Shown here: piece by piece, positions 1 to 64,000 of the stretch | Layout: each line of letters opens with the position of its first letter | Position numbering within the stretch: position 1 is the first letter of the stretch | Assembly (NCBI RefSeq): GCF_000299575.1 | Contig: NZ_AMGO01000068.1 | Coordinates: 124,001 to 188,000 of the forward strand | Direction of reading: 5' to 3' | Length of the DNA stretch: 64,000 bases | Source of the DNA: Oceaniovalibus guishaninsula JLT2003 | GTDB taxonomy: Bacteria; Pseudomonadota; Alphaproteobacteria; Rhodobacterales; Rhodobacteraceae | The notes under the pieces: model-generated | Databases searched by the model: none | Seen by the model: the letters and a program-made list of their open reading frames with translations, nothing else | Told to the model about the DNA's origin: nothing | Position numbers and translations under genes: made by a program

Positions 1-105
1 CTTGCGCTCGGGTCGGTTCAGTCGGATCGTGGCGATCCCGTCCGCCGCGTGCCACAGGAAATGCCGCGGCGTCAGGTCCGCCATGCGCGTCGCGTTCAGA
101 CTCAT
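1..105 (-). CDS. Enoyl-CoA hydratase (crotonase family), 5' part only
   Basis: The gene reads leftwards and runs off the window after 35 codons. The visible N-terminus ends in GIATIRLNRPERK, the first beta strand and turn of crotonase-fold proteins, so enoyl-CoA hydratase/isomerase is a safe family call. Substrate specificity cannot be judged from so short a piece. Its ATG (105-103) overlaps the TGA of the upstream MarR gene by three bases, so the two are translationally coupled. Context with the SDR and the aryl-CoA oxygenase-reductase suggests hydration or ring-cleavage of a CoA thioester formed after aromatic ring reduction. A second in-frame ATG lies at codon 8; I chose the first because of the overlap. 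Confidence 0.8.
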   Translation of the reverse strand, partial: MSLNATRMADLTPRHFLWHAADGIATIRLNRPERK

Positions 106-551
106 GCCCTCGCCTCCCGTTTCGGGCCGACCTTGCGCAGCCCGTCGCGCATCGCATCCAGATCGCCTTCGTCCAGCGCGCCCAGCATCCGGTTCAGTTC
201 CCGTTCGTGCCCCGCCGCCATGGTTTCGAAAGTCGCGCGGCCCCGGTCGGTCAGCGCCACCCGCACCGTCCGGCGGTCGCGGTCGCAGGGGCTTCGGACG
301 ACCAGCCCCTCGCCTTCCAGTCGGCCCACCACGTCGGTGGCGTTGCCGTTCGACACCAGCAGCATGCGGCTCAGCTCGCCCATCGCCACCGGCACCCCGC
401 GCCGCCAAAGCGCCGCCATCACGTCGAAACGCGGCAACGAGGTGCCGTGTTCGCGCCGCAGGTAATCCCGCAATCCCGCCTCGACGAAACGCGTGACGCC
501 CAGCATGCGGATCCACAGCCGCAGACGGCGCTTGGCGATGGCGTCGCTCAT
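102..551 (-). CDS. MarR-family transcriptional regulator
   Basis: A 149-residue winged-helix protein of typical MarR length. The recognition region (about residues 55-95) reads GELSRMLLVSNGNATDVVGRL followed by the wing with the conserved acidic/basic pattern DRDRRTVRVALTDRGR. It starts at an ATG overlapping the TGA of the preceding SDR gene and its own TGA overlaps the start of the enoyl-CoA hydratase, so it sits inside the aryl-CoA operon rather than beside it. MarR proteins in such clusters usually respond to an aromatic acid or its CoA thioester. The perfect palindrome at 3637-3648 ahead of the first operon gene is a candidate binding site. Ligand and sign of regulation are inference. Confidence 0.88.
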   Translation of the reverse strand: MSDAIAKRRLRLWIRMLGVTRFVEAGLRDYLRREHGTSLPRFDVMAALWRRGVPVAMGELSRMLLVSNGNATDVVGRLEGEGLVVRSPCDRDRRTVRVALTDRGRATFETMAAGHERELNRMLGALDEGDLDAMRDGLRKVGPKREARA

Positions 552-1288
552 ATCTCGCCCCCTGCTATGGCGATGGCCTGTCCGTTGATGCCTTCCGATC
601 CCGGCGCGCAAAGCCACAAGGCCGCCGCCGTGACCTCGGCCGGGGCGATCAGCCGCCGCTGCGGGTTCGCCGCTTTCAGCGCCTCCAGCGCCTCGGACGG
701 GGATCGGCCCGTCGTTTCGGCGATGGTGGCTACCGAGCGGTCGGTCATGTCGGTGTCCAGAAACCCCGGACACAGCGCGTTCGCCGTCACCGGACGGCGG
801 GCGACTTCCAGCGCAAGGCTTCGGATCAGCCCGACCGCGCCGTGTTTGGCCGCAGCATAGGGCGCGGCATAGGCATAGCCCTTCAGCCCGGCGGTCGAGG
901 CGACGGCGATCAGACGCCCCCAGCCATCCATCCGCCGCAGCCCTTCGCGAAAGGTCAGGAACACGCCGGTCAGGTTCACCGCCAGCATGGCGTTCCACTG
1001 GGCAAGGCCGGTCCTGGTCAGCAGCGCGCTGTCCGACGCGCCCGCATTGGCCACGACGATATCGACAGGCCCGGCGGCGTCGAACAGCGCCGCGACGGAC
1101 CCCTCGTCGGTCACGTCCGCGACGACGGGCATGGCGCCGATGCGCGCGGCCACATCCTCCAGCGGGGCGCGCCTGCGCCCGGCGATGACGACGCGCGCGC
1201 CTGCTTCGGCGAAACCGCGCGCCAGGTCCGCGCCCGCCCCGGTGCCGCCGCCGGTGACAAGCACCGTATGCCCCGCCAGATCAGGCAC
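548..1288 (-). CDS. SDR-family NAD(P)-dependent oxidoreductase
   Basis: A 246-residue classical short-chain dehydrogenase. The cofactor motif TGGGTGAG lies near the N-terminus, NAG follows the central strand, and the catalytic pair is in YAAAK with an upstream Ser in VASTAG. I chose the GTG at 1288-1286 because it gives the standard N-terminus ([14 protein letters not shown]) and overlaps the end of the upstream oxygenase gene by 8 bp. The longer open frame upstream is Arg-rich and lies inside that gene. In aminobenzoyl-CoA or salicylyl-CoA type clusters an SDR of this size is expected to act as a 3-hydroxyacyl-CoA dehydrogenase on the ring-opened or alicyclic CoA intermediate. That specific role is inferred from context. 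Confidence 0.88.
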
Positions 1289-3566
1289 GGATCGTCTCCT
1301 GCTCGCGCTCGCGCAGACGCCTCGCCTGATCGCCGCCGGCGGCATAGGGTTTGGGCCATTGCGTGCCCTCGTCGCCGAGCGCCGTCGCGGCATGCAGCGT
1401 CCAGTAAGGGTCCGCCAGATGCGGCCGGGCCAGGCAGACCAGATCCGCCCGCCCTGCCATCAGGATCGAATTGACGTGGTCGGGTTCATAGATGTTGCCC
1501 ACGGCCATGGTCGGAACGTGCAGCTCGTTGCGGATGCGGTCGCTGAACGGCGTCTGGAACATGCGGCCATAGACGGGTCTGGCCTCGGGGCTGGTCTGTC
1601 CGGCGGACACGTCGATGATGTCGGCGCCCGCTTCGTGGAAGGCGCGCGCGATCTCGACGGCCTCCTGCGGGGTGACGCCGTTCGCGTCCAGCCAGTCATG
1701 GGCGCTGATCCGCACCGACATCGGCTTGCCCGCTGGCCAGACGGCGCGCATGGCACGGAACACCTCGAGCGGCCAGCGCAGCCGATTTTCAAGAGAACCG
1801 CCATAATCGTCACCGCGGATGTTGGTGGCGGGCGACAGGAAGCTGGCGATCAGATAGCCGTGGGCGGCGTGCAGCTCGATCATGTCGAAGCCGCAGCGCG
1901 CGGCCATCTCGGTTGCCGCGACGAACTGCTCGCGCACCGTATCCATGTCGGCACGGTCCATCGCCCTGGGCGTATCGCTGCCCTCGGCCCAGGGGATCGC
2001 GCTGGCGGACATGAGCGGCCAGTTGCCCCGCGCCAGCGGCTTGTCCATCCCTTCCCAGCCGATATTCGTGCTGCCCTTGCGGCCCGAATGGCCGATCTGG
2101 CAGCACACCCTGGCGTCCGTCTCGGCATGGATGAAATTCACGATCCGCGTCCAGGCGGCTTCGTGTTCGGGCGCATAGAGGCCCGGACAGCCCGGCGTGA
2201 TCCGGCCCTCGGGCGAAACGCAGGTCATCTCGGTATAGACCAGACCCGCGCCGCCCTTGGCGCGTTCGCCGTAATGGACCAGATGCCAATCGGTCGGGGT
2301 GCCGTCCACGGCCTTGTATTGCGCCATGGGCGAGACGACGATGCGGTTCTTCAGGCGCATGTCGCCCAAGGTGAAGGGCGCGAACATCGGCGCGCGGCCC
2401 GGCCGGCCGCCCGCCTGTTCCTGAAACCAGTCCTCGGCCCGGCGCAGCCAGTCGGGGTCGCGCAGGCGCAGATTCTCGTGGCCGATGCGCTGGCTGCGGG
2501 TCAGCAGGGAATAGTTGAACTGCACCGGATCGAAGCCGAGGTAACGCTCCACCTCCTCGAACCATTCCAGACTGTTGCGCGCCGCCGATTGCAGGCGCAG
2601 AACCTCGAGCCGCCGTTCGTCCTGATACCGCTGGAACGCCTGCTCCAGCGTCGGTTCGCTGTGCAGATAGTCGGCCAGCGCGATGGCGCTGTCGATGGCC
2701 AGCCGCGTGCCCGACCCGATGGAAAAATGCCCCGTGGCCGCGGCGTCGCCCATCAGCACGATATTGTCGTGATACCATCGTTCGCAGATCACGCGGGGGA
2801 AATTCATCCAGACCGCCGATCCGCGCAGATGCGCCGCGTTCGACATCAGGTCGTGGCCGCCCAGGTGACGCTCGAACACCTTGCGGCAGGTCTCGACCGT
2901 CTCGGACTTGGTCATCCGCGCGAACCCCATGCGGTCCCAGACCTGCTGCGTGGTCTCGACGATGAAGGTCGCGGTGTTTTCGTCGAACTGATAGACATGC
3001 GCCCAGAGCCAGCCGGCATCCGTCTTCTCGAAGATGAAGGTGAAGGCGTCGTCGAACTTCTGATGCGTGCCCAGCCAGACGAACTTGCACAGCCGCGTGT
3101 CGATATCGGGCTTGAAGACATCGGCGTATTCGGTGCGCACGCGGCTGTTGATGCCGTCGGCGGCGACCACAAGGTCATGGTCGCGGCGATAGGCTTCGGT
3201 GCTGTCGAACTCGGTCTCGAAACGCAGATCGACGCCCAGCTCCGCCGCGCGGTCTTGCAGCAGCGTCAGCATCCGCTTGCGTCCGATCCCGGCAAAGCCG
3301 TGCCCGCCCGATACGGTGCGCACCCCGTCCTTGACGACGGCGATGTCGTCCCAATAGCTGAAGCTGGCGCGGATCGCTTCGGTCGAAACGGGATCGTTGG
3401 TCTGCATCCGCCCCAGCGCGTCGTCCGACAGCACCACCCCCCAGCCAAAGGTGTCGGCGGCCCTGTTCCGCTCGACCAGCGTGACCTGGTGGGACGGATC
3501 GCGCAGCTTCATCGAAATGGCGAAATAAAGACCCGCAGGACCACCGCCGAGACAGACGACCTTCAT
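1281..3566 (-). CDS. Bifunctional salicylyl-CoA 5-hydroxylase / oxidoreductase (2-aminobenzoyl-CoA monooxygenase/reductase type)
   Basis: A 761-residue fusion. Residues 1 to about 380 are a class A FAD monooxygenase: dinucleotide motif [11 protein letters not shown] at the extreme N-terminus, and the second FAD motif in [15 protein letters not shown]. From residue 394 ([10 protein letters not shown]) an Old Yellow Enzyme-like FMN barrel follows, with SPMAQY and the QIGHSGRKG motif. The family uses O2 and reduced nicotinamide to hydroxylate and then reduce an aryl-CoA ring, as in 2-aminobenzoate degradation through the CoA thioester. The start chosen is the Met immediately before the FAD motif; an upstream Met 11 codons earlier adds an Arg/Lys-rich tail. 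It is the first gene of the aryl-CoA operon, which continues through SDR, MarR and hydratase. The CoA ligase expected for the pathway is not in the window. Confidence 0.93.
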
Positions 3567-3690
3567 CCAGACCCTTCCCTGACGCGCCTTTCCCGACAAG
3601 CGGGATCAGCGAACGGTGGCATGGAAGCCCCAATGCTTCAAGCTTGAAATTCGGCGCATACGCATTTTCAGGACCGGCCTGCGGCGGATG
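3567..3690 (-). promoter_or_regulatory. Promoter region of the aryl-CoA operon with a 12-bp perfect palindrome
   Basis: The 124 bp between the xylulokinase stop and the aryl-CoA oxygenase start must hold the operon promoter. At 3637-3648 it contains TTCAAGCTTGAA, a perfect 12-bp palindrome of the size bound by MarR dimers, 71 bp upstream of the chosen ATG. I see no convincing -35/-10 pair. Assignment to the operon's own MarR regulator is inference. Confidence 0.5.
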
Positions 3691-5154
3691 TCAGGGTGCC
3701 GCCTGCTGGATCGCGCGGATGGCGGGATAGGCGTGCCGGAAGGCCGCATAAGCATCGTCGAACGCTGCGGACTTCGTCGGATCGGGGTCGATCCGTTCGC
3801 GTATCTTGGGCCGGGTCAGGACGGTGCCCGGATCGTCGCCGGTCGCGGCAAGGATGCCCAGCCGCGCGGCCCCAAGGGCTGCGCCGAACGCGCCGTCCGC
3901 CGGCAGGTCGAGAGGGGTGTCCAGCACCGTCGCGATCAGCCGCAGCCAATAGCGCGACCGGGTGCCGCCGCCGATGGCGGTCAGGCGGGACAGGGTCGCG
4001 CCGGTAGCCTTCAGCGCCTCGTGACTGTCCCGCAGCCCGAAGGCGACGCCTTCCAGCACGGCGCGGGTCAGGTCGGCGCGGCCGGTATCGCGTCCCAGCC
4101 CGGTAAAGCTGGCGCGGATCGCGGCATCGTTATGCGGCGTCCGCTCGCCTGACAGATAGGGCAGGAACCGCACCCGGCCCGGCGCGATCAGGGTTTCGCC
4201 CAGGCTTGCGACAAGATCGGGGGGCTGCACGCCTGCGATGGCCGCCAGCCAGTTCAGGTTGTCCGTCGCCGAAAGCATGACGCCCATCTGATACCACCGT
4301 CCGGGCACGGCGTGGCAGAAGGTGTGCAAAGCCGAACCGGGATCCGGCCGATACGCATCGCGGGCCGCCAGAAGAACGCCGGACGTGCCCAGCGACAGAA
4401 ACCCCTGCCCCTCGCCAAGCGCCCCGATGCCGCAGGCCGCGGCCGCGTTGTCGCCGGCGCCGCCCGCCACGATCACGGTCCCCGCGATGCCCCAGCGCTG
4501 CCGAAGATCGGCCCGCAGATCGCCGGCCTTGTCGCATCCCTCGACAAGGCGCGGCATCTGTTCGCGCCGCATGTGACCGGCTGCGAGAAGCGCATCCGAC
4601 CAGTCGCGCCCGCCGACATCCAGCCAGGCCGTGCCGGCGCTGTCGGACATGTCGGCGACATGCCGGCCGGTCAGATACAGGTTGAGGAAGGCGGCAGGCA
4701 GCAGAACCTTGGCGATGCGGCGGAAATGTTCGGATTCGTGGCGGCGGACCCAGACCAGCTTGGGCGCGGTGAAGCCGGGAAAGACGATGTTGCCCGACAC
4801 CTGCCGCACGCCGTCCATCGCATCGAGTTCGGCGGCTTCGACATGCGACCGGGTGTCGTTCCACAGGATGCAGGGCCGGATCACCCGATCGGCAGCATCG
4901 AGCAGCGTCGCGCCGTGCAGGTGCCCCGCCACGCCGATGCCCTTGAGGCCCGCAAAGGCGCGATAGGCGTGCCGCAGATCCGCGACCGCCCCCTCCAACG
5001 CGGCGATCCAGTCGGCGGGATCCTGTTTGCTCCATCCCGAATGGGGGTGATGCGCCGTGTATTGCCTTTCGGCAGCCCCGATCGGCCTGCCATCGTCGCC
5101 CACCAGAAGCGCGCGCAGCCCCGACGTTCCCAGATCGATGCCCAGATAGCTCAT
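3691..5154 (-). CDS. xylB: Xylulokinase
   Basis: A 487-residue FGGY-family carbohydrate kinase. It begins MSYLGIDLGTSGLRALL, the phosphate-1 ATP motif, has WSKQDPADW in the sugar-binding region as in XylB, GGAGDNAAAACG around the catalytic Asp, and a C-terminal adenosine motif GGGTRSRYW. The enzyme phosphorylates D-xylulose to D-xylulose 5-phosphate. It is the last gene of the polyol operon, 36 bp after the mannitol dehydrogenase, and would take up xylulose made from D-arabitol. Rhodobacter polyol operons carry a xylulokinase in the same position. Substrate range toward other ketoses cannot be read from sequence. Confidence 0.93.
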   Translation of the reverse strand: MSYLGIDLGTSGLRALLVGDDGRPIGAAERQYTAHHPHSGWSKQDPADWIAALEGAVADLRHAYRAFAGLKGIGVAGHLHGATLLDAADRVIRPCILWNDTRSHVEAAELDAMDGVRQVSGNIVFPGFTAPKLVWVRRHESEHFRRIAKVLLPAAFLNLYLTGRHVADMSDSAGTAWLDVGGRDWSDALLAAGHMRREQMPRLVEGCDKAGDLRADLRQRWGIAGTVIVAGGAGDNAAAACGIGALGEGQGFLSLGTSGVLLAARDAYRPDPGSALHTFCHAVPGRWYQMGVMLSATDNLNWLAAIAGVQPPDLVASLGETLIAPGRVRFLPYLSGERTPHNDAAIRASFTGLGRDTGRADLTRAVLEGVAFGLRDSHEALKATGATLSRLTAIGGGTRSRYWLRLIATVLDTPLDLPADGAFGAALGAARLGILAATGDDPGTVLTRPKIRERIDPDPTKSAAFDDAYAAFRHAYPAIRAIQQAAP

Positions 5155-5190
5155 GTCCCGGCGGCTCCTGTCTGCGGGGCGGCTGCGACT

Positions 5191-6681
5191 TCAGGCCGGA
5201 GCTTCCAGATAGCCCCGGATCGCAGCAGCGCTGCCATCGCACCAGATCGTCCGCAGCCAGCGCGAAAAGCTTTGCTCGAAGCGCGGCGCGTCCGCCAGGT
5301 CGCCATACACCTCGTCCTGCGCCAGCCAGATCTGCGGGTGGGTCCGGGCCGCTTCTGCGTTGCGGTGGCGGGCGTCCCAATGCGGATCGTTCGGCTCTAT
5401 CGCCGTTCCGTCCTCGCGGGTGCCGGCGCACATCCGCGCCCAAAGCGCCTCGGTCAGGGCCAGCCCGTCCAGCGGCGCGCCGGCCGCAAGCGCGTCGCGG
5501 ATCGTCGGCAGAACGAAGGTGGCATGCCGCGCGGTGCCGTCGAAGGCGACGCGGCGCACGGTATCGTGAATCAGCGGATTGGCGAAACGGCCCGAGATCA
5601 GATCGAGGTATTGCTGGGGCGTCCGGCCGGGCACCGGCGCGACATGGGGGGCCACCTCGCGGGACAGAACGGTGCGCAACAGCGCCGCGACATCTCGGTG
5701 CGCCATGCAATCCGCGATACTGTCGAGCGACAGAAGCTCGCCGGCATTGGCGAGGATCTGGTGCCCTGCGTTCAGCAGCCGGATCTTCATCGTCTCGTAG
5801 GCATGAACGTCGTCGGCAAGCGTCGCGCCCGCGGCTTCCCATTCGGGGCGGCCCGTCGGAAAGCGGTCCTCGATCACCCATTGGCGGAAGCGTTCGTGCG
5901 TCACCGGGGCCGCGTCGTCGATGCCGGCCGCCGCCGCCATCGCCCGTTCGCGCGGGCCGGTGGCAGGCACGATGCAATCCACCATGGAATTGGGAAAGGC
6001 CGTGTTGGCGGCGATCCAGTCGGCAAGGGCGGGATCCTGCATGCGGGCCAGCCCGAGGACCGCGCCCTGCAACACGTCGCCGTTGCCCTGAAGGTTGTCG
6101 CAGCTCAGGCAGGTGAAGCCCGCGTCACCGGCCGCGCGGCGGCGGCGCAAGGCGGCGATCATGGCCCCGAAGGCGGTGCGCGGCGTGTCGAGATGCGCGG
6201 CGTCGTGGCGGATGTCGGGATGATCCGCATTCAGCGCGCCGCCGGCATCGCGGTAATATCCGCCTTCGGTCACGGTCAATGACACGATGCGGATGCGCGG
6301 ATCGGCCATCGCGGCGACCAGCGGTGCGTGCCCCGTCTCGGCCACCTCGGCGAAGGCGATCATGCTTCCCGTGACCTCGACGCGGCCTTCGTCGGGGTCG
6401 AGCTGGATCAGCGTCGTCAGGTTGTCCTGCGCGGCAAGCCGTGCGCGCATTCCCGCATCGGCGGCGCGCACCCCGCCGCCAACGATGCCCCAGTCCAGCG
6501 CCTTGCCGTCCTGCATCAGCCGGTGCAGATACCACGCCTGATGGGCGCGATGGAAATTGCCGACGCCGACATGGACGATGCCGGGGCCGATGGCTGCGCG
6601 GTCGTAGCGGGGCCGCAGCACGCCGTCTGGCAATCGCGCAAGCGTGGCGTTCGAAAGCGGCGCGAGCGTCAGCTCATCCAT
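5191..6681 (-). CDS. mtlK: Mannitol 2-dehydrogenase (polyol-specific long-chain dehydrogenase)
   Basis: A 496-residue cytosolic NAD-dependent polyol dehydrogenase oxidising D-mannitol to D-fructose and, in the characterised Rhodobacter enzyme, D-arabitol to D-xylulose. The N-terminal Rossmann part contains GPGIVHVGVGNFHRAHQ. The family signature K-x4-N-x2-H appears as KIRLLNAGH at about residues 299-307, carrying the catalytic Lys and the substrate-binding Asn and His. Length is normal for the family. Its first codons overlap the end of smoS by 13 bp, so the two are co-translated, and xylB follows. Together these three genes turn sorbitol, mannitol and arabitol into fructose or xylulose 5-phosphate. 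Confidence 0.93.
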   Translation of the reverse strand: MDELTLAPLSNATLARLPDGVLRPRYDRAAIGPGIVHVGVGNFHRAHQAWYLHRLMQDGKALDWGIVGGGVRAADAGMRARLAAQDNLTTLIQLDPDEGRVEVTGSMIAFAEVAETGHAPLVAAMADPRIRIVSLTVTEGGYYRDAGGALNADHPDIRHDAAHLDTPRTAFGAMIAALRRRRAAGDAGFTCLSCDNLQGNGDVLQGAVLGLARMQDPALADWIAANTAFPNSMVDCIVPATGPRERAMAAAAGIDDAAPVTHERFRQWVIEDRFPTGRPEWEAAGATLADDVHAYETMKIRLLNAGHQILANAGELLSLDSIADCMAHRDVAALLRTVLSREVAPHVAPVPGRTPQQYLDLISGRFANPLIHDTVRRVAFDGTARHATFVLPTIRDALAAGAPLDGLALTEALWARMCAGTREDGTAIEPNDPHWDARHRNAEAARTHPQIWLAQDEVYGDLADAPRFEQSFSRWLRTIWCDGSAAAIRGYLEAPA

Positions 6682-7433
6682 TGGCCGCCATCCACGTTAT
6701 AGCATTGCGCGACCACATAGTCGGATTCGGCCGAGGCCAGAAAGATCGCCATGCCGGTCAGATCGTCCGCGCGCGCCATCCGGCCGAAGGGGACGCCCGC
6801 CCCGACGGCGGCCTTCTTCTGGCCGGGCGCCAGACCTTCCAGCCGGGCGAATTCGGCATCGACGCCTTCCCAATGCTCGCCCTCCACGACACCCGGCGCG
6901 ATGGCGTTCACGTTGATGCCGTGTGCGATCAGGTTCAGCCCCGCCGACTGGGTAAGCGAGATGACCGCCGCCTTGCTGGCGCAATAGACCGCGACCAGCG
7001 GTTCGCCCCGACGCCCCGCCTGCGAGGCCATGTTGATGATCTTGCCGCCCCGGCCGCGCGCGATCATGCCCCGCGCCACGGCCTGCATGGTGAACAGCGT
7101 GCCCGCGACATTGACGGCGAAGACGCTGTCGTAATCAGCGCGGCTTATGTCCACGATGGCATCGGCGGTGAAGATGGCCGCATTGTTGACGAGGATGTCG
7201 ATACCGCCCGACGCCTCGTCCGCGGCGGCGATGCCCGCGTCGATGCTGCCTTGGTCGGTCACGTCCATGACGACGGGGATGGCGCCGATGTCGCGGGCGG
7301 TGGCGGAAAGGCCGGCCTCGTCGATATCGGCCACGACGACGCGCGCGCCTTCGCGGATATACGCCTCGGCGAAGGCGCGGCCGATCCCGCGCGCGGCCCC
7401 CGTGACCAGCGCGGTCTTGCCCTGAAGCCTCAT
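6669..7433 (-). CDS. smoS: Sorbitol (L-iditol 2-) dehydrogenase, SDR family
   Basis: A 254-residue short-chain dehydrogenase. It shows TGAARGIG for NAD binding, NNAA after the fourth strand, the catalytic Ser in NMASQAG and the Tyr/Lys pair in YCASK. Gene order (between the ATPase smoK and mtlK) and length match Rhodobacter sorbitol dehydrogenase SmoS, which converts D-glucitol to D-fructose and also accepts galactitol and L-iditol. Its ATG overlaps the smoK stop codon (7430-7433) and its 3' end overlaps mtlK. The call as a polyol dehydrogenase rests on family plus operon; exact polyol preference is not determinable here. Confidence 0.9.
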
Positions 7434-8434
7434 AGCCTTGATCCTTCTGCGTCGAAACGATGAATACGGTCGGGGTTCGGCGTCAGCCCCACGCGGTCGC
7501 CATGCCGCAGCGGCACCTCGCCGTCGGCGCGGACGGTGACGGTTTCCGCCAGCCCGGTTCCGTGAACGTAAAGGAACGTGTCCGACCCCAGATGCTCGGA
7601 CAATCCCACGGTGCCGACCCAGGGCGCGCCGTCCGGGCTGCCCGACGCGATGTGTTCGGGGCGCACCCCGATGGTGCGGGCGCCGTGCCGCTCGGCCTCG
7701 GCGCCGCCGATCAGGTTCATGGTGGGCGACCCGATGAACCCCGCGACGAACAGGTTGTGCGGGGTGCGGTAAAGCTCCAGCGGGGTGCCGACCTGCTCGA
7801 TCCGGCCGGCGCGCAGAACGACGATCTTGTCGGCCATTGTCATCGCCTCGACCTGATCGTGGGTGACATAGACCATCGTCGTCGCCAGCGACTTGTGCAG
7901 TTCGCCGATCTCCATGCGCATCCCGACGCGCAGCGCCGCGTCGAGGTTCGACAGCGGCTCGTCGAACAGGAACGCCGAGGGTTCGCGCACGATGGCCCGG
8001 CCGATGGCGACGCGCTGGCGTTGGCCGCCCGAAAGCTGGCCCGGCCGGCGGTCCAGATAGTCGGTGAGGTTCAGCGCCTTAGCCGCCGCCTCGATCCGGC
8101 GCTTCTGCTCGCCCTCGGGCAGGCCCGCCATGCGCATCGGAAAGGCGATGTTCTTGCGGACCGACATGTGCGGGTAAAGCGCATAGGATTGAAAGACCAT
8201 CGCAAGGCCCCGCTTGGCGGGGGGCAGTTCGGTCGCGTCGCGCCCGTCGATCGAGATTTCGCCGCCGGTCACGTCCTCGAGCCCGGCGATCAAACGCAGA
8301 AGTGTGGACTTGCCGCAGCCGGACGGGCCGACGAAGACCACGAATTCGCCGTCCTCGATGGTCAGGTCGAGCGGCGGGATCACCTCGACCTCGCCAAAGG
8401 CCTTTCGCACGCCGTTCAGAACGATGCGTCCCAT
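7430..8434 (-). CDS. smoK: Polyol ABC transporter ATP-binding protein
   Basis: A 334-residue CUT1/UgpC-MalK type ATPase. Walker A is GPSGCGKST, the Q-loop lies in [12 protein letters not shown], the signature is [14 protein letters not shown], Walker B runs into [12 protein letters not shown], and the switch His is in [10 protein letters not shown]. The C-terminal third (from about residue 235) is the TOBE-type regulatory domain that binds the permease and can bind regulators. It powers the SmoF-SmoG channel fed by SmoE. It starts 9 bp after smoG and overlaps smoS by 4 bp. All catalytic motifs are intact, so the two-ATP-site homodimer should be functional. Confidence 0.94.
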
Positions 8435-8443
8435 GTCTTTCCC

Positions 8444-9274
8444 CTATTTCACGGCGCCGAAGGTCAGGCCCCGGACCAGTTGCTTCTGGCTGAACCACCC
8501 GATGATCAGGATCGGCGCGATCGCCATGGTCGAGGCCGCCGACAGCTTGGCGTAGAACAGCCCTTCGGGACTGGAATAGCTGGCGATGAACGCGGTCAGC
8601 GGCGCGGCATTGGCGGCCGTCAGGTTCAGCGTCCAGAACGCCTCGTTCCACGCCAGAATGACGTTGAGCAGCAACGTCGAGGCGATGCCCGGCACGGCCA
8701 TCGGCGTCAGCACATGGATGATCTCGTTCCGCAGGCTGGCGCCGTCCATCCGCGCGGCTTCAAGGATCTCGCCCGGAATCTCGCGGAAATACGTGTAAAG
8801 CATCCAGACGATGATCGGCAGGTTGATCAGCGTCAGCACGATCACCAGACCCGTGCGGGTATCGAGAAGGCCGAAATCGCGGAAGATCAGATAGATCGGC
8901 ACCAGCACCCCGACCGGCGGCAGCATCTTGGTCGACAGCATCCACATCAACACGTTCCTGGTCTGCCTGCCCGGCACGAAGGCCATCGCCCAGGCCGCGG
9001 GCACGGCAATGATCAGGCCGATCACCGTCGAGCCGATCGAGATCACCACCGAGTTCATGAAGTGCCGGAAATAGTTCGAGCGTTCCTGCACGGCGCCGTA
9101 ATTCTCCAGCGTCCAGTCGAAGAACAGGAACGCGGGCGGCGACGAGATCGCTTCGGCCTCGGTCTTGAAGCTGGTCAGGAACGTCCAGAGGATCGGGAAG
9201 AAGATCAAAAGCCCGATCGTCCAGGCGATCGCGGTGTTCACCGCCTTGCGTCTTGTCGTGACTGCGCGTGCCAT
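8444..9274 (-). CDS. smoG: Polyol ABC transporter permease subunit 2
   Basis: A 276-residue inner-membrane permease of the MalG type with about six membrane helices. A first hydrophobic helix (TAIAWTIGLLIFFPILWTF) follows the short cytoplasmic tail, and the coupling-helix EAA loop is recognisable as EAARMDGASLRNEIIHVLTP. It pairs with SmoF to form the channel. Ten base pairs separate it from smoF upstream and nine from smoK downstream, so it is in the same transcript. The C-terminus ends in the usual VRGLTFGAVK tail of this subfamily. Specificity comes from the receptor SmoE. Confidence 0.93.
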   Translation of the reverse strand: MARAVTTRRKAVNTAIAWTIGLLIFFPILWTFLTSFKTEAEAISSPPAFLFFDWTLENYGAVQERSNYFRHFMNSVVISIGSTVIGLIIAVPAAWAMAFVPGRQTRNVLMWMLSTKMLPPVGVLVPIYLIFRDFGLLDTRTGLVIVLTLINLPIIVWMLYTYFREIPGEILEAARMDGASLRNEIIHVLTPMAVPGIASTLLLNVILAWNEAFWTLNLTAANAAPLTAFIASYSSPEGLFYAKLSAASTMAIAPILIIGWFSQKQLVRGLTFGAVK

Positions 9275-9284
9275 CCGCTTCTCC

Positions 9285-10157
9285 TCAGGCGTCGAGGTTC
9301 TTGCCGATCATCCGCATCAGGAAGATGGCGACGATGTTGGCAAGGACGATGGCGACCACGCCGCCTGCCGATCCCAGACCGACATCGAACTGCAAAAGCG
9401 ACTGGATATAGACGAGGTAGGTCAGGTTGGTCGATGCCACCCCCGGCCCGCCGCCGGTCGTCACCAGGATCTCGGCGAAGATCGACAGAAGAAAGATCGT
9501 CTGGATCAGGATGACCACGGTGATCGCCCGCGCCAGATGCGGCAGGATGATCCACAGGAACTTGCTGCCGAACCCCGCGCCGTCCATCTCGGCGGCCTCC
9601 AGTTGCTCGCTCGACAGGGACTGGATCGCGGTCAGCAGGATCAGCGTGGCGAACGGCAGCCATTGCCACGACACGATCAGGATGATCGAGAAAAGCGGCG
9701 CCGCCGTCAGCCATTCGAACGGCTGCGCCCCGAAGGCCCGTGCAATATAGCCGAAAAGGCCGTTCACGGGGTCCATGAACATGTTCTTCCAGACCAGCGC
9801 CGAAACGGTGGGCATGACGAAGAACGGCGCGATCACCAGCAGACGGACGATGCCCTGCCCGAACATTTCCTGATCCAGCAGCAGCGCCAGCGCGATGCCG
9901 CCGCCGACAGTGATCACCAGCACGCCGCCCACCAGCAGCAGCGTATTGACCAGCGCCGTGGTGAAGGCGGGATCGGTGAAGAAATAGCGATAATTCTCCA
10001 GACCGACGAAGGGGTTCGCCCCCGGCATCAGCAGATTGTAGCGCAGGGTCGAGAAGTAGAGCGTCAGCGCCAGCGGCACGATCATCCACAGCAGCAGCAC
10101 GACCACGGCCGGCGAGATCATCAGGCGGGCCGCGGCGCGCGAATGCTGGGTCGCCAT
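9285..10157 (-). CDS. smoF: Polyol ABC transporter permease subunit 1
   Basis: A 290-residue MalF/UgpA-like permease with six predicted membrane helices (first at about residues 17-38). The EAA coupling loop reads EAAEMDGAGFGSKFLWIILP near residue 195. With SmoG it forms the heterodimeric channel of the polyol importer. It is separated from smoE by an 80-bp gap that holds a perfect hairpin and a direct repeat, a layout that commonly lowers permease expression relative to the receptor. The periplasmic loop between helices 1 and 2 holds LRYNLLMPGANPFVGLENY, as in other CUT1 permeases. Confidence 0.93.
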   Translation of the reverse strand: MATQHSRAAARLMISPAVVVLLLWMIVPLALTLYFSTLRYNLLMPGANPFVGLENYRYFFTDPAFTTALVNTLLLVGGVLVITVGGGIALALLLDQEMFGQGIVRLLVIAPFFVMPTVSALVWKNMFMDPVNGLFGYIARAFGAQPFEWLTAAPLFSIILIVSWQWLPFATLILLTAIQSLSSEQLEAAEMDGAGFGSKFLWIILPHLARAITVVILIQTIFLLSIFAEILVTTGGGPGVASTNLTYLVYIQSLLQFDVGLGSAGGVVAIVLANIVAIFLMRMIGKNLDA

Positions 10158-10180
10158 CTTGCTTCTCCCTCTGCGGTCCG

Positions 10181-10208
10181 GGTTTGTCGCGGTTGGGGTT
10201 TGTCGCGG
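10181..10208. repeat. 12-bp direct repeat GGTTTGTCGCGG, two copies
   Basis: GGTTTGTCGCGG occurs at 10181-10192 and again at 10197-10208, a 16-bp period, in the smoE-smoF spacer. The second copy runs into the left arm of the hairpin at 10201-10230. It may simply be duplicated debris of that arm; no function is evident. Confidence 0.7.
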
Positions 10209-10230
10209 GCCGGATTGCCGGCCCGCGACA
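10201..10230 (-). terminator. Perfect 13-bp GC hairpin between smoE and smoF
   Basis: Arms 10201-10213 and 10218-10230 (core GTCGCGGGCCGG and its exact complement) enclose a 4-base loop. The hairpin begins 8 bases after the smoE stop and ends 44 bases before the smoF start. No U-run follows on the minus strand, so rather than a full terminator it is likely a partial terminator or an mRNA-stabilising 3' structure that keeps receptor mRNA above permease mRNA. Confidence 0.75.
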
Positions 10231-10237
10231 GGTCAGG

Positions 10238-11563
10238 TCACTGGATGTAACCGGCACGCTGCATTTCGCGCTGGGTCAGTTGCTGGGCGTTCTGCAACGC
10301 CTGATCGGCGTCCATCTGCCCCGCCAGCGCGGCCGAGAAGACCTGTCCGACCGCCGTGCCGATGCCTTGGAATTCGGGGATCGCGACGACCTGACCGCCG
10401 GTATAGGGCGTTTCCTGCGCCGAAGGCGTGTCTGGCGTCGCAGCTTCCATCGCCTTCAACGTCATTTCGGCAAAGGGCGCGGCCGCCTGATAGTCGGCAT
10501 TCTGGTAAAGCGACGTGCGCGTGCCCGGAGGGGCGGCGCGCCAGCCGTCCCGGTCGGCGACAAGCTGCGTGTAATCCCGGCCGGTCGCCCATGCCACGAA
10601 CTGCTTGGCGGCGTCCTTGGCGTCGGACGATTCGGGTATCGCCAGGCTCCATGCCCACAGCCAGTTGCCGCGATTGTCGACGCCGTCCTTGCTGGGAAAC
10701 ATCGCATAGCCGACGCTGTCGGCCACGGCGGAATCGTCCGGGTTGGTAACGAACGACGCGGCGACGGTGGCGTCGATCCACATGCCGCACTTGCCCTGCT
10801 GGAACAGCGCCAGATTTTCGTTGAACCCGTTGGCCGACGCGCCTGGAGGGCCGTATTCGGTCATCATCGTGATGTAGTCGCTGACCGCCGCCTGCCATTC
10901 GGAACTGTCGAATTGCGGCTGCCAATCCATGTCGAACCACCGCGCGCCATAGCTGTTGGCCATCGCCGTCAGGAACGCCATGTTCTCGCCCCAGCCGGGC
11001 TTGCCGCGCAGGCAGATGCCATAGACCTCGTTCTCACGGTCGGTCATCGCCTCGGCGGCGGCCATGATGTCCTGCCAGGTCGGTTCTGCCGGAATCTCGA
11101 CGCCCGCCTCTTGGGCAAGGTCGGTGCGATACATGACCATCGCCGATTCGCCGTAGAACGGCGCGGCATAGAGCGTGTCCTCATAGGTCAGCGCCGTGCG
11201 GATCGACGGCGTCAGGTCGTCGACGTCATACTCGGCCGGCAGGTCCGACAGCGGTTCCAGCCACCCCTGCGCCGCCCAGATCGGAACCTCGTAGGTGCCG
11301 ATCGTCATCACGTCGTACTGCCCGCCCTGCGTGGCGATGTCGGTGGTGACGCGCTGGCGCAGCACGTTCTCCTCCAGCACCACCCAGTCGAGCGCGATGC
11401 CGGGGTGCCGGCTGGTGAAATCGTCCGCCAGCGCCTGCATGCGGATCATGTCGCCGTTATTCACGGTGGCGATGGTTAGCGTGGTATCCTGGGCCGTCGC
11501 GGCCCCGGCGGCGATGCAGACGGACAGGGCGGTCGCCCCACGAAGTGCGGTTTTCAGATGCAT
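10238..11563 (-). CDS. smoE: Polyol ABC transporter substrate-binding protein
   Basis: A 441-residue periplasmic receptor of the extracellular solute-binding family 1. Residues 1-24 form a Sec signal peptide with hydrophobic core and a cleavage site near ATAQD. Mature features include the early strand DTTLTIATVNN and the GESAMVMYRTDL region typical of sugar-alcohol receptors. I placed the start at the Met before the signal peptide (11563-11561); an upstream Met 11 codons away would put charged residues ahead of it. It is the first structural gene of the operon, directly downstream of lacI-type regulator and operator, and captures sorbitol or mannitol for SmoF-SmoG-SmoK. Confidence 0.93.
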   Translation of the reverse strand: MHLKTALRGATALSVCIAAGAATAQDTTLTIATVNNGDMIRMQALADDFTSRHPGIALDWVVLEENVLRQRVTTDIATQGGQYDVMTIGTYEVPIWAAQGWLEPLSDLPAEYDVDDLTPSIRTALTYEDTLYAAPFYGESAMVMYRTDLAQEAGVEIPAEPTWQDIMAAAEAMTDRENEVYGICLRGKPGWGENMAFLTAMANSYGARWFDMDWQPQFDSSEWQAAVSDYITMMTEYGPPGASANGFNENLALFQQGKCGMWIDATVAASFVTNPDDSAVADSVGYAMFPSKDGVDNRGNWLWAWSLAIPESSDAKDAAKQFVAWATGRDYTQLVADRDGWRAAPPGTRTSLYQNADYQAAAPFAEMTLKAMEAATPDTPSAQETPYTGGQVVAIPEFQGIGTAVGQVFSAALAGQMDADQALQNAQQLTQREMQRAGYIQ

Positions 11564-11628
11564 CGTTTCCTCCCTGATGCTTTCCGGCGTCATCACCGCA
11601 TGAACGCCCCATACCTGTCAACGAATTT

Positions 11629-11644
11629 CTTTACGCGCGTAAAG
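11629..11644. promoter_or_regulatory. LacI-type operator of the polyol operon
   Basis: CTTTACGCGCGTAAAG is a perfect 16-bp palindrome with the central CG step characteristic of LacI/PurR-family operators. It lies between the regulator stop codon (11645) and smoE, 65 bp upstream of the smoE ATG. A near-copy sits in front of the regulator gene at 12693-12706. The pairing of two sites around one lacI-family gene strongly suggests that they are its targets. Confidence 0.8.
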
Positions 11645-12676
11645 CTATGCCGACGCGCGCAGCACCATCCGGCCTTCGAAGGTCAGCTCCTCGCGGACCC
11701 CGGCGCTTTCCGTATCCTCGACAGCCGCCAGCAGGGCATCGACGCTGCTGGCGGCGATGCGGTCGTAATCCTGCGCGATGGTGGTGAGCGACGGACAGGT
11801 GTAGCGGGCGAAAGGGTGATCGTCGATCCCGGCGACCCGCATCGCGCATCCGTCGCCGATCCCCACCCGCAGGCCCCGCTGATAGGCCGCCGCCAGAAAC
11901 CCGATGGCCAGACGGTCGTTGCTGCACAGCACCGTTTCGGAAGGCAGCGCCTTGCGCGTCAACAGCGCCGTACCCTCGCGATGGCCGATTTCCTCGAAAT
12001 TCCAGCCCTTTCCGGCGACCGGAATCACCATGGGCGCGTGACCGAGCGCCCCCATTGCCGCCTCATAGGCGGCGCGACGGCGGCGGGCATTGGGGTTTGG
12101 CGGATCGGCCATCTCGAACAGGCACGGTGGCTCGCCGCTGGCGCACAGATACTCGACCATAAGACGAACGGACGCCTCGACGTCGAGGCCGACGAACGCG
12201 GCCCCCACGCCCGGAAAGTTGCTGTCGAACAGCACCGTGGGCACTTCCGCCGCAAACTCCGCCACCGCCTGCCTGTCGGACATCCGGCCAAGCGGCGCAA
12301 TCAGCGCGCCCGCCGGTTTCAACGATCGAAGCGTCTCCAGATTCTCGATCTCGCGCTCACGCTCTCCGTTCGAACTCAGCAAGATGGGGCGAAAGCCCGC
12401 GCCGCCGCACAGATCCTCGATGGTGCGGGCGATCTTGCCGAAGAACGGGTCGGCCAGCAGCGGCACGACGATGCCGATATTCTTGGTCAGACGCCGGTTC
12501 TGGTTGATGGCATAGATGTTGGGGCGGTATTCCAACCGCTCCAAGGCGTCCTCGATCCGCATGCGCGTCGCGGGCCGGACGCTGGCGGGATCCTGGAAAT
12601 ACTTGGACACCGTCGGCCGCGAGATCCCGCTGGCCGCCGCAAACTCTTCCATCGTGCGAACCCGTCTCACCTGCAT
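11645..12676 (-). CDS. LacI-family transcriptional repressor of the polyol operon
   Basis: A 343-residue repressor. The N-terminal helix-turn-helix is MEEFAAASGISRPTVSKYF with the hinge region RIEDALERLEYRPN, and the rest is a periplasmic-binding-protein-like core (NIGIVVPLLADPFFGKIARTI, then VAGIDDHPFA in the lobe 2). The Y-x-P-N hinge and S-P-T-V-S recognition residues fit binding to operators with a central CG, as found on both sides of the gene. It is transcribed in the same direction as smoE and precedes it. The likely inducer is a polyol or ketose. I see no truncation. Confidence 0.92.
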   Translation of the reverse strand: MQVRRVRTMEEFAAASGISRPTVSKYFQDPASVRPATRMRIEDALERLEYRPNIYAINQNRRLTKNIGIVVPLLADPFFGKIARTIEDLCGGAGFRPILLSSNGEREREIENLETLRSLKPAGALIAPLGRMSDRQAVAEFAAEVPTVLFDSNFPGVGAAFVGLDVEASVRLMVEYLCASGEPPCLFEMADPPNPNARRRRAAYEAAMGALGHAPMVIPVAGKGWNFEEIGHREGTALLTRKALPSETVLCSNDRLAIGFLAAAYQRGLRVGIGDGCAMRVAGIDDHPFARYTCPSLTTIAQDYDRIAASSVDALLAAVEDTESAGVREELTFEGRMVLRASA

Positions 12677-12692
12677 CGCCGCCCCGATCAGC

Positions 12693-12706
12693 TTTACGCG
12701 CGATAA
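12693..12706. promoter_or_regulatory. Second LacI-type operator, probably autoregulatory
   Basis: TTTACGCGCGATAA matches the smoE operator except for one inserted base in the right half. It lies 16-30 bp upstream of the lacI-family start codon, where bound repressor would block its own transcription or translation start. Confidence 0.65.
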
Positions 12707-12876
12707 CTCTAAGGGGGGTTTGCAGGACGGTCAAACGAAGGATGGTTTTCCCGCCGGGCCGTCCCCCGTCTCAGAACACCGCTGCCTTGGGAAATCGCCG
12801 ACACCATTACCTTGGTTGTCGGGCCCGGATGCGCAAGGTGGCGGGCCGACAGGGCACCGCGTTATGGGGGCCGCTG

Positions 12877-12904
12877 CGGACCGCCCCCGCGTCGGGGCGG
12901 TCCG
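12877..12904. terminator. Strong hairpin after the CHRD gene
   Basis: Arms 12877-12887 and 12894-12904 (CGGACCGCCCC and its complement) form a perfect 11-bp stem with a 6-base loop, 7 bases beyond the stop of the minus-strand CHRD gene. No U-tract follows. A factor-assisted terminator or 3' stabiliser is the best reading. Confidence 0.65.
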
Positions 12905-12911
12905 TCTGGTC

Positions 12912-13331
12912 TTATTCAGCAGCCTTGAGCTGTCCGCGGACTTCCCCGTCGGGATACTGCGCGGTGTGGACATTCACATAAAGCAGGCCGTCCTGAAGCT
13001 GGCCGATCTGCTCTTCGGTGATGTCGGCGCTGCCTTCCATCAGGTTGTCCGACATGTCGATGACGGGCGGCGCGTTCTCGCCCTCTTCGGCGGGTCCGTG
13101 CATGTGCGCGGCGACCGGATCGCCTGTCAGCCCCTCGACCGTCGTCGTCCAGGACACCGTCATCGCGTCGGTATCGACGGTGACATCGGCACTGCCGCTG
13201 CCCGAACTGTCGGTCGGCGGAACCTCGGCGCCTGGCGTCAGGTCGGCGGTGAACATCATCTGCTCGGCAAAGGCAGGCGCGGCCAGCATCGCGATCGCGG
13301 CGGCCATGGTGGTGAGTTTCGGCAGGGACAT
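12912..13331 (-). CDS. Secreted CHRD-domain protein
   Basis: A 139-residue exported protein. A signal peptide spans about residues 1-23 (MSLPKLTTMAAAIAMLAAPAFAEQ). The rest is one CHRD domain, recognised by the opening LTPGAEVPPTDSSGSGSA, the central HMHGPAEEGENAPPV and the closing VNVHTAQYPDGEVRGQL. The domain is named from animal chordin; in bacteria its function is unknown, and it is found in secreted or surface proteins. The start at 13331 is preceded by a good ribosome site (AAGGAG, 8 bases upstream). The gene stands alone, divergent from the penicillin-acylase-family gene, with a hairpin behind it. Confidence 0.88.
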   Translation of the reverse strand: MSLPKLTTMAAAIAMLAAPAFAEQMMFTADLTPGAEVPPTDSSGSGSADVTVDTDAMTVSWTTTVEGLTGDPVAAHMHGPAEEGENAPPVIDMSDNLMEGSADITEEQIGQLQDGLLYVNVHTAQYPDGEVRGQLKAAE

Positions 13332-13502
13332 TTGCGGCACTCCTTGTGCAACCGGCATGTGAGCGATCGAACAGGCACTGCGGCGGAAAGTTCCCCGCCT
13401 GCGCTGCGATCCGCACCGTCACGGAACGGGCGGCTACTTCCGGTTGACGTGGCGATAGCAACGCCCCACCCTGCCGGAGACAGGATATGGAGGGGCGACC
13501 AA

Positions 13503-15986
13503 ATGGCGATCCGTGGCTTTGCACTGGCGGGAACGGCACTTTTCACGGCGACGATGGCATCCGCCGGCGAGGTGACGATCAAACGCGACGGATACGGCGC
13601 CGCGCATATCTATGCCGACAACACATACGATCTTTTTTACGGCTACGGCCATGCCATCGCGCAGGACCGTCTCTTTTCGCTCGACATGGCGCGACGGACC
13701 GGGACGGGGGAAGTGGCAGCGGTACTCGGCCCCGACTTTGTGGAGTTCGACGAGCAAATCCGCAGCAACTACTGGCCGTGGTTTGTCCAGGATCAGATCG
13801 CCGACGCCAGCGCCGAGACGCGCGATCTGCTTGAAGGATACGCTGCCGGGATCAACGCCTGGATCGCCGAGGTCAGGGCCGATCCGGCGGCGTTGATGCC
13901 GCTGGAATATACCGTCCACGACGCCGAGCCCGAGGAATGGACGGCCCATGACGTGGCGATGGTGTTCATCGGGTCGATGATCTACCGCTTCGGCGATTTC
14001 AACACCGAGATCGAGAATGCGCGCATCCGGCAGGGCCTGATCGACATGCACGGCGAGGACGAAGGCGCGCGGATCTTCGATGCGTTGCTTGCCCGGTCCG
14101 TCAATGGCGCACCCACCACCATCCCGGCCGGCGACTGGGATCCGGCCCTTCGCGACAGCCCCGATGCCGACCTTCGTCCGATCCGGCAAGGCGCGATCAG
14201 CGACGAGGTTCTGCGCCAGGCAGCGCCCCCGCCGCCCGAATTTGCCGGTATCGACGGGACGGTGCCGCGTCGCGACTGGCGTGCGGCCAATCTGCGCGCG
14301 CTTCGCGAAGGCGGGCCGGCCGCCCTTCGGCTCGAAGCGGCGTCTAACCTTGCCATCCTGGGGCCGGAACGGCTGGACGGTGCGCGTGCGGTGTTGATCA
14401 ACGGGCCGCAATTCGGCTGGTATCGACCGGCCTATACCTGGTCCGTCGGTCTGCACGGCGCGGGCTTCGACGTGGCCGGCAATACCGCCTTCGGCTATCC
14501 CGGTGTCATGTTCGCCCATAACGGACAGATCGCCTGGGGCTCGACCTGGGCCGCGGGCGATCAGGTCGATATCTTCATCGAAACGCTCAATCCCGACGAC
14601 CCGACGCAATATCGCCACGACGGCGCCTGGAAAGACATGGAGACCAGCGAACAGACCATCGCCGTGAACGGGGGCGAGCCTGTCACGATCACCGCCTATC
14701 GCACGGTGCACGGTCCGGTCGTGGCGCGTGACGAGGATGCCAACCTGGCCTACGCCCAGCAACGCGCCTGGAGCGGCAACGAACTGGGCACGCTGACTGC
14801 CTGGGTCGAGCTGATGAAGGCACAGGATTTCGACGCCTTCCGGGCGGCGGTCGCGAACTCGGCCGTGAACGTGAACCACTACTATGCGGATGCTCAGGGC
14901 AATATCGGCTATGTCTTTGGCGGCTTCTATCCCAAGCGCGCCGACGGGCATGACGGACGCCTGCCCGTATCGGGCGAGGGGGACATGGACTGGCTGGGCA
15001 TCATGCCGTTCGAAACCAATCCCCAGGTCCTAAACCCCTCGACGCACCGGATCCTCAACTGGAACAACCGCCCGGCCGAGGGTTTTCCGAACCCGGATCA
15101 ATACTGGTATTCGTGGATGCCAGCCGACCGGGTCAGCGTGCTGGACCGCGCATTCGACGGCAGCGACACCTTCACACCGCAGCAGGCATGGGAAGTGGTG
15201 AGCGATCGCGCCTCTTTCGAGGACGTGAATGCCGGCCCGATGATCCCCTTCCTGCAACAGGCGGTCGCGGACCTGTCCGATGACGATCCGCGCCGCGCGA
15301 TGGCCGACGCGGTGGCGGACTGGAACAGGATGCTCGAGGATCGCGACGGCGACGGGCGCTACGATCATCCCGGCGCCGCCATAATGCAGGCTTGGCTCGG
15401 CGCCTTGCTGGAACAGGCGTTCAGCGACACGCTGCCCGAACCCTACGCGACGATCTTCGCCCAGGCGGGCTATCCCAACCCCGACACGTTCACGGGGTCA
15501 GGCCAGAATATCCAAGTGGGCACGAAGGTGGTGCATCACGCGCTGTCGGGCGACGGGCCCGACCTATTCGGCGGCGATTCGACCGGCGCCGTGCTGCGCG
15601 CGCTCGATACCGCGCGCGAACGGCTGACGGACGCGCACGGACCGGAATTGGCGGATTGGCTGGGCAAGGTTGCCGGCATCCGTTTCAACTACAAGAACTT
15701 CCGCGGCATCCCGCAGACGCTGCCCCGGATGCAGGTCACAAGCCCGGTCGCCATGAATCGCGGGACCGAGAACAACATGATCGTCTTCACCCCAGGCGGC
15801 GTCGAGGCTTGGGAGACAGTGCCGCCCGGCCAAAGCGGCTTCATCGCCCCTGACGGCACGACGCCATCGACCTATGGCGACCAGCTTGCCGAATATCAGG
15901 CGCTGGCCCGCAAGCGCGTCTGGTTCACCGAAGCCGAAGTCGATGCGAACACCGTCACGACCCGGACGCTGACCGTGGAAAGGTAA
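13503..15986 (+). CDS. Penicillin acylase family protein (periplasmic Ntn-hydrolase precursor)
   Basis: An 827-residue secreted precursor. Residues 1-21 form a signal peptide. The A-chain begins VTIKRDGYGAAHIYADN, and the B-chain should start at Ser281, the N-terminal nucleophile in EAASNLAILGPER, which is followed by VLINGPQFGWYRPAYT and YPGVMFAHNGQIAWGST exactly in the penicillin G acylase pattern. Autoproteolysis just before Ser281 would give a heterodimer that hydrolyses amide bonds. The close match to the PGA active-site region suggests an aromatic or acyl-amide substrate, and in nature it could be an aromatic-amide or N-acylhomoserine-lactone acylase. The ATG at 13503 has AGGGG 6 bases upstream. 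The frame is open for another 1 kb upstream, but that part is antisense to CHRD and not coding. Confidence 0.92.
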   Translation: MAIRGFALAGTALFTATMASAGEVTIKRDGYGAAHIYADNTYDLFYGYGHAIAQDRLFSLDMARRTGTGEVAAVLGPDFVEFDEQIRSNYWPWFVQDQIADASAETRDLLEGYAAGINAWIAEVRADPAALMPLEYTVHDAEPEEWTAHDVAMVFIGSMIYRFGDFNTEIENARIRQGLIDMHGEDEGARIFDALLARSVNGAPTTIPAGDWDPALRDSPDADLRPIRQGAISDEVLRQAAPPPPEFAGIDGTVPRRDWRAANLRALREGGPAALRLEAASNLAILGPERLDGARAVLINGPQFGWYRPAYTWSVGLHGAGFDVAGNTAFGYPGVMFAHNGQIAWGSTWAAGDQVDIFIETLNPDDPTQYRHDGAWKDMETSEQTIAVNGGEPVTITAYRTVHGPVVARDEDANLAYAQQRAWSGNELGTLTAWVELMKAQDFDAFRAAVANSAVNVNHYYADAQGNIGYVFGGFYPKRADGHDGRLPVSGEGDMDWLGIMPFETNPQVLNPSTHRILNWNNRPAEGFPNPDQYWYSWMPADRVSVLDRAFDGSDTFTPQQAWEVVSDRASFEDVNAGPMIPFLQQAVADLSDDDPRRAMADAVADWNRMLEDRDGDGRYDHPGAAIMQAWLGALLEQAFSDTLPEPYATIFAQAGYPNPDTFTGSGQNIQVGTKVVHHALSGDGPDLFGGDSTGAVLRALDTARERLTDAHGPELADWLGKVAGIRFNYKNFRGIPQTLPRMQVTSPVAMNRGTENNMIVFTPGGVEAWETVPPGQSGFIAPDGTTPSTYGDQLAEYQALARKRVWFTEAEVDANTVTTRTLTVER

Positions 15987-16031
15987 AACCCATCAGCCAC
16001 GATCAAGGCCGGCCCGACGCCCGCGAAGGCA

Positions 16032-16053
16032 CTGGCGGCTATTCGGCCGCCAG
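16032..16053. terminator. Hairpin between converging genes
   Basis: CTGGCGGC at 16032-16039 pairs with GCCGCCAG at 16046-16053 around a 6-base loop, overlapping the last codons of the minus-strand acyl-CoA dehydrogenase. It lies between two converging genes and could end transcripts from either side. There is no T-run. Confidence 0.4.
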
Positions 16054-17742
16054 CGGGCGGGGCTGGGTGTCGATCCGGGCGCGGTCCAGCAGGCCCGTCA
16101 GATCGGCGGGCGGCTCGGGCATGGCCAGCGGATCGCGGGGCGACAGGCGATGGTTCAGCACCGTACGCGCAAGCGTCGCGCGGTCGGCCGCGATCTGCGG
16201 GAAGCGGGCGGCCAAGTGCGCCGATTCCCATGCGAGGAAGGTCGCGGACGTCACATGATAGAGCGCCGACGCCGCGCGGCGCACCTCGTCGGGGCGATCG
16301 GCGACAGCGGCCATCAGCGCCTCGGCCCGATCCAGCGCCAGGCGGATTTCGACATCCAAGGGCGCGCCGATATCGTCCAGCAATCCGCGAAGATAGCCGC
16401 CAAGCGCCGCCAGCGACCCGGCCCGGATGGCGGCGCGGGCGACATCCAGCGCGACGATGTTGCTGGTGCCTTCCCAGATCGACCCCAGATGCGCGTCGCG
16501 CAGGATGCGGGCATCCGAGAATTCCTCGATATAGCCGCAGCCGCCCCGCACCTCCATCCCGTCCCCGGCGGCCTGGCGGGCGTCGCGGCAGGTGCGGAAC
16601 TTGATCAGCGGCGTCAGGATACGCAGCACCCGCGCGGCGGTGGCGTCGCCCGAATCCGCGGCATGCAGGATGCGGGCGGTGTGAAAGACCATGCTGCGCC
16701 CCTGCTCGGCGGGCAGGACCAGCTTGGCAAGCTGGCGTCGCATCAGCGGCATGTCCATCAGCCGCTGACCGAAAGCCCGGCGATGCCGCGCGATATACAG
16801 CGCCTCGGACGCGGCGCGGCGCATCAGACCGGCGCTGCGGACGCCGTTCGCCAGACGGGACATGTTGATCATGTCCGTCATCTGCTTGAACCCCTGCCCC
16901 GCCTCCCCGACCAGCCAGGCCTCGGCGCCCTCCAGCACGATCTCGCCCGACGCCATCGACCGCGTGCCCAGCTTGTCCTTCAGCCGAACGATCCGACAGG
17001 CGTTGCGGCTGCCGTCGGGCAGGTCGCGCGGCAGGAGGAACAGCGACAGGCCGCGCGTGCCGTCCTGCTGCCCCTCGGGCCGGGCAAGGACCATGGCAAG
17101 CCCGGCATCCGGGTTGGAACAGAACCACTTGTCGCCGTAAAGGCGCCAGCGACCGTCCCGTTCGCGCGCGATCGTCGTCGTCGCCCCGACATCCGATCCG
17201 GCGGCCTGTTCGGTCATGAACATCGCGCCCTGGCACAGATCGTCCATGTCCTGACTGGTCAGCGCGTCGAGATGACGCGCCTTCAGATCGTCGGATCCGA
17301 ACTTCGTCAAGGTCCGCGTCAGCGAATCCGTCATGCTGAGGGGGCAGCAAAGGCCGAATTCCGCCTGTACGAACAAGTAGACCAGCGCGTATTTCGCCAT
17401 CGGATGCAGACGGTCGGGATGACCGAAGACGCCGGCGCGATGCGACATCGCGGCAAGCCCGAACTGCCCGAAGGCGATGCGCTCCATTTCTTCGTAAGCG
17501 GGGTGCTTTTCGACATGCGGGGCATCGGCGCCGGTGCGGGTGCGCGGGTGAAGGACCGGGGGATTGCCGTCGGCGGTCAGCGCCAGCCGCTCCAGCCGGT
17601 CGCCCACCAGCGCGCCCATCGTATCGAGTTGCGGCAGGATCGTGCCTTGCAGATCGTCCGGAAGATAGATCGTCATCAGCGCGGCGAAAGCCGGATCCGA
17701 CCGGAAGGCATTGGTCCCGCGGCTGTCGGGTATGTCGCTCAT
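16039..17742 (-). CDS. Acyl-CoA dehydrogenase, AidB-like large subfamily
   Basis: A 567-residue FAD enzyme, longer than the usual 380-400 residues and with an N-terminal extension of about 150 residues as in AidB-type members. The flavin-binding segment is CQGAMFMTEQAAGSDVG; the C-terminal part has GGCGYIEEFSDARILRDA and IWEGTSN, whose Glu occupies the usual catalytic-base region. It is the last gene of the minus-strand organic-acid operon, 17 bp after the citryl-CoA-lyase-like gene. By context it should oxidise a CoA thioester made by the CoA-transferase or released by the lyase. Pure DNA-damage AidB function is less likely given the operon. Confidence 0.87.
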   Translation of the reverse strand: MSDIPDSRGTNAFRSDPAFAALMTIYLPDDLQGTILPQLDTMGALVGDRLERLALTADGNPPVLHPRTRTGADAPHVEKHPAYEEMERIAFGQFGLAAMSHRAGVFGHPDRLHPMAKYALVYLFVQAEFGLCCPLSMTDSLTRTLTKFGSDDLKARHLDALTSQDMDDLCQGAMFMTEQAAGSDVGATTTIARERDGRWRLYGDKWFCSNPDAGLAMVLARPEGQQDGTRGLSLFLLPRDLPDGSRNACRIVRLKDKLGTRSMASGEIVLEGAEAWLVGEAGQGFKQMTDMINMSRLANGVRSAGLMRRAASEALYIARHRRAFGQRLMDMPLMRRQLAKLVLPAEQGRSMVFHTARILHAADSGDATAARVLRILTPLIKFRTCRDARQAAGDGMEVRGGCGYIEEFSDARILRDAHLGSIWEGTSNIVALDVARAAIRAGSLAALGGYLRGLLDDIGAPLDVEIRLALDRAEALMAAVADRPDEVRRAASALYHVTSATFLAWESAHLAARFPQIAADRATLARTVLNHRLSPRDPLAMPEPPADLTGLLDRARIDTQPRPLAAE

Positions 17743-17759
17743 ATCGCTCCTCCCTGCGC

Positions 17760-18563
17760 TCACGGCTTGGCGCTTTTGGCTGCCGGGCCGTTGTTCTTCA
17801 GGATTTCCTCTTCGGTGCGCTGCCACAGCTCGAACGCGATGGGATCGGTGCGTTCTTCCAGAAGGTGCCCCACCAGCCCGATGGCGCGCGCCATCACGCC
17901 GAACCCGCGGACGATCTGCCAGGGAAATCCGAACTCGCAGCAGATCGCGCCGATGGCGCCTGTCGCGTTGATCGGCAGCGGCTTGCCGCGCCGTTCCTCG
18001 GCCCGGACCTGGATGCGCTGGATTAGATCGACATAGGCCCCGGACTTGCCGTTCTCGGCGGCGATCTGGAACAGGCGCGGCGTGCGGGGATCGACGGGTT
18101 TGTGAAGCGGATGGCCCAGACCGGGAACGATCTGGCCGCGCGCCGCGAAGTCCGCCACCGTGCGGTCGGCGATCCCGTCCAGATCGGCGTCGCCGCTTGC
18201 CGGTTCGGGCAGGGCTTCGTAAAGCATCTTCGCCGCGCCCTCCATCGAGCCGACGAAGACCGTCCCCAGCCCGCAAAGCCCCGCCGCCACGGCCGCCTGC
18301 AACGCTTCGGGCGCGCCCATATAGGTCAGCCGGGCGGCCATCGCCGAAGGGGTGATCCCGTGTTCCACCAGCGTCACCACGATGGCGTTGAAGACCGTCG
18401 ATTCCTCGGGCGTGGGCCGGCGATGGGCGGTCAGCAGAAACGCCATGTCGCCCAGGTTCATGTGCCCCAGGATCTCGGACGGCAGGTCCAGACCGCGCAC
18501 CGAGATGCGGTCTGGCGTGCTCCAGCCGATATCCGATGTCAGGTCGTCCTTGCGCTTGGGCAT
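17760..18563 (-). CDS. Citryl-CoA-lyase-like protein (citrate synthase superfamily)
   Basis: A 267-residue protein, much shorter than citrate synthase (about 430) and about the size of the C-terminal citryl-CoA lyase domain of ATP-citrate lyase. Key features are VPGLGHPLHKPVDPRTPRLF carrying the active-site His and GAIGAICCEFGFPWQIVRGF carrying the acidic residue and CoA-binding segment. Such short forms cleave (or condense) citryl-CoA-like thioesters to acetyl-CoA and an oxo acid. Next to a CoA-transferase it would act on the CoA adduct of an imported hydroxy-acid. It begins 16 bp after the CoA-transferase B gene. The true acyl group is unknown. Confidence 0.82.
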   Translation of the reverse strand: MPKRKDDLTSDIGWSTPDRISVRGLDLPSEILGHMNLGDMAFLLTAHRRPTPEESTVFNAIVVTLVEHGITPSAMAARLTYMGAPEALQAAVAAGLCGLGTVFVGSMEGAAKMLYEALPEPASGDADLDGIADRTVADFAARGQIVPGLGHPLHKPVDPRTPRLFQIAAENGKSGAYVDLIQRIQVRAEERRGKPLPINATGAIGAICCEFGFPWQIVRGFGVMARAIGLVGHLLEERTDPIAFELWQRTEEEILKNNGPAAKSAKP

Positions 18564-18578
18564 GCGGCCCCCTTTCGG

Positions 18579-19214
18579 TCAGGTGTGGATGGTCGCGCCG
18601 GTGACGGCCTGCACATCGGCCAGGTCGTTGCCGGGCGTGAGATCGACAAGGCGGAAGCCGTCCGGCGTCACGTCCAGAACGGCCAGATCGGTGAAGACGC
18701 GGTTGACGACGCCCAGCCCGGTCAGCGGAAACGTGCAGCGTTCCAGCAGCTTGGGGCTGCCGTCGCGGTTCTGGTGCCGCATCATCACGAAGATGGTCGG
18801 AACGCCGACGACCAGGTCCATGGCCCCGCCGACCGCGGGCGGATAGCGTTCGTCGTCGGTGGCCCAGTTCGCCAGATCGCCGTTCTGCGCGACCTGATAG
18901 GCACCCAGCACGGCGATGTCGATGTGCCCCCCGCGCATCATTGCGAAACTGTCGCAATGCTCGAAGAAGGCGGCGCCGGGCGCGACGGTGATGAACCGCT
19001 TCGACGCGTCGATCATCTCGGGGTCTTCCTGCCCCTCGGGCGGGACCGGCCCGACGCCGATGATCCCGTTCTCGGAATGATAGATCACCTCGCGTCCTTC
19101 GGGAACGTGGCCCGAAACATGCGTGGGCTTGCCGATGCCCAGGTTCACATAGGCCCCGTCGGGAATGTCCCGCGCCACGCGCGCGGCAAGGTCGGCGTCG
19201 CCGAGGCGTCTCAT
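18579..19214 (-). CDS. 3-oxoacid-type CoA-transferase subunit B
   Basis: A 211-residue beta subunit of family I CoA-transferases (PcaJ/ScoB/AtoA type). The catalytic Glu that carries the CoA thioester lies in HSENGIIGVGP, and GAYQVAQNGDLANW and FTDLAVLDVTPDGF are further family blocks. The ATG (19214-19212) overlaps the stop of the alpha-subunit gene by 3 bases, standard for this obligate heterotetramer. It transfers CoA from succinyl-CoA or acetyl-CoA to an organic acid. Placement between a TRAP transporter and a citryl-CoA-lyase-like gene suggests that it activates the imported acid rather than 3-oxoadipate. Confidence 0.9.
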   Translation of the reverse strand: MRRLGDADLAARVARDIPDGAYVNLGIGKPTHVSGHVPEGREVIYHSENGIIGVGPVPPEGQEDPEMIDASKRFITVAPGAAFFEHCDSFAMMRGGHIDIAVLGAYQVAQNGDLANWATDDERYPPAVGGAMDLVVGVPTIFVMMRHQNRDGSPKLLERCTFPLTGLGVVNRVFTDLAVLDVTPDGFRLVDLTPGNDLADVQAVTGATIHT

Positions 19215-19876
19215 GGGCGCACCCCGTATTCCGTGACCGACTGCACGAAGATGCCGGGCGTTACTACCGTTTCGGGATCGAGCGGCGCATCCGAAAGCAC
19301 GCGCACCTCGGCGATGGAATGGGCGGCGCCCATCGCCATGACCGGATTGAAGTTGCGCGCCGTTCCGTGGAAGGACAGGTTGCCCCACCGATCGCCCCTG
19401 GCCGCCCGCAACAGCGCGAAATCGGCCCGAAGCGGATGCTCGAACACATAGCCCTTGCCGTCGATCACCCGCGTCTCCTTTCCTTCGGCAAGCAGCGTGC
19501 CATAGCCCGTCGGCGTCAGGAACCCGCCAAGGCCGGCCCCGGCGGCGCGGATACGTTCGGCCAGCGTTCCTTGCGGAACGACCTCCAGCGCGATTTCGCC
19601 CGCCTCATAGCGCCTTTCGAACCATATCGAACCGGGCGAGCGGGGATAGGAACAGATCACCCTGGCCACCTGCCCCGCCTTCAGCAGCTTGGCGATGCCC
19701 GTCTCGCCCGCGCCTGCATTGTTCGAGATGACCGTCAGCCCGCCGGTTCCCTGGTCCAGCAGCGCGTCGATCAGCCCGAAGGGGATGCCCGACGATCCGA
19801 AACCGCCGATCATCACGCTTGCCCCTTCGGTGATCGGCGCAACCGCATCGCGCAATGTCTTGACCCTCTTGTCCAT
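19211..19876 (-). CDS. 3-oxoacid-type CoA-transferase subunit A
   Basis: A 221-residue alpha subunit. The N-terminal CoA-binding loop is IGGFGSSGIPFGLIDAL, followed by LTVISNNAG and later PTGYGTLLAEGKE and LRAARGDRWGNLSFHGTARNF, all standard for PcaI/ScoA. It starts two bases after the stop codon of the TRAP permease gene, which is tight enough for translational coupling between import and activation, and overlaps subunit B by a TGA/ATG junction. Together they form the CoA-transferase. The nature of the acid is not readable from the alpha subunit. Confidence 0.9.
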   Translation of the reverse strand: MDKRVKTLRDAVAPITEGASVMIGGFGSSGIPFGLIDALLDQGTGGLTVISNNAGAGETGIAKLLKAGQVARVICSYPRSPGSIWFERRYEAGEIALEVVPQGTLAERIRAAGAGLGGFLTPTGYGTLLAEGKETRVIDGKGYVFEHPLRADFALLRAARGDRWGNLSFHGTARNFNPVMAMGAAHSIAEVRVLSDAPLDPETVVTPGIFVQSVTEYGVRP

Positions 19877-19878
19877 TC

Positions 19879-21831
19879 TCAGCCTCCGGTCGGGGACAGC
19901 TTGCGGCGCTGGCGGAACAGGTTATAGCCGATCACCGCCAGCAGCACGGCCGCGCCGCCGATCGAGGTTGCCGGTTCGGGCACGATGATCAGGATGCCGC
20001 CGATGCCGAACGAAAGACGGCTGACCGCGCCGATCCGCCCGACCCTGTAAACCCACGCCTCGAACGCCGACGTGATCGCCCAGAGCGCCACCAGCGTCAC
20101 GAGGATGCGCTTGACGATCTCGAAGCCGCTTCCGACCATGATCAGCGCCGGATCGTAGACGAAGATGAAGGGCAGCACGAACAGCGGCAGCCCCAGCCGC
20201 ATGGCCTGAAATCCCGTTTCCATCGGCTTCGATCCCGCGACGTTCGCGGCGGTGATCGCGGCCAGGGCGACGGGGGGCGTGATATAGGACAGCATCCCCC
20301 AATAGAGGATGAACAGATGGCTTGCGATCGGGTGAAGGCCCGCCTGCACCAGCGCCGGGGCAAGCAGGATCGACAGGAAGATATAGCAGGCCGTGACGGT
20401 CATCCCCATGCCCAGCACGAAGCTGGTGATCGCCCCGGCAATCAGCATCAGCGCCGTGTTGCCGCCCGCATAAAGCAGAAGCTCGCGCGAGAAGGCTCCG
20501 GCGACGCCGGTATAGGACAGGCCGCCCACGACCAGCCCGATGCCGGCCAGCACCGCGACCAGGCTGGCGATGTTCGACGACGCATCGAGCAGCAGCGCGC
20601 GCGCGCGGCGCGGCGTCAGCCGGGTTTCCTTGCGGAAGGACGTGGCCACGATCATCACCGCCGACGCGTAATAGGGCGACCGCGCTTCCATCCGCAGGAC
20701 CATCAGGACATAGATCAGGACCGCCAGGCTCAGAAGATAGGGCCAGCCCTTCAGCAGCACCGGACCGATCTTCGGAAGTTCGGCGCGCGGCAGGCCTTCC
20801 AGCCCCTTGCGCGCGGCATACATGTCCACCTGGAACAGCAGCGCGACATAGAAAAGCAGCGCGGGGATCACCGCCGCGACGACGATGGCGGAATACTGCA
20901 CCCCGAGGAACGAGGCCATGACGAAGGCCACCGTGCCCATGACCGGCGGCATCAGCGTCGCCCCTGTCGAGGCGCAGCTTTCGATCGCGGCGGCATATTT
21001 CGCCGAATAGCCCACCCGCTTCATCGTCGGGATCGAGAACGGCCCCGATGTCAGGATGTTCGAGATCACCGATCCCGAGAGCGATCCCAAGATCCCCGAA
21101 CCCAGAACCGCCACCTTGGCCGGTCCGCCCCGGCTGTGACCGAGCAGGGCCGAAGCCAGTTCCATGAAGAAGTCGCTGCCCCTGGTGATGACGAGGACGG
21201 ATCCGAAGATCACGAAGCCGATGACCAGATCGGCCACGACCTGCATCGGGATGCCGATGATGCTTTCGACGCCCAGCACATGCGCGCGGATCGTTTCGAG
21301 CCAGGAAAACTGCGTCCCCCATAAAAAGCCCGGCATATGGCCCGCATAAAGCGGGAAGGTGCCGAACAGAAGCGCCGTGACCAGCAGGATCGTCCCGCCC
21401 GCGCGGCGCACGCCTTCCAGCGTCAGAACGATCAGGATCGTCGCCATGATGTCGGCCGTCAGCGGCGCGTCGTATTCCCAGCCGCGATTGATGATTTCCA
21501 GCCCGTGCAGCCCCAGCCAGCCGCCGCTGACCAGCGCGGCCGCCGCCAGGATCGGATCGACCCACCCCCATCGCCGGCCGAGGCCCTGCGCGATGGGCAG
21601 GTTCAGGAACGCGACCGCCAGAAAGATGCCGATCAGGTAATAGAGATACGCGTTCCCCAGCGGCTGAAACCCGGCGACGTTCAGCAGGAACTGCTGGTTG
21701 ACCGCCAGAAGGATCCCGATGCCCCCCAGCCCGAGGATCAGCCACCGCGACCATGCAGCGCCCGTCCGCCTGCCCGGTTCGGGATCGGCGGGCCGGGCCG
21801 GGATGTCGTCTCGGGGGGTATCGTCAGTCAT
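19879..21831 (-). CDS. TRAP transporter permease, fused 4TM/12TM (TAXI type)
   Basis: A 650-residue integral membrane protein fusing the small (DctQ-like) and large (DctM-like) TRAP subunits. After a hydrophilic tail of about 28 residues come four helices, a linker, and about twelve more. The large-subunit motifs LGSGILGSLSGSVISNILTSG and CASTGATLMPPVMG are clear, and YITPPVALAAITAANVAGS near the C-terminus is the second ion/substrate half-site. It imports an organic acid with Na+ from the TAXI receptor encoded upstream. A perfect 11-bp hairpin fills the 73-bp spacer between receptor and permease genes. The CoA-transferase genes follow directly. Confidence 0.92.
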   Translation of the reverse strand: MTDDTPRDDIPARPADPEPGRRTGAAWSRWLILGLGGIGILLAVNQQFLLNVAGFQPLGNAYLYYLIGIFLAVAFLNLPIAQGLGRRWGWVDPILAAAALVSGGWLGLHGLEIINRGWEYDAPLTADIMATILIVLTLEGVRRAGGTILLVTALLFGTFPLYAGHMPGFLWGTQFSWLETIRAHVLGVESIIGIPMQVVADLVIGFVIFGSVLVITRGSDFFMELASALLGHSRGGPAKVAVLGSGILGSLSGSVISNILTSGPFSIPTMKRVGYSAKYAAAIESCASTGATLMPPVMGTVAFVMASFLGVQYSAIVVAAVIPALLFYVALLFQVDMYAARKGLEGLPRAELPKIGPVLLKGWPYLLSLAVLIYVLMVLRMEARSPYYASAVMIVATSFRKETRLTPRRARALLLDASSNIASLVAVLAGIGLVVGGLSYTGVAGAFSRELLLYAGGNTALMLIAGAITSFVLGMGMTVTACYIFLSILLAPALVQAGLHPIASHLFILYWGMLSYITPPVALAAITAANVAGSKPMETGFQAMRLGLPLFVLPFIFVYDPALIMVGSGFEIVKRILVTLVALWAITSAFEAWVYRVGRIGAVSRLSFGIGGILIIVPEPATSIGGAAVLLAVIGYNLFRQRRKLSPTGG

Positions 21832-21860
21832 CCGACCGCCTTGCTGGCGCCAAGGAACCT

Positions 21861-21887
21861 TCCGGCGCGCGGCGGGCGCGCGCCGGA
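21861..21887 (-). terminator. Perfect 11-bp hairpin between TAXI receptor and TRAP permease
   Basis: TCCGGCGCGCG (21861-21871) and its exact complement (21877-21887) enclose GCGGG, starting 17 bases after the receptor stop codon. As in the smo operon it lies just behind a solute-receptor gene, and no U-run follows. Likely a differential-expression or mRNA-stability element. Confidence 0.7.
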
Positions 21888-21904
21888 TGCGACACGGCGA
21901 AGCG

Positions 21905-23038
21905 TCAGTCCAGCGATGCGACGACCTCGTTCCGCCGGTTCATCCACGCTTCGGAAAAGGCCGCCTCGTCCATTTCCGCATTCTCGGCGCGAAACTCGTC
22001 CCATGCGGCGACGAGAGCGTCCATGCGGGCCTGGCGGCGGTCGTTCCAGGCCTGATCCTCGTCGGTCCAGATGCCCTTTTCCGTCAGATAGCGGATGGCG
22101 CCTTCGTGGAACGGAATGTCGATCGCGGGCTTGCCCGACCTGTCCAGCGACCAGCGCGACATGGTCGCCGTGCCGTCCTTGTAAAGGTCGAAGGTTTCGT
22201 CCAGCGCCTTGATGAAGGCATAGACCTCGTCGGCCGGTTTGTCGGCGGTCGTGGTGATGACGGGATAGCGATAGGCGGCCATCTTGGCGGTTTCACCCTC
22301 GGGCAGACCGGCGGCCACATCCTCGTCCGAGGGACTCATGATCGGCAGGACGGTCAGAAGCTGGTCCCACCCGGCATCGTTGCCGGGTTCCAGCGGCGCA
22401 TAGGCGATGCCGCGCGGACTTTCGGCCAGCTCGTAAAGCTGGCTGGTGGTCGGCGTGGTGCAGGTCGCATCGGCCTCGTTGCGGGTCATCGACGACATGG
22501 CCGCGGCATAGGTCGGGAAGGTGATCACCTCGACATCGTCCAAGGTCAGGCCGCCGAAGGCCAGGATCGCCTCGCACTTCACATTGACCGACGGATTGCC
22601 CGCGACGAAGGCGATGCGCTTGCCGCGCGCGTCCTCGACCGTCGCGATGCCCGCATCGCCGGCGGCGATCAGCGTGATGCCCGCGGGCCGGCCCGCGACC
22701 GCGCGCAGTTGCGTGGGGCCCCATTCGGGGGTGGCGAAGTCATAGGCCCCCTCGCCCAGAAAGAACGCCTCGGTCGCGAGAAAGGCGTAATCGGCCCGGC
22801 CCTGCAACAGCGGCTGAAGCCGCCCGATCCCGGACCCCGACGGCTGAATCCGCACGCGGGTTCCGTATTCGCGTCCGAACGCATCCGCGATGGCCGACGC
22901 TTCGGCATAACCCGCCGAGCCGACATCGTAGGCCGTCCAGACCATCGTGTCGGGCAGGTCGGGCGCGGACTGCGCCCATGCGGCAAGGCCGGTGCAAGCC
23001 AATACCGATGCGGCACCGAAAACGGCAAGTTTCTTCAT
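21905..23038 (-). CDS. TRAP transporter solute receptor, TAXI family
   Basis: A 377-residue periplasmic receptor. Residues 1-23 form a signal peptide (MKKLAVFGAASVLACTGLAAWAQ). The mature protein has the TAXI pattern of an early strand TMVWTAYDVGSAGYAEASAIADAF, EYGTRVRIQPSGSG, and later GKRIAFVAGNPSVN. It delivers its ligand, probably a di- or tricarboxylate or other organic acid, to the fused permease. The chosen ATG is the first before the signal peptide and has GGGAGG close upstream; longer starts have no signal. It is the first gene of the import-activate-cleave operon, 158 bp downstream of the thioesterase gene. Confidence 0.9.
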   Translation of the reverse strand: MKKLAVFGAASVLACTGLAAWAQSAPDLPDTMVWTAYDVGSAGYAEASAIADAFGREYGTRVRIQPSGSGIGRLQPLLQGRADYAFLATEAFFLGEGAYDFATPEWGPTQLRAVAGRPAGITLIAAGDAGIATVEDARGKRIAFVAGNPSVNVKCEAILAFGGLTLDDVEVITFPTYAAAMSSMTRNEADATCTTPTTSQLYELAESPRGIAYAPLEPGNDAGWDQLLTVLPIMSPSDEDVAAGLPEGETAKMAAYRYPVITTTADKPADEVYAFIKALDETFDLYKDGTATMSRWSLDRSGKPAIDIPFHEGAIRYLTEKGIWTDEDQAWNDRRQARMDALVAAWDEFRAENAEMDEAAFSEAWMNRRNEVVASLD

Positions 23039-23196
23039 GGTCCCCTCCCAAGGCTCGTTGGCGTCGTTTCCCCCGACCCGCCCCTTGGGAATAGGATCCT
23101 CGGATGCCGACTGCTTCTCGTCGCTCGACGGTCGGTCAGCGGGGGCCGCGTTGCAAGTATTTTGTCGCGCGAACGCCCGGCCGCGTCCGATCCCGC

Positions 23197-23610
23197 TCAA
23201 CCGGCCCAGTCGATCGCCAGATGGGTCTGCGTCGTAACCGCCACGACCTTGCCGTCGTCGCGGGTCATCGTGATCTGGAACACCATCGTCTGCCGTCCGG
23301 CATGGATCGGTATGCACCGCGCGGTGACGGTATCGCCCATCTTCACGCCCCGGATGAAGTTCGTCTTGGCCTCGACGGTGGTGTTCGACCGCTCGGGCGG
23401 CAGCAGGATGAAGGCCGCGCTGCCGGCCGCGCTGTCGGCCAGCGTCATGATCGCGCCGCCATGCAGCGCCCCGTTCCGATTGGCCAGCTCGGGCGTGACC
23501 GGCATCCGGCAGACGACCTCGTCGGCCGTCACCGACACCACCTCGATCCCGGCCAGCCGGGCGAAGGACGACTGGTCGGGCATCTGGTCCAGGCTGCGGC
23601 CCTGCTTCAC
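23197..23610 (-). CDS. PaaI-family hotdog thioesterase
   Basis: A hotdog-fold protein of 137 residues from the GTG that overlaps the acyl-CoA dehydrogenase stop (GTGA, 23610-23607), or 128 from the internal ATG at 23583. I prefer the GTG because of the 4-bp coupling, although neither start has a strong ribosome site. The fold motif NRNGALHGGAIMTLADSAAGSAAF contains the HGG turn and catalytic Asp-region of PaaI-like enzymes. It would hydrolyse an acyl- or aryl-CoA, perhaps as a release valve for the neighbouring acyl-CoA dehydrogenase. Substrate is not predictable. Confidence 0.85.
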   Translation of the reverse strand: MKQGRSLDQMPDQSSFARLAGIEVVSVTADEVVCRMPVTPELANRNGALHGGAIMTLADSAAGSAAFILLPPERSNTTVEAKTNFIRGVKMGDTVTARCIPIHAGRQTMVFQITMTRDDGKVVAVTTQTHLAIDWAG

Positions 23611-24776
23611 CGCGCCGCCCTTTGCCCGAGCGTCTGGCGCGCGATCACGATCTGCTGGATCTGGCTGGTGCCCTCGTAGATCCGCAAAAGCCGCACGTCG
23701 CGGTAGAACCGCTCGATATCGTATTCGGCCATGTATCCCGCCCCGCCATGCACCTGCAACGCGCGGTCGGCGATGCGCCCCACGGCCTCGGTGCAGAAAT
23801 ACTTGGCGCAGGATGCCTCGAGGATCGCCTTGCCCTCGCGGTCGAAGGTTTCGGCCGTGCGCCGCACCAGCGCGCGCATCGCCTGAAGCTCGGCCTGGCT
23901 GTCGGCCAGCAGACCCTGGACAAGCTGATGCTCGCCGATGGGCTTGCCGAACTGCCTGCGCTCCAGCGCGTAATCGGTGGCGATGTCCAGCATCCGCTGT
24001 CCCTGCCCCACCGCCATCGCGGCCACATGGATCCGCCCCCGGTCGAGCGCCTTCATCGCCGTGCGAAAGCCGAGGTTCAGCCGGTCGCGGCCGCCGATGA
24101 TCGCACTGGCGGGAACGCGCACATCGTCGAGGATCACGTCCGATGTCTTGGTCCCGCGCTGGCCCATCTTGCGGTCGGGTCCGGCGACGGTGATGCCGGG
24201 CGTGTCCGCGGGCACGATGAAGGCGGTCACGCCGTCCGCGCCGGCCTTGTCGGGGTCGGTTCGCGCGAAGACGGTGAAGACGCCCGCGCGCACCGCGTTG
24301 GTGATATAGCGCTTCGTCCCGTTGATGACGAAATCGTCCCCGTCTGCCCGCGCCGACGTGCGGATGCCGCCCGCATCCGATCCGTGATCGGGTTCGGTCA
24401 ATGCGAACGACGCGATGGTTTCGCCGCTGGCGATGCCGGGCAGCCACCTGTCCTTCTGCGCGTCGGTGCCGTCCATGACGATGCCCTGGCTGCCGATGCC
24501 GACATTCGTCCCGATCAGCGACCGGAACGTCAGCGACGCATAGCACAGCGTCTCGACCAGTTCGGCCTCCTGCGTCGCCGACACGCCAATGCCGCCGTAT
24601 TCTTCAGGCGTCGAAAGGCCGAAAAGCCCCATCCGCTTCATTTCGGCGACGATGGCTTCGGGTATTTCCGCCTCGTCCTCGACCTGCCTTTCGGCGGGAA
24701 TCAGACGCTCGCGCACGAACCTGTCCACCGTCTGCACCAGTTGCCCGAACACGTCCGGCTCGACACCCTTGGCCAT
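23607..24776 (-). CDS. Acyl-CoA dehydrogenase
   Basis: A 389-residue enzyme of standard length. The flavin/substrate loop is SFALTEPDHGSDAGGIRTSA, FAD adenine contacts include YITNAVRAGVF, and the C-terminus has QVHGGAGYMAEYDIERFYRDVRL followed by IYEGTSQIQQIVIAR, where the Glu of YEGT is the catalytic base of the short-chain subfamily. The start MAKGVEPD was preferred over a Met 11 codons upstream because it aligns with family N-termini and has GGGGGGAAG upstream. It oxidises an acyl-CoA to the 2-enoyl form, passing electrons to ETF. It is co-transcribed with the thioesterase. Confidence 0.92.
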   Translation of the reverse strand: MAKGVEPDVFGQLVQTVDRFVRERLIPAERQVEDEAEIPEAIVAEMKRMGLFGLSTPEEYGGIGVSATQEAELVETLCYASLTFRSLIGTNVGIGSQGIVMDGTDAQKDRWLPGIASGETIASFALTEPDHGSDAGGIRTSARADGDDFVINGTKRYITNAVRAGVFTVFARTDPDKAGADGVTAFIVPADTPGITVAGPDRKMGQRGTKTSDVILDDVRVPASAIIGGRDRLNLGFRTAMKALDRGRIHVAAMAVGQGQRMLDIATDYALERRQFGKPIGEHQLVQGLLADSQAELQAMRALVRRTAETFDREGKAILEASCAKYFCTEAVGRIADRALQVHGGAGYMAEYDIERFYRDVRLLRIYEGTSQIQQIVIARQTLGQRAAR

Positions 24777-24889
24777 CTTCCCCCCTGACTTCCCGTCGCA
24801 AGACTGCAATCGCCCGCCGCACCCCCGGCCCGTCGCCCGGAAAGGTGCCGGGATCCCCGCCAGTCCCCCCGTCCCGGTTCACACGCCCG

Positions 24890-26638
24890 TCATTCGCCAC
24901 GCGGCGGCCAGGGCGTTCGGGGCAGACCGGTCATCGGCTCTCCGAGCAGGGGCGAAGTCAGAGCATAGACACCGTCGATGGCGAAAGCCCAGATGATATT
25001 GCGGTCGTATTCGGTGAACACCGCGAAGACCGCGTTGTCGTTCACCCAGTCCGGCACTTCGTCGGGTGTGGGGAAACGGGGCACGTAATAGCCCGCGATC
25101 TTCGGGTTCGCCGGATCTTCGACATCGAAGATCTGGATGCCCGCGTTGTAGAACGCATAGACGACGATGCCGTCGCGCCCGTATCCCGGCTGATCGCCCC
25201 GTCCCGCCCGCTTGGGACCGAAGCTGCCGCGCCGCTGGCAATAATCGGTGAACCCCGCTTCCGCCGGGGGGGTCGGTCGCGGAAACGTGGCCGCGATCAC
25301 CGGGTTCGCCGGATCGCTGACATCGATCGAATAGATGTCCTTGTAGGGCTCGTAACAGTTGGAATTCATCGGGTAGCCGTTCGAGAACACATGCCCCGTC
25401 CGCTCGAACTGGCTGAGATCGACATTGTCGAACTCGGTGCCGGCAAAGCTCGGCTCGACCTGAAGGTTGCCGAGGGGGGCGGGATCGGCCGGGTCGCTGA
25501 CATCGAACGTCCAGAACCCCAGGCCACCCATGCCGCCGAAGCCGATCCTTCCGCCATCCTCGATCGGGGTCGGCAGGGCAAGCGGGTTGCGCGACCCCAT
25601 CCACGACGTCCGGTTCCCGGCGCGCGGGTTGTCCAGATAGGCCGCGACATCCTCCGGATCGTCGATGTCCTGTCCGGGCACCGCAAGCTGGCTGACGAAT
25701 TGCGGATCGGCGGGATCGGACATGTCCCAGATCTGGAACCCCGGCGAATGCAGGTAATCGGGATATTCGGTCAGGGCGAAGCTGTCGTCGGGCGCGGCGG
25801 ACAGCACCATGTATCGCCCCCCCGTCCAGGCCGGCGCGTCGAGCGAGCCCGATCCCTGCTGCTGCCCGATGGGCGCGTCAGGGTTCGCACGGTCGGTCGT
25901 CCGCTCGGCGATCAGCGTCCAGTCGTCGGGTGTCGGGCCGTCCATCGTATAGACGCGGAAACCTTTCAGCGACGGATAGTTGCGCACCAGATCGACGCCT
26001 TCGGGATCTTCGGTCTTGCGCCCCATGACGCCGAAACGGCCGACTTCGTAAGACGCGACAAGCACGTTCTTTTGCAGCCCTTCGTGCCAGGCGATTGTCA
26101 TCCCGCCGAAATAATCGGTGACGTTGCGGCTGTCGAAATCCTCGCTCGATCCGTCGGGTCCCCAGACGCCGCCATCGCTATAGACCTCGACCGCGTTGGC
26201 CGGATCCGTGACGTCCAGCACACGGATATAGTCGCGGTCATGGGCATAGAGATACCGCTTGCCGTCCATGTCGACGACATTCGCCCAGGCGTGCCAGGGC
26301 GATGTGACCGTCGGATAGAACGCCAGCACCTCGACATTCCGGGCATAGGCGTTTTGGTCCCAACCGTCGAGCTGGCCCGGAAAGCCGGGGGCATCCTCGA
26401 CCAGCGGCGTGGCGACGGGGGCGACGAAGGCGCCGCCCTCGCCGATCATGCCGTAATCCACACCCGGTTCGGGCGCTTCGGGCGGATTGTGAGGGGTCGC
26501 GTCGAACCAGCGTTGAAGCACGGGATCGCGGATGTCGATCGTACCGGCCCCGCCCCCGTCGGCCGCCACGACAGGCGCCGCAGAACACAGCAGCGCCGTC
26601 AGGATCAGCGGCCCTCGGATGTGGGAATTGACGGACAT
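24890..26638 (-). CDS. Secreted LVIVD-repeat beta-propeller protein
   Basis: A 582-residue exported protein with a signal peptide of about 25 residues (IRGPLILTALLCSAAPVVAA). The body contains repeated segments of the LVIVD type: strands followed by DVTDPANAVEVY, DMSDPADPQFVSQL, DVSDPADPAPLGNL, DVSDPANPVIAATF and DVEDPANPKIAGYY, at irregular spacing. Such repeats build a beta-propeller and occur in surface or periplasmic proteins of unknown function. Acidic loops could bind Ca2+. Two Cys (in NSNCYEPYK and DYCQRRG) could form a disulfide. There is no attached enzymatic domain. The gene stands alone between an acyl-CoA dehydrogenase and a dienelactone hydrolase gene. Confidence 0.85.
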   Translation of the reverse strand: MSVNSHIRGPLILTALLCSAAPVVAADGGGAGTIDIRDPVLQRWFDATPHNPPEAPEPGVDYGMIGEGGAFVAPVATPLVEDAPGFPGQLDGWDQNAYARNVEVLAFYPTVTSPWHAWANVVDMDGKRYLYAHDRDYIRVLDVTDPANAVEVYSDGGVWGPDGSSEDFDSRNVTDYFGGMTIAWHEGLQKNVLVASYEVGRFGVMGRKTEDPEGVDLVRNYPSLKGFRVYTMDGPTPDDWTLIAERTTDRANPDAPIGQQQGSGSLDAPAWTGGRYMVLSAAPDDSFALTEYPDYLHSPGFQIWDMSDPADPQFVSQLAVPGQDIDDPEDVAAYLDNPRAGNRTSWMGSRNPLALPTPIEDGGRIGFGGMGGLGFWTFDVSDPADPAPLGNLQVEPSFAGTEFDNVDLSQFERTGHVFSNGYPMNSNCYEPYKDIYSIDVSDPANPVIAATFPRPTPPAEAGFTDYCQRRGSFGPKRAGRGDQPGYGRDGIVVYAFYNAGIQIFDVEDPANPKIAGYYVPRFPTPDEVPDWVNDNAVFAVFTEYDRNIIWAFAIDGVYALTSPLLGEPMTGLPRTPWPPRGE

Positions 26639-26821
26639 GAAGAGGCTCCGTTCGACAGACCGCCGACAGCGCGGCGCGGGATACGCGACCGACGCTGCCG
26701 GTCATGCCGAAGCCTAGATACCGGCCCGCAGGCTCACAACGGGAAATCTCCGCAACCGGCTGACAAGATGACGGATACCTGCCGTGTCCCGTCACCGGGC
26801 GGCCGTTCCGTCGATTGCGGC

Positions 26822-26856
26822 GGCACCGCGGGCGGTATCGCGCGCCGCGCGGTGCC
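26822..26856 (-). terminator. Long hairpin after the dienelactone-hydrolase gene
   Basis: GGCACCGCG (26822-26830) pairs with CGCGGTGCC (26848-26856), with an inner GGCG/CGCC stem, beginning 17 bases beyond the stop of the minus-strand hydrolase gene. No U-tract follows. Probable terminator or 3' stabiliser in the 235-bp gap before the LVIVD gene, in which I see no other feature. Confidence 0.55.
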
Positions 26857-26873
26857 TTGGCGCTGGGATCGGA

Positions 26874-27635
26874 TCAGCGCAGCCGCATTTCCAGAAACTC
26901 GGTCAGGCCGGCCCACGATGCCAGGTCGGCGTCCAGATCGTAATCTTCCGAGCCGAATACCGTGAAGGCATGGCGCGCGCCGCCATAGATGTTGGCGCTG
27001 TGTTCGATTCCGGCCTGCTCGAGTTCGGTCAACGTCTCGACCAGGGCCACGGGGCTGGCGACGGGATCGGCCGTGCCGTGGAAGAACACGATGGGGGCCG
27101 GGGTGGCGGACCAGTCCTGCCCCCCGGCCGTGCCGAGTCCGGGGTGGAAGGCGGCAAAGCCGTCCATATCGGCACCGGCCCGCGCGGCTTCCAGCACTGC
27201 GGACCCGCCGAAGCAATAGCCGATGAGAACGCGGTTCTCGGTAGCGCCGGGGATGGACCCGGCCTCGGTCATCGCGCCCAGAAGACGCTCGCGATAGGCG
27301 TCGCGGTCGGCGTAAAGCTCGCTCGTGAACTGGCGGTTCTCCTCGACGCTCTGCGGGCGGCGGCCGGCACCGAACATGTCGATCGCGAAGGCCGTATAGC
27401 CCAGTTCGGCCAGCATCTCGGCACGGCGACGCTCGTAATCGGTCAGCCCGTCCCAGTCGTGCACGATCACCACCGTACCGCGCGATTCCTCCAGCGCGGT
27501 GTTGCGGGCGACATAACCTTCGTAGGTCGCGCCGCCAATGTCATAGCTATGCGGCTCGGCGACGATCTCGGCGGCCACGGGCGTGGCGAGCAGGCCGGCG
27601 AGGGGGGCGATACGGGCGATGACGGGCAATGCCAT
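26874..27635 (-). CDS. Exported dienelactone-hydrolase family protein
   Basis: A 253-residue alpha/beta hydrolase with a signal peptide (about residues 1-22). The nucleophile is Cys141 in GYCFGG, with Asp190 in HGTADP and His222 in ARHAF completing the triad of dienelactone hydrolases, whose Cys replaces the usual Ser. VVIVHDWDGLTDYERRRAEM supplies the oxyanion strand. Cytosolic members open the dienelactone of chlorocatechol pathways; exported ones are common and of unknown substrate, probably esters or lactones. The start was set at the Met before the signal peptide, preceded by CAGGAGA; an upstream in-frame Met adds 26 charged residues. It is divergent from the small secreted protein at 27811. 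Confidence 0.88.
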   Translation of the reverse strand: MALPVIARIAPLAGLLATPVAAEIVAEPHSYDIGGATYEGYVARNTALEESRGTVVIVHDWDGLTDYERRRAEMLAELGYTAFAIDMFGAGRRPQSVEENRQFTSELYADRDAYRERLLGAMTEAGSIPGATENRVLIGYCFGGSAVLEAARAGADMDGFAAFHPGLGTAGGQDWSATPAPIVFFHGTADPVASPVALVETLTELEQAGIEHSANIYGGARHAFTVFGSEDYDLDADLASWAGLTEFLEMRLR

Positions 27636-27720
27636 GTCGGGTCTCCTGATTTGTGTGGCCATGGGAGGAGCTAGGGCAAACGGCCCACGCGGCGAGGCGT
27701 TCAGCCGATCCAATCCGCAG

Positions 27721-27739
27721 GCAAGCCTTATCGGCTTGC
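27721..27739. promoter_or_regulatory. Inverted repeat in a divergent promoter region
   Basis: GCAAGCC-TTATC-GGCTTGC is a perfect 7-bp inverted repeat lying midway in the 175-bp divergent region between the dienelactone hydrolase and the exported unknown. A possible -10 (TAGGAT, 27775-27780) for the plus-strand gene lies downstream. Operator function is a guess. Confidence 0.45.
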
Positions 27740-27810
27740 AATGGTCACCGGTTCGACCTGACCGTCTCTTGTGCTAGGATCCGCCTGAAACCCAACGGAT
27801 CGGAACAGAC

Positions 27811-28362
27811 ATGAATGCCCTCGGAACGAAGACGCTCGCTTTCTGCCTCGCCCTGGCAATCGCGCCCGCATCGGCGCAGGACGCGGCCGACCAGGCGGCG
27901 CTGGATACCATGCTGGCCAGGATGACGCAGGCGCTGGAAGCCGGCGACATGGCCGTCACCATGGAAGTGCTTCCGCCCACCATGCTGGACCGGATGGCCG
28001 AGCAGTCCGGCCTGGACCGGGACCGGCTGCTGGAAGTCACCCGTGCCCAGATCGAGGCGGCGGGCGATACCGTGACGTTTTCAGAGGTGGATTTCGGCGG
28101 TGACGGCATCGACTGGAAAACGACGGAGGCGGGCGCCGATTATGCGCTGGTTCCCAGCGAATCCGTCATCGAGGTCAGGGATCCCGCATCCGACGCGACC
28201 ATGCGGATGAGACAGACAGCCACCTTCATCGCCATCCCCGATGCGGGCCAATGGTATATGGTCGATATCTCCAGCCCCGAACAGCAGGCGATCTTCGCCG
28301 ATGCCTACCCGGATTACGCTGGCATCACCGTTCCGCCCGCCGCCGTGGAAGTGGCGCCGTAG
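27811..28362 (+). CDS. Exported protein of unknown function
   Basis: A 183-residue protein that I do not recognise. Residues 1-23 form a clear signal peptide (LAFCLALAIAPASAQ). The mature part starts with a helical stretch (ADQAALDTMLARMTQALEA) and continues with alternating short strands, ending TATFIAIPDAGQWYMVDISSPE, a pattern resembling NTF2-like or DUF4440-like periplasmic folds but without certainty. It is acidic and lacks Cys in the mature part. It is transcribed away from the dienelactone hydrolase gene and may share its promoter region. The 234 bp after it contain only a weak 6-bp stem (28390-28411). Confidence 0.8.
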   Translation: MNALGTKTLAFCLALAIAPASAQDAADQAALDTMLARMTQALEAGDMAVTMEVLPPTMLDRMAEQSGLDRDRLLEVTRAQIEAAGDTVTFSEVDFGGDGIDWKTTEAGADYALVPSESVIEVRDPASDATMRMRQTATFIAIPDAGQWYMVDISSPEQQAIFADAYPDYAGITVPPAAVEVAP

Positions 28363-28596
28363 CGGGGCGGGAAACCGGATTGCAGGAGTGCTGACGCGTC
28401 GGTAAGTCAGCCGCCACCCTGGCCGGGCGGAGGGATCGTCGGCTGCAGGGCCGTTTCAAAAGCGCCACCGCCCGCATGACAGCAGGATTCATCGGCGATC
28501 CGCGGACGCGCCCGCGCCCGGAACCGGACCGAGGCGGGTCCGTTCTGCGAAGACCGGCAGCGTCCGGTCCGGTCCGGCACCCGATGGAGGCACGTC

Positions 28597-30384
28597 ATGA
28601 GCGACACCGTCAGCGACTTCGTGGTCGAAAGGCTTGCGGCATGGGGCGTCGAGGTCATCTTCGGCTATCCCGGCGACGGCATCAACGGAGTGATCGGCGC
28701 GCTGGACCGTGCCGACGGGCGGATCAGGTTCGTTCAGGTCCGGCACGAGGAAATGGCCGCCTTCATGGCGTCCGCCTATGCCAAGTTCAAAGGCGAGCTG
28801 GGCGTCTGCCTGGCCACGTCGGGGCCGGGCGCCGCGCATCTGGTGACGGGGCTTTACGATGCCAAGGCCGATCATATGCCGGTTCTGGCCATCGCCGGCC
28901 AGCATCCGCGCACCGCGCTGGGATCGCACGATCAGCAGGAAATCGACCTGACCGCGCTGTTCAAGGATGTGGCGTCGTCCTTCGTCCAACAGGCGGCCGT
29001 GCCGCAGCAGGTCCGGCATCTGGTGGACCGGGCGATCCGCACCGCGGTGGGCGAACGGGCGGTCACGGCGCTGATCCTTCCCGCCGACTTGCAGGATATG
29101 CAGTATCGGTCCCCGACCCATGCCCACGGGATGCAGCATTCGGGCATCGGCTATTCCGTTCCGCGGACGATCCCCCATGACGCCGACCTGCAACGCGCGG
29201 CGAAGGTGCTGAACGAGGGTCGGAAGGTCGCGCTGCTGGTGGGCGCGGGTGCGCTTGGCGCGCGGGACGAGGTCGTCGCGGTCGCCGACAGGCTTCAGGC
29301 CGGCGCGGCCAAGGCGCTGCTGGGCAAGTCGCTTCTGGCCGACGATCTGCCGTGGGTCACGGGCTGCATCGGGCTGCTGGGCACGCAGCCCAGTTCGGAC
29401 ATGATGCGCGATTGCGACACGCTGCTGATGATCGGCTGCGGCTTCCCCTGGTCCGAGTTCCTGCCCGAGGAAGGACAGGCGCGCGGCGTGCAGATCGACC
29501 TCAAGCCCGACATGCTGTCGCTGCGCTATCCGATGGAAGTGAACCTTTGCGGCGACGCCGCCGAAACGCTGCGCGCGCTGCTGCCGCTGATCGAACAGAA
29601 GACCGATACGGCCTGGCGCGACACCATCGCCGCCAAACTCGAGGCGTGGTGGGCGCTGCTGGAAGAACGCGCGATGGTCCCCGCGCACCCCGTGAACCCG
29701 CAGCGCGTCGTCTGGGAGATGTCGCCGCGCCTGCCCGCCGATGTCGTCGTCACCTCGGACAGCGGATCGTGCGCCAACTGGTATGCGCGGGATTTCAGGA
29801 TCCGCGACGGGATGATGTGCTCGCTTTCGGGGGGGCTGGCGTCGATGGGGGCGGCCGTTCCCTATGCCATCGCGGCGAAGTTCGCGCATCCCGACCGTCC
29901 CGTTGTGGCCCTTGTGGGCGACGGGGCCATGCAGATGAACAACATGGCCGAGCTGATCACCGCCGCGAAATACTGGAAGGACTGGTCGAACCCCCATTTC
30001 GTCGTCTGCGTCTTCAACAACCAGGATCTGAACGAGGTGACATGGGAGCAGCGCGTGATGGAAGGCAATCCGAAATTCGCCGCCAGCCAGACCCTGCCCA
30101 ACGTTCCCTATCACAAGTTCGCCGAGCTGATCGGCCTCAAGGGCATCTTCGTGGACGATCCCGAAAGGCTGGGCCCCGCCTGGGACGAGGCGCTGGCCCA
30201 TCCGGGTCCGGTCGTGCTGGAGGTCAGGACAGACCCCGAAGTGCCGCCCCTGCCCCCGCATATCGAGGTCGGTCAGGCCGTCAATTACATGAAGGCCGTG
30301 ATCAAGGGCGATCCCGAGGAACGCCGGATGATCCGCGGTTCGGCCCGTCAGGTTCTTGCCGGGATGCTGCCGGGCAAGGGCTGA
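28597..30384 (+). CDS. Thiamine-diphosphate-dependent enzyme, pyruvate oxidase / acetolactate synthase family
   Basis: A 595-residue ThDP enzyme in the standard three-domain order. The N-terminal PYR domain carries the activating Glu in [11 protein letters not shown] and GYPGDGING; the middle domain has [13 protein letters not shown] and [19 protein letters not shown]; the C-terminal PP domain has the metal-binding G441-D-G motif in [10 protein letters not shown] with VFNNQD. It is most like uncharacterised PoxB-type proteins that decarboxylate pyruvate or another 2-oxo acid. The C-terminus lacks an obvious membrane-binding peptide. It stands alone with its own start after a 234-bp gap, and 128 bp separate it from the arginine genes. 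Substrate is unknown. Confidence 0.88.
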
Positions 30385-30512
30385 GGGGCGTCCGCCTGCC
30401 CCTTGCCGCCGACACGGCTTCGCCCGTTGCGCCCTGCCCCGATGGACGCATAGGGTTGCGGCACGCAAGGCGCGACGATGCGCCCCGCAATCGTGCCATT
30501 CAGGGAGAGACG

Positions 30513-30866
30513 ATGATCGAACGCCATCACACGGGGCCCCGCATGAGCCGGATCGTCAGGCACAACGGCAACGTCTATCTGTGCGGACAGGTCGGCAGCG
30601 GCGCGGACGTGACGGCGCAGACGAAGGACTGCCTCGCCCGTGTCGAGGCGCTGCTGGACGAGGCCGGATCGTCGAAGGCGCACATCCTGCAAGCCATCGT
30701 CTGGCTTGCCGATATGGGCGATTTCGAGGCGATGAACGCCGTCTGGGACGCCTGGGTGCCCGAAGACCATGCGCCCGCCCGCGCCTGCGGCGAGGCGCGG
30801 CTGGCCAGGCCCGACCTGCTGGTCGAGGTCATCGTCACCGCGGCCGTCGCGGAAGCGGCGCGATGA
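30513..30866 (+). CDS. RidA/YjgF-family enamine/imine deaminase
   Basis: A 117-residue RidA-fold protein of normal size. Family marks are [24 protein letters not shown] near residue 30 and [22 protein letters not shown] near the C-terminus, with the conserved Arg that binds the carboxylate of the imine. RidA proteins hydrolyse reactive enamines/imines released by PLP and other amine-forming enzymes. Its TGA overlaps the arginase ATG, and ornithine cyclodeaminase, which makes a cyclic imine, lies two genes on, so it probably handles imine intermediates of this pathway. GGGAGAG stands 6 bases upstream of the start. Confidence 0.88.
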
Positions 30867-31789
30867 CCGCGCGCACCTGCATCCTGGTCGGCGCCGGCAT
30901 GGATTGCGGCAAGCGGCGGCGGGGCTGCGTCATGGGGCCGGACGCCTATCGCACCGCCGGCATCGCCGAAACGCTGGCCGAACTGGGCTGGCAGGTCGAG
31001 GATCGCGGCAATCTCGACGGTCCCGTATGGGTGGCCGACGCGCCGGCGGGCCGGATTCACGCCCGCGAGGAAACCATCGCCTGGACGCGGATGCTGACCG
31101 ACGCCGCAGGCGACGCGATGAAAGCGGGCTTTCCGGTCTTCATGGGCGGCGACCATGCGCTGTCGCTGGGCAGCGTGGCCGGCGTCGCGGCCCATGCCGC
31201 CACGCTGGACCGCCCGCTTTTCGTTTTGTGGCTGGACGCGCATCCCGACATCAACACGCCGCACACGACGACATCGGGCAACCTGCACGGCACGCCCATC
31301 GCCTATGTCACCGGGCAGCCCGGTTTCGACGGCTTTCCGCCCCCGGCGGCGACGGTCCCGCCCGAAAACGTCTGCTTCATCGGCTTGCGTTCCGTCGATC
31401 GCCCCGAACGCGAGGCGATTACCGCGCGCGGCATGACCGCCATCGACATGCGCCAGATCGACGAACGCGGCATCGCGGCGCCGCTGGCCGAGTTTCTGGG
31501 CCGGGTCGAACGCGCCGGCGGCATGCTGCACGTCTCGCTCGACGTGGATTTCCTCGACCCGTCCATCGCGCCCGCCGTCGGCACCACCGTTCCGGGCGGC
31601 GCCACCTTCCGCGAGGCGCATCTGACGATGGAGATGCTGCATGACAGCGGCCTCGTCACGTCGCTGGATTTGGTCGAACTGAACCCGTTTCTCGACGATC
31701 GCGGGCGCACCGCGTCGCTGATGGTCGATCTTGCGGCGTCGCTGTTCGGGCGCAGCGTCTTCGACCGCCCGACGCACAGCCATTCGTGA
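30863..31789 (+). CDS. rocF: Arginase
   Basis: A 308-residue ureohydrolase that splits L-arginine into L-ornithine and urea. The binuclear Mn2+ ligands are visible: His98 in [10 protein letters not shown], Asp125/His127/Asp129 in LDAHPDI, and Asp227/Asp229 in [24 protein letters not shown] matches the arginase substrate loop rather than agmatinase. It overlaps the RidA stop (ATGA) and is followed 8 bp later by ornithine cyclodeaminase, so the module runs arginine to ornithine to proline. The N-terminal Cys6, Cys15 and Cys22 cluster is a little unusual and may affect redox sensitivity. Confidence 0.92.
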
Positions 31790-31797
31790 GACCGCCC

Positions 31798-32877
31798 ATG
31801 TCCGACTTCAGGCCCGCGCCCGCCCCGTCCGACCTGGCCTTCATCCGCTTCGTCAGCGTCGCGAACATGATGAAGCTGATCCACCGTATCGGCGTCGAGA
31901 CGATGCTGGCCGATCTTGTCCGCTATATCGAGGACGATTTCCGCCGCTGGCCCCTTTTTGACAAGACCCCGCGCGTCGCCAGCCATTCGGCCGTGGGCGT
32001 GATCGAACTGATGCCCACCTCGGACGGCGAGGTCTATGGCTTCAAATACGTCAACGGCCATCCCAAGAACACGCGCGAGGGATTGCAGACCGTCACCGCC
32101 TTCGGCCTGCTGGCGCGCGTCGATACCGGCTATCCGGTGCTGTTGTCGGAAATGACGATGCTGACCGCTTTGCGCACCGCGGCGACCAGCGCGATGGTGG
32201 CCCGCCACCTTGCGCCGAAAGGATCGCGGACGATGGCGATGATCGGCAACGGCGCGCAGTCCGAATTTCAGGCGCTGGCCATGCGCAAGGTCTGCGGCAT
32301 CGAGGAACTGCGCCTTTACGACATCGACGCCCGCGCCACGGAAAAGACCGTCGCCAACCTGCGCGACCGCGGTTTCGTCCTGACGCCCTGCAAGACCGCC
32401 GAACAGGCCATCGAGGGCGCGCAGATCGTCACCACCTGCACGGCCGACAAGCAATATGCGACGATCCTGACCGACAACATGGTCGGCAGCGGCGTGCATA
32501 TCAACGCCATCGGCGGCGACTGTCCCGGCAAGACCGAGCTGCACCGCGACATCCTGGCCCGGTCCGACGTCTTCGTCGAGTACACGCCCCAGACCCGGAT
32601 CGAGGGCGAGATCCAGCAGATGCCCGACGATTTTCCCGTGACCGAGATGTGGCAGGTGCTGACCGGCGCGGCACCGGGCCGCACGTCCGACCGGCAGATC
32701 ACCCTTTTCGACGGCGTGGGTTTCGCGATCGAGGATTTCTCGGCGCTGCGCTATGTCCGCGACCGGCTGGACGATACCGGCGATTACGAATGCCTCGACA
32801 TCATCGCCGATCCCGACGACGCGCGCGACCTTTTCGGGATGCTGGAACGCGCCCGCCCCGGCAACGGCAAATCCTGA
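31798..32877 (+). CDS. ocd: Ornithine cyclodeaminase
   Basis: A 359-residue enzyme of the ornithine cyclodeaminase/mu-crystallin family, converting L-ornithine to L-proline with release of ammonia and use of bound NAD+. The substrate part contains FKYVNGHPKNTREGLQTVTAF and VDTGYPVLLSEMTMLTALRTAA; the Rossmann domain has MIGNGAQSEFQALAM and the catalytic Asp region INAIGGDCPGKTELH, which matches true OCDs rather than lysine or diaminopropionate homologues. I chose the ATG at 31798; a GTG at 31786 overlapping the arginase stop is an alternative. It follows arginase directly and lies 16 bp before the phosphorylase gene, so the nucleoside genes may share its transcript. Confidence 0.91.
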   Translation: MSDFRPAPAPSDLAFIRFVSVANMMKLIHRIGVETMLADLVRYIEDDFRRWPLFDKTPRVASHSAVGVIELMPTSDGEVYGFKYVNGHPKNTREGLQTVTAFGLLARVDTGYPVLLSEMTMLTALRTAATSAMVARHLAPKGSRTMAMIGNGAQSEFQALAMRKVCGIEELRLYDIDARATEKTVANLRDRGFVLTPCKTAEQAIEGAQIVTTCTADKQYATILTDNMVGSGVHINAIGGDCPGKTELHRDILARSDVFVEYTPQTRIEGEIQQMPDDFPVTEMWQVLTGAAPGRTSDRQITLFDGVGFAIEDFSALRYVRDRLDDTGDYECLDIIADPDDARDLFGMLERARPGNGKS

Positions 32878-32893
32878 CCGGCGAAAGGACGTC

Positions 32894-33727
32894 ATGCGCC
32901 CCGATTTTCCCCGCCGCCTGCAACGCGCGACCGACAGCATCCGCGCCCGGACGGATGCCCGGCCCGTGCTGGGCCTCGTCGCCGGCACCGGCCTTGCGCC
33001 GTTCCTGAACGAAATCGAGACCGCGGCGCGGATCCCCTATGGCGAGATCGCGGATTTTCCCGTCTCGACCGCGCCGGGCCATGCGGGGGAATTGCTGCTG
33101 GGCCATCTGCGCGGGCGGCCCGTCGCCGGGCTCAGCGGACGCCTGCATGCCTATGAGGGCTGGCATCCCGACGACATCGTGCTGCCCGTCTATGTCCTGC
33201 GTGCCTTGGGATGCGAAACGCTGGTGGTCACGAACGCCGCCGGGGGCCTGAACCCCGCCTTTCCCGTCCCCGCGCTCATGGCCATCGCGGATCACATCAA
33301 CCTGACGGGGCTGAACCCGCTGGCCGGTCCGAACGATCCGGCACTCGGGCTGCGCTTTCCCGATCTCAGCCGCGCCTATGACCCGGACCTGCTGCGCGCC
33401 GTGCAAGGGGCCGCGCGAGCATTGGGGATCGACCTTCGGACGGGCGTCTATGCGGGCTGTCACGGCCCCGCGCTGGAAACCAGCGCCGAGCGGCGGTTCA
33501 TGCGCCTTGTCGGCGGCGACGCGGTGGGCATGTCCACCGTACTGGAGGTGGTGGCCGCGAACCATGCGGGGATGCGCGTGCTGGGACTGTCGGCCATCGC
33601 CAATGCCGCGACCGGCGGGCCGGACCAGCAGCCCGACACCGTCGAGCAGATCGTCGCCGCCACCGAAGCCATCGCCGGCACCATCGGCACGCTGATCGCG
33701 CGGATGCTGGACAGCGGCGATCTGTGA
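32894..33727 (+). CDS. Purine nucleoside phosphorylase, trimeric PNP family
   Basis: A 277-residue cytosolic enzyme that splits purine nucleosides with phosphate to give the base and pentose 1-phosphate. Residues align one for one with human PNP with a constant shift of 6 late in the chain: Glu195 in GPALETSAE (human Glu201), Met213 in GMSTV (Met219) and Asn237 in SAIANAATG (Asn243); the phosphate-site His85 is in GRLHAYEG. The Glu/Asn pair is the mark of inosine/guanosine enzymes; methylthioadenosine phosphorylases have different residues there. The gene begins the nucleoside block, 61 bp ahead of the BMP receptor. Its product ribose 1-phosphate is a plausible substrate for the MtnA-like isomerase encoded at 41351. 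Confidence 0.92.
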   Translation: MRPDFPRRLQRATDSIRARTDARPVLGLVAGTGLAPFLNEIETAARIPYGEIADFPVSTAPGHAGELLLGHLRGRPVAGLSGRLHAYEGWHPDDIVLPVYVLRALGCETLVVTNAAGGLNPAFPVPALMAIADHINLTGLNPLAGPNDPALGLRFPDLSRAYDPDLLRAVQGAARALGIDLRTGVYAGCHGPALETSAERRFMRLVGGDAVGMSTVLEVVAANHAGMRVLGLSAIANAATGGPDQQPDTVEQIVAATEAIAGTIGTLIARMLDSGDL

Positions 33728-33788
33728 CCCTAGGCTTTGCCGCCGTATGGCGGACGGGCCGCACCGCCAGCAGGACCGGAGTTGTTCG

Positions 33789-34802
33789 ATGATACTTGAC
33801 CGATGCATCGCCGCCGCCACGCTGACGGCGGGGCTGGGCGTTGCCGGCGCCTTCGCGCAGGACCGGACGTTCTATTACGTCTCGCCCGATCCTATCGGCC
33901 TGAACCCCTTCCTTCAGATGGGCGAGGCCGGGATCCGCGCCGCCGCCGATGCCCATGACGCCGGCGCGGTCGTCATCGAAAGCGACACGCCGCAATCGCG
34001 TCTGGAAAACGTCAGCGCCGCGGCCAATGACGGGGCCGACATCGTGGTGGTGCTGGGGTTCGAGTTTTCGGACATCCTGCGCGACATCGCGCCGCTCTAT
34101 CCCGACACCCAGTTCCTGATCGTCGATCAGTGCATCTGGGACGACCGGCCCGACAACATCAGCTGCGCCGTCTTTCGTGAACACGAATCCGCCTTTCTGA
34201 TGGGGGCCGTGGCGGGGCTTGCATCGCAGGCGGACAAGGTCGCCGTGGTCTCGGCCATAGATATCCCGTTCCTGCACCGCTATACCGACGCCTTCGCGGC
34301 CGGGGCCCGCCACGTCGCCCCCGACACGCAGTCCGAGGTGCGATGGGTCGGCGGCCAGAACCCCTTCGCCGATCCGGTGCGCGCCAAGGAACAGGCGCTG
34401 GCGCTGGCCGCGGGCGGGGCCGACGTGATCTTCTCGGCCACGGCGGGCGGCGATTTCGGCGTGTTCGAGGCGGCGCAGGAACAGGGCTTCACCGTCACGA
34501 CGGTGGATGTGAACCATTGTCCAGCGGCGCCCGGCCGCATCCTCGACGGCACACTCAAGCGGGTGGACGAGGTGATCGGGACATCCATCGACCGCATCCT
34601 CGCGGGCGAGCGGTCGTTCGTCGCCACCTACGGTCTGGCCGAGGGCGGCATGGGCGCGATTTCGCTGCTGCCCGACGCGGAACTGGCCGAAAGCGGCTGT
34701 CTGGTCGCCGACAGGCCCGAGATCGTGGCGCAGGTGCGCGATCTGGCGGCGCAGATCGTGGACGGCAGCCTGACGGTCGCCGATCCGATGGCCGCGGACT
34801 GA
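33789..34802 (+). CDS. BMP-family ABC transporter substrate-binding protein (nucleoside type)
   Basis: A 337-residue periplasmic receptor of the BMP/PnrA family. A signal peptide covers about residues 1-24 (LTAGLGVAGAFAQ). The mature protein shows VVLGFEFSDILRDIAPLYPDTQFLIVDQ and AFLMGAVAGLASQADKVAVV, family blocks that line the ligand cleft. Members of this family with the RbsA-like ATPase and two permeases, as here, import purine and pyrimidine nucleosides. The neighbouring phosphorylase supports a nucleoside ligand. Start at the ATG just before the signal; an upstream in-frame Met adds 14 polar residues. It lies three bases before the ATPase start, without the hairpin seen behind other receptors in this window. 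Confidence 0.9.
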   Translation: MILDRCIAAATLTAGLGVAGAFAQDRTFYYVSPDPIGLNPFLQMGEAGIRAAADAHDAGAVVIESDTPQSRLENVSAAANDGADIVVVLGFEFSDILRDIAPLYPDTQFLIVDQCIWDDRPDNISCAVFREHESAFLMGAVAGLASQADKVAVVSAIDIPFLHRYTDAFAAGARHVAPDTQSEVRWVGGQNPFADPVRAKEQALALAAGGADVIFSATAGGDFGVFEAAQEQGFTVTTVDVNHCPAAPGRILDGTLKRVDEVIGTSIDRILAGERSFVATYGLAEGGMGAISLLPDAELAESGCLVADRPEIVAQVRDLAAQIVDGSLTVADPMAAD

Positions 34803-34805
34803 CCC

Positions 34806-36329
34806 TTGCCGGGTGACGGCCTGCCGGGGGCGGTCTGCCGCCTGCGCGGCATCGACAAGCGGTTCGGCGACACCCATGCGCTGCGCGACGTTTCGCTCGA
34901 CCTGATTCCGGGCGAGGTTCTGGCGCTGGTGGGCGAGAACGGCGCGGGCAAGACGACGCTGATGAATGTGCTTTTCGGCCTGCTGCGTGCGGAGGCCGGG
35001 CGGCTCGACCATGATGCGGGCACGGGGTTCTTCGCCGATGCGGCCGACGCCATCGCCCACGGCTTCGGCATGGTGCATCAGCATTTCATGCTGTTCGACG
35101 ACCTTACCGTTCTGGAAAACGTGATCGTCGGCGCCGAGGGTCCGGGGCGGCTGGGGCGCATCGAGCTTGCGGCGCGGGCGGGCGAAGTGGCGGCGGTGAT
35201 GGCGCGGTTCGGCTTTGCCCTGCCGCTGGATGTCCGCGTGCGCGATCTGCCCGTCGCCACGCGCCAGCAGATCGAGATCGTCAAGCTGCTGTACCGTCAG
35301 GCCCGCGTCGTGATCCTGGACGAACCGACCGCCGTGCTGACCCCGCAGGAGGCCGGCGCGCTGTTCGCCATGCTGCGCGGGCTGGCCGACGAAGGGCGCG
35401 CGGTCGTCGTCATCACCCATAAGCTGCCCGAGGTGACGGCCCATGCCGACCGCGTGGTGGTCATGCGCGGCGGCGCGGTGGTGGCCGACCGCGCGGTGGC
35501 GGACACGTCGGCGGCGGAAATCGCCCGCCTGATGGTCGGGCACGACATCGCCCCGGTCGCCAAGCGCAACCATGCCGGGGCGGGCGTGCGGCTGGCGCTG
35601 CGCGATCTGCATTGCGCGCCCCGCGCGGGCGAGCGGCCGGTCGGCCCCGTCGATCTGGACCTGCGGCCCGGCGAGATCCTGGGCATCGCCGGCGTGGCCG
35701 GCAGCGGGCAGGGGCCGCTGGTCGAAACGCTGGTGGGTCTGCGCCCGGCGGCAAGCGGCCAGATCGCGATGGACGGCATCGACATCACCCGCGCGGATGT
35801 GGCCGCGCGGCGTGCGGCGGGTCTGGCCTATATGGCCGAGGACCGGATGCGCGCCGGACTGGCCGTCGATGCCAGCCTGGCCGAGAACGCCGTCGCCGGA
35901 CGCGAGGCGCAGCCGCCTTTCGCGCGCGGCCCGTTCCGGCGGCTGACCGCCGTGGCCGCGTTCGGACGCGACCTGATCGCGCGCTACGACATCCGCGCCA
36001 CCGGCCCCGCGCAACGCGCCGCGGACCTGTCGGGCGGCAACAAGCAGAAGATCGTCGTCGCCCGCGAACTGGCCGGGCAACCGCGGCTGATCGTGGCGCA
36101 CAATCCCTGCTGGGGCGTCGATATCGGCGCGATCCGCTTCATCCAAGACCGTCTTCTCGAGGCCGCGCGGTCGGGCGCGGCGGTGGTATTCGTCAGCTCC
36201 GAGCTGGACGAGCTTTTCGCCCTGTCGGACCGTCTGGCGGTGCTTCACGATGGCCGAATGCAGGCGCTTCTCGACCGGGCCGATCTGGACATCGCCCGCG
36301 TCGGCCGGGCGATGGCGGGGGCCGCGTGA
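34806..36329 (+). CDS. ABC transporter ATP-binding protein with two NBDs (nucleoside importer)
   Basis: A 507-residue RbsA/YufO-like tandem ATPase. NBD1 has an intact Walker A (GENGAGKTT) and Walker B (VVILDEPTAVL), but its signature is altered to LPVATRQQIEIVKLL, lacking the usual SGG. NBD2 has a broken Walker A (GVAGSGQGPL, no Lys) with a good signature LSGGNKQKIVVAREL. This leaves one composite catalytic site (NBD1 Walker motifs with NBD2 signature), a known feature of the family. The only plausible start is a TTG four bases after the receptor stop. The stop overlaps the first permease (GTGA). Confidence 0.88.
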   Translation: MPGDGLPGAVCRLRGIDKRFGDTHALRDVSLDLIPGEVLALVGENGAGKTTLMNVLFGLLRAEAGRLDHDAGTGFFADAADAIAHGFGMVHQHFMLFDDLTVLENVIVGAEGPGRLGRIELAARAGEVAAVMARFGFALPLDVRVRDLPVATRQQIEIVKLLYRQARVVILDEPTAVLTPQEAGALFAMLRGLADEGRAVVVITHKLPEVTAHADRVVVMRGGAVVADRAVADTSAAEIARLMVGHDIAPVAKRNHAGAGVRLALRDLHCAPRAGERPVGPVDLDLRPGEILGIAGVAGSGQGPLVETLVGLRPAASGQIAMDGIDITRADVAARRAAGLAYMAEDRMRAGLAVDASLAENAVAGREAQPPFARGPFRRLTAVAAFGRDLIARYDIRATGPAQRAADLSGGNKQKIVVARELAGQPRLIVAHNPCWGVDIGAIRFIQDRLLEAARSGAAVVFVSSELDELFALSDRLAVLHDGRMQALLDRADLDIARVGRAMAGAA

Positions 36330-37321
36330 CGCGCCGGGGCTGGATCGTGCCGCTTGCGGCCCTCGCGCTGATCGCGCTGGTGCCCGGCCTGCGCGCCGTC
36401 GCCCTGGGGTTTCTGGACGGGGCGTTCGGGGGGCGCAACCTGTTCAATCTGTGGTCCACGCTGTCGCGCGCGTCGATCCTGCTGGGAATGGCCATCGCCG
36501 TGCTGGTGGCGTTCCGGGCCGGCCTGATCAATCTGGGCGGCGAGGGGCAGTTGGTGCTGGGGGCGCTGGCGGCGGCGCTGGTCGGCATATACGCGCCGCT
36601 GCCCGGCTGGGCCGTCGCATCCGCCGCGCTGCTGGCGGCGACGGTCGCGGGCGGGCTTTGGGGGATGCTGGCGCTGTGGCTCGACCGGGGGCTGAGGGTG
36701 CCGCTGCTGGTCGGATCGCTGCTGCTGAACTATCCGGCGGTGCAGTTCGCATCCTGGCTGGCCTCGCATCCCCTGCGCGACGTGGCTTCGGGCAGCGCGC
36801 AGACCCACCGTATCGACGGCGCGGCGCGGCTGCCGCGCTTCGACGGCACGATTTTGGATTACGGCATCTTCCTGACGGTCGCCGTGGCGCTGCTGGCGAT
36901 CCTTGCCGACCGCTACACCGTCTTCGGCTATCGTCTGCGGATGCAGGGGCTGGCGCCGGATTTTGCCCGCGCGCAGGGTATGCCGACGCGGCGGTTGGGC
37001 TATCAGGCGCTGTTTCTCAGCGGGGCCATTGCCGGGCTGACCGGGTTCACCGCGGTCTTCGGCTTCGCGCAGCGCTATGTGGACGGGATGCTGACCCAGC
37101 CGCTCTATGCCTGGACGGGGATCGTCGCGGTGCTTCTGGCCGGAATGGTGCCGTGGCGCGTCCCCGTCGCGGCGCTGATCTTCGCGGTGCTGGCGACCGG
37201 GGCCGGCGGAATGGAACGCGTGGCCGGCATTCCGCGCGAATCCGCGCAGATCGTCATCGCGCTGGCGATCCTGTGGCTGGCGGGGTCGGGCCGGTCGCCG
37301 ATGCCGGGGCGCGGCCGATGA
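36326..37321 (+). CDS. Nucleoside ABC transporter permease 1
   Basis: A 331-residue membrane protein of the YufP/BPD_transp_2 family. It starts at a GTG overlapping the ATPase stop. About eight to nine helices are visible, beginning WIVPLAALALIALVPGL; the family block AFRAGLINLGGEGQLVLGA and the cytoplasmic coupling region GYRLRMQGLAPDFARAQGM are present. It pairs with the next permease to form the channel. Its ATG-overlap with that gene (37318-37321) keeps the two subunits stoichiometric. Nothing is missing compared with homologues. Confidence 0.9.
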   Translation: MTRRGWIVPLAALALIALVPGLRAVALGFLDGAFGGRNLFNLWSTLSRASILLGMAIAVLVAFRAGLINLGGEGQLVLGALAAALVGIYAPLPGWAVASAALLAATVAGGLWGMLALWLDRGLRVPLLVGSLLLNYPAVQFASWLASHPLRDVASGSAQTHRIDGAARLPRFDGTILDYGIFLTVAVALLAILADRYTVFGYRLRMQGLAPDFARAQGMPTRRLGYQALFLSGAIAGLTGFTAVFGFAQRYVDGMLTQPLYAWTGIVAVLLAGMVPWRVPVAALIFAVLATGAGGMERVAGIPRESAQIVIALAILWLAGSGRSPMPGRGR

Positions 37322-38214
37322 TCTGGGACGCCACGTTCTTCGAATCCGTCCCGCGCTTCGTCACGCCGCTGCTGCTGGCGTCCCTCGGCGGTGCGCTGTG
37401 CCACCGGGCGGGGGTGTTCAACATCGCGCTGGAGGGAATGATGCTGATCGGCGCGTTCTTCGCGGTGGTGGGCAGCTATTTCACCGCGCACTGGCTGGGC
37501 GGCCTCGGCGCGGCCGTGGCTTCGGGGCTGGCGGCGGGGGCGCTCTATGCCTGGGTGGGGGTGCGCCGGGGCGGCGACGACATCGTCGTGTCGATCGGGC
37601 TGAACATCCTGGCCGCCGGGCTGACGGCGTTTCTGCTGCGCGCCATCTTCGACCAGCGCGGCCAGTTCGACGATCCGGCCATCGCCACCCTGCCGCGCAT
37701 CGCGCTGCCGGGCATCGACGCGGTTGCGAGCCTCGGTCCGCTGCTGTCGGGGCAATCGGTGCTGTTCTGGGCGGCGCTGGCGCTGGTGCCGCTGCTGGCC
37801 TGGGGCCTGACGCGGCACCGTCTGGGGCTGCGCATGCGGGCGGCCGGCGACAATCCCGCGGCCTTGCGGACGTTGGGCGTGGCGCCCGAACGGATCCGCA
37901 CGGTCGCGGTTCTGGGCAGCGGCGCGCTTTGCGCCCTGGCGGGGGCGCAATTGTCGATCTCGAACGTTTCGCTTTTCACCGAAGGGATGAGCGCGGGGCG
38001 CGGCTGGATCGCGGTGGTCATCGTGATGATGTGCGCCGGGCGCCCCGTCTGGATCCTGCCCGCCGCGCTGTTTTTCGGCCTGATCGACGCGCTGGCCGTG
38101 CGCGCGCAGGTCTTCGGCTTGCCGCAGCAACTGACCGAGGCCCTGCCCTACGGTCTGGCGATCGCGGTGATGGCCGTGGCGCTGCGCCGGGCGGCCTTCC
38201 GGGTGCGGACCTGA
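37318..38214 (+). CDS. Nucleoside ABC transporter permease 2
   Basis: A 298-residue YufQ-like permease with about eight helices. Recognisable blocks are ALCHRAGVFNIALEGMMLIGA near the N-terminus and GLRMRAAGDNPAALRTLGV, the coupling helix, near residue 170. It is the last gene of the plus-strand transporter unit. Its stop lies 13 bp from the stop of the converging RuBisCO-like gene, with a small hairpin over both stops. Transport should be directed inward with the BMP receptor. Confidence 0.9.
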   Translation: MIWDATFFESVPRFVTPLLLASLGGALCHRAGVFNIALEGMMLIGAFFAVVGSYFTAHWLGGLGAAVASGLAAGALYAWVGVRRGGDDIVVSIGLNILAAGLTAFLLRAIFDQRGQFDDPAIATLPRIALPGIDAVASLGPLLSGQSVLFWAALALVPLLAWGLTRHRLGLRMRAAGDNPAALRTLGVAPERIRTVAVLGSGALCALAGAQLSISNVSLFTEGMSAGRGWIAVVIVMMCAGRPVWILPAALFFGLIDALAVRAQVFGLPQQLTEALPYGLAIAVMAVALRRAAFRVRT

Positions 38215-38230
38215 CGGCCGGGCGGCGTCA
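38212..38230. terminator. Small hairpin at the convergent permease/RLP junction
   Basis: TGACG (38212-38216) pairs with CGTCA (38226-38230), plus two further inner pairs, followed on the plus strand by CTTTT. It spans both stop codons and could serve as a weak terminator for the transporter operon. Complementary TGA and TCA stop codons contribute to the pairing, so caution is needed. Confidence 0.35.
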
Positions 38231-39331
38231 CTTTTCAAGCCGGGCGCGCAGACGGGCTATGGCATCGCCCATGCGGTCCCCTTCGCGCAGCAGGCTGCCC
38301 CCCAGCAGGAAGGCCGCGTCGTCGCCATACATCGCGCGCATCTCGTCGGCCCGGTCCAGGGTCATGCCGCCGCCGGGACCGGGCAGGATCGGCCGGCCGA
38401 TCCCTTCGGGCGCGCGGCAGGCCAACGCGATGTCGGCGCATTCCGCCGCCGAGAACCCGAAACGCCCGCCGACATTGGGAAACACCGAAATGTCGGCCCC
38501 GGCCAGCCGCTGCAATGTGCCGAACATCATCGCGTGGCTGAACCCGGTATCGGACGACAGGACGTAAGGCCCCAGAAAGCTGGGATGCGTCATCACCGGC
38601 AGCGGCCGCTTTCGTCGTGCCAGCCGCCGCACAAGCCCGAAGCCGAACAGCCCCGGCATCGCCAGAAACCCGTCCACACCCGCATCTTCGGCGAAATCCG
38701 CCAGCGCCTCCAGATCCTCGGGATGGCCGGCGATGTTGGGGAAATAGAGCGTCCGGCCCCCCCTCGCCGCATTGGCGCGGGCCACGGCATCGGCGATGCG
38801 CCGCACCCGGTCGCGGAAGGGGGCGCAGGGCTGATCGGTCAGGCCGTGGTCTTCCTTGACGATATGCGCGCCGCCCCGCGCGCAAAGCTCCGCGATCCCG
38901 GCCAGCCGTTCGGGCGTCGATCCCTGCGGCTTGAGCACCGGCACGATCAGCGGGCCGCGCGCGCCCGTCAGATCGCGCAGCCCCTCCATGCCGAAATTCG
39001 CCCCCGGATGGGCGCGTGCCAGCGGGCCCAGATCCAGCGCCGTCACCTTCAGCCCCTTCTGGATCGACGAATTGCCGAAGATGACGTTCAAAAGCTGCGG
39101 CAGCTCCTCGCCGCAGCTCTCAAGGCTGTAGCTGATGCGCGCGACGAAGGCGCCGTCCTCGGGCGCCACATCCTCGACCCGGCCGAGGATCGTATCCTCG
39201 ACAAAGCCGGGCGGCACCGCGTCGCGCGGGATCTCGACCGTCTGTTCCAGCGCGATGGCCTCGGCCCGCGCCCGCGCCTCGGGCTCGGTTCCGGCCAGGA
39301 TGCGATAGGTGACGGCGAAGCGGTCGGTCAA
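38228..39331 (-). CDS. RuBisCO-like protein (form IV)
   Basis: A 367-residue member of the RuBisCO large-chain superfamily, shorter than true RuBisCO (about 470). Residues at equivalent active-site positions are Lys134 in VLKPQG (usual Lys175), Lys159 in IVKEDHG (the carbamylated Lys201), Asp161 (metal ligand) and His249 in MTHPSF; the third metal ligand Glu204 is replaced by His162 and there is no obvious loop-6 Lys. So it can probably bind Mg2+ and enolise a sugar phosphate but not fix CO2. The only suitable start is a TTG overlapping the transketolase stop (TTGA). Known RLPs isomerise or tautomerise methylthio-ribulose phosphates or act on branched sugar acids. Here, with PNP, MtnA-like isomerase and transketolase, I infer a ribulose-1-phosphate to xylulose-5-phosphate isomerase. 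Confidence 0.85.
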   Translation of the reverse strand: MTDRFAVTYRILAGTEPEARARAEAIALEQTVEIPRDAVPPGFVEDTILGRVEDVAPEDGAFVARISYSLESCGEELPQLLNVIFGNSSIQKGLKVTALDLGPLARAHPGANFGMEGLRDLTGARGPLIVPVLKPQGSTPERLAGIAELCARGGAHIVKEDHGLTDQPCAPFRDRVRRIADAVARANAARGGRTLYFPNIAGHPEDLEALADFAEDAGVDGFLAMPGLFGFGLVRRLARRKRPLPVMTHPSFLGPYVLSSDTGFSHAMMFGTLQRLAGADISVFPNVGGRFGFSAAECADIALACRAPEGIGRPILPGPGGGMTLDRADEMRAMYGDDAAFLLGGSLLREGDRMGDAIARLRARLEK

Positions 39332-40332
39332 AGCGCCTCGGCCTTGACGTCGGAATGCACGGCGTCGATGCGCGCGGCGTCCAGATCCCGCTCGGCGATG
39401 CCGAACTCCTCTCCGACCAGCCCCTCGATCCCGCGCACCAGCGCCAGCGCGTCCAGTCCGTAATACCGCATCAGATAGGCGCGCGATCCGCCATGCGCAT
39501 AGGTGTCGCGCAGCCCCAGCCGCACCAGCCGCTTGCCGATCCCGGCATCGGCCATCGTCTCGGCCACCAGCGATCCGATCCCGCCCTCGGTCACATGGTT
39601 TTCCAGCGTGACGACGCCGTGCCGGACCGATCCGATATGGTCGAGAAGAGCCGCCGCGTCGAAGGGCTTGATCGTGTTCAGATGCAGGTGCCGCACCGAC
39701 AGCCCGGCCCGGTCCAGCGCGGCACGGGCGCGCATGGCTTCTTCGGTCGCGATGCCGGCGGTCACGACCAGAACGTCGCCGCCATGGGCAAGCTCGCGCA
39801 TCTTTCCCACCTCGATGGGCGTGTCGAACAGGCGCGGCACCGATCCGCGCAGCACGCGCGCATAGACCGGCCCGTCGATGCTGTCGGCGGCGGCGCAGAT
39901 ACTTTCCACCTCGGTCGCGTCGCCGGTTTCCAGCACCGTCATGTTGGGGATCGACCGCATGACCGATATGTCCTCGATCGCCTGATGCGTCATGCCGCCA
40001 GGGGTGGTCACGCCCGGCAGAAACCCCATCAGCCGGACCTTGCGGCGGGGATAGGCGATGGACGCCACAAGCTGATCGTAGGGACGCCGGTAGAGAAAGA
40101 CGCCGAACGTGTGCAGGAACGGCCGGAACCCCGCCAGCCCCAGACCGCCCGCGAAGCTGAGCATGTTCTGCTCGGCCATGCCGAGGCTGAGGAAACGATC
40201 GGGATGGTTGTCGCGGAAGCGGTCGATCTCGCACGACGAGGTGAGATCCGCCGACAGGCACAGCACGTCGGGGTTGGCCAGCGCATGCGCCTCGAACGCG
40301 GCCTCGTAGGGGCGGTTGACCATTTCGGGCAT
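39328..40332 (-). CDS. Transketolase, C-terminal subunit
   Basis: A 334-residue protein equal to the PYR plus C-terminal domains of transketolase. The ThDP-activating Glu is in LGMAEQNMLSFAGGL, the pyrimidine pocket in FGVFLYRRPYDQL, and the region GVTTPGGMTHQAIEDISVMR matches transketolase family blocks. It works as a heterotetramer with the N-terminal subunit whose stop overlaps its ATG (TGATG). Two-piece transketolases are common in sugar-catabolic clusters and are distinct from the housekeeping enzyme. It would transfer a two-carbon unit from a ketose phosphate, plausibly the product of the RuBisCO-like protein encoded just downstream. Confidence 0.88.
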   Translation of the reverse strand: MPEMVNRPYEAAFEAHALANPDVLCLSADLTSSCEIDRFRDNHPDRFLSLGMAEQNMLSFAGGLGLAGFRPFLHTFGVFLYRRPYDQLVASIAYPRRKVRLMGFLPGVTTPGGMTHQAIEDISVMRSIPNMTVLETGDATEVESICAAADSIDGPVYARVLRGSVPRLFDTPIEVGKMRELAHGGDVLVVTAGIATEEAMRARAALDRAGLSVRHLHLNTIKPFDAAALLDHIGSVRHGVVTLENHVTEGGIGSLVAETMADAGIGKRLVRLGLRDTYAHGGSRAYLMRYYGLDALALVRGIEGLVGEEFGIAERDLDAARIDAVHSDVKAEAL

Positions 40333-41270
40333 CAGGCATCCTCCAGCGAAACGGGGTCCGTTCCCAGCGCCTCGGCGATCTCGCGGTTCATCCGCGCGCG
40401 TTCCTCGGCGGACTTGAAGCGCACGTAATGCAGGCGCGGAAAGCGGGCCATCAGCGGCGGCATCCCCCGCGCGGGGTCGGTGCGCGCCAGAAGGATCAGT
40501 GGTCTGCCTTCGTGCGGGATGGCCACGGCGCGGCGCATGGCGTCCGGGTCGTGCCCGTCGATCCAGACGGCCACGCCGCCGAACGCCTCGATCTTGGCCT
40601 TGATGTCGCGCACGTCCATGACGCTGGACATGGCGCCGTCGCATTGCTGGTCGTTCACGTCCATGATGGCGTAAAGGCTGTCGATGCGGTGATGGGCGGC
40701 GGCCTGGATCGCTTCCCATGTCTGGCCTTCCTGCACCTCGCCGTCCGACATGAACACCCAGGTGCGGCCCGTGTCGCCGCGCCGCGCGCGGCCCCAGGCC
40801 AGGCCGGCGGCGGTCGAAAGGCCGATGCCCAGCGTGCCGTTGTGCACCTCCATGCCCGGCGAATGTTCCGCGCCGATCATCTCGACGCTGGAACCGTCGC
40901 GGTTGAACATCTCCAGCCCCTCGGGGGCCATGCGCCCGGTCTCGATCAGCGTCGCATAGGCGACCAGCGCGTAATGCGCGGGCGCGATGAACAGCCGGTC
41001 GTATTGCGGCGCCGCCGGGCCGTTATAGCCCGCGCCGGTCCGATAACCGGCATTGTCCGCCGACGGCACGCCGCCGAAGGGTTCGGGGATCATCGGCAGC
41101 GTCGGCGGCCCCAACCGCAATTCGTCGTGATAGAGCCATGCCAACTGCTCGGCCGCCGAACAGGCCTGGCTGAGATAGCCGCCGTTGTTGCGGATCGTAT
41201 GCTCGAACACGCGGCGGCGAATGCCGTGGGCCACGTCCTCGACCGTTCTTTCGTTCTGCCATGCGGTCAT
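40332..41270 (-). CDS. Transketolase, N-terminal subunit
   Basis: A 312-residue protein corresponding to the PP domain that binds the diphosphate and Mg2+ of ThDP. The motif runs from MSDGEVQEGQTWEA to DVNDQQ, and GAEHSPGMEVHNGTLGIGLSTAAG contains the conserved His/Gly loop (usual H-x-G-SLG). It is longer than many two-piece N-subunits (about 270), with an insertion around residues 55-90 (RLGPPTLPMIPEPFGGVPSA). It is the first gene of the minus-strand three-gene unit N-subunit, C-subunit, RLP, divergent from the mtnA-like gene with an 80-bp shared promoter region. Confidence 0.88.
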   Translation of the reverse strand: MTAWQNERTVEDVAHGIRRRVFEHTIRNNGGYLSQACSAAEQLAWLYHDELRLGPPTLPMIPEPFGGVPSADNAGYRTGAGYNGPAAPQYDRLFIAPAHYALVAYATLIETGRMAPEGLEMFNRDGSSVEMIGAEHSPGMEVHNGTLGIGLSTAAGLAWGRARRGDTGRTWVFMSDGEVQEGQTWEAIQAAAHHRIDSLYAIMDVNDQQCDGAMSSVMDVRDIKAKIEAFGGVAVWIDGHDPDAMRRAVAIPHEGRPLILLARTDPARGMPPLMARFPRLHYVRFKSAEERARMNREIAEALGTDPVSLEDA

Positions 41271-41305
41271 CGTGGTTCCTTGCGGATCGAGTCTTGCGTC
41301 CGTTA

Positions 41306-41320
41306 CGTCTGGGGCAGACG
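41306..41320. promoter_or_regulatory. Inverted repeat in the transketolase/mtnA divergent promoter
   Basis: CGTCTG-GGG-CAGACG is a perfect 6-bp inverted repeat in the centre of the 80-bp region between the two divergent start codons. It is a candidate operator that could co-regulate the RLP-transketolase unit and the isomerase. No regulator gene is present in the cluster. Confidence 0.45.
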
Positions 41321-41350
41321 ATGGCGTGATCTGACGACAAAGGACACCGC

Positions 41351-42442
41351 ATGAAGGTTGACGGCAAGCCCTTCCGCTCGATCTGGGACGAAGACGGCGC
41401 GGTGCGGATCATCGACCAGCGATGGCTGCCCCACGATTTCCGCATCGCCCGGATCGAGACGCTGGACGATTTCGCCACGGCGATCCGCAACATGTGGGTG
41501 CGCGGCGCGCCGCTGATCGGCGCCACCGCCGCCTATGGCGTGGCAAGGCAGATGGCGCGCGATCCGTCCGATGCGGCCCTGTCGGAAGCCTGCGCCGTGC
41601 TGAACGCCACCCGCCCCACGGCGATCAACCTCGCATGGGCGCTGGACCGTTGCCGCGCGGCCGTGGCCCCGCTGCCAGCGGGCGACCGGGCGGATGCCGC
41701 GCTGACGCTGGCGCGCCGGATCGCCGACGACGACGTGGAATGCAACCGCCTGATCGGCGTGCACGGGCTGAACCTGATCCGCCGCATCGCCGCCCGCAAG
41801 CCCAGGGGCGAACCCGTTCGCCTTCTGACCCATTGCAACGCGGGCTGGATCGCCACGGTGGATTGGGGCACCGCCACCAGCCCGATGTATCAGGCCGCCG
41901 ATGCGGGCATCCCCCTGCATGTCTGGGTGGACGAGACGCGGCCGCGCAGCCAGGGCGCGCTGACCGCCTGGGAACTGGGCGCGCACGGCATCCCGCATAC
42001 CTTCGTCACCGACAATGCCGGCGGGCACCTGATGCAGAAGGGGCTGGTGGACATGGTCATCACCGGCACCGACCGCACGACCGCGCGGGGCGATGTCTGC
42101 AACAAGATCGGCACCTATCTCAAGGCGCTGGCGGCGGGGGACAACGATGTGCCGTTCTATGTCGCGCTGCCGTCCTCGACGATCGACTGGACGATGACGG
42201 ACGGGCTGCGCGACATCCCGATCGAGGATCGCGACCCGCGCGAGGTGACGCATGTGCAGGGCGCGCTGGACGACGGCACGCTCGGCCGCGTGCGCGTCAC
42301 CCCCGAAGGCACCCCGGCGGGCAATCCCGCCTTCGACGTGACGCCGGCGCGGCTCGTCACCGGGCTGATCACCGAACGCGGGCTGTGCGACGCGTCGGCC
42401 GAAGGGCTGGCGGGGCTTTTCCCGGCGCGCGGCGCGGCCTGA
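41351..42442 (+). CDS. mtnA: MtnA-family aldose-1-phosphate ketoisomerase
   Basis: A 363-residue member of the eIF2B-related isomerase family. The catalytic Cys162 (LLTHCNAG) and Asp241 (TGTDRTT) are both present, with [19 protein letters not shown] and [11 protein letters not shown] as family blocks; residues [12 protein letters not shown] complete the Rossmann part. The textbook reaction is 5-methylthioribose 1-phosphate to 5-methylthioribulose 1-phosphate; related members use ribose 1,5-bisphosphate. None of the other methionine-salvage genes (mtnK, mtnB, mtnC, mtnD) is nearby, whereas a purine nucleoside phosphorylase and a RuBisCO-like protein are, so ribose 1-phosphate is a plausible substrate here. 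The symbol refers to family, not proven function. Confidence 0.87.
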
Positions 42443-42467
42443 TCGCGGATCGCGCGGCCTTGCCGGA

Positions 42468-42496
42468 TTGACAGGGGGCGCCCTTCGGCGGATTTC
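42468..42496 (+). promoter_or_regulatory. Possible promoter of the YeeE/YedE-antiporter operon
   Basis: A consensus TTGACA (42468-42473) is followed after 17 bases by GATTTC, a poor -10 match. It lies 60 bp upstream of the first YeeE gene in the only intergenic gap of this unit. Alphaproteobacterial promoters tolerate weak -10 boxes, but this is a guess. Confidence 0.35.
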
Positions 42497-42532
42497 GGAT
42501 GTGACCCGCACCGCCCGCCCGAAGGAGCCGCC

Positions 42533-42970
42533 ATGCCACCCGTCATCCCGACCGACTTCACCCCCTGGGCCGCGCTGGCGGGCGGCGTGCTGATCGGGCT
42601 GTCCGCCGTCATGGTCATGGCGCTGTTCGGCCGGATCGCGGGGATCGTCGGCATCACCGCCGGGTCCGTCGCGGGGCCCGATCGCGGCTGGCGGATCGCC
42701 TTCATCGGTGGCCTTCTGGCGGCGCCGCTGGCATGGATTGTGGCGACGGGCAGCCTGCCGCAGCAGACGGTCGGCGACAACCTTGCGGGCATGGCGCTGG
42801 CCGGGCTGCTTGTCGGCATCGGCACGGCACTGGGATCGGGCTGCACCTCGGGGCACGGCGTCTGCGGGCTGGCGCGGCTGTCGCCCCGGTCGCTGGCGGC
42901 GGTGGCGACGTTCATGGCCTTCGCGGCGGCGACCGTCTTCGTGCTGCGGCACGGGACGGGGGCGGCGTGA
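42533..42970 (+). CDS. YeeE/YedE family membrane protein, first half
   Basis: A 145-residue membrane protein with four predicted helices. The signature SGCTSGHGVCGLARLSPRS contains Cys104 and Cys111, the residues that relay thiosulfate or sulfur in the YeeE (TsuA) family. Two short halves encoded in tandem, as here, are thought to form one channel equal to the longer single-chain YeeE. Likely substrate is thiosulfate or another reduced sulfur species. Its stop overlaps the ATG of the second half. Start preceded by AAGGAG. Confidence 0.88.
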   Translation: MPPVIPTDFTPWAALAGGVLIGLSAVMVMALFGRIAGIVGITAGSVAGPDRGWRIAFIGGLLAAPLAWIVATGSLPQQTVGDNLAGMALAGLLVGIGTALGSGCTSGHGVCGLARLSPRSLAAVATFMAFAAATVFVLRHGTGAA

Positions 42971-43395
42971 TGCGGACCGTCTTCGGCTTCCTGTCGGGTC
43001 TGGTCTTCGGCACGGGCCTGATCCTGTCGGGCATGGCGGATCCGGCCAAGGTGCTGAACTTTCTCGACATCGCGGGCGCGTGGGATCCCAGTCTGGCCTT
43101 CGTGATGGGCGGCGCGGTGCTGACGGCGTTCATCGGCTATCGGCTGGCCTGGCGCAGGGACCGGCCAGTTCTGCTGGACCGCTTCGATCTGCCTGCCGCG
43201 CGGTCCATCGACGCCGGGCTTCTGGGCGGCGCGGCCTTGTTCGGCATCGGCTGGGGCATCGGCGGCTTCTGCCCCGGCCCCGCCTGGACGGCGCTGCCGC
43301 TGGCCGCGCCCGGAACGCTGGTCTTCGTTCCCGCGATGCTGGCGGGCATCGGGCTGGGCCGCCTGACACGGACAAGACGGCCGACCTTGCCGTGA
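42970..43395 (+). CDS. YeeE/YedE (DUF6691-type) membrane protein, second half
   Basis: A 141-residue partner of the preceding protein, with four helices. GLVFGTGLILSGMADPAKVLNFLD is the family block; Cys101 in GIGGFCPGPAW is the equivalent relay Cys. The ATG overlaps the upstream stop by one base (TGATG). It is followed one base later by the antiporter gene, an unexpected but tight linkage. I infer a two-chain sulfur-compound importer. Confidence 0.88.
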   Translation: MRTVFGFLSGLVFGTGLILSGMADPAKVLNFLDIAGAWDPSLAFVMGGAVLTAFIGYRLAWRRDRPVLLDRFDLPAARSIDAGLLGGAALFGIGWGIGGFCPGPAWTALPLAAPGTLVFVPAMLAGIGLGRLTRTRRPTLP

Positions 43396-43396
43396 C

Positions 43397-45907
43397 ATGA
43401 GCATCGTCCTTGTCACCGCGGTCATCGCCGCGCTGTTCCTCGTCATCGGCGCGGCCGAACCGCTGGCCGCGCGATTGCGCCTGCCCTTCACGGTGATCCT
43501 TGCGGTGGTGGGGCTGCTGATCGGATCGGGGGCGATCTTCTTCTTGCGCACCGATCTGACCGACGCGCTGAACCCCGTGGCCGAGGTGATCCTGGCCCTG
43601 CCGATCCGGTCGGACGTGTTCCTCTACGTCTTTCTGCCGACGCTGCTGTTTCAGGTCACGCTGGAAATGAACCTGCGGCGGATGCTGGACGACTGGGTGC
43701 CGATCCTGGTGCTGGCGGTGGTCGCGGTGGTCGCGGCCACATTCAGCATCGGCTATGCGCTGTCCTGGGCGGGCGCGCTGCCGCTGGCCGTCTGCCTGCT
43801 GGTCGGGTCGATCGTGTCCACGACCGATCCTTCGGCGGTCGTGTCGATCTTCCGGTCCATCTCGGCGCCGCGCAGGCTGGCGCGCATCATCGAGGGCGAA
43901 AGCCTGCTGAACGACGCCGCGGCCATCGCGCTTTTCGGGGTGTTCATGGGCTTCGTCGCCATCGGGATGCCCGCCCCGCAACTGGGCGAGGCGCTGGCCC
44001 GGTTTCCGTTCCTGATCTTCGGCGGCGCGGCGATGGGCTGGCTTTCGGCGCGGCTTGCCGTCTGGGTGATGGCGCTGTTCGGCCGGCACGATCTGGCGCT
44101 GATCTCGGTCTCGGTCGCGCTGCCCTATCTGGTCTATATCGCCGCCGAACAGCTTGTCGGCGCGTCGGGCGTGATCGCCGTGGTGGTGTCGGGGCTGACG
44201 CTGAACCTGACCGGGCCGGGCCGCCTGCCCCCGCAAGCCTGGACCAACCTGCGCGAGGTGTGGGATCTGCTGGCGCATTGGGCGGGCGCGCTGATCTTCA
44301 TTCTTGCCGCCCTGCTGATCCCGCGCCTGCTGGAGGACATCCGCGCCACCGATTTCGCGCTGGTCGCGGTCATCGTCGCGGCGGCCATCGCGGCGCGCGC
44401 GGCGATCCTCTGGGGGTTGCTGCCGCTGCTGACGCGGCTGCGCCTTTCGCCGGTCGTGGACCGGCAATATCGCGCCGCGATCCTGTGGGGCGGCCTGCGC
44501 GGCGCGGTGACGCTGGCGCTGGCGCTGGCCGTGACCGAAAGCGCCGCCGTCCCCGCCGAGGTGCGGCGCCTGGTCGGCATCCTGGCCACCGGCTTCACGC
44601 TGTTCACGCTGCTGGTGCAGGGGGTGACGCTGCGCCCGGTGATCGGCTGGCTGGGGCTGGACCGTCTGTCGCCCATCGACGAGGCCGTGTCGCGGCAGGT
44701 CGTCGCCGTGTCGCTTCAGACCGTGCGCGAGGAAGTGGCGCACACGACCGAAGCCTACGCGTTGACCCACGACATCGTGCGGTCCGAAGCCAAGCGTTTC
44801 GGCGAGCGTCTGAAGGACGCGGTCGAGGCGGCCGAAGCCAGCGAGAACATCCTCGACCGCGACCGCATCACGCTGGGCCTGATCGCGCTTGCGGGGTTCG
44901 AGCGCGAGACGATCCTCGCCCGCACCCGCGAGCGGACGATTTCCGCGCGCATGGCGGTCGAGATCCTGTCGAACGCCGACCGCCTGATCGAGGCCGCCCG
45001 GTCCGGCGGGCGCGCGGGCTATCAACGCGCGGCGCGGCGCGCGGTGGGATACGGCCGCGCGTTCCGGGCGGCGGTGACGCTGCGCAACCGGCTGAACCTG
45101 TCCGGCCCGCTGATGCGGATGACCGCCGACCGGTTCGAATTGCTGCTGTCGCAGCGCCTGATCCTGCGCGATCTCGACGCCTTCATCGACGGCCGCATCC
45201 GCCGCATCCACGGGCGGCGGGTAGCCGATCTGCTGCACGAACTGGTCGCGCGGCGGATCGAGGGCGTCGAAACCGCGCTGGAGGGGCTGCGCCTACAATA
45301 TCCGGGCTATGCCGAAAAGCTGGAACGCCGCTTCATCCGTCGCACCGCCCTGCGGCTGGAAGAACGCGAATACGCCGCCATGCGCGACGACGGCCTGATC
45401 GGCGCCGAGGCCTTTACCGCACTGATGCAGGATCTGGCCGCGCGCCGCGCGCGGGCCGAAGCGCGGCCGCGTCTCGACATGGCGCTGCAACGGACGGATC
45501 TGGTGCGCCAGTTTCCGCTGTTTTCCGATCTGGACGACACGGCGCTCCGGGCGCTCGGGCGGGCGCTGCGCACGCGCTATCTCGATGCGGGGGCGGTCCT
45601 GCTGCACAGGGACGACGCCGCTCGAAGCGTGTTTTTCATCGCCTCGGGCGCGGTCGAGTTGCAAAGTGCGGGCCAGTCCTGGCGTCTGGGCCGGGGCGAG
45701 ATGTTCGGTCAGATGGCCGTGCTGATGAAACGCCCCCGCCGGATCGAGGTGCGCGCGATCGCGCCGTCGATCATCCTGGAACTGGACGAGGACCGCTTCC
45801 GGTCGCTGCTGGCGCGAAGCGAAACGGTGCGCGACGCCGTCCGAGCAAGCGCCGAGCGCCGCGGCATCGACCCCGCCGATCTGGGCGCGGACCGGCCGGG
45901 GGGCTGA
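43397..45907 (+). CDS. Large Na+/H+ antiporter (CPA1/NhaP-SOS1 type) with cyclic-nucleotide-binding domain
   Basis: An 836-residue protein. Residues 1 to about 415 form 11-13 membrane helices of the CPA1 fold with VGSIVSTTDPSAVVSIF (the ion-site Thr-Asp pair), EGESLLNDAAAIALF (the ND motif) and WGGLRGAVTLALAL. A long soluble middle part (about 430-690) is Arg/Glu/Leu-rich and helical, and a C-terminal cyclic-nucleotide-binding-like domain (about 705-815: FPLFSDLDDTALRALG, RSVFFIASGAVELQ, RGEMFGQMAVLMKRPRR) follows. The overall plan resembles plant SOS1. The cNMP pocket holds GEMFGQMAVL where canonical domains have GE-x-GE-x-AL and an Arg, so nucleotide binding is uncertain. It probably expels Na+ under gating by the soluble part. 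Confidence 0.9.
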   Translation: MSIVLVTAVIAALFLVIGAAEPLAARLRLPFTVILAVVGLLIGSGAIFFLRTDLTDALNPVAEVILALPIRSDVFLYVFLPTLLFQVTLEMNLRRMLDDWVPILVLAVVAVVAATFSIGYALSWAGALPLAVCLLVGSIVSTTDPSAVVSIFRSISAPRRLARIIEGESLLNDAAAIALFGVFMGFVAIGMPAPQLGEALARFPFLIFGGAAMGWLSARLAVWVMALFGRHDLALISVSVALPYLVYIAAEQLVGASGVIAVVVSGLTLNLTGPGRLPPQAWTNLREVWDLLAHWAGALIFILAALLIPRLLEDIRATDFALVAVIVAAAIAARAAILWGLLPLLTRLRLSPVVDRQYRAAILWGGLRGAVTLALALAVTESAAVPAEVRRLVGILATGFTLFTLLVQGVTLRPVIGWLGLDRLSPIDEAVSRQVVAVSLQTVREEVAHTTEAYALTHDIVRSEAKRFGERLKDAVEAAEASENILDRDRITLGLIALAGFERETILARTRERTISARMAVEILSNADRLIEAARSGGRAGYQRAARRAVGYGRAFRAAVTLRNRLNLSGPLMRMTADRFELLLSQRLILRDLDAFIDGRIRRIHGRRVADLLHELVARRIEGVETALEGLRLQYPGYAEKLERRFIRRTALRLEEREYAAMRDDGLIGAEAFTALMQDLAARRARAEARPRLDMALQRTDLVRQFPLFSDLDDTALRALGRALRTRYLDAGAVLLHRDDAARSVFFIASGAVELQSAGQSWRLGRGEMFGQMAVLMKRPRRIEVRAIAPSIILELDEDRFRSLLARSETVRDAVRASAERRGIDPADLGADRPGG

Positions 45908-45916
45908 CGGGGGCGG

Positions 45917-46780
45917 TCAGGCGACGGCCTTCGGCGGGATGGCCAGGACATCGACGGCGGCCCCCCGCAACACCCGTTCGGTGACGCTGCCCAGCAGCAG
46001 CCGTTTCAACCCGGTGCGCCCGTGGGTCGCCAGCACGATCAGGTCGGCCCGGTCCGCCCGCGCCGCCCCCAGGATTTCCTGCGCGGCCGCGAACGGCCCA
46101 TAGCGGACCAGCGGCAGAACCCCGTCCAGCCCGGCCTGTTCCACGAACCCGGCCAGCGCCCGGTTGGCCTTGTCCCGCTCCAGGTCGAGCTGGTGGTCGC
46201 GGCTCTGTTCGGGCAGCGCCGACGCCATCACCAGCTTGAGCGCGGGCGCATCGAAAACGTGCAGCAGCGTGCTTGCGCCATCCTCGGCCAGGTCCAGTGC
46301 CGCGAGCCGGCGCAGCGCATCGGCCGACAGATCCGACATATCGGTTGTCTGCATGACGTGCCGGTATGGCCCTACAGGCGGCGCATTGGCCATCAGCACC
46401 GGGCATTCGACCGACCGGATCGTCCGTTCGGCGGTGGTGCCGACGAACACGTCCTTCAGCACCTGACGGCGATGGGGGCCGATGACCAGCAGATCCGCCG
46501 CCACCTCGCGCACGACGCGGGCGATCCCGGCGAAGGGCACCGATGCCGCCACCCGCGTGTCGCAGGCCAGCCCGTCGATGTCGCGCAGGGTCTGCGCCGT
46601 CCGGTCCAGCAGCCGCGTCGCCTCGTCCCGCTCGACATCGACGATGCTTTGCGGCTGGTCGTCATCGACGACATGCAGCAGCGACAGCCGCGCGCCAGTG
46701 CGCCGCGCCAGCAGCTTGGCGCGCCGCAGCGCACGGTCGGACCGTTCGGAAAAGTCGGTCGCGACAAGGATGGTCTTCAT
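45917..46780 (-). CDS. Tandem universal stress protein (UspA)
   Basis: A 287-residue protein made of two UspA domains (about 1-140 and 147-287). The second domain has the ATP-binding pattern G-x2-G-x9-GS in THGRTGLKRLLLGSVTERV; the first has a degenerate version (IGPHRRQVLKDVFVGTT), so probably only one nucleotide site is used. Such proteins support survival in stress or anaerobiosis. It converges on the antiporter gene (9 bp between stops) and is 72 bp downstream of the SulP gene on the same strand, so it may be co-expressed with it. Confidence 0.9.
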   Translation of the reverse strand: MKTILVATDFSERSDRALRRAKLLARRTGARLSLLHVVDDDQPQSIVDVERDEATRLLDRTAQTLRDIDGLACDTRVAASVPFAGIARVVREVAADLLVIGPHRRQVLKDVFVGTTAERTIRSVECPVLMANAPPVGPYRHVMQTTDMSDLSADALRRLAALDLAEDGASTLLHVFDAPALKLVMASALPEQSRDHQLDLERDKANRALAGFVEQAGLDGVLPLVRYGPFAAAQEILGAARADRADLIVLATHGRTGLKRLLLGSVTERVLRGAAVDVLAIPPKAVA

Positions 46781-46852
46781 GGCGGCGTTCCCCCGTCCGG
46801 CGTCGAGGCATCATCGCGCATGCCGCCGCGAAGTCCATCGCCGCGCTATGCG

Positions 46853-48604
46853 TCAGGCGCCGGGCTTGGCGCTGCATTCGGTGAAGCAGCGGATGTCGCA
46901 GCCCGCGCAGATCGGATCGGAGGCCCGCGCCACCGCGGCGCGGATCGCCCCGGACTTGTGCGGATGGACGTTCTGCGCGCCCAGCACGTCCAGACAATGC
47001 AGGCGGTCCAGCACCTTCAGAACCCCCGGATTGGCCACGATCAGATGCAGGTCGTTGCCCCGCGTCCGTGCGCGCCGCGCTTCCGAAAGGATGAAGTCGG
47101 CCCCGGCAAGGTCGATCTTGCCGACCCCCTTGAGGTTCAGGATGCAGGTCTTGAAGCCGTCCTCCTGCTCCATCCGCCGGAATTCCCGCTCCACATGCTC
47201 GACGGACGCGAAGAACAGCGGCCCCTCGATCCGCACGAACCGGATCTGCGGGCACTGGGGCAGGTCGAACGTCCGGGCGTTCATGAACACCCGGCGGCCG
47301 TTCATTTCCGTCGGGGCGCCCACCGCGACAAGGGGATGCGCGCTTTTGTTCAGGAAAACCGACAGGGACGCGACGACGCCGACAAGGATGGCGAAATCCA
47401 GCTCCGACAGGATGCCCGTCAGGAACGTCGCGCCGAGGATCAGCGTCTCGGACCGGCTGGTGGCGACGATGTGCCGGATCTCGGTGAGGTTGATCAGCTT
47501 CCACGCCACATAGAGGATGATCGCCGCCATCGCGGGCATCGGCACGAAGCGCACGAAGGGCGCCAGCAGCACCAGCAGGACCGCCAGGAACCCCGCCGCG
47601 AAGATCGCCGACAGCGGCGAGGTCGCGCCGCTTTCCGCGTTCAGGCCCGACCGCGTGAACGACCCCGACCCGGCATAGCACTGAAAGAAGCTGCCGGTGA
47701 GGTTCGACAGGCCCTGCCCCACCATCTCCTGATTGGAATCGTAGGGTTCGCCGCGCCGGATGGCGAAGGATTTCCCGATCGAGATCGCCTCGAGCAGACC
47801 GACGCAGGCCACCGCGACAGCGGCGGGCAACAGCGCGCCGACGGTGGCCGGTTGCAGGTCGGGGACGCCGAAGGCTGGCAGAACCGCATCAAGCGGCGCG
47901 AACGTCGCCACGCCCGTCGCCTCGCCCCCCAGTGCGACGGCGGCCAGCGACCCGGCCACCAGGGCGATGATATAGCCGGGCAGACGGCGGCTGATCCGGG
48001 CCGAGACGATCAGGCTGGCCAGCGTCACGACGGCGACGGCGACCGCGTTGCCGTTCACGCCGCCGATCTGCGCGCCGATGCCGCCCAGCCGGTGCAGCAC
48101 TCCGCCCGTCCCGCCCGCAAGACCCAGCGCCGGACCCAGCTGCGACACGGCGATCAGGACGGCGGCGGCGGCGGTGAACCCGACGATCACGGAATGCGAG
48201 ATGAACGTGATCAGACCGCCCAGCCCCGCCAGACCGGCCGCCAGTTGCAGGATCCCCACCAGGAACGTCAGCGCCAGCGCCAGCGCGATATAGGTTTCGC
48301 TGCCCGGCAAGGCCAGACCGCTGAGCGACGCGAACAGCACCGCCGAGATCGCCGTCGTCGGCCCCGACACCATGACCCGCGACGATCCCCATAGCGCCGC
48401 GACGACGGTGACGACGATCGCCGTGAACAGCCCGTATTCCGGCGGCAGCCCGGCGATGATCGCAAAGGCCACCCCCTGCGGCAGCACGATGGTCGCGTTG
48501 GTCAGCCCGGCCAGCGCGTCGGCCTTCAGCGATGCGGCCGTCCGGTCGCGGAACCACGGCCGGATCGGCGACAGCCGCCCGAGGATCTCGTTCGCCTGGC
48601 CCAT
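46853..48604 (-). CDS. SulP-family inorganic anion transporter with STAS domain and Cys-rich tail
   Basis: A 583-residue transporter. About 12-14 helices with the typical N-terminal GLTNATIVLPQGVAFAIIAGLPPEYGLF and QEMVGQGLSNLTGSFFQCYAGSGSFTRSGLN blocks precede a STAS domain at about residues 440-550 (VRIEGPLFFASVEHVE). Substrates in the family are sulfate, bicarbonate or other anions. Unusual is the C-terminal tail with Cys566, Cys569, Cys573 and Cys577 (spacing C-x2-C-x3-C-x3-C), which could bind a metal or Fe-S cluster and sense redox state. The gene starts 4 bp after the sulfatase stop, so sulfate released by that enzyme may be its cargo. Confidence 0.9.
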   Translation of the reverse strand: MGQANEILGRLSPIRPWFRDRTAASLKADALAGLTNATIVLPQGVAFAIIAGLPPEYGLFTAIVVTVVAALWGSSRVMVSGPTTAISAVLFASLSGLALPGSETYIALALALTFLVGILQLAAGLAGLGGLITFISHSVIVGFTAAAAVLIAVSQLGPALGLAGGTGGVLHRLGGIGAQIGGVNGNAVAVAVVTLASLIVSARISRRLPGYIIALVAGSLAAVALGGEATGVATFAPLDAVLPAFGVPDLQPATVGALLPAAVAVACVGLLEAISIGKSFAIRRGEPYDSNQEMVGQGLSNLTGSFFQCYAGSGSFTRSGLNAESGATSPLSAIFAAGFLAVLLVLLAPFVRFVPMPAMAAIILYVAWKLINLTEIRHIVATSRSETLILGATFLTGILSELDFAILVGVVASLSVFLNKSAHPLVAVGAPTEMNGRRVFMNARTFDLPQCPQIRFVRIEGPLFFASVEHVEREFRRMEQEDGFKTCILNLKGVGKIDLAGADFILSEARRARTRGNDLHLIVANPGVLKVLDRLHCLDVLGAQNVHPHKSGAIRAAVARASDPICAGCDIRCFTECSAKPGA

Positions 48605-48608
48605 CGGG

Positions 48609-50252
48609 TCAGCGGACCTTGCCGGTCTTCTTCCCGCGGTGTTCGGTCCCCGACAGGGCGTCGCGCAACTCGTCCTCGTTGCGATAGCCGATCAGGATGC
48701 CTGCCTTGGCCTCGCCCAGAACCGTGTCGCGCGCGGCAATCCATGCGTCGGACCGGGTCGTTCGCTGCGAAATGCGGCGCGTCCAGTCGAAGAACCGCCG
48801 CTCGAACCGGGCGATCCGGTCGGCGCAGGCGGGATCGGCCCCGAGATCGGTCAGCTCGTCCGGGTCGGTTTCCAGATCGAACAGCATCGGCCGGAACCCT
48901 TCGGCGAAGATGTATTTCCAGCGCCCGTCGAACAGCATCGTCAGCCGGGCATCCTTGACCGCGACACCCAGACGCCGCCGCACGTCGCGCATCGAATAAT
49001 CGTATTCGGACACGGCGATGTCGCGCACGCTGTCCGCCCGCTTGTGCAGGATCGGCAGCAGCGATCTGCCCTCGACGATATGCGGAACGGCCTCGCCGCC
49101 GAAGAAGTCGAGGATCGTCGGCACCACGTCGATGGCCTCAACCAGAGCATCGGATTTCAGGCCGCGCATCGCGTCGGCCTCGGGCCGCGGATCGACGACG
49201 ATCAGCGGGATGCGGGCGGACGCGTCGTGAAACAGCTCCTTCTCGCCCATCCAGTGATCGCCAAGGTAATCGCCGTGATCCGAGGTGAAGACGATCATCG
49301 TCTCGTCCGTCAGACCCCGTTCGTCCAGAAACGCCATCAGCCGACCCATCTGGTCGTCGATCTGCTTGATCAGCCCCATATAGGCCGTCAGCACCCGCGT
49401 CCGCGTGCCGTCGTCGCAGAAGGCGCGGCTGACGCGTTCTTCCATGAAGGCGCCATAGACCGGGTGGGGATCGGCGCGCTCGGCCTCGCTGCGGACGGGC
49501 GGCAGATGCGTTTCGGGGCCATACATGTCGTGATAGGGGGCGGGCACGATATAGGGCCAGTGCGGCTTGATATAGCTCAGATGCAGGCACCACGGCGCAT
49601 CGCCCGCCTCGCGGATGAAATCCATCGCGCGGCCGGTGATATAGGGCGTCTCGCTTTCCTCGTCGGCGGCGCGGGCGGGCTTGTCGGCATTGTCCATGAA
49701 CCACCCGCTGAGGATGGTGCCGTCCTCCTCCTCGGCACTGTTGGCGACGCTCTGCCAGGGATTCTCGTCCGGCCAGCCGCGTCGCTTCATATAGGCGTCA
49801 TAGGCGTCGTTGCGCGGATAGCGCGGGCCGTCGGGGTGCAGCCCGTCCTCGCGCTCGTAGGGTTCGAACCCGCATTCGGACACCAGCGCGCCGATCTCGC
49901 TGTCCGGGGCCAGGCCGAGGCGGCGCATCCCCTCGACATCCGCGGTCATGTGGGTCTTGCCGCAAAGCGCGGCACGCACGCCGAGGGGACGCAGATGGTC
50001 GCCCAGCGTCATCTCGCCCACCTTCAGCGGGATGCCATTCCAGGTCGAGCCGTGCGAACTGACGTAGCGTCCGGTATAGAAGGACATCCGCGACGGCCCG
50101 CAGATCGGCGACTGGACATAGGCGCGGTCGAACAGGACGCCGCGCTGCGCCAGCCTGTCGATGTTGGGCGTGTGCAGATGCGGATGGCCGGTGCAGGACA
50201 GGTAATCCCACCGCAACTGGTCGCACATGATGAAAAGGACGTTCCTGGTCAT
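48609..50252 (-). CDS. Sulfatase / phosphonate monoester hydrolase family enzyme
   Basis: A 547-residue alkaline-phosphatase-superfamily hydrolase. The metal-site opening is MTRNVLFIMCDQLRWD; the formylglycine motif is C51-G-P-S-R in SPICGPSRMSFYTGR; further metal ligands are in FTSDHGDYLGDH and the Lys/His region SYIKPHWPYI. Cys51 should be converted to formylglycine. Length and the C-terminal block (RWKYIFAEGFRPMLFDLETDPDE) fit sulfatases and the related phosphonate/phosphate monoester hydrolases; I cannot choose between them. No signal peptide, so it acts in the cytoplasm on an imported compound, presumably from the TRAP system just upstream. Confidence 0.88.
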   Translation of the reverse strand: MTRNVLFIMCDQLRWDYLSCTGHPHLHTPNIDRLAQRGVLFDRAYVQSPICGPSRMSFYTGRYVSSHGSTWNGIPLKVGEMTLGDHLRPLGVRAALCGKTHMTADVEGMRRLGLAPDSEIGALVSECGFEPYEREDGLHPDGPRYPRNDAYDAYMKRRGWPDENPWQSVANSAEEEDGTILSGWFMDNADKPARAADEESETPYITGRAMDFIREAGDAPWCLHLSYIKPHWPYIVPAPYHDMYGPETHLPPVRSEAERADPHPVYGAFMEERVSRAFCDDGTRTRVLTAYMGLIKQIDDQMGRLMAFLDERGLTDETMIVFTSDHGDYLGDHWMGEKELFHDASARIPLIVVDPRPEADAMRGLKSDALVEAIDVVPTILDFFGGEAVPHIVEGRSLLPILHKRADSVRDIAVSEYDYSMRDVRRRLGVAVKDARLTMLFDGRWKYIFAEGFRPMLFDLETDPDELTDLGADPACADRIARFERRFFDWTRRISQRTTRSDAWIAARDTVLGEAKAGILIGYRNEDELRDALSGTEHRGKKTGKVR

Positions 50253-50276
50253 GGTCCGGCTTTGTCTGGGGGTCGT

Positions 50277-50300
50277 GGCCGGGGCGGCGGCGCCCCGGCC
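50277..50300 (-). terminator. Perfect 10-bp hairpin between TAXI receptor and sulfatase
   Basis: GGCCGGGGCG (50277-50286) and its exact complement (50291-50300) enclose GCGG, starting 8 bases after the receptor stop codon and 24 before the sulfatase start. It is the third such structure placed directly behind a solute-receptor gene in this window. No U-run follows. Confidence 0.7.
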
Positions 50301-50308
50301 CGTTTCGG

Positions 50309-51340
50309 TCACGCGCGGGCGACATCCGGTATCGTCACACCCATTTCCTGCAACGCACGCAGCGATCCGGGATGCAGCGGCATGTTCAGATCCTCGACCG
50401 CCGCTTCGGGGGTGATGGATTGAAGCCAGGGCGCGCTGTCGCGCATGTCGGCCACGCCGTCGAAGAAGGTCTTGGTCATCTGATAGATCATCTCCTCGTC
50501 GGCGGCCTCGTTGGTGACGATGCCGACGGTCACGCGCAGCGTCGTGGTGTCTTCGGTATTGGCCTGGTTGTCGCCGTAGATCCCGACCGGAAGCGTGCCC
50601 AGACCGAAGCCGGGGCGGTTGGCCAGCGCCTTGATCTCCTCGGATTCCAGCCGGTCGGCGGGAATGCCCAGGAACCGGATCGGATTGGTCACGGCGATCT
50701 GGGTCAGCACCGGGCTGGGCGCGTTGGTCGGGTTGCAATAGACTTCGAGGTTGCCGTCCTGGAACGACGCGGCAGCGGCGTCCCAGCCCAGCTTCACCGC
50801 CTCGTAATCGACATCCGCCTTCAGCCCGGCGACCGCCTCGAACAGGCTTTCCATCGTCGTATAGGCCGCGCTGCCCGGCGGGCCGAGGAACACCCGCTTG
50901 CCCTTCGCCCCCTCCATCGACGTGATGCCCGAGGATTCGTAGACGGCGACGTGATAGACGCCCATCGGAAAGTTCAGCACCGCGCGCAGCTTTTCGGCCA
51001 GGGCGGGCGCCTGGTCGATCTTTTCGAACATCGCGCGCTGATTGGCCATCAGCGCATGCAGCGCCGGCGAGGACATGCAGAACGCCGTCTTGCCCATCGC
51101 CACTTCCAGGACGTGCCGGGTGGCGGCCCCCGTCGCGTTGAGCTGGATCTCGTAATCGGGCATCTGCCTGTTGATGATGTTGGCGAAGGTCGTCATCACC
51201 AAGTTCGGGCTGGTGCCCGGCCCCAGCGTGGACATCCGCAGCAATTCCTTGGCCATCGCGGCGCGCGGCAGCATGGTCAGCGTCGCGGCGGCGGCCGTGC
51301 CCGCAAGGACGGTGCGCCGGTTGAGACGGGTCGTGTTCAT
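50309..51340 (-). CDS. TRAP transporter solute receptor, TAXI family (Tat-like signal)
   Basis: A 343-residue receptor. The signal peptide has a twin-arginine type motif NRRTVLAGTAAAA and ends near AMAKE, so export of the folded protein by Tat is possible, unlike the Sec-type TAXI receptor at 21905. The mature part shows RMSTLGPGTSPNLVMTTFANII and GKRVFLGPPGSAAYTTMESLFEAV, TAXI-family ligand-cleft blocks. The start is the second Met of the open frame, next to the signal. It follows the fused permease by 22 bp and is followed by a hairpin and the sulfatase. The ligand may be a sulfate or phosphonate ester. Confidence 0.89.
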   Translation of the reverse strand: MNTTRLNRRTVLAGTAAAATLTMLPRAAMAKELLRMSTLGPGTSPNLVMTTFANIINRQMPDYEIQLNATGAATRHVLEVAMGKTAFCMSSPALHALMANQRAMFEKIDQAPALAEKLRAVLNFPMGVYHVAVYESSGITSMEGAKGKRVFLGPPGSAAYTTMESLFEAVAGLKADVDYEAVKLGWDAAAASFQDGNLEVYCNPTNAPSPVLTQIAVTNPIRFLGIPADRLESEEIKALANRPGFGLGTLPVGIYGDNQANTEDTTTLRVTVGIVTNEAADEEMIYQMTKTFFDGVADMRDSAPWLQSITPEAAVEDLNMPLHPGSLRALQEMGVTIPDVARA

Positions 51341-51362
51341 GGTTGTCCTCCCTTTTTGCAAT

Positions 51363-53225
51363 TCACGAAATCGGCTTGGTGACGGTCAGATCCAGCCGGT
51401 CGAGATACATCACCCCGACGGCGGCGGCGGCGGCGATCCAGGACACGACCGGCCCGAAGAAGATCAGCCCCGCGGCCAGCGCCAGTCCCACCGGCACCAT
51501 ATACGCCTTGTTGGGGCGCGGATAGCAGGCGCGCGAGATCAGGATCGTGGCCAGAAGCACGAAGAAGATCGCCTGCGCCGAATCCCCCAGCCCGAACCCG
51601 GTGCCCAGCAGCAGCGCCGGCTGATAGATGAAGGCGAACGGGATCACGAAGCCGGGCAGCGCCAGGCGCGACGCCTCGATCGCGGTGGCCATCGGGCTGG
51701 CGCCGGCGATCGGGGCGGCGGCGAAGGCGGCCAGCGCCACGGGCGGCGTCACCGCCGACAGCACCCCGAAATACAGCACGAACATGTGCGTATGCACGAT
51801 CGGCACGCCGAGCCGCTGCAACGACGGCCCCATCACCAGCACGATGATCAGATAGGCCGGCACCGTCGGCATCCCCATGCCCAGCAACAGGCAGGCGATG
51901 GCCATCAGGATCAGCGACACGATCAGCTGATCCTCGGCCAGGCTGGCCAGCAGCGACGCAAAGCGCAGGCCCACGCCGGTCAGGTTCAGCACGCCGATCA
52001 CGATGCCCACCGCGCCCACGATGACCACAAGCTGCGCCGAGATCAGCCCGGCCGAGCGCACGAACCGCCCCCAGGCCGCGCCGTCCGTCAGCAGGTCGGG
52101 CCGAATGGCAAAGCCCATCACCGCCGCCAGCGCGACGCCAACGAACCCCGCATAGGCGGGCGACGCGCCGCCCACCATCGTGACGACGATCCCCGCCAGG
52201 GCCAGCACGAACACCGCCATCTGCACCAGTTCGCGCCAGTTGAACGAAATGTCGGGCCGGGGTTCGTCGGCCAGATCCATGTTGCGCGCGGCACTGGAAA
52301 TGGCGACGAACAGGCCGCCGTAATAGAGCAGCGCCGGCACGGCGGCGGCGGCGCAGATGGTCAGATACGGCACGCCGGTGACGTCGGCCATGATGAACGC
52401 GACGGCCCCCATGATCGGCGGGGTGATCTGCCCGCCGCTGGATGCCGCCGATTCGACCGCCGCCGCGAAGCGGGGCGAAAAGCCGCGCTTCTTGATCAGC
52501 GGAATGGTGATCACCCCGGTCCCCACCACATTGGCGACCGCGCTTCCCGAAATCGTTCCGAAGAGCCCGCTGGCCACGGTCGCGGCCGCCGCCGGTCCCG
52601 ACCGCATCCGCCCCGTCGCCGCCATCGCCAGCCGCACCAGCACCAGGTCGATGGCCAGCAGTTCCAGCAGCGCGCCGAAGACGATGAAGATCAGGATGGT
52701 CGAGACGACGGTGGCCATCGGCCGCCCGAACACGCCGTCGAACGAATACCAAAGGACGGTCATCAGTTCTTCGGTGGAAATCCCCGCATGCCTGAGGAAT
52801 CCGGGCGCCATGTTGCCGAACGCGCCATAGGCCAGCAGGATGCCCGCGACCGCCGCCATCACCAGCCCGACCGACCGGCGCGTCAGCTCGATCACCGCGG
52901 CAAGGCCCAGAAGGCCCATCCAGATGTCCACGGATGTCAGGAAATAAAGGCCGGTCTCGATCTCCTCGGCGGCGCGGAAATACTGATAGACGCTCAGCCC
53001 CAGGGCAATCGCGGCGGCGATCAGCAGGGCGCGGTCCAGCGCGCCGGCCGATTGCCGCAATCCGACCAGGACGATCAGCAGACCGCCCGCCAGCAGCATC
53101 CCGACCCGCAGGTAGGAATCCGAGAAGACGCCGAAGACCGAGACGTAGAACACCACCCCGATGATGACGAAGGACAGCGCGCTGACCGCGTGATCCAGAT
53201 AGGCCGATTTTCCGTTATCCGTCAC
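51363..53225 (-). CDS. TRAP transporter permease, fused 4TM/12TM
   Basis: A 620-residue fused TRAP membrane subunit. Four helices of the DctQ-like part precede the DctM-like part, which has VASGLFGTISGSAVANVVGTG, ESAASSGGQITPPIMGAVAF and, near the C-terminus, SAVTPPVALAAFAAAPIAGASP. It forms a Na+-driven importer with the TAXI receptor encoded downstream. The order permease then receptor is the reverse of the first TRAP operon in the window. It is the first gene of the minus-strand sulfatase unit, divergent from the IclR regulator with 125 bp between start codons. Confidence 0.91.
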   Translation of the reverse strand: MTDNGKSAYLDHAVSALSFVIIGVVFYVSVFGVFSDSYLRVGMLLAGGLLIVLVGLRQSAGALDRALLIAAAIALGLSVYQYFRAAEEIETGLYFLTSVDIWMGLLGLAAVIELTRRSVGLVMAAVAGILLAYGAFGNMAPGFLRHAGISTEELMTVLWYSFDGVFGRPMATVVSTILIFIVFGALLELLAIDLVLVRLAMAATGRMRSGPAAAATVASGLFGTISGSAVANVVGTGVITIPLIKKRGFSPRFAAAVESAASSGGQITPPIMGAVAFIMADVTGVPYLTICAAAAVPALLYYGGLFVAISSAARNMDLADEPRPDISFNWRELVQMAVFVLALAGIVVTMVGGASPAYAGFVGVALAAVMGFAIRPDLLTDGAAWGRFVRSAGLISAQLVVIVGAVGIVIGVLNLTGVGLRFASLLASLAEDQLIVSLILMAIACLLLGMGMPTVPAYLIIVLVMGPSLQRLGVPIVHTHMFVLYFGVLSAVTPPVALAAFAAAPIAGASPMATAIEASRLALPGFVIPFAFIYQPALLLGTGFGLGDSAQAIFFVLLATILISRACYPRPNKAYMVPVGLALAAGLIFFGPVVSWIAAAAAVGVMYLDRLDLTVTKPIS

Positions 53226-53290
53226 GGTTCCCCTCCCAAGGTGCGACTGGCGCGGCCGGATCGATCCCCCGATTCGACATGCGATGCAGC

Positions 53291-53306
53291 GACGTTACGC
53301 AACGTC
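53291..53306. promoter_or_regulatory. Candidate IclR operator
   Basis: GACGTT-ACGC-AACGTC is a perfect 6-bp inverted repeat with a 4-base spacer, placed 65 bp upstream of the TRAP permease start and 45 bp upstream of the iclR-type start. Position in the divergent promoter fits simultaneous control of both. A GTGTTACAC element (53325-53333), containing a possible -10 TACACT for the regulator, lies beside it. Confidence 0.6.
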
Positions 53307-53350
53307 TGCCTTTCCGTCGATTTCGTGTTACACTGGGTGGAACGAGCGAG

Positions 53351-54169
53351 ATGACCAAGACCAACCGATCCATCGAACGCGGGCTGACGGTGCTTGAAGC
53401 GGTGCATGTCTCGGGCGCCAGTTCGCTTGCCTCCCTCGCCAGGCAGACGGGGCTGTCCAAGCCCACGCTGCTGCGGATCTGCGCGACGCTGGAAAGCCGC
53501 CGCTGGCTGATCCGCCGCAGCAATGACGGCCGCTATCGGCTGGGCTCGGGGTTTCCGCAGCCGGGCGGCCTGCCCGATGCGGTCGACAGGCTGGTGGCCG
53601 CCGGCAAGACGGCCATCGTGCATCTGTCCGAAACGACCGGGCTGGGCGTCGATCTGGCCGCCGGCATCGGCCGCGGGCGGACCGAGATCGTCGATACGAC
53701 CCGCGTTTTCAGAAAGCACGGCGTCTATCCCGACGCGGTGGGCTTCCGCCCCTCGCCCGTCCTGTCGGCGCTGGGGGCGGCGTATCTGTCCGCGCTTTCG
53801 GAAGCCGCGCGGGCCGAGGCGGTGCAGGACATGGTCAGACGATCCGCGCGCGAGGATATTGCCGCCTTGCCGCAATTGGCCGACCGTCTCAGGACCGTTG
53901 CCGCCCTGGGCTATGCGGCGCGGGCGGCGGGCCATTGGGGCCGGGCAGTGGATTACGGCGAATTGCCGTCGGCCATCGCGGTTCCGATCCTGGCGGACGG
54001 CGTGCCGGTCGGGGCCGTCAACCTTGTCTGGAACGCCGGGGACCGCCCGGTCGAGGCGGTGGCAAGGGACCATCTGGCGCGCCTGCAAGATGCCGCCAAA
54101 GCCATCGGCGCAGCCTACGCGACGCTCGATCCGGCGGCATCGCCCGGCCCCGTCCGCCCGCGTTCTTGA
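53351..54169 (+). CDS. IclR-family transcriptional regulator
   Basis: A 272-residue regulator. The winged helix at the N-terminus reads SIERGLTVLEAVHVSGASSLASLARQTGLSKPTLLRICATLE, followed by the effector domain (about 85-255) with LGVDLAAGIGRGRTEIVDTTR and SAIAVPILADGVPVGAVNLVW. The start at 53351 gives the normal family N-terminus; a Met 24 codons upstream lies across the operator region. It is divergent from the TRAP-sulfatase operon and most likely controls it. The effector would be the imported compound or its product. Confidence 0.92.
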   Translation: MTKTNRSIERGLTVLEAVHVSGASSLASLARQTGLSKPTLLRICATLESRRWLIRRSNDGRYRLGSGFPQPGGLPDAVDRLVAAGKTAIVHLSETTGLGVDLAAGIGRGRTEIVDTTRVFRKHGVYPDAVGFRPSPVLSALGAAYLSALSEAARAEAVQDMVRRSAREDIAALPQLADRLRTVAALGYAARAAGHWGRAVDYGELPSAIAVPILADGVPVGAVNLVWNAGDRPVEAVARDHLARLQDAAKAIGAAYATLDPAASPGPVRPRS

Positions 54170-54265
54170 ACTTCGCGCCGCGACGCCCTACCAGCCGGCC
54201 ACAGCCTTGCGCGCCTCGGCCGCGCGGACAGGACGCGTTCGGGCTGCGGCAGACGGGGGACTTCC

Positions 54266-56788
54266 ATGACGCAGCATCTTTGGGGTCTTTCCCGTTCGGA
54301 TCGCATCGCCTTCTCGGGACCGGACGGTCTGCGCGTCAGCTATGCCGATTTCCTGGCCGATGTGGATGGCTTCGCCGCGCGCCTCGGCGCCGGGCGCGGC
54401 ATCCTGCTGCTGAAATGCACCGGCCACTACCGGCAATACGTGGCCTACATGGCCGCCCTGTCCGCGAAGTGCCCCGTCATCCTTGCCGATGCCGCGGCAG
54501 ACCCGTCCGGCCAGCCATTCCCCGTCAGCTACGTCTATGCGCCCGACACCGACCGCCTGGACATCACCGGGGCGGCGGCGCCCGACCTGCACGACGATCT
54601 GGCCGTGCTGCTCTCGACATCCGGCTCGACCGGGGCGGCCAAAAGCGTGCGGCTTTCGCACCGCAACATCCTGTCGAACGCCGATGCCATCGTCGAGTAT
54701 CTGGGCATCGCGCCCGACGACCGGGCCGTCATGGCGCTGCCGTTCCAGTATTCCTATGGCATGTCGGTGGTCAATTCGCACCTGCGCGCGGGTGCCCGGA
54801 TCGTCCTCAACCCCCACTCCGTCTCGTCTGCGAAATTCTGGGACGCGTTCGCCGCCGCCCGATGCACCAGTTTCGCGGGCGTCCCCCACAGCTTCGACCT
54901 GATCGAACAGGCGCGGATCGACACCGGCGCGCTGCCGCATCTTCGCACGATGACGCAGGCCGGCGGGCGCATGCCGCCCGACACCGTGCGCGCCTGGGCC
55001 GAACGGTCCGCCCGCGAAGGGTGGCGCTTCGTGGTGATGTATGGCCAGACCGAAGCCGCCCCGCGCATGGCCTATCTTCCGCCCGAAGCCGCGGCGGACC
55101 ACCCCGCCGCCATCGGCCGGGCGATTCCCGGCGGCACGCTGGCGATCCGCGACGAGGCCGGGCGCCCCCTGCCCGACGGGACCGAGGGCGAACTGGTCTA
55201 TCGAGGCCCCAACGTGATGATGGGCTATGCCCGCACCCCCGCCGATCTGGCCCTGGGTCAGGGGCCGGATATTCTGCGCACCGGCGATCTGGCGCGGCGG
55301 GACGCGCAGGGGTTCTTCACGATCACCGGACGGCAAAGCCGGTTCGTCAAGCTTTACGGCTATCGCATCGCGCTGGACGAGATCGACGCCCGGCTGAAGG
55401 CCCAGGGCATCGACGCCGCATCCATCGCCATCGACGAACAGATTCATGTCGTGGCCCAGGCGGACGACGACCGGCGCGACGCCATCGCCGCCGACCTTGC
55501 CGCGTGGCTGACGCTTCCGGCCGGCGCGATTCACGTGCATCCCGTCGCGTCGCTGCCCCGCAACGCGAACGGCAAGATCGACGGTCGGGGCCTGCGCGAC
55601 ATCGCCGTCGCGGCGCGCGGGGCCGATCCGGTCGCGGCCGCGTCCCGGCCCGCTTCGGCGCAGGATGTCTTTCGCACCCATTTTCCCAACGCCGCCATGG
55701 GCCCCCGGACCACCTTCGTCGATCTGGGCGGCGACAGCCTGAACTACCTGTCGGTCGCCCTCGACCTCGAGGCGCTTTACGGCGATCTGCCCGAAGGGTG
55801 GGAAACCCTGCCGGCGGCGCGGTTCGACACGCTGGCGCCGTCGCGGCGGGCGGGCGTGTTTCTGGACATCCTCACGCTGACCCGCGCGCTGGCCATCGTC
55901 GCCATCGTCGCGGGCCATCTGGGCCTTTATAACTACGGCGGCGGCGGAGCGTATTCGCTGTTTCTGGTCGCGGGCTGCGTCTTCGGCGCCTTCACGCTGC
56001 CGGCGGTGTTGCGGACCGACAGCATCGCCCCCGTCGCCGTTCTGGGCGCGCGCGTCGGCCTGTTCACGCTGCTGGTGATTGTGGCGAACTGGCTTCTGAC
56101 GGGATACGGCGCATGGTCGGCCGCGCTGTTCGTGTCGAACTGGATCGACCCCGACACGCCCGGCGCGATCTGGTTCGTCGAGGTCTATCTTCAAAGCCTG
56201 ATCGCCATCGGCGCGTTGCTGCTGATCCCCGATCTGCGCGCGGCGTTCAGGGACCGCGCCTTCGCGGCCGCCACGATCTTTGCCGCGGTGGCGATCCTCA
56301 TCTGCCTGGCGATGGAATCGCTGGCGGATTTCAACGCGCTTTACCGGCGGCTGCCGTTCCTTCTGGGCTGGATCTTCCTGGTCGGACTTGCCGTGCATCA
56401 CGCCGACACGGCCCTTCGCAAGGCGCTGGTGACGCTGATCGCGGCGACGGCGATCGTCGCCTTCTTCGGGCCAAGCGTGCCGGTGTTCTTCGTGGCGGCA
56501 GTCCTGGCGGTCGTCTGGCTGCCCGGCATCCGCGTGCCGCGCGCGGTCGCGATGCCCGTCCGGTCGGTGGCGTCCGCGTCGCTGGCGATCTATCTGACGC
56601 ATTTCCAGTTTGCCAGCATCGTCGGAAAGCTGGGGCTGACGCATCCCGCCTTCGGCACGGCGGCGGGGATCGTCATGGGGGTGGTCGTCTGGCGGCTGTA
56701 TTTGATGGCGGACCGCGTCGCGTGGCGGACGCTGCGGCAGGCGAAGGGCCGGCTGGGCCGCGCGCCGTCGCCCCGGCGCGAGGCGTAG
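54266..56788 (+). CDS. Three-domain adenylation / carrier / membrane acyltransferase fusion
   Basis: An 840-residue protein of unusual design. Residues 1 to about 450 are an ANL adenylation domain: P-loop STSGSTGAAK (117-126), MYGQTEAAPRM (258-268), LRTGDLARRD, and catalytic Lys437 in PRNANGKIDGR. Residues about 462-525 are an acyl-carrier domain with the phosphopantetheine site Ser491 in DLGGDSLNYLS. From about 533 to 825 there are ten or so membrane helices opening with TRALAIVAIVAGHLG and a Gly-rich turn, matching the acyltransferase-3 family start (R...H). The logical flow is activate an acid, load it on the carrier, then transfer it in or across the membrane to a sugar, lipid or polymer, like a one-chain version of DltA-DltC-DltB. 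Substrate and acceptor are unknown. It follows the iclR-type gene by 96 bp. Confidence 0.85.
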   Translation: MTQHLWGLSRSDRIAFSGPDGLRVSYADFLADVDGFAARLGAGRGILLLKCTGHYRQYVAYMAALSAKCPVILADAAADPSGQPFPVSYVYAPDTDRLDITGAAAPDLHDDLAVLLSTSGSTGAAKSVRLSHRNILSNADAIVEYLGIAPDDRAVMALPFQYSYGMSVVNSHLRAGARIVLNPHSVSSAKFWDAFAAARCTSFAGVPHSFDLIEQARIDTGALPHLRTMTQAGGRMPPDTVRAWAERSAREGWRFVVMYGQTEAAPRMAYLPPEAAADHPAAIGRAIPGGTLAIRDEAGRPLPDGTEGELVYRGPNVMMGYARTPADLALGQGPDILRTGDLARRDAQGFFTITGRQSRFVKLYGYRIALDEIDARLKAQGIDAASIAIDEQIHVVAQADDDRRDAIAADLAAWLTLPAGAIHVHPVASLPRNANGKIDGRGLRDIAVAARGADPVAAASRPASAQDVFRTHFPNAAMGPRTTFVDLGGDSLNYLSVALDLEALYGDLPEGWETLPAARFDTLAPSRRAGVFLDILTLTRALAIVAIVAGHLGLYNYGGGGAYSLFLVAGCVFGAFTLPAVLRTDSIAPVAVLGARVGLFTLLVIVANWLLTGYGAWSAALFVSNWIDPDTPGAIWFVEVYLQSLIAIGALLLIPDLRAAFRDRAFAAATIFAAVAILICLAMESLADFNALYRRLPFLLGWIFLVGLAVHHADTALRKALVTLIAATAIVAFFGPSVPVFFVAAVLAVVWLPGIRVPRAVAMPVRSVASASLAIYLTHFQFASIVGKLGLTHPAFGTAAGIVMGVVVWRLYLMADRVAWRTLRQAKGRLGRAPSPRREA

Positions 56789-56792
56789 GCGT

Positions 56793-57826
56793 TCAGCCCG
56801 TCACCTCGTGCGGACGGCCCGCCAGCAATTCGCGCGCGCGGATGGCAAAGCGTTCGGCCAGGGGCGCGTAACGCGCGGCACCCGGATCGGCGGCGCTGCC
56901 CGCGGCGGCCCGGTCGGCGATGCCAACGAACACCACGGCAAAGCGGAACAGCGCGAAGGCGACGTGAAACGCCGACGGCGCCGGCACCGATGGCAGGACC
57001 GCGCGATAGGCGGCGAAAAACTCGGCCTCGGACGGGATGCCGGGGCTGACATGGCCCAGGATGCCGCCGAATTCATCGGGCTGCGAATGCCACGGGATCG
57101 CGGCGAACCCCAGATCGGCCAGCGGATGCCCGACCGTCGAAAGCTCCCAGTCCAGCACCGCCACGACGCGCGGCTCGGTCGGATGATAAAGCAGGTTGCC
57201 CAGACGGAAATCGCCATGCGCGATGGCGACGAGGCCATCGTCGCCGGGCATTCGCGCGGCGATCTCGGCGGCCAGATCGTTCAGGACGGGGTTGCCGGCG
57301 AAGCTCGACCCGGCAAGCTGGTCGGTCCAGCGGTGAAGCTGACGCGCGAAATAGTCGCCCGGACGGCCGAAATCGCCCAGCCCGATCCTGTCGGGCGCAT
57401 GACCGTGCAGCCGCGCCAGCGTTTCGGCCATCGACAGATAGATCGCGCGCCGTTCCGCCGGGGCCATGTCCGGCAGCCGCGCATCCGTGAAGACCCGGCC
57501 CTCCACCCGCTCCATCAGGTAGAAGGGCGTGCCCAGCGGATCGGCGTCGTCGTGATAAAGGATCATCCCCGGCACCGGCACGTCCGTCGCGCCGAAGGCC
57601 CGCATCGCGCGGTATTCGCGGTCGATCGCATGGGCGCCGCGCAGGATCGGGCCTCGCGGCTGCTTGCGCAGCACCATCCGCCGGCCGCCATGGGTGACGA
57701 AATAGGTGGGGTTGGACTGCCCCCCGCCGATCCGTTGCAGATCCAGCGCGCCCGGCCCGAAACGGCCGTTCAGGAACCGCTCCAGCCGGTCCGGCGCGAA
57801 ATCGACGGGCAGCTCCGCCGCATCCG

Positions 57827-57830
<4 letters not shown>
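56793..57830 (-). CDS. APH-family kinase, candidate 4-hydroxyacyl-CoA kinase
   Basis: A 345-residue protein-kinase-like phosphotransferase. It shows the glycine-rich loop IGGGQSNPTYFV, the ATP-Lys in MVLRKQPRG, the Brenner motif VAIAHGDFRLGNLLYH with catalytic Asp, and the metal Asp in VAVLDWELSTVGHPLADLG. These are the features of the group fused to acyl-CoA dehydrogenases in ACAD10/ACAD11 and of LvaA in levulinate degradation, which phosphorylate the 4-hydroxyl of 4-hydroxyacyl-CoA. Its ATG overlaps the stop of the acyl-CoA dehydrogenase gene (57827-57830), so the pair is made together. Aminoglycoside resistance is unlikely. Confidence 0.87.
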
Positions 57831-59044
<1,214 letters not shown>

Positions 59045-59103
59045 GTCGTTCCTTGCGGGATCCTGCACCGTCCCGGCCAAGGCGGCGGCAGCCGGCACGG
59101 TGG

Positions 59104-59133
59104 ACCGGGGCGGACCGGGGGCGAACCGGGGCG
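59104..59133. repeat. Three tandem ACCGGGG(G)CG units
   Basis: ACCGGGGCG, ACCGGGGGCG and ACCGGGGCG begin at 59104, 59114 and 59125, close to one helical turn apart, in the 201-bp divergent region between the acyl-CoA dehydrogenase and the Old Yellow Enzyme genes. Spacing of 10-11 bp on one face of the helix would suit a cooperative DNA-binding protein. Confidence 0.6.
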
Positions 59134-59134
59134 A

Positions 59135-59152
59135 CGATTGCCCCGGCAATCG
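59135..59152. promoter_or_regulatory. 18-bp palindrome CGATTGCC-CC-GGCAATCG
   Basis: A perfect 8-bp inverted repeat with a 2-base spacer next to the tandem repeats, 91 bp upstream of the acyl-CoA dehydrogenase start and 94 bp upstream of the Old Yellow Enzyme start. Symmetry and central position suggest an operator (TetR- or MarR-size) shared by both directions. No regulator gene is adjacent. Confidence 0.6.
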
Positions 59153-59245
59153 GAACCTGACAGACCCGCCCACGTTCGTAAAGCAGCCGCAGCGCCCGAC
59201 AGGCTGCTGCGCCATCCCGAAATCCCTCACAGGAACAGTGACCGC

Positions 59246-60358
59246 ATGACCGATACCTCGATCCTGTTCGACCCGTTGAAAGCGGGCGACCTGACCCTTC
59301 CCAACCGCGTCCTCATGGCGCCCCTGACGCGCAACCGCGCCCATGCCGACGGCACGCCTAAGGAAATCGCCGCGACGTATTATGCCCAGCGGGCCAGCGC
59401 CGGCCTCATCATCACCGAGGCGACGCAGATCAGCCCGATGGGCAAGGGCTATATCGACACGCCCGGCATCCACACGCAGAAACAGGCCGATGCCTGGGCG
59501 CGGATCGTGGACGCCGTGCATGCCGCCGGCGGCCGGATCGCGTTGCAATTGTGGCATGTGGGCCGGATCAGCCACGTGTCGCTGCTACCCGGCGGCGCGC
59601 AGCCGCTGTCGTCCAGCGCCGTCAGGGCCGATTCCAAGACCTTCACCGCCAACGGGTTCGAGGATTGCTCGGATCCCGTCGCGATGACCGCCGACCAGAT
59701 CGCGCGGACCATCGACGATTATGCCACGGCGGCCCGGTTCGCGCGCGATGCCGGGTTCGACGGCGTCGAGGTGCACGGCGCGAACGGGTATCTGCTGGAC
59801 CAGTTCCTTCAGGACGGCGTCAACAGGCGCGACGACGATTATGGCGGGTCGGTCGAAAACCGCATGCGGCTTCTGTCGCAGGTGCTCGACCGGGTGACGG
59901 ACGTGTTCGGCGCGTCGCGGGTGGGGGTGCGCCTGTCGCCGCTGGGCCAGGCCAACGACATTTCCGACAGCGACCCCGAAACCCTGTTCGCGGGCGTCAT
60001 CGACATGCTGTCGCCGCGCGGGCTGGCCTATCTGCACTTCGTGGAAGGGTTCACCGGCGTGGACGACACGTCGCAGGACGACCGTGCGATGCTGCGCCGC
60101 CTGCGGTCGCGGTTCGAGGGCACCTATTTCGGCAATGGCGGCTATGACGCGCGCGCGGCGGCGCAGGCCATTCGGGAAGGCCGCGCCGATGCCATCGCCT
60201 TCGGCCGCCCCTTCATTGCCAATCCCGACCTGCCCGAACGCTTCCGCATCGGTGCGGCCCTGAACGAACAGGACCGCGACACGTTCTATGGCGGCGGCGA
60301 GAAGGGCTATACCGACTATCCGTTCCTGACCGAAGACGACGTTCGCAAGGCCGGATAA
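59246..60358 (+). CDS. Old Yellow Enzyme-family NADH:flavin oxidoreductase / alkene reductase
   Basis: A 370-residue FMN barrel of the NemA/XenB type. The N-terminus reads LTLPNRVLMAPLTRNRA; the substrate carbonyl is held by the His/Asn pair in VEVHGANGYLLDQFLQDGVN; WHVGRISH and AIAFGRPFIANPDL are FMN contacts. It reduces activated C=C bonds of enals, enones or nitro compounds with NAD(P)H. The start at 59246 has AGGAACAG upstream. It precedes a gene of unknown function by 22 bp and is divergent from the kinase-dehydrogenase pair. Detoxification of electrophiles is the usual role. Confidence 0.93.
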   Translation: MTDTSILFDPLKAGDLTLPNRVLMAPLTRNRAHADGTPKEIAATYYAQRASAGLIITEATQISPMGKGYIDTPGIHTQKQADAWARIVDAVHAAGGRIALQLWHVGRISHVSLLPGGAQPLSSSAVRADSKTFTANGFEDCSDPVAMTADQIARTIDDYATAARFARDAGFDGVEVHGANGYLLDQFLQDGVNRRDDDYGGSVENRMRLLSQVLDRVTDVFGASRVGVRLSPLGQANDISDSDPETLFAGVIDMLSPRGLAYLHFVEGFTGVDDTSQDDRAMLRRLRSRFEGTYFGNGGYDARAAAQAIREGRADAIAFGRPFIANPDLPERFRIGAALNEQDRDTFYGGGEKGYTDYPFLTEDDVRKAG

Positions 60359-60380
60359 CACCCCCGGGGGAGACAGGACC

Positions 60381-61142
60381 ATGGCCGAGAAGATCATCGG
60401 GCTGAGCGACGATTTCTGGAACATCCGGGGCGACATGCGCATCGGCAAGGTTCTCAATATCGGGACGCAATGCTCGCTGGTGCGGCTGGCCGAAGGGCGG
60501 TTCGTCTTCCTCGACAGCTATACGCTGAAGGGCGACATACGCGACCGGGTGATGGCGCTGACCGATGGTGGCCGCATGGTCGAGGCGGTGCTGAACCTGC
60601 ACCCCTTCCACACCCTGCACTGCGCGCGGATGGCCGCCGATTTTCCCGGCGCGACCTTCTACGGCTCGGCCCGCCACTGGCGCGAGGTGCCGCAGATCGC
60701 CTGGGCGTCCGACCCCGTGGAAAGCCCCGCGGTCGCGGCGCGGTTTCCGCAGCTCGCCTTTTCGCTGCCCGACGGCATCGCCTATATCAGCGAAGACGAG
60801 GCGGTGCACGCGGGGTCGCTTCTGGCCTTCCATCCGCCAAGCGGCACGCTGCACGTGGATGATACGATCAACGTCCTGCCGTTGCCCGAGGCGGTCCGGA
60901 AGGTGCTGCCGGTGCCGCGGATCGCCTTTCATCCCACCGTGCGAAAGGCGCTGGACGACGATCGGCAGGCCGGCGCGCGGTTCTGCGACTGGGCCGAACG
61001 GATCGCGGCGGACTGGTCGGCGACGCGCACGCTTTGCGCCGCCCATTCCGCCCTCGCGCGGTTCGAGGAGGGCGGTTTTTCTGATGCGCTTCGGGCCGCG
61101 GCCCGGAAGGCGCGGCCCAGGCTGACCGCCGCGCGCCGCTGA
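60381..61142 (+). CDS. Unknown protein, possibly metallo-hydrolase-like
   Basis: A 253-residue cytosolic protein that I cannot name. The first part (KVLNIGTQCSLVRLAEGRFVFLDSY) resembles the opening strands of metallo-beta-lactamase folds, and NLHPFHTLHC holds three His in the place where such folds carry HxHxDH, but the Asp is missing. SGTLHVDDTINVLPLP later might supply further ligands. If it is a metal hydrolase it is a degenerate one; it also resembles DUF4336-type proteins in outline. It is co-transcribed with the Old Yellow Enzyme. A strong hairpin follows its stop. Confidence 0.7.
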   Translation: MAEKIIGLSDDFWNIRGDMRIGKVLNIGTQCSLVRLAEGRFVFLDSYTLKGDIRDRVMALTDGGRMVEAVLNLHPFHTLHCARMAADFPGATFYGSARHWREVPQIAWASDPVESPAVAARFPQLAFSLPDGIAYISEDEAVHAGSLLAFHPPSGTLHVDDTINVLPLPEAVRKVLPVPRIAFHPTVRKALDDDRQAGARFCDWAERIAADWSATRTLCAAHSALARFEEGGFSDALRAAARKARPRLTAARR

Positions 61143-61168
61143 GGCCGCGCGGCGATCCGCCGCCTCAG
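61139..61168. terminator. Bidirectional hairpin between converging genes
   Basis: CTGAGG (61139-61144) pairs with CCTCAG (61163-61168), with an inner CGGCG/CGCCG stem and a 5-base bulge. It spans both stop codons of the converging genes. No T-run. A possible shared terminator. Confidence 0.5.
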
Positions 61169-62433
61169 CCCCGGTCCCCGCGCCGCGACAGCGTCCCGTA
61201 AAGGACGAACCCCAAGACCGCCGCGCCCAGGCCAAGCGCCAGCATCGCGCCCGGCGGCATGTCCATGATCCCCTCGCGCCCCCGATGGGGACCGTCCGGC
61301 ATGGTCCGCCGCGGCAGAGTCGGCCGCACGCCGCCCTTGTCGGGAAACGGCAGATCCTCCAGCCGCCGGGGCTGGTGGATGGGGCAGCGGTTGAACCGCT
61401 CGCGGAACTCGGCCGACATGGCATAGACGCCGCGCCGGGCGCGGTTGATCTCGCCCAGGGGTTCGTGCGCCTTCAGCCCCGTCCACGGGCTGAACCGCGA
61501 CCTGTCGTCGAAATCCTGGGTGATCCGCGGATGGAACGATACCTGCGGACCGGCCTCCAGCCGGGCGACGGTGACGAAGGGCGACAGATCCTCGCTCCAT
61601 TCCACGGTCGGATCCTCGATCGGCATGGCGTCGGGGTCGCGGCAAAGCTGCACCTGAACCTGCCACCCCATCCAGTTGCTTCCCGCCACGGCGAGGATCT
61701 CCTCGCGCAGCGCATCCGGCCGGTCCAGCGCCGAAACGGTCCTGCCCGCCAGCGCCGCCACCGAAGGCGAATCCGGTTTGACGCGGATCTTGGCGACGAA
61801 CCTGCCGAAGCGGTACGGCGTCGCGGTGTAATAGGTTTCGCCCAGGGGATGCGTCTGCGGGGCACCGCCCAGGCCTTGCAGCGTCGCGCTTTGCGCGCCC
61901 GCCGTTTCCAGCAGCGTCTCGGCGCCGCGCATCGCCGCCGACAGCCCCTTCTTGGCCCATTGCGCGCGATCCGTGGTCTTGGCCAGCAGCTTCAGGTTCG
62001 CCAGAAAGGCCTTGGCACTGGGCGCGGAAAAGACCGGCGCGTTGATCATCACGAAATCCTGCACGCTTTCGCCTTCCGAACCGGCAAGGCGCGCGCCCTC
62101 GACATCCAGCACCTTGACGGCCAGACCGCGCGGCAGCGCGATGAAATCGTCCAGGATGTCGCCCGGATTGGTGGAAAACCGCATGATCGCCTGATGCGTG
62201 CCCGGCGTGGCGAACAGCCCCTGCGCGTATTCGGCGGGCAGGTCCGACAGGACGGTCAGCCGCGCCTGAAGGACGCCGTGCGCCTTGGCATGGACCGACC
62301 GGATCGCATGATCGTGCGTCTCTGCCGTCGTTTCCAGTATCTCGCCAAGCGCGTCCCGAAGGCCGCCGATGGTTTCGTCCTCGTCGGGTTTGCGGTGCTC
62401 GATGTCCGGGCGATAGGCGATGGGGGCCTTCAT
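61165..62433 (-). CDS. Catalase-family haem protein with C-terminal membrane anchor
   Basis: A 422-residue protein of the small catalase-like group. The distal His is in SVHAKAHGVLQARLTV near residue 50, followed by MRFSTNPGDILDDFIALPRGLAVKV; the proximal Tyr candidate is in ARRGVYAMSAEF with Arg four residues before it, as in true catalases. Residues about 395-415 (MPPGAMLALGLGAAVLGFVLYG) form a single membrane helix, so the domain is anchored to the inner membrane. Family members bind haem and act as peroxidases or on lipid hydroperoxides rather than as efficient catalases. The start is an ATG with AGGAAG upstream; a Met 10 codons earlier is possible. It follows the CaiB-type gene by 73 bp. 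Confidence 0.84.
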   Translation of the reverse strand: MKAPIAYRPDIEHRKPDEDETIGGLRDALGEILETTAETHDHAIRSVHAKAHGVLQARLTVLSDLPAEYAQGLFATPGTHQAIMRFSTNPGDILDDFIALPRGLAVKVLDVEGARLAGSEGESVQDFVMINAPVFSAPSAKAFLANLKLLAKTTDRAQWAKKGLSAAMRGAETLLETAGAQSATLQGLGGAPQTHPLGETYYTATPYRFGRFVAKIRVKPDSPSVAALAGRTVSALDRPDALREEILAVAGSNWMGWQVQVQLCRDPDAMPIEDPTVEWSEDLSPFVTVARLEAGPQVSFHPRITQDFDDRSRFSPWTGLKAHEPLGEINRARRGVYAMSAEFRERFNRCPIHQPRRLEDLPFPDKGGVRPTLPRRTMPDGPHRGREGIMDMPPGAMLALGLGAAVLGFVLYGTLSRRGDRG

Positions 62434-62506
62434 GGCGTGCTTCCTGTCCTGATCTGGGGGCATGGTCGCGGGGCAAACCGGCGGCGACGGTCCCCGGTTC
62501 CGCGTT

Positions 62507-63592
62507 TCAGACAGGCGGCGGCCAGTCGCGGATGTCGTCCCACGCGACCGGGCGCAGCGGCGCGCGGCGCGGCGCGGGGGACGATCCGAAGCGCGGCGCT
62601 GGCGCGGGCGTGACCGGATCGTGCGTGAAAACCGCCCGCGCGCGGTTATGGGGATGACCGGGCGCCTCGTCGGGGTCGAGGACGGGGGCAAAGCACACAT
62701 CCGTGCCCTCGAACAGCGCGCACCATTCGTCCCGCGTCCGGCGCCGGAAGATCGCCGCGAACTCGGCCCGGCGCGCCGGCCAGCGCGCCTTGTCGTGGCG
62801 ATCGGCCGCGTCCTCGTCCGGCAACCCCAGCAGCGACAGGAACAGCGCATGAAACTGCGGCTCCAGCGGGGCCAGCGAAATCCATCTGCCGTCCGCGCAT
62901 TCGTAGACGCCATAGAACGGCGCGCCGCCGTCCAGCCGGTTGGACTGGCGCGCGACCTCCCATTCGCCGCGCGCGATCTTGTCGTAGAACATCGTCATCA
63001 ACAGCGCGGATCCGTCGCAGATCGCCGCGTCGATCACGTTGCCCTGCCCTGTCCGCGCCGCCGCCAGCAAAGCGGCCAGCATCCCCGCGACCAGAAGCAT
63101 CGCCCCCGCGCCGTAATCGCCCAGAAGGTTCAGCGGCGCGACGGGCGGGCGGCCCGCCTCGCCCGTGGACCAAAGCGCGCCCGACAGCGCCAGATAGTTG
63201 ATGTCGTGGCCGGCCGCGCGGGCCAGCGGCCCGGTCTGGCCCCAGCCCGTCATCCGGCCATAGACCAGCCGGGGATTGACGGCATGGCATGCCTCGGGGC
63301 CCAGCGACAGCCGTTCCATCACGCCGGGCCGGAACCCCTCGATCAGGCCGTCGGCCTGCCCGATCAGGTGCAGCGCCGCGTCGCGCCCCCGCGCCGACTT
63401 GAGGTCCAGCGCCACGCCGCGCCGCCCGCGCAGGATCGGATCGTCCGGCGCGGCCGCGTCGCCCGGCCGCGCGATCCGAACGATGTCGGCGCCCATATCG
63501 GCCAGCATCATCGCGGCGAAGGGACCGGGGCCGATACCCGCGAACTCGACGATGCGCAGCCCGGCCAGCGGCCCCGCCCGGTCGCCGTTCAT
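62507..63592 (-). CDS. CaiB/BaiF-family CoA-transferase, alpha-methylacyl-CoA racemase type
   Basis: A 361-residue family III protein. The N-terminal [32 protein letters not shown] and the block [30 protein letters not shown] are typical of alpha-methylacyl-CoA racemases; Asp within [11 protein letters not shown] corresponds to the catalytic acid, and the His of AAGHDINYL to the base. Racemases of this type act on 2-methylacyl-CoA for beta-oxidation of branched or sterol side chains. Its ATG overlaps the stop of the upstream MarR-type gene. It may be regulated by it. Confidence 0.88.
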
Positions 63593-64000
63593 GACGCGGC
63601 GGGGGCGGAAACGGCGCGGTCCGCCCCGCCCGCGTCGAGGGCGGCGCGCAGGTTTTCGCGGATGCGGAACAAGGTGGCGAACATCGCGTCAAGCTCGCCT
63701 TCGTCGATATCGCCATAGGTGATGCGGTTGATCTCCCTCTCGCAGCGCGCCATCGCGCGGCCGACCGGCACGGCGGCGGGGGTCAGCCGCACGCGCTTGG
63801 CGCGCTTGTCCACGCTGTCGGTGCGCCGCTCGACCAGGCCCTGCGCCTCCAGCCGGTTGAGGGTGCCGCCCACGGCGACGGTGCCGACATGCATCCGCTG
63901 CGCCAGTTCCGACTGCGTCAGGTCGTCCTCGATGAAAAGCTGGGTCAGCAGCCAGGCCTGCGACATGGTGATGCCGTGCGGGGCGATCATGCGGTCGAAC
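63589..64000 (-). CDS. MarR-family transcriptional regulator, C-terminal part only
   Basis: The gene enters from the right edge; about 137 codons are visible, lacking the true start. The winged helix is intact: [63 protein letters not shown] Met lies four codons in, but FDR before it looks like continuing protein, so the start is outside. Its stop overlaps the start of the CaiB-type gene, which suggests joint expression. It differs clearly in sequence from the MarR protein at 102-551. Confidence 0.86.

Follow-up and report, generated by a model that had tools for sequence, protein, structure and literature searches.

A RuBisCO-like protein and an altered two-subunit transketolase in a probable salvage cluster for 5'-methylthio and 5'-deoxy purine nucleosides in Oceaniovalibus guishaninsula

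A gene cluster of Oceaniovalibus guishaninsula JLT2003 probably serves the import of purine nucleosides, either sulfur-bearing or 5'-deoxy, the sugar of which would be dismantled by a RuBisCO-like protein (RLP) and an altered two-part transketolase. It looks like a previously undescribed form of methylthioadenosine salvage. The cluster occupies positions 32894-42442 of the window, the 64,000 nt stretch analysed here (NZ_AMGO01000068.1, 124,001-188,000). The explanation that we favour, with somewhat better than even confidence, is a route by which purine nucleosides carrying a 5'-methylthio group, and probably 5'-deoxy ones too, are taken up and broken down, and in which the transketolase has taken over from the cupin of known systems.

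In this route, nucleoside would be brought into the cell by a BMP importer, and a paralogue of purine nucleoside phosphorylase (PNP) would convert 5'-methylthioinosine, the 6-oxopurine form, to hypoxanthine and 5-methylthioribose-1-phosphate. MtnA would isomerise this to 5-methylthioribulose-1-phosphate and the RLP, by shifting the keto group, would form 1-methylthioxylulose-5-phosphate. From this ketose, the altered transketolase would then produce glyceraldehyde-3-phosphate and a thiamine-bound two-carbon unit bearing the methylthio group; we infer both this reaction and an acceptor for the unit, as we do the substrate of every step. Most relatives would instead take up free methylthioribose (or 5-deoxyribose) by a ribose-type importer and feed it into this core by way of the kinase MtnK. 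The pockets of the PNP and the transketolase, as read from sequence, suggest modified sugars as substrates. E. coli MtnK prefers 5-deoxyribose tenfold over methylthioribose (PMC10986504), and plain deoxy sugars would therefore fit nearly as well.

Family model scans found within the cluster all the components named in an earlier, sequence-only reading: a PNP, a four-gene BMP importer, an RLP, a two-subunit transketolase and MtnA (Table 1). The PNP scores 315.7 bits against a cut-off of 218 for NF006054 (purine nucleoside phosphorylase I family) and lies slightly under the cut-off of TIGR01700 (278.5 of 293.35 bits). MtnA, a component of the MTA-isoprenoid shunt, reaches 408.7 bits against 279 for TIGR00512. 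All six NCBIfam matches of the RLP (MtnW, RuBisCO and OiaX models) fall below cut-off; it is not MtnW by model (140.4 of 409 and 103.2 of 513.6 bits) and scores 65.4 of 438 bits for the RuBisCO large subunit. Translation of the RLP most likely begins at a TTG (39331), which shares bases with the stop codon of the transketolase C-chain.

Table 1. Features of the cluster, in window positions
Feature	Position	Strand	Basis
PNP paralogue	32894..33727	+	NF006054 over cut-off; residue alignment, tree; Asn243 kept, Val at His257
BMP/PnrA-type nucleoside-binding protein	33789..34802	+	PF02608 over cut-off; start codon inferred
ABC transporter ATPase, two ATPase stretches	34806..36329	+	PF00005
ABC transporter permease 1	36326..37321	+	PF02653
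ABC transporter permease 2	37318..38214	+	PF02653; start codon inferred
RuBisCO-like protein (RLP), proposed 5-methylthioribulose-1-phosphate 1,3-isomerase	38228..39331	-	PF00016 over cut-off; tree, alignment
Transketolase C-chain (pyrimidine-binding and C domains)	39328..40332	-	PF02779, PF02780; residues
Transketolase N-chain (thiamine diphosphate), without His30/His103 equivalents	40332..41270	-	PF00456; residues
MtnA, 5-methylthioribose-1-phosphate isomerase	41351..42442	+	TIGR00512 over cut-off; solved relatives

Conservation was evaluated in 390 genomes of the order, 26 of which (O. guishaninsula included) carry an RLP of this subtype (identity of at least 56%); the stretches scanned around the RLP measured 12.8-19.9 kb in each relative and 64 kb for the window. 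Both transketolase genes are present at all 26 loci and MtnA at 24, a grouping that exceeds chance; two genomes (G020 and G023) have neither MtnA nor MtnK near the RLP. In a distant relative from another family of the class (G589), MtnA and the transketolase N-chain form a single open frame. Together these data support the order proposed by the sequence-only reading, from sugar-1-phosphate through MtnA and the RLP to transketolase. That reading had also suggested a search for co-occurrence of the RLP subtype with the transketolase pair, MtnA and a PNP; the first two associations stood, whereas the PNP and BMP importer lie within the cluster in the window alone (1/26). At 21 of the 26 loci, MtnK and a ribose-type importer take their place. 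MtnK is found in the cluster at 22 loci, and exceeds its cut-off in 22/26 genomes with the cluster as against 15/364 without. Sedimentitalea nanhaiensis (L072), a cultivated relative, is likewise of the MtnK type. Outside the order sample, a PNP is also part of the cluster on a Ponticoccus plasmid (L032) and of that in G589 (L172); nucleoside phosphorolysis is supported as one entry into the core. An RLP match was present in 75 plasmid records, of which eight from among the matches listed were examined; one locus (L070, on the same contig as L040) was excluded from all sets. With one cupin query, no cupin was found in transketolase-type loci of the order (0/26, window included), of plasmids (0/7) or of genome contigs (0/6).

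Two further neighbours were considered. Between MtnA and the transketolase genes, the Ponticoccus operon carries a gene for an S/N-oxide reductase of the BisC/TorA type (901 of 1017.55 bits, below cut-off), as would suit a substrate that contains sulfur; the family scan led us to reject xanthine dehydrogenase as the identity of this 'molybdopterin-dependent oxidoreductase'. An aldolase/dehydrogenase fusion lies near the RLP at no fewer than 7/26 order loci (at least 5/26 at a stricter threshold), counts that are lower bounds because many stretches stop short of the gene. We dropped it as an essential step in the window, since the genome has no match to the aldolase part of the relatives' fusion, its matches being to the dehydrogenase part only.

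The transketolase retains its thiamine domains by Pfam and, by motif alignment, the AEQ-motif Glu and the equivalents of His481 and Arg528, which we take to be functional residues of ordinary transketolase, the Glu being catalytic. His103 of the yeast enzyme presumably binds the C1-OH of the donor. Equivalents of His30 and His103 are missing from 38/38 cluster N-chains, while His103 is kept in 10 of 11 comparison transketolases; both histidines are also missing from one comparison split N-chain. The His469 position, His in two solved transketolases, is Leu in the window C-chain. We considered loss of Asp477 as a hint of an unusual donor but discarded it, because 3/3 comparison split chains lack the residue as well. 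The transketolase model scores best on the C-chain and that of DXS next (one locus, L080, gave no match in the C-chain set); the plasmid records name these genes 'transketolase' or 'DXP synthase N-terminal domain-containing protein'. A tentative reading, to which we give a low probability, is that the protein may be a C-S-cleaving thiamine enzyme that takes up the CH3S-CH2-CO unit and expels methanethiol. Such a loss can be likened to that of water by phosphoketolase. Glyceraldehyde-3-phosphate would be formed together with an acetyl unit, either as acetate or as acetyl phosphate, and the carbon and sulfur of methylthioribose would be freed together without aldolase, cupin or glutathione.

The RLP groups with the cupin-partnered RLPs of methylthio salvage and may share their activity. 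Among 385 sampled Alphaproteobacteria genomes we found 16 further RLPs at 37-46% identity, of which 13 adjoin a cupin, two a split transketolase and one a contig end. In a quick tree, which carried a long-row warning for L069, L037 and L036, the RLPs linked to a cupin come together in a single clade (100*; L137 also falls in it), nested in a grouping (99*) that also holds the transketolase-linked RLPs; the latter are not one clade. A loop kept in transketolase-linked RLPs is absent from cupin-linked ones. Both share 53 near-invariant positions, and at the position of RuBisCO Glu204 a His is found in 39/40 transketolase-linked and 14/14 cupin-linked rows; the other ten rows have Glu in eight and His in two (L074 and presumably L137, which both belong to the grouping). 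L037 was omitted from these position lists. Among solved structures, the R. palustris RLP 3qfw is the nearest in both sequence and fold; our structure model (mean pLDDT 81.2, from an eight-sequence alignment) served in the fold comparison only to confirm the sequence result. Cupin-partnered RLPs of R. palustris and R. rubrum produce 1-methylthioxylulose-5-phosphate (PMC5893883).

The window PNP has lost one of the two residues that were followed in the alignment. It has Val at the position of His257 of human PNP, which we take to bind the ribose 5'-OH, and retains the 6-oxopurine asparagine (Asn243), conserved in 33/33 aligned PNPs. His is missing at position 257 from 8/8 members of one clade of a quick PNP tree (duplicates L119-L123 and L087 left out) and present in 25/25 ordinary PNPs, these being among the best-matching ones (315 of the 390 genomes have a match). 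In L032, L092 and L172 the residue is unsure because of an alignment insert near this position; none has His. From these residues we propose that the window PNP may be a 5'-methylthioinosine or 5'-deoxyinosine phosphorylase. It scores 62.1 of 274.85 bits for the MTAP (MtnP) model, for which no protein in the genome exceeds the cut-off. An amidohydrolase adjoins five of the eight His-less PNPs, two of them (L120 and L122) matched by blastp only. Three of the five were scanned; their best models are of the TRZ/ATZ hydrolase type, none over cut-off, and a 5'-deoxyadenosine deaminase model is among the next-best, also below. The amidohydrolase is absent beside the other three PNPs, the window's included, and the O. 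guishaninsula genome holds no close relative of it, the best match (33%) being guanine deaminase. In this organism, deamination would have to be carried out by either of two adenosine deaminase-type proteins that the genome encodes.

The strongest competitor, though an outside chance in our estimate, is the same route with plain 5'-deoxy nucleosides and 5-deoxyribose, by-products of radical-SAM enzymes, as the physiological substrates. Here the RLP would yield 1-deoxyxylulose-5-phosphate and the transketolase would cut the bond that DXS makes. The DXS model's second place on the C-chain favours this, loss of the histidine for the C1-OH suits a C1-methyl donor equally well, and the enzymes of the DHAP shunt accept both sugars while MtnK can prefer 5-deoxyribose (PMC10986504). 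The Ponticoccus reductase and the grouping with cupin-linked methylthio-salvage RLPs instead indicate sulfur.

Ordinary ribose, the substrate in the sequence-only reading, appears rather unlikely. Inosine or guanosine would give ribose-1-phosphate, then ribulose-1-phosphate and xylulose-5-phosphate, for which the transketolase would be an ordinary enzyme of the pentose pathway. Gene order and chemistry allow this, Asn243 suits both nucleosides, and a guanine deaminase gene is present. It is disfavoured because the PNP has lost its 5'-OH histidine and the transketolase its C1-OH histidine, because the RLP groups with cupin-partnered MTA-salvage RLPs, and because of the prevalence of MtnK at the order loci. 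That such a route would need no kinase or phosphopentomutase was also part of the argument, which is weakened by the presence elsewhere in the genome of a second, ordinary PNP, an ordinary transketolase and a phosphopentomutase gene (deoB, adjoining an adenosine deaminase-type gene). It is more improbable still that the transketolase, merely co-regulated, performs some other reaction such as two-carbon transfer to a free aldose, for which the promiscuous Synechococcus transketolase that turns 5-deoxyribose into 7-deoxysedoheptulose offers a precedent (PMC8102628): the linkage at every order locus, the overlapping genes in the window, the MtnA-transketolase fusion and the partner swap with the cupin argue against this.

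The preferred route, from methylthio nucleoside to transketolase, resembles several known systems. Split transketolases of sugar catabolism, such as the apulose-4-phosphate and sulfo-sugar enzymes, are likewise two-subunit enzymes that catabolic clusters have recruited for an unusual ketose phosphate; their partner genes differ from the MtnA and RLP found here. The archaeal AMP, or pentose bisphosphate, pathway shares nucleoside phosphorolysis, an eIF2B/MtnA-family sugar-phosphate isomerase and a RuBisCO-fold protein. The likeness drawn by the sequence-only reading nevertheless fails at the family level, with 135.5 of 314.1 bits for the ribose-1,5-bisphosphate isomerase model and 63.1 of 497.45 bits for type III RuBisCO, so that the RLP is not a carboxylating RuBisCO. 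The MTA-isoprenoid shunt of Rhodospirillum rubrum and Rhodopseudomonas palustris has in common nucleoside phosphorolysis, MtnA and an RLP of the same grouping, which acts on 5-methylthioribulose-1-phosphate (PMC5893883). In contrast, the two-subunit transketolase occupies the place of the cupin here, the phosphorylase is PNP-type rather than MtnP-type, and importers belong to the cluster. The DHAP shunt of E. coli and B. thuringiensis shares entry by MtnK or a phosphorylase, then MtnA, and handles both 5'-methylthio and 5'-deoxy sugars; its C-C bond is cut by the aldolase Ald2 (PMC10986504), whereas here a thiamine enzyme would do so after the RLP. P. aeruginosa has a methylthioadenosine deaminase and a methylthioinosine phosphorylase (cited in PMC6302742), to which the proposed 6-oxopurine phosphorolysis and the deaminase-like gene beside the PNP in some relatives are comparable. 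Methylthioinosine specificity would be convergent, as the window PNP lies in the PNP-I branch and scores 58.8 of 223 bits, far below cut-off, for the NCBIfam methylthioinosine phosphorylase model.

Our literature search found no RLP-transketolase variant of methylthioadenosine salvage and, judged by titles, no account of methylthioadenosine sulfoxide as a bacterial substrate. The route would add to the cupin and aldolase routes for disposing of the sugar of methylthioadenosine or 5'-deoxyadenosine, and would come with its own means of importing substrate; methylthioadenosine is excreted by Prochlorococcus (PMC11698098). An RLP subgroup and a transketolase subfamily would gain a function, and the route makes a prediction on where methanethiol might be released by marine and rhizobial bacteria. 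One core would be served by two entry modules, a kinase with a sugar importer and a phosphorylase with a nucleoside importer.

The 9.5-kb cluster lies on contig C68, of which the window is part, in a genome of 2.9 Mb. Its gene families were clear-cut by profile search, the exception being the RuBisCO-like protein (RLP), for which no NCBIfam model was over cut-off. The arginase-type run upstream of the purine nucleoside phosphorylase (PNP) gene ends 16 bases before it, and shared transcription is possible. Directly downstream of MtnA, the 5-methylthioribose-1-phosphate isomerase, are two small proteins. The second is a DUF6691 match; the first is without a Pfam family, is presumably YeeE/YedE-like, and had no homologue that we could find in the compared order loci.

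Coordinates of features in the window and in loci (L) read from other genomes or plasmids
Source	Feature	Coordinates	Strand	Remark
Window	RidA-like, arginase, ornithine cyclodeaminase genes	30483-32877	+	same strand as PNP
Window	PNP, BMP-type binding protein, ABC ATPase, two permeases (in that order)	32894-38214	+	
Window	transketolase N-chain, C-chain, RLP (in that order)	41270 down to 38228	-	start/stop codons overlap
Window	MtnA	41351-42442		divergent from transketolase-RLP run
Window	two small proteins	42533-43395		
L032 (Ponticoccus alexandrii plasmid)	BisC/TorA-type S/N-oxide reductase	4797-7073		below cut-off
L037 (Vibrio nigripulchritudo plasmid)	RLP and split transketolase with FGGY-family kinase and CUT1 importer	6932-11551		
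L128 (genome G321, contig C4)	split transketolase	246-2170		
L172 (genome G589, contig C286)	MtnA-transketolase N-chain fusion	7152-9119	-	656-residue open frame

The ordinary nucleoside route is encoded outside the cluster, by a phosphopentomutase over cut-off (C20, adjoining an adenosine deaminase-type gene), a second, ordinary PNP (C6) and a full-length transketolase (C7). Phosphopentomutase was over cut-off in 22 of the 26 cluster genomes, and all 26 hold a full-length transketolase gene. The window's genome also has a third PNP-superfamily member, a 491-residue frame; across this genome no methylthioadenosine phosphorylase (MtnP) was over cut-off, and neither methylthioribose kinase (MtnK) nor a close match to the PNP-adjacent amidohydrolase of relatives was found.

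Among 33 aligned PNPs the window enzyme belongs to a separate clade of eight (support 100 in a quick tree). Asn243, which we take to be the 6-oxopurine contact, is kept in all 33. His257, presumably the 5'-OH contact, is present in all 25 ordinary PNPs and in none of the eight clade members: five have Val, Ile or Leu there, and the other three carry a short insertion in a stretch that lacks His. The equivalent residue of human methylthioadenosine phosphorylase is Val. An amidohydrolase adjoins PNP in five of these eight; three of the five were scanned, and gave the TRZ/ATZ hydrolase PRK09045 as best model with 5'-deoxyadenosine deaminase among the next, none over cut-off. Four of the eight have a BMP importer alongside and one a NupC-like transporter. 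A short-chain dehydrogenase adjoins the gene at L119, L121 and L122 (genomes G087, G011 and G290), not in the window.

All 38 cluster transketolase N-chains have GGGY or NGGY at the segment that holds His30 in yeast, and EMIGA(E/D)HSPGM, with no GHP motif, at the segment of His103, which we take to contact the donor C1-OH. Both histidines are kept in 10 of 11 comparison transketolases (eight full-length, three split), the exception being the split enzyme of G321, which has no equivalent of either and whose genes adjoin a short-chain dehydrogenase and a TRAP transporter. In the cluster C-chains the catalytic Glu and the counterparts of His481 and Arg528 are intact; Asp477 is missing from them and from the three comparison split chains, and is kept in the full-length ones (7/7). 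The donor is therefore probably one without a C1-OH, a description that both 1-methylthioxylulose-5-phosphate and 1-deoxyxylulose-5-phosphate would fit. The enzyme may pass its two-carbon unit to an acceptor, release methylthioacetaldehyde or expel methanethiol. Among the literature found, the nearest idea in print is in PMC8102628: there 5-deoxyribose is a substrate of a promiscuous transketolase, and the paper adds that a transketolase has been suggested in Methanocaldococcus 5'-deoxyadenosine salvage. No description of the cluster was found in the literature searched, which mostly excluded subscription papers and so does not establish absence from print.

Among 385 sampled genomes of the class we found 16 further RLPs at 37-46% identity, partnered by a cupin (13) or a split transketolase (2) or lying at a contig end (1). 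In a quick tree the cupin-linked RLPs form one clade (support 100), with the RLP of L137 inside; together with the transketolase-linked RLPs, which are not one clade there (3 changes), they make one grouping (99) far from other RLPs and RuBisCO. RuBisCO Lys175, Lys201 and Asp203 are kept in all 64 rows of the RLP alignment. His occupies the Glu204 position in 39 of 40 transketolase-linked rows and in all 14 cupin-linked ones; the other ten rows have Glu (eight) or His (two), the latter being L074, inside the grouping, and presumably L137, also inside. According to PMC5893883 and PMC6302742, the cupin-partnered RLPs of R. rubrum and R. palustris produce 1-methylthioxylulose-5-phosphate. The solved structure nearest to the window RLP is 3qfw from R. 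palustris, probably RLP1, because this species has two RLPs and the title of 2qyg assigns that structure to its rlp2. Transketolase-linked RLPs carry a loop at about residues 258-270 that is missing from 3qfw and the cupin-linked RLPs, which argues against the same function for the two groups.

The replacement of SCH3 by OH in the sequence-only reading is disfavoured: the substituent on the sugar most likely stays SCH3, or is H. We weakly prefer methylthio to deoxy because the RLP groups with cupin-linked RLPs and because the Ponticoccus operon has an S/N-oxide reductase gene between its MtnA and transketolase genes, a hint that the substrate may occur as a sulfoxide. In the MTA-isoprenoid shunt, the known methylthioadenosine salvage, a cupin takes the position held by transketolase in the present core.

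Apart from that substituent, the sequence-only reading seems right in its skeleton of PNP, MtnA, RLP and transketolase and in its chemistry. The core is conserved among the order genomes that have this RLP subtype. The RLP subtype (at least 56% identity) occurs in 26 of 390 sampled order genomes, and any match at E 0.001 in 108. In the 26 neighbourhoods, window included, both transketolase chains are always near the RLP; MtnA accompanies them in 24, MtnK in 22 and an importer of the ribose type in 21. The flanks of the RLP in G020 and G023 yielded no MtnA and no MtnK. PNP with a BMP importer is in the cluster only in the window. MtnK over cut-off goes with the cluster: 22 of its 26 carriers have it, as against 15 of the 364 other genomes (Fisher p 2e-22, kinship ignored). 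Five plasmid loci from Rhizobiaceae and Devosiaceae carry importer, MtnK, MtnA, both transketolase chains and RLP consecutively. In G589, from another family, MtnA is fused to the transketolase N-chain, a strong sign that both serve one pathway; alongside the fused frame are the C-chain, RLP, a SorC-like regulator and a PNP that lacks His257 and has as its neighbour a NupC-like nucleoside transporter (301.1 bits, below the cut-off of 442).

A SorC-like regulator, by weak matches, is near the core in 18 of the 26 order loci. At many loci with RLP and transketolase, L033, L041 and L050 among them, it is joined by an aldolase/short-chain dehydrogenase fusion, which looks like co-regulation of a second branch that uses an aldolase. 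On the Vibrio plasmid the core takes yet another form, with a different entry: an FGGY-family sugar kinase and a CUT1 importer accompany it, there is no MtnA or MtnK at the locus, and the RLP has Asp, not His, at position 204.

PNP replaces MtnK in the Ponticoccus locus and in G589, and G087, the nearest relative, has both entries on different contigs: in one an operon of PNP and BMP importer, in the other a cluster of MtnK, ribose importer, MtnA, transketolase and RLP. This swap parallels the DHAP shunt, the known aldolase route, where MtnP can stand in place of nucleosidase plus kinase (PMC10986504). MtnA, RLP and two-part transketolase make up a core that extends well beyond the window, whose cluster is the version probably fed by nucleosides.
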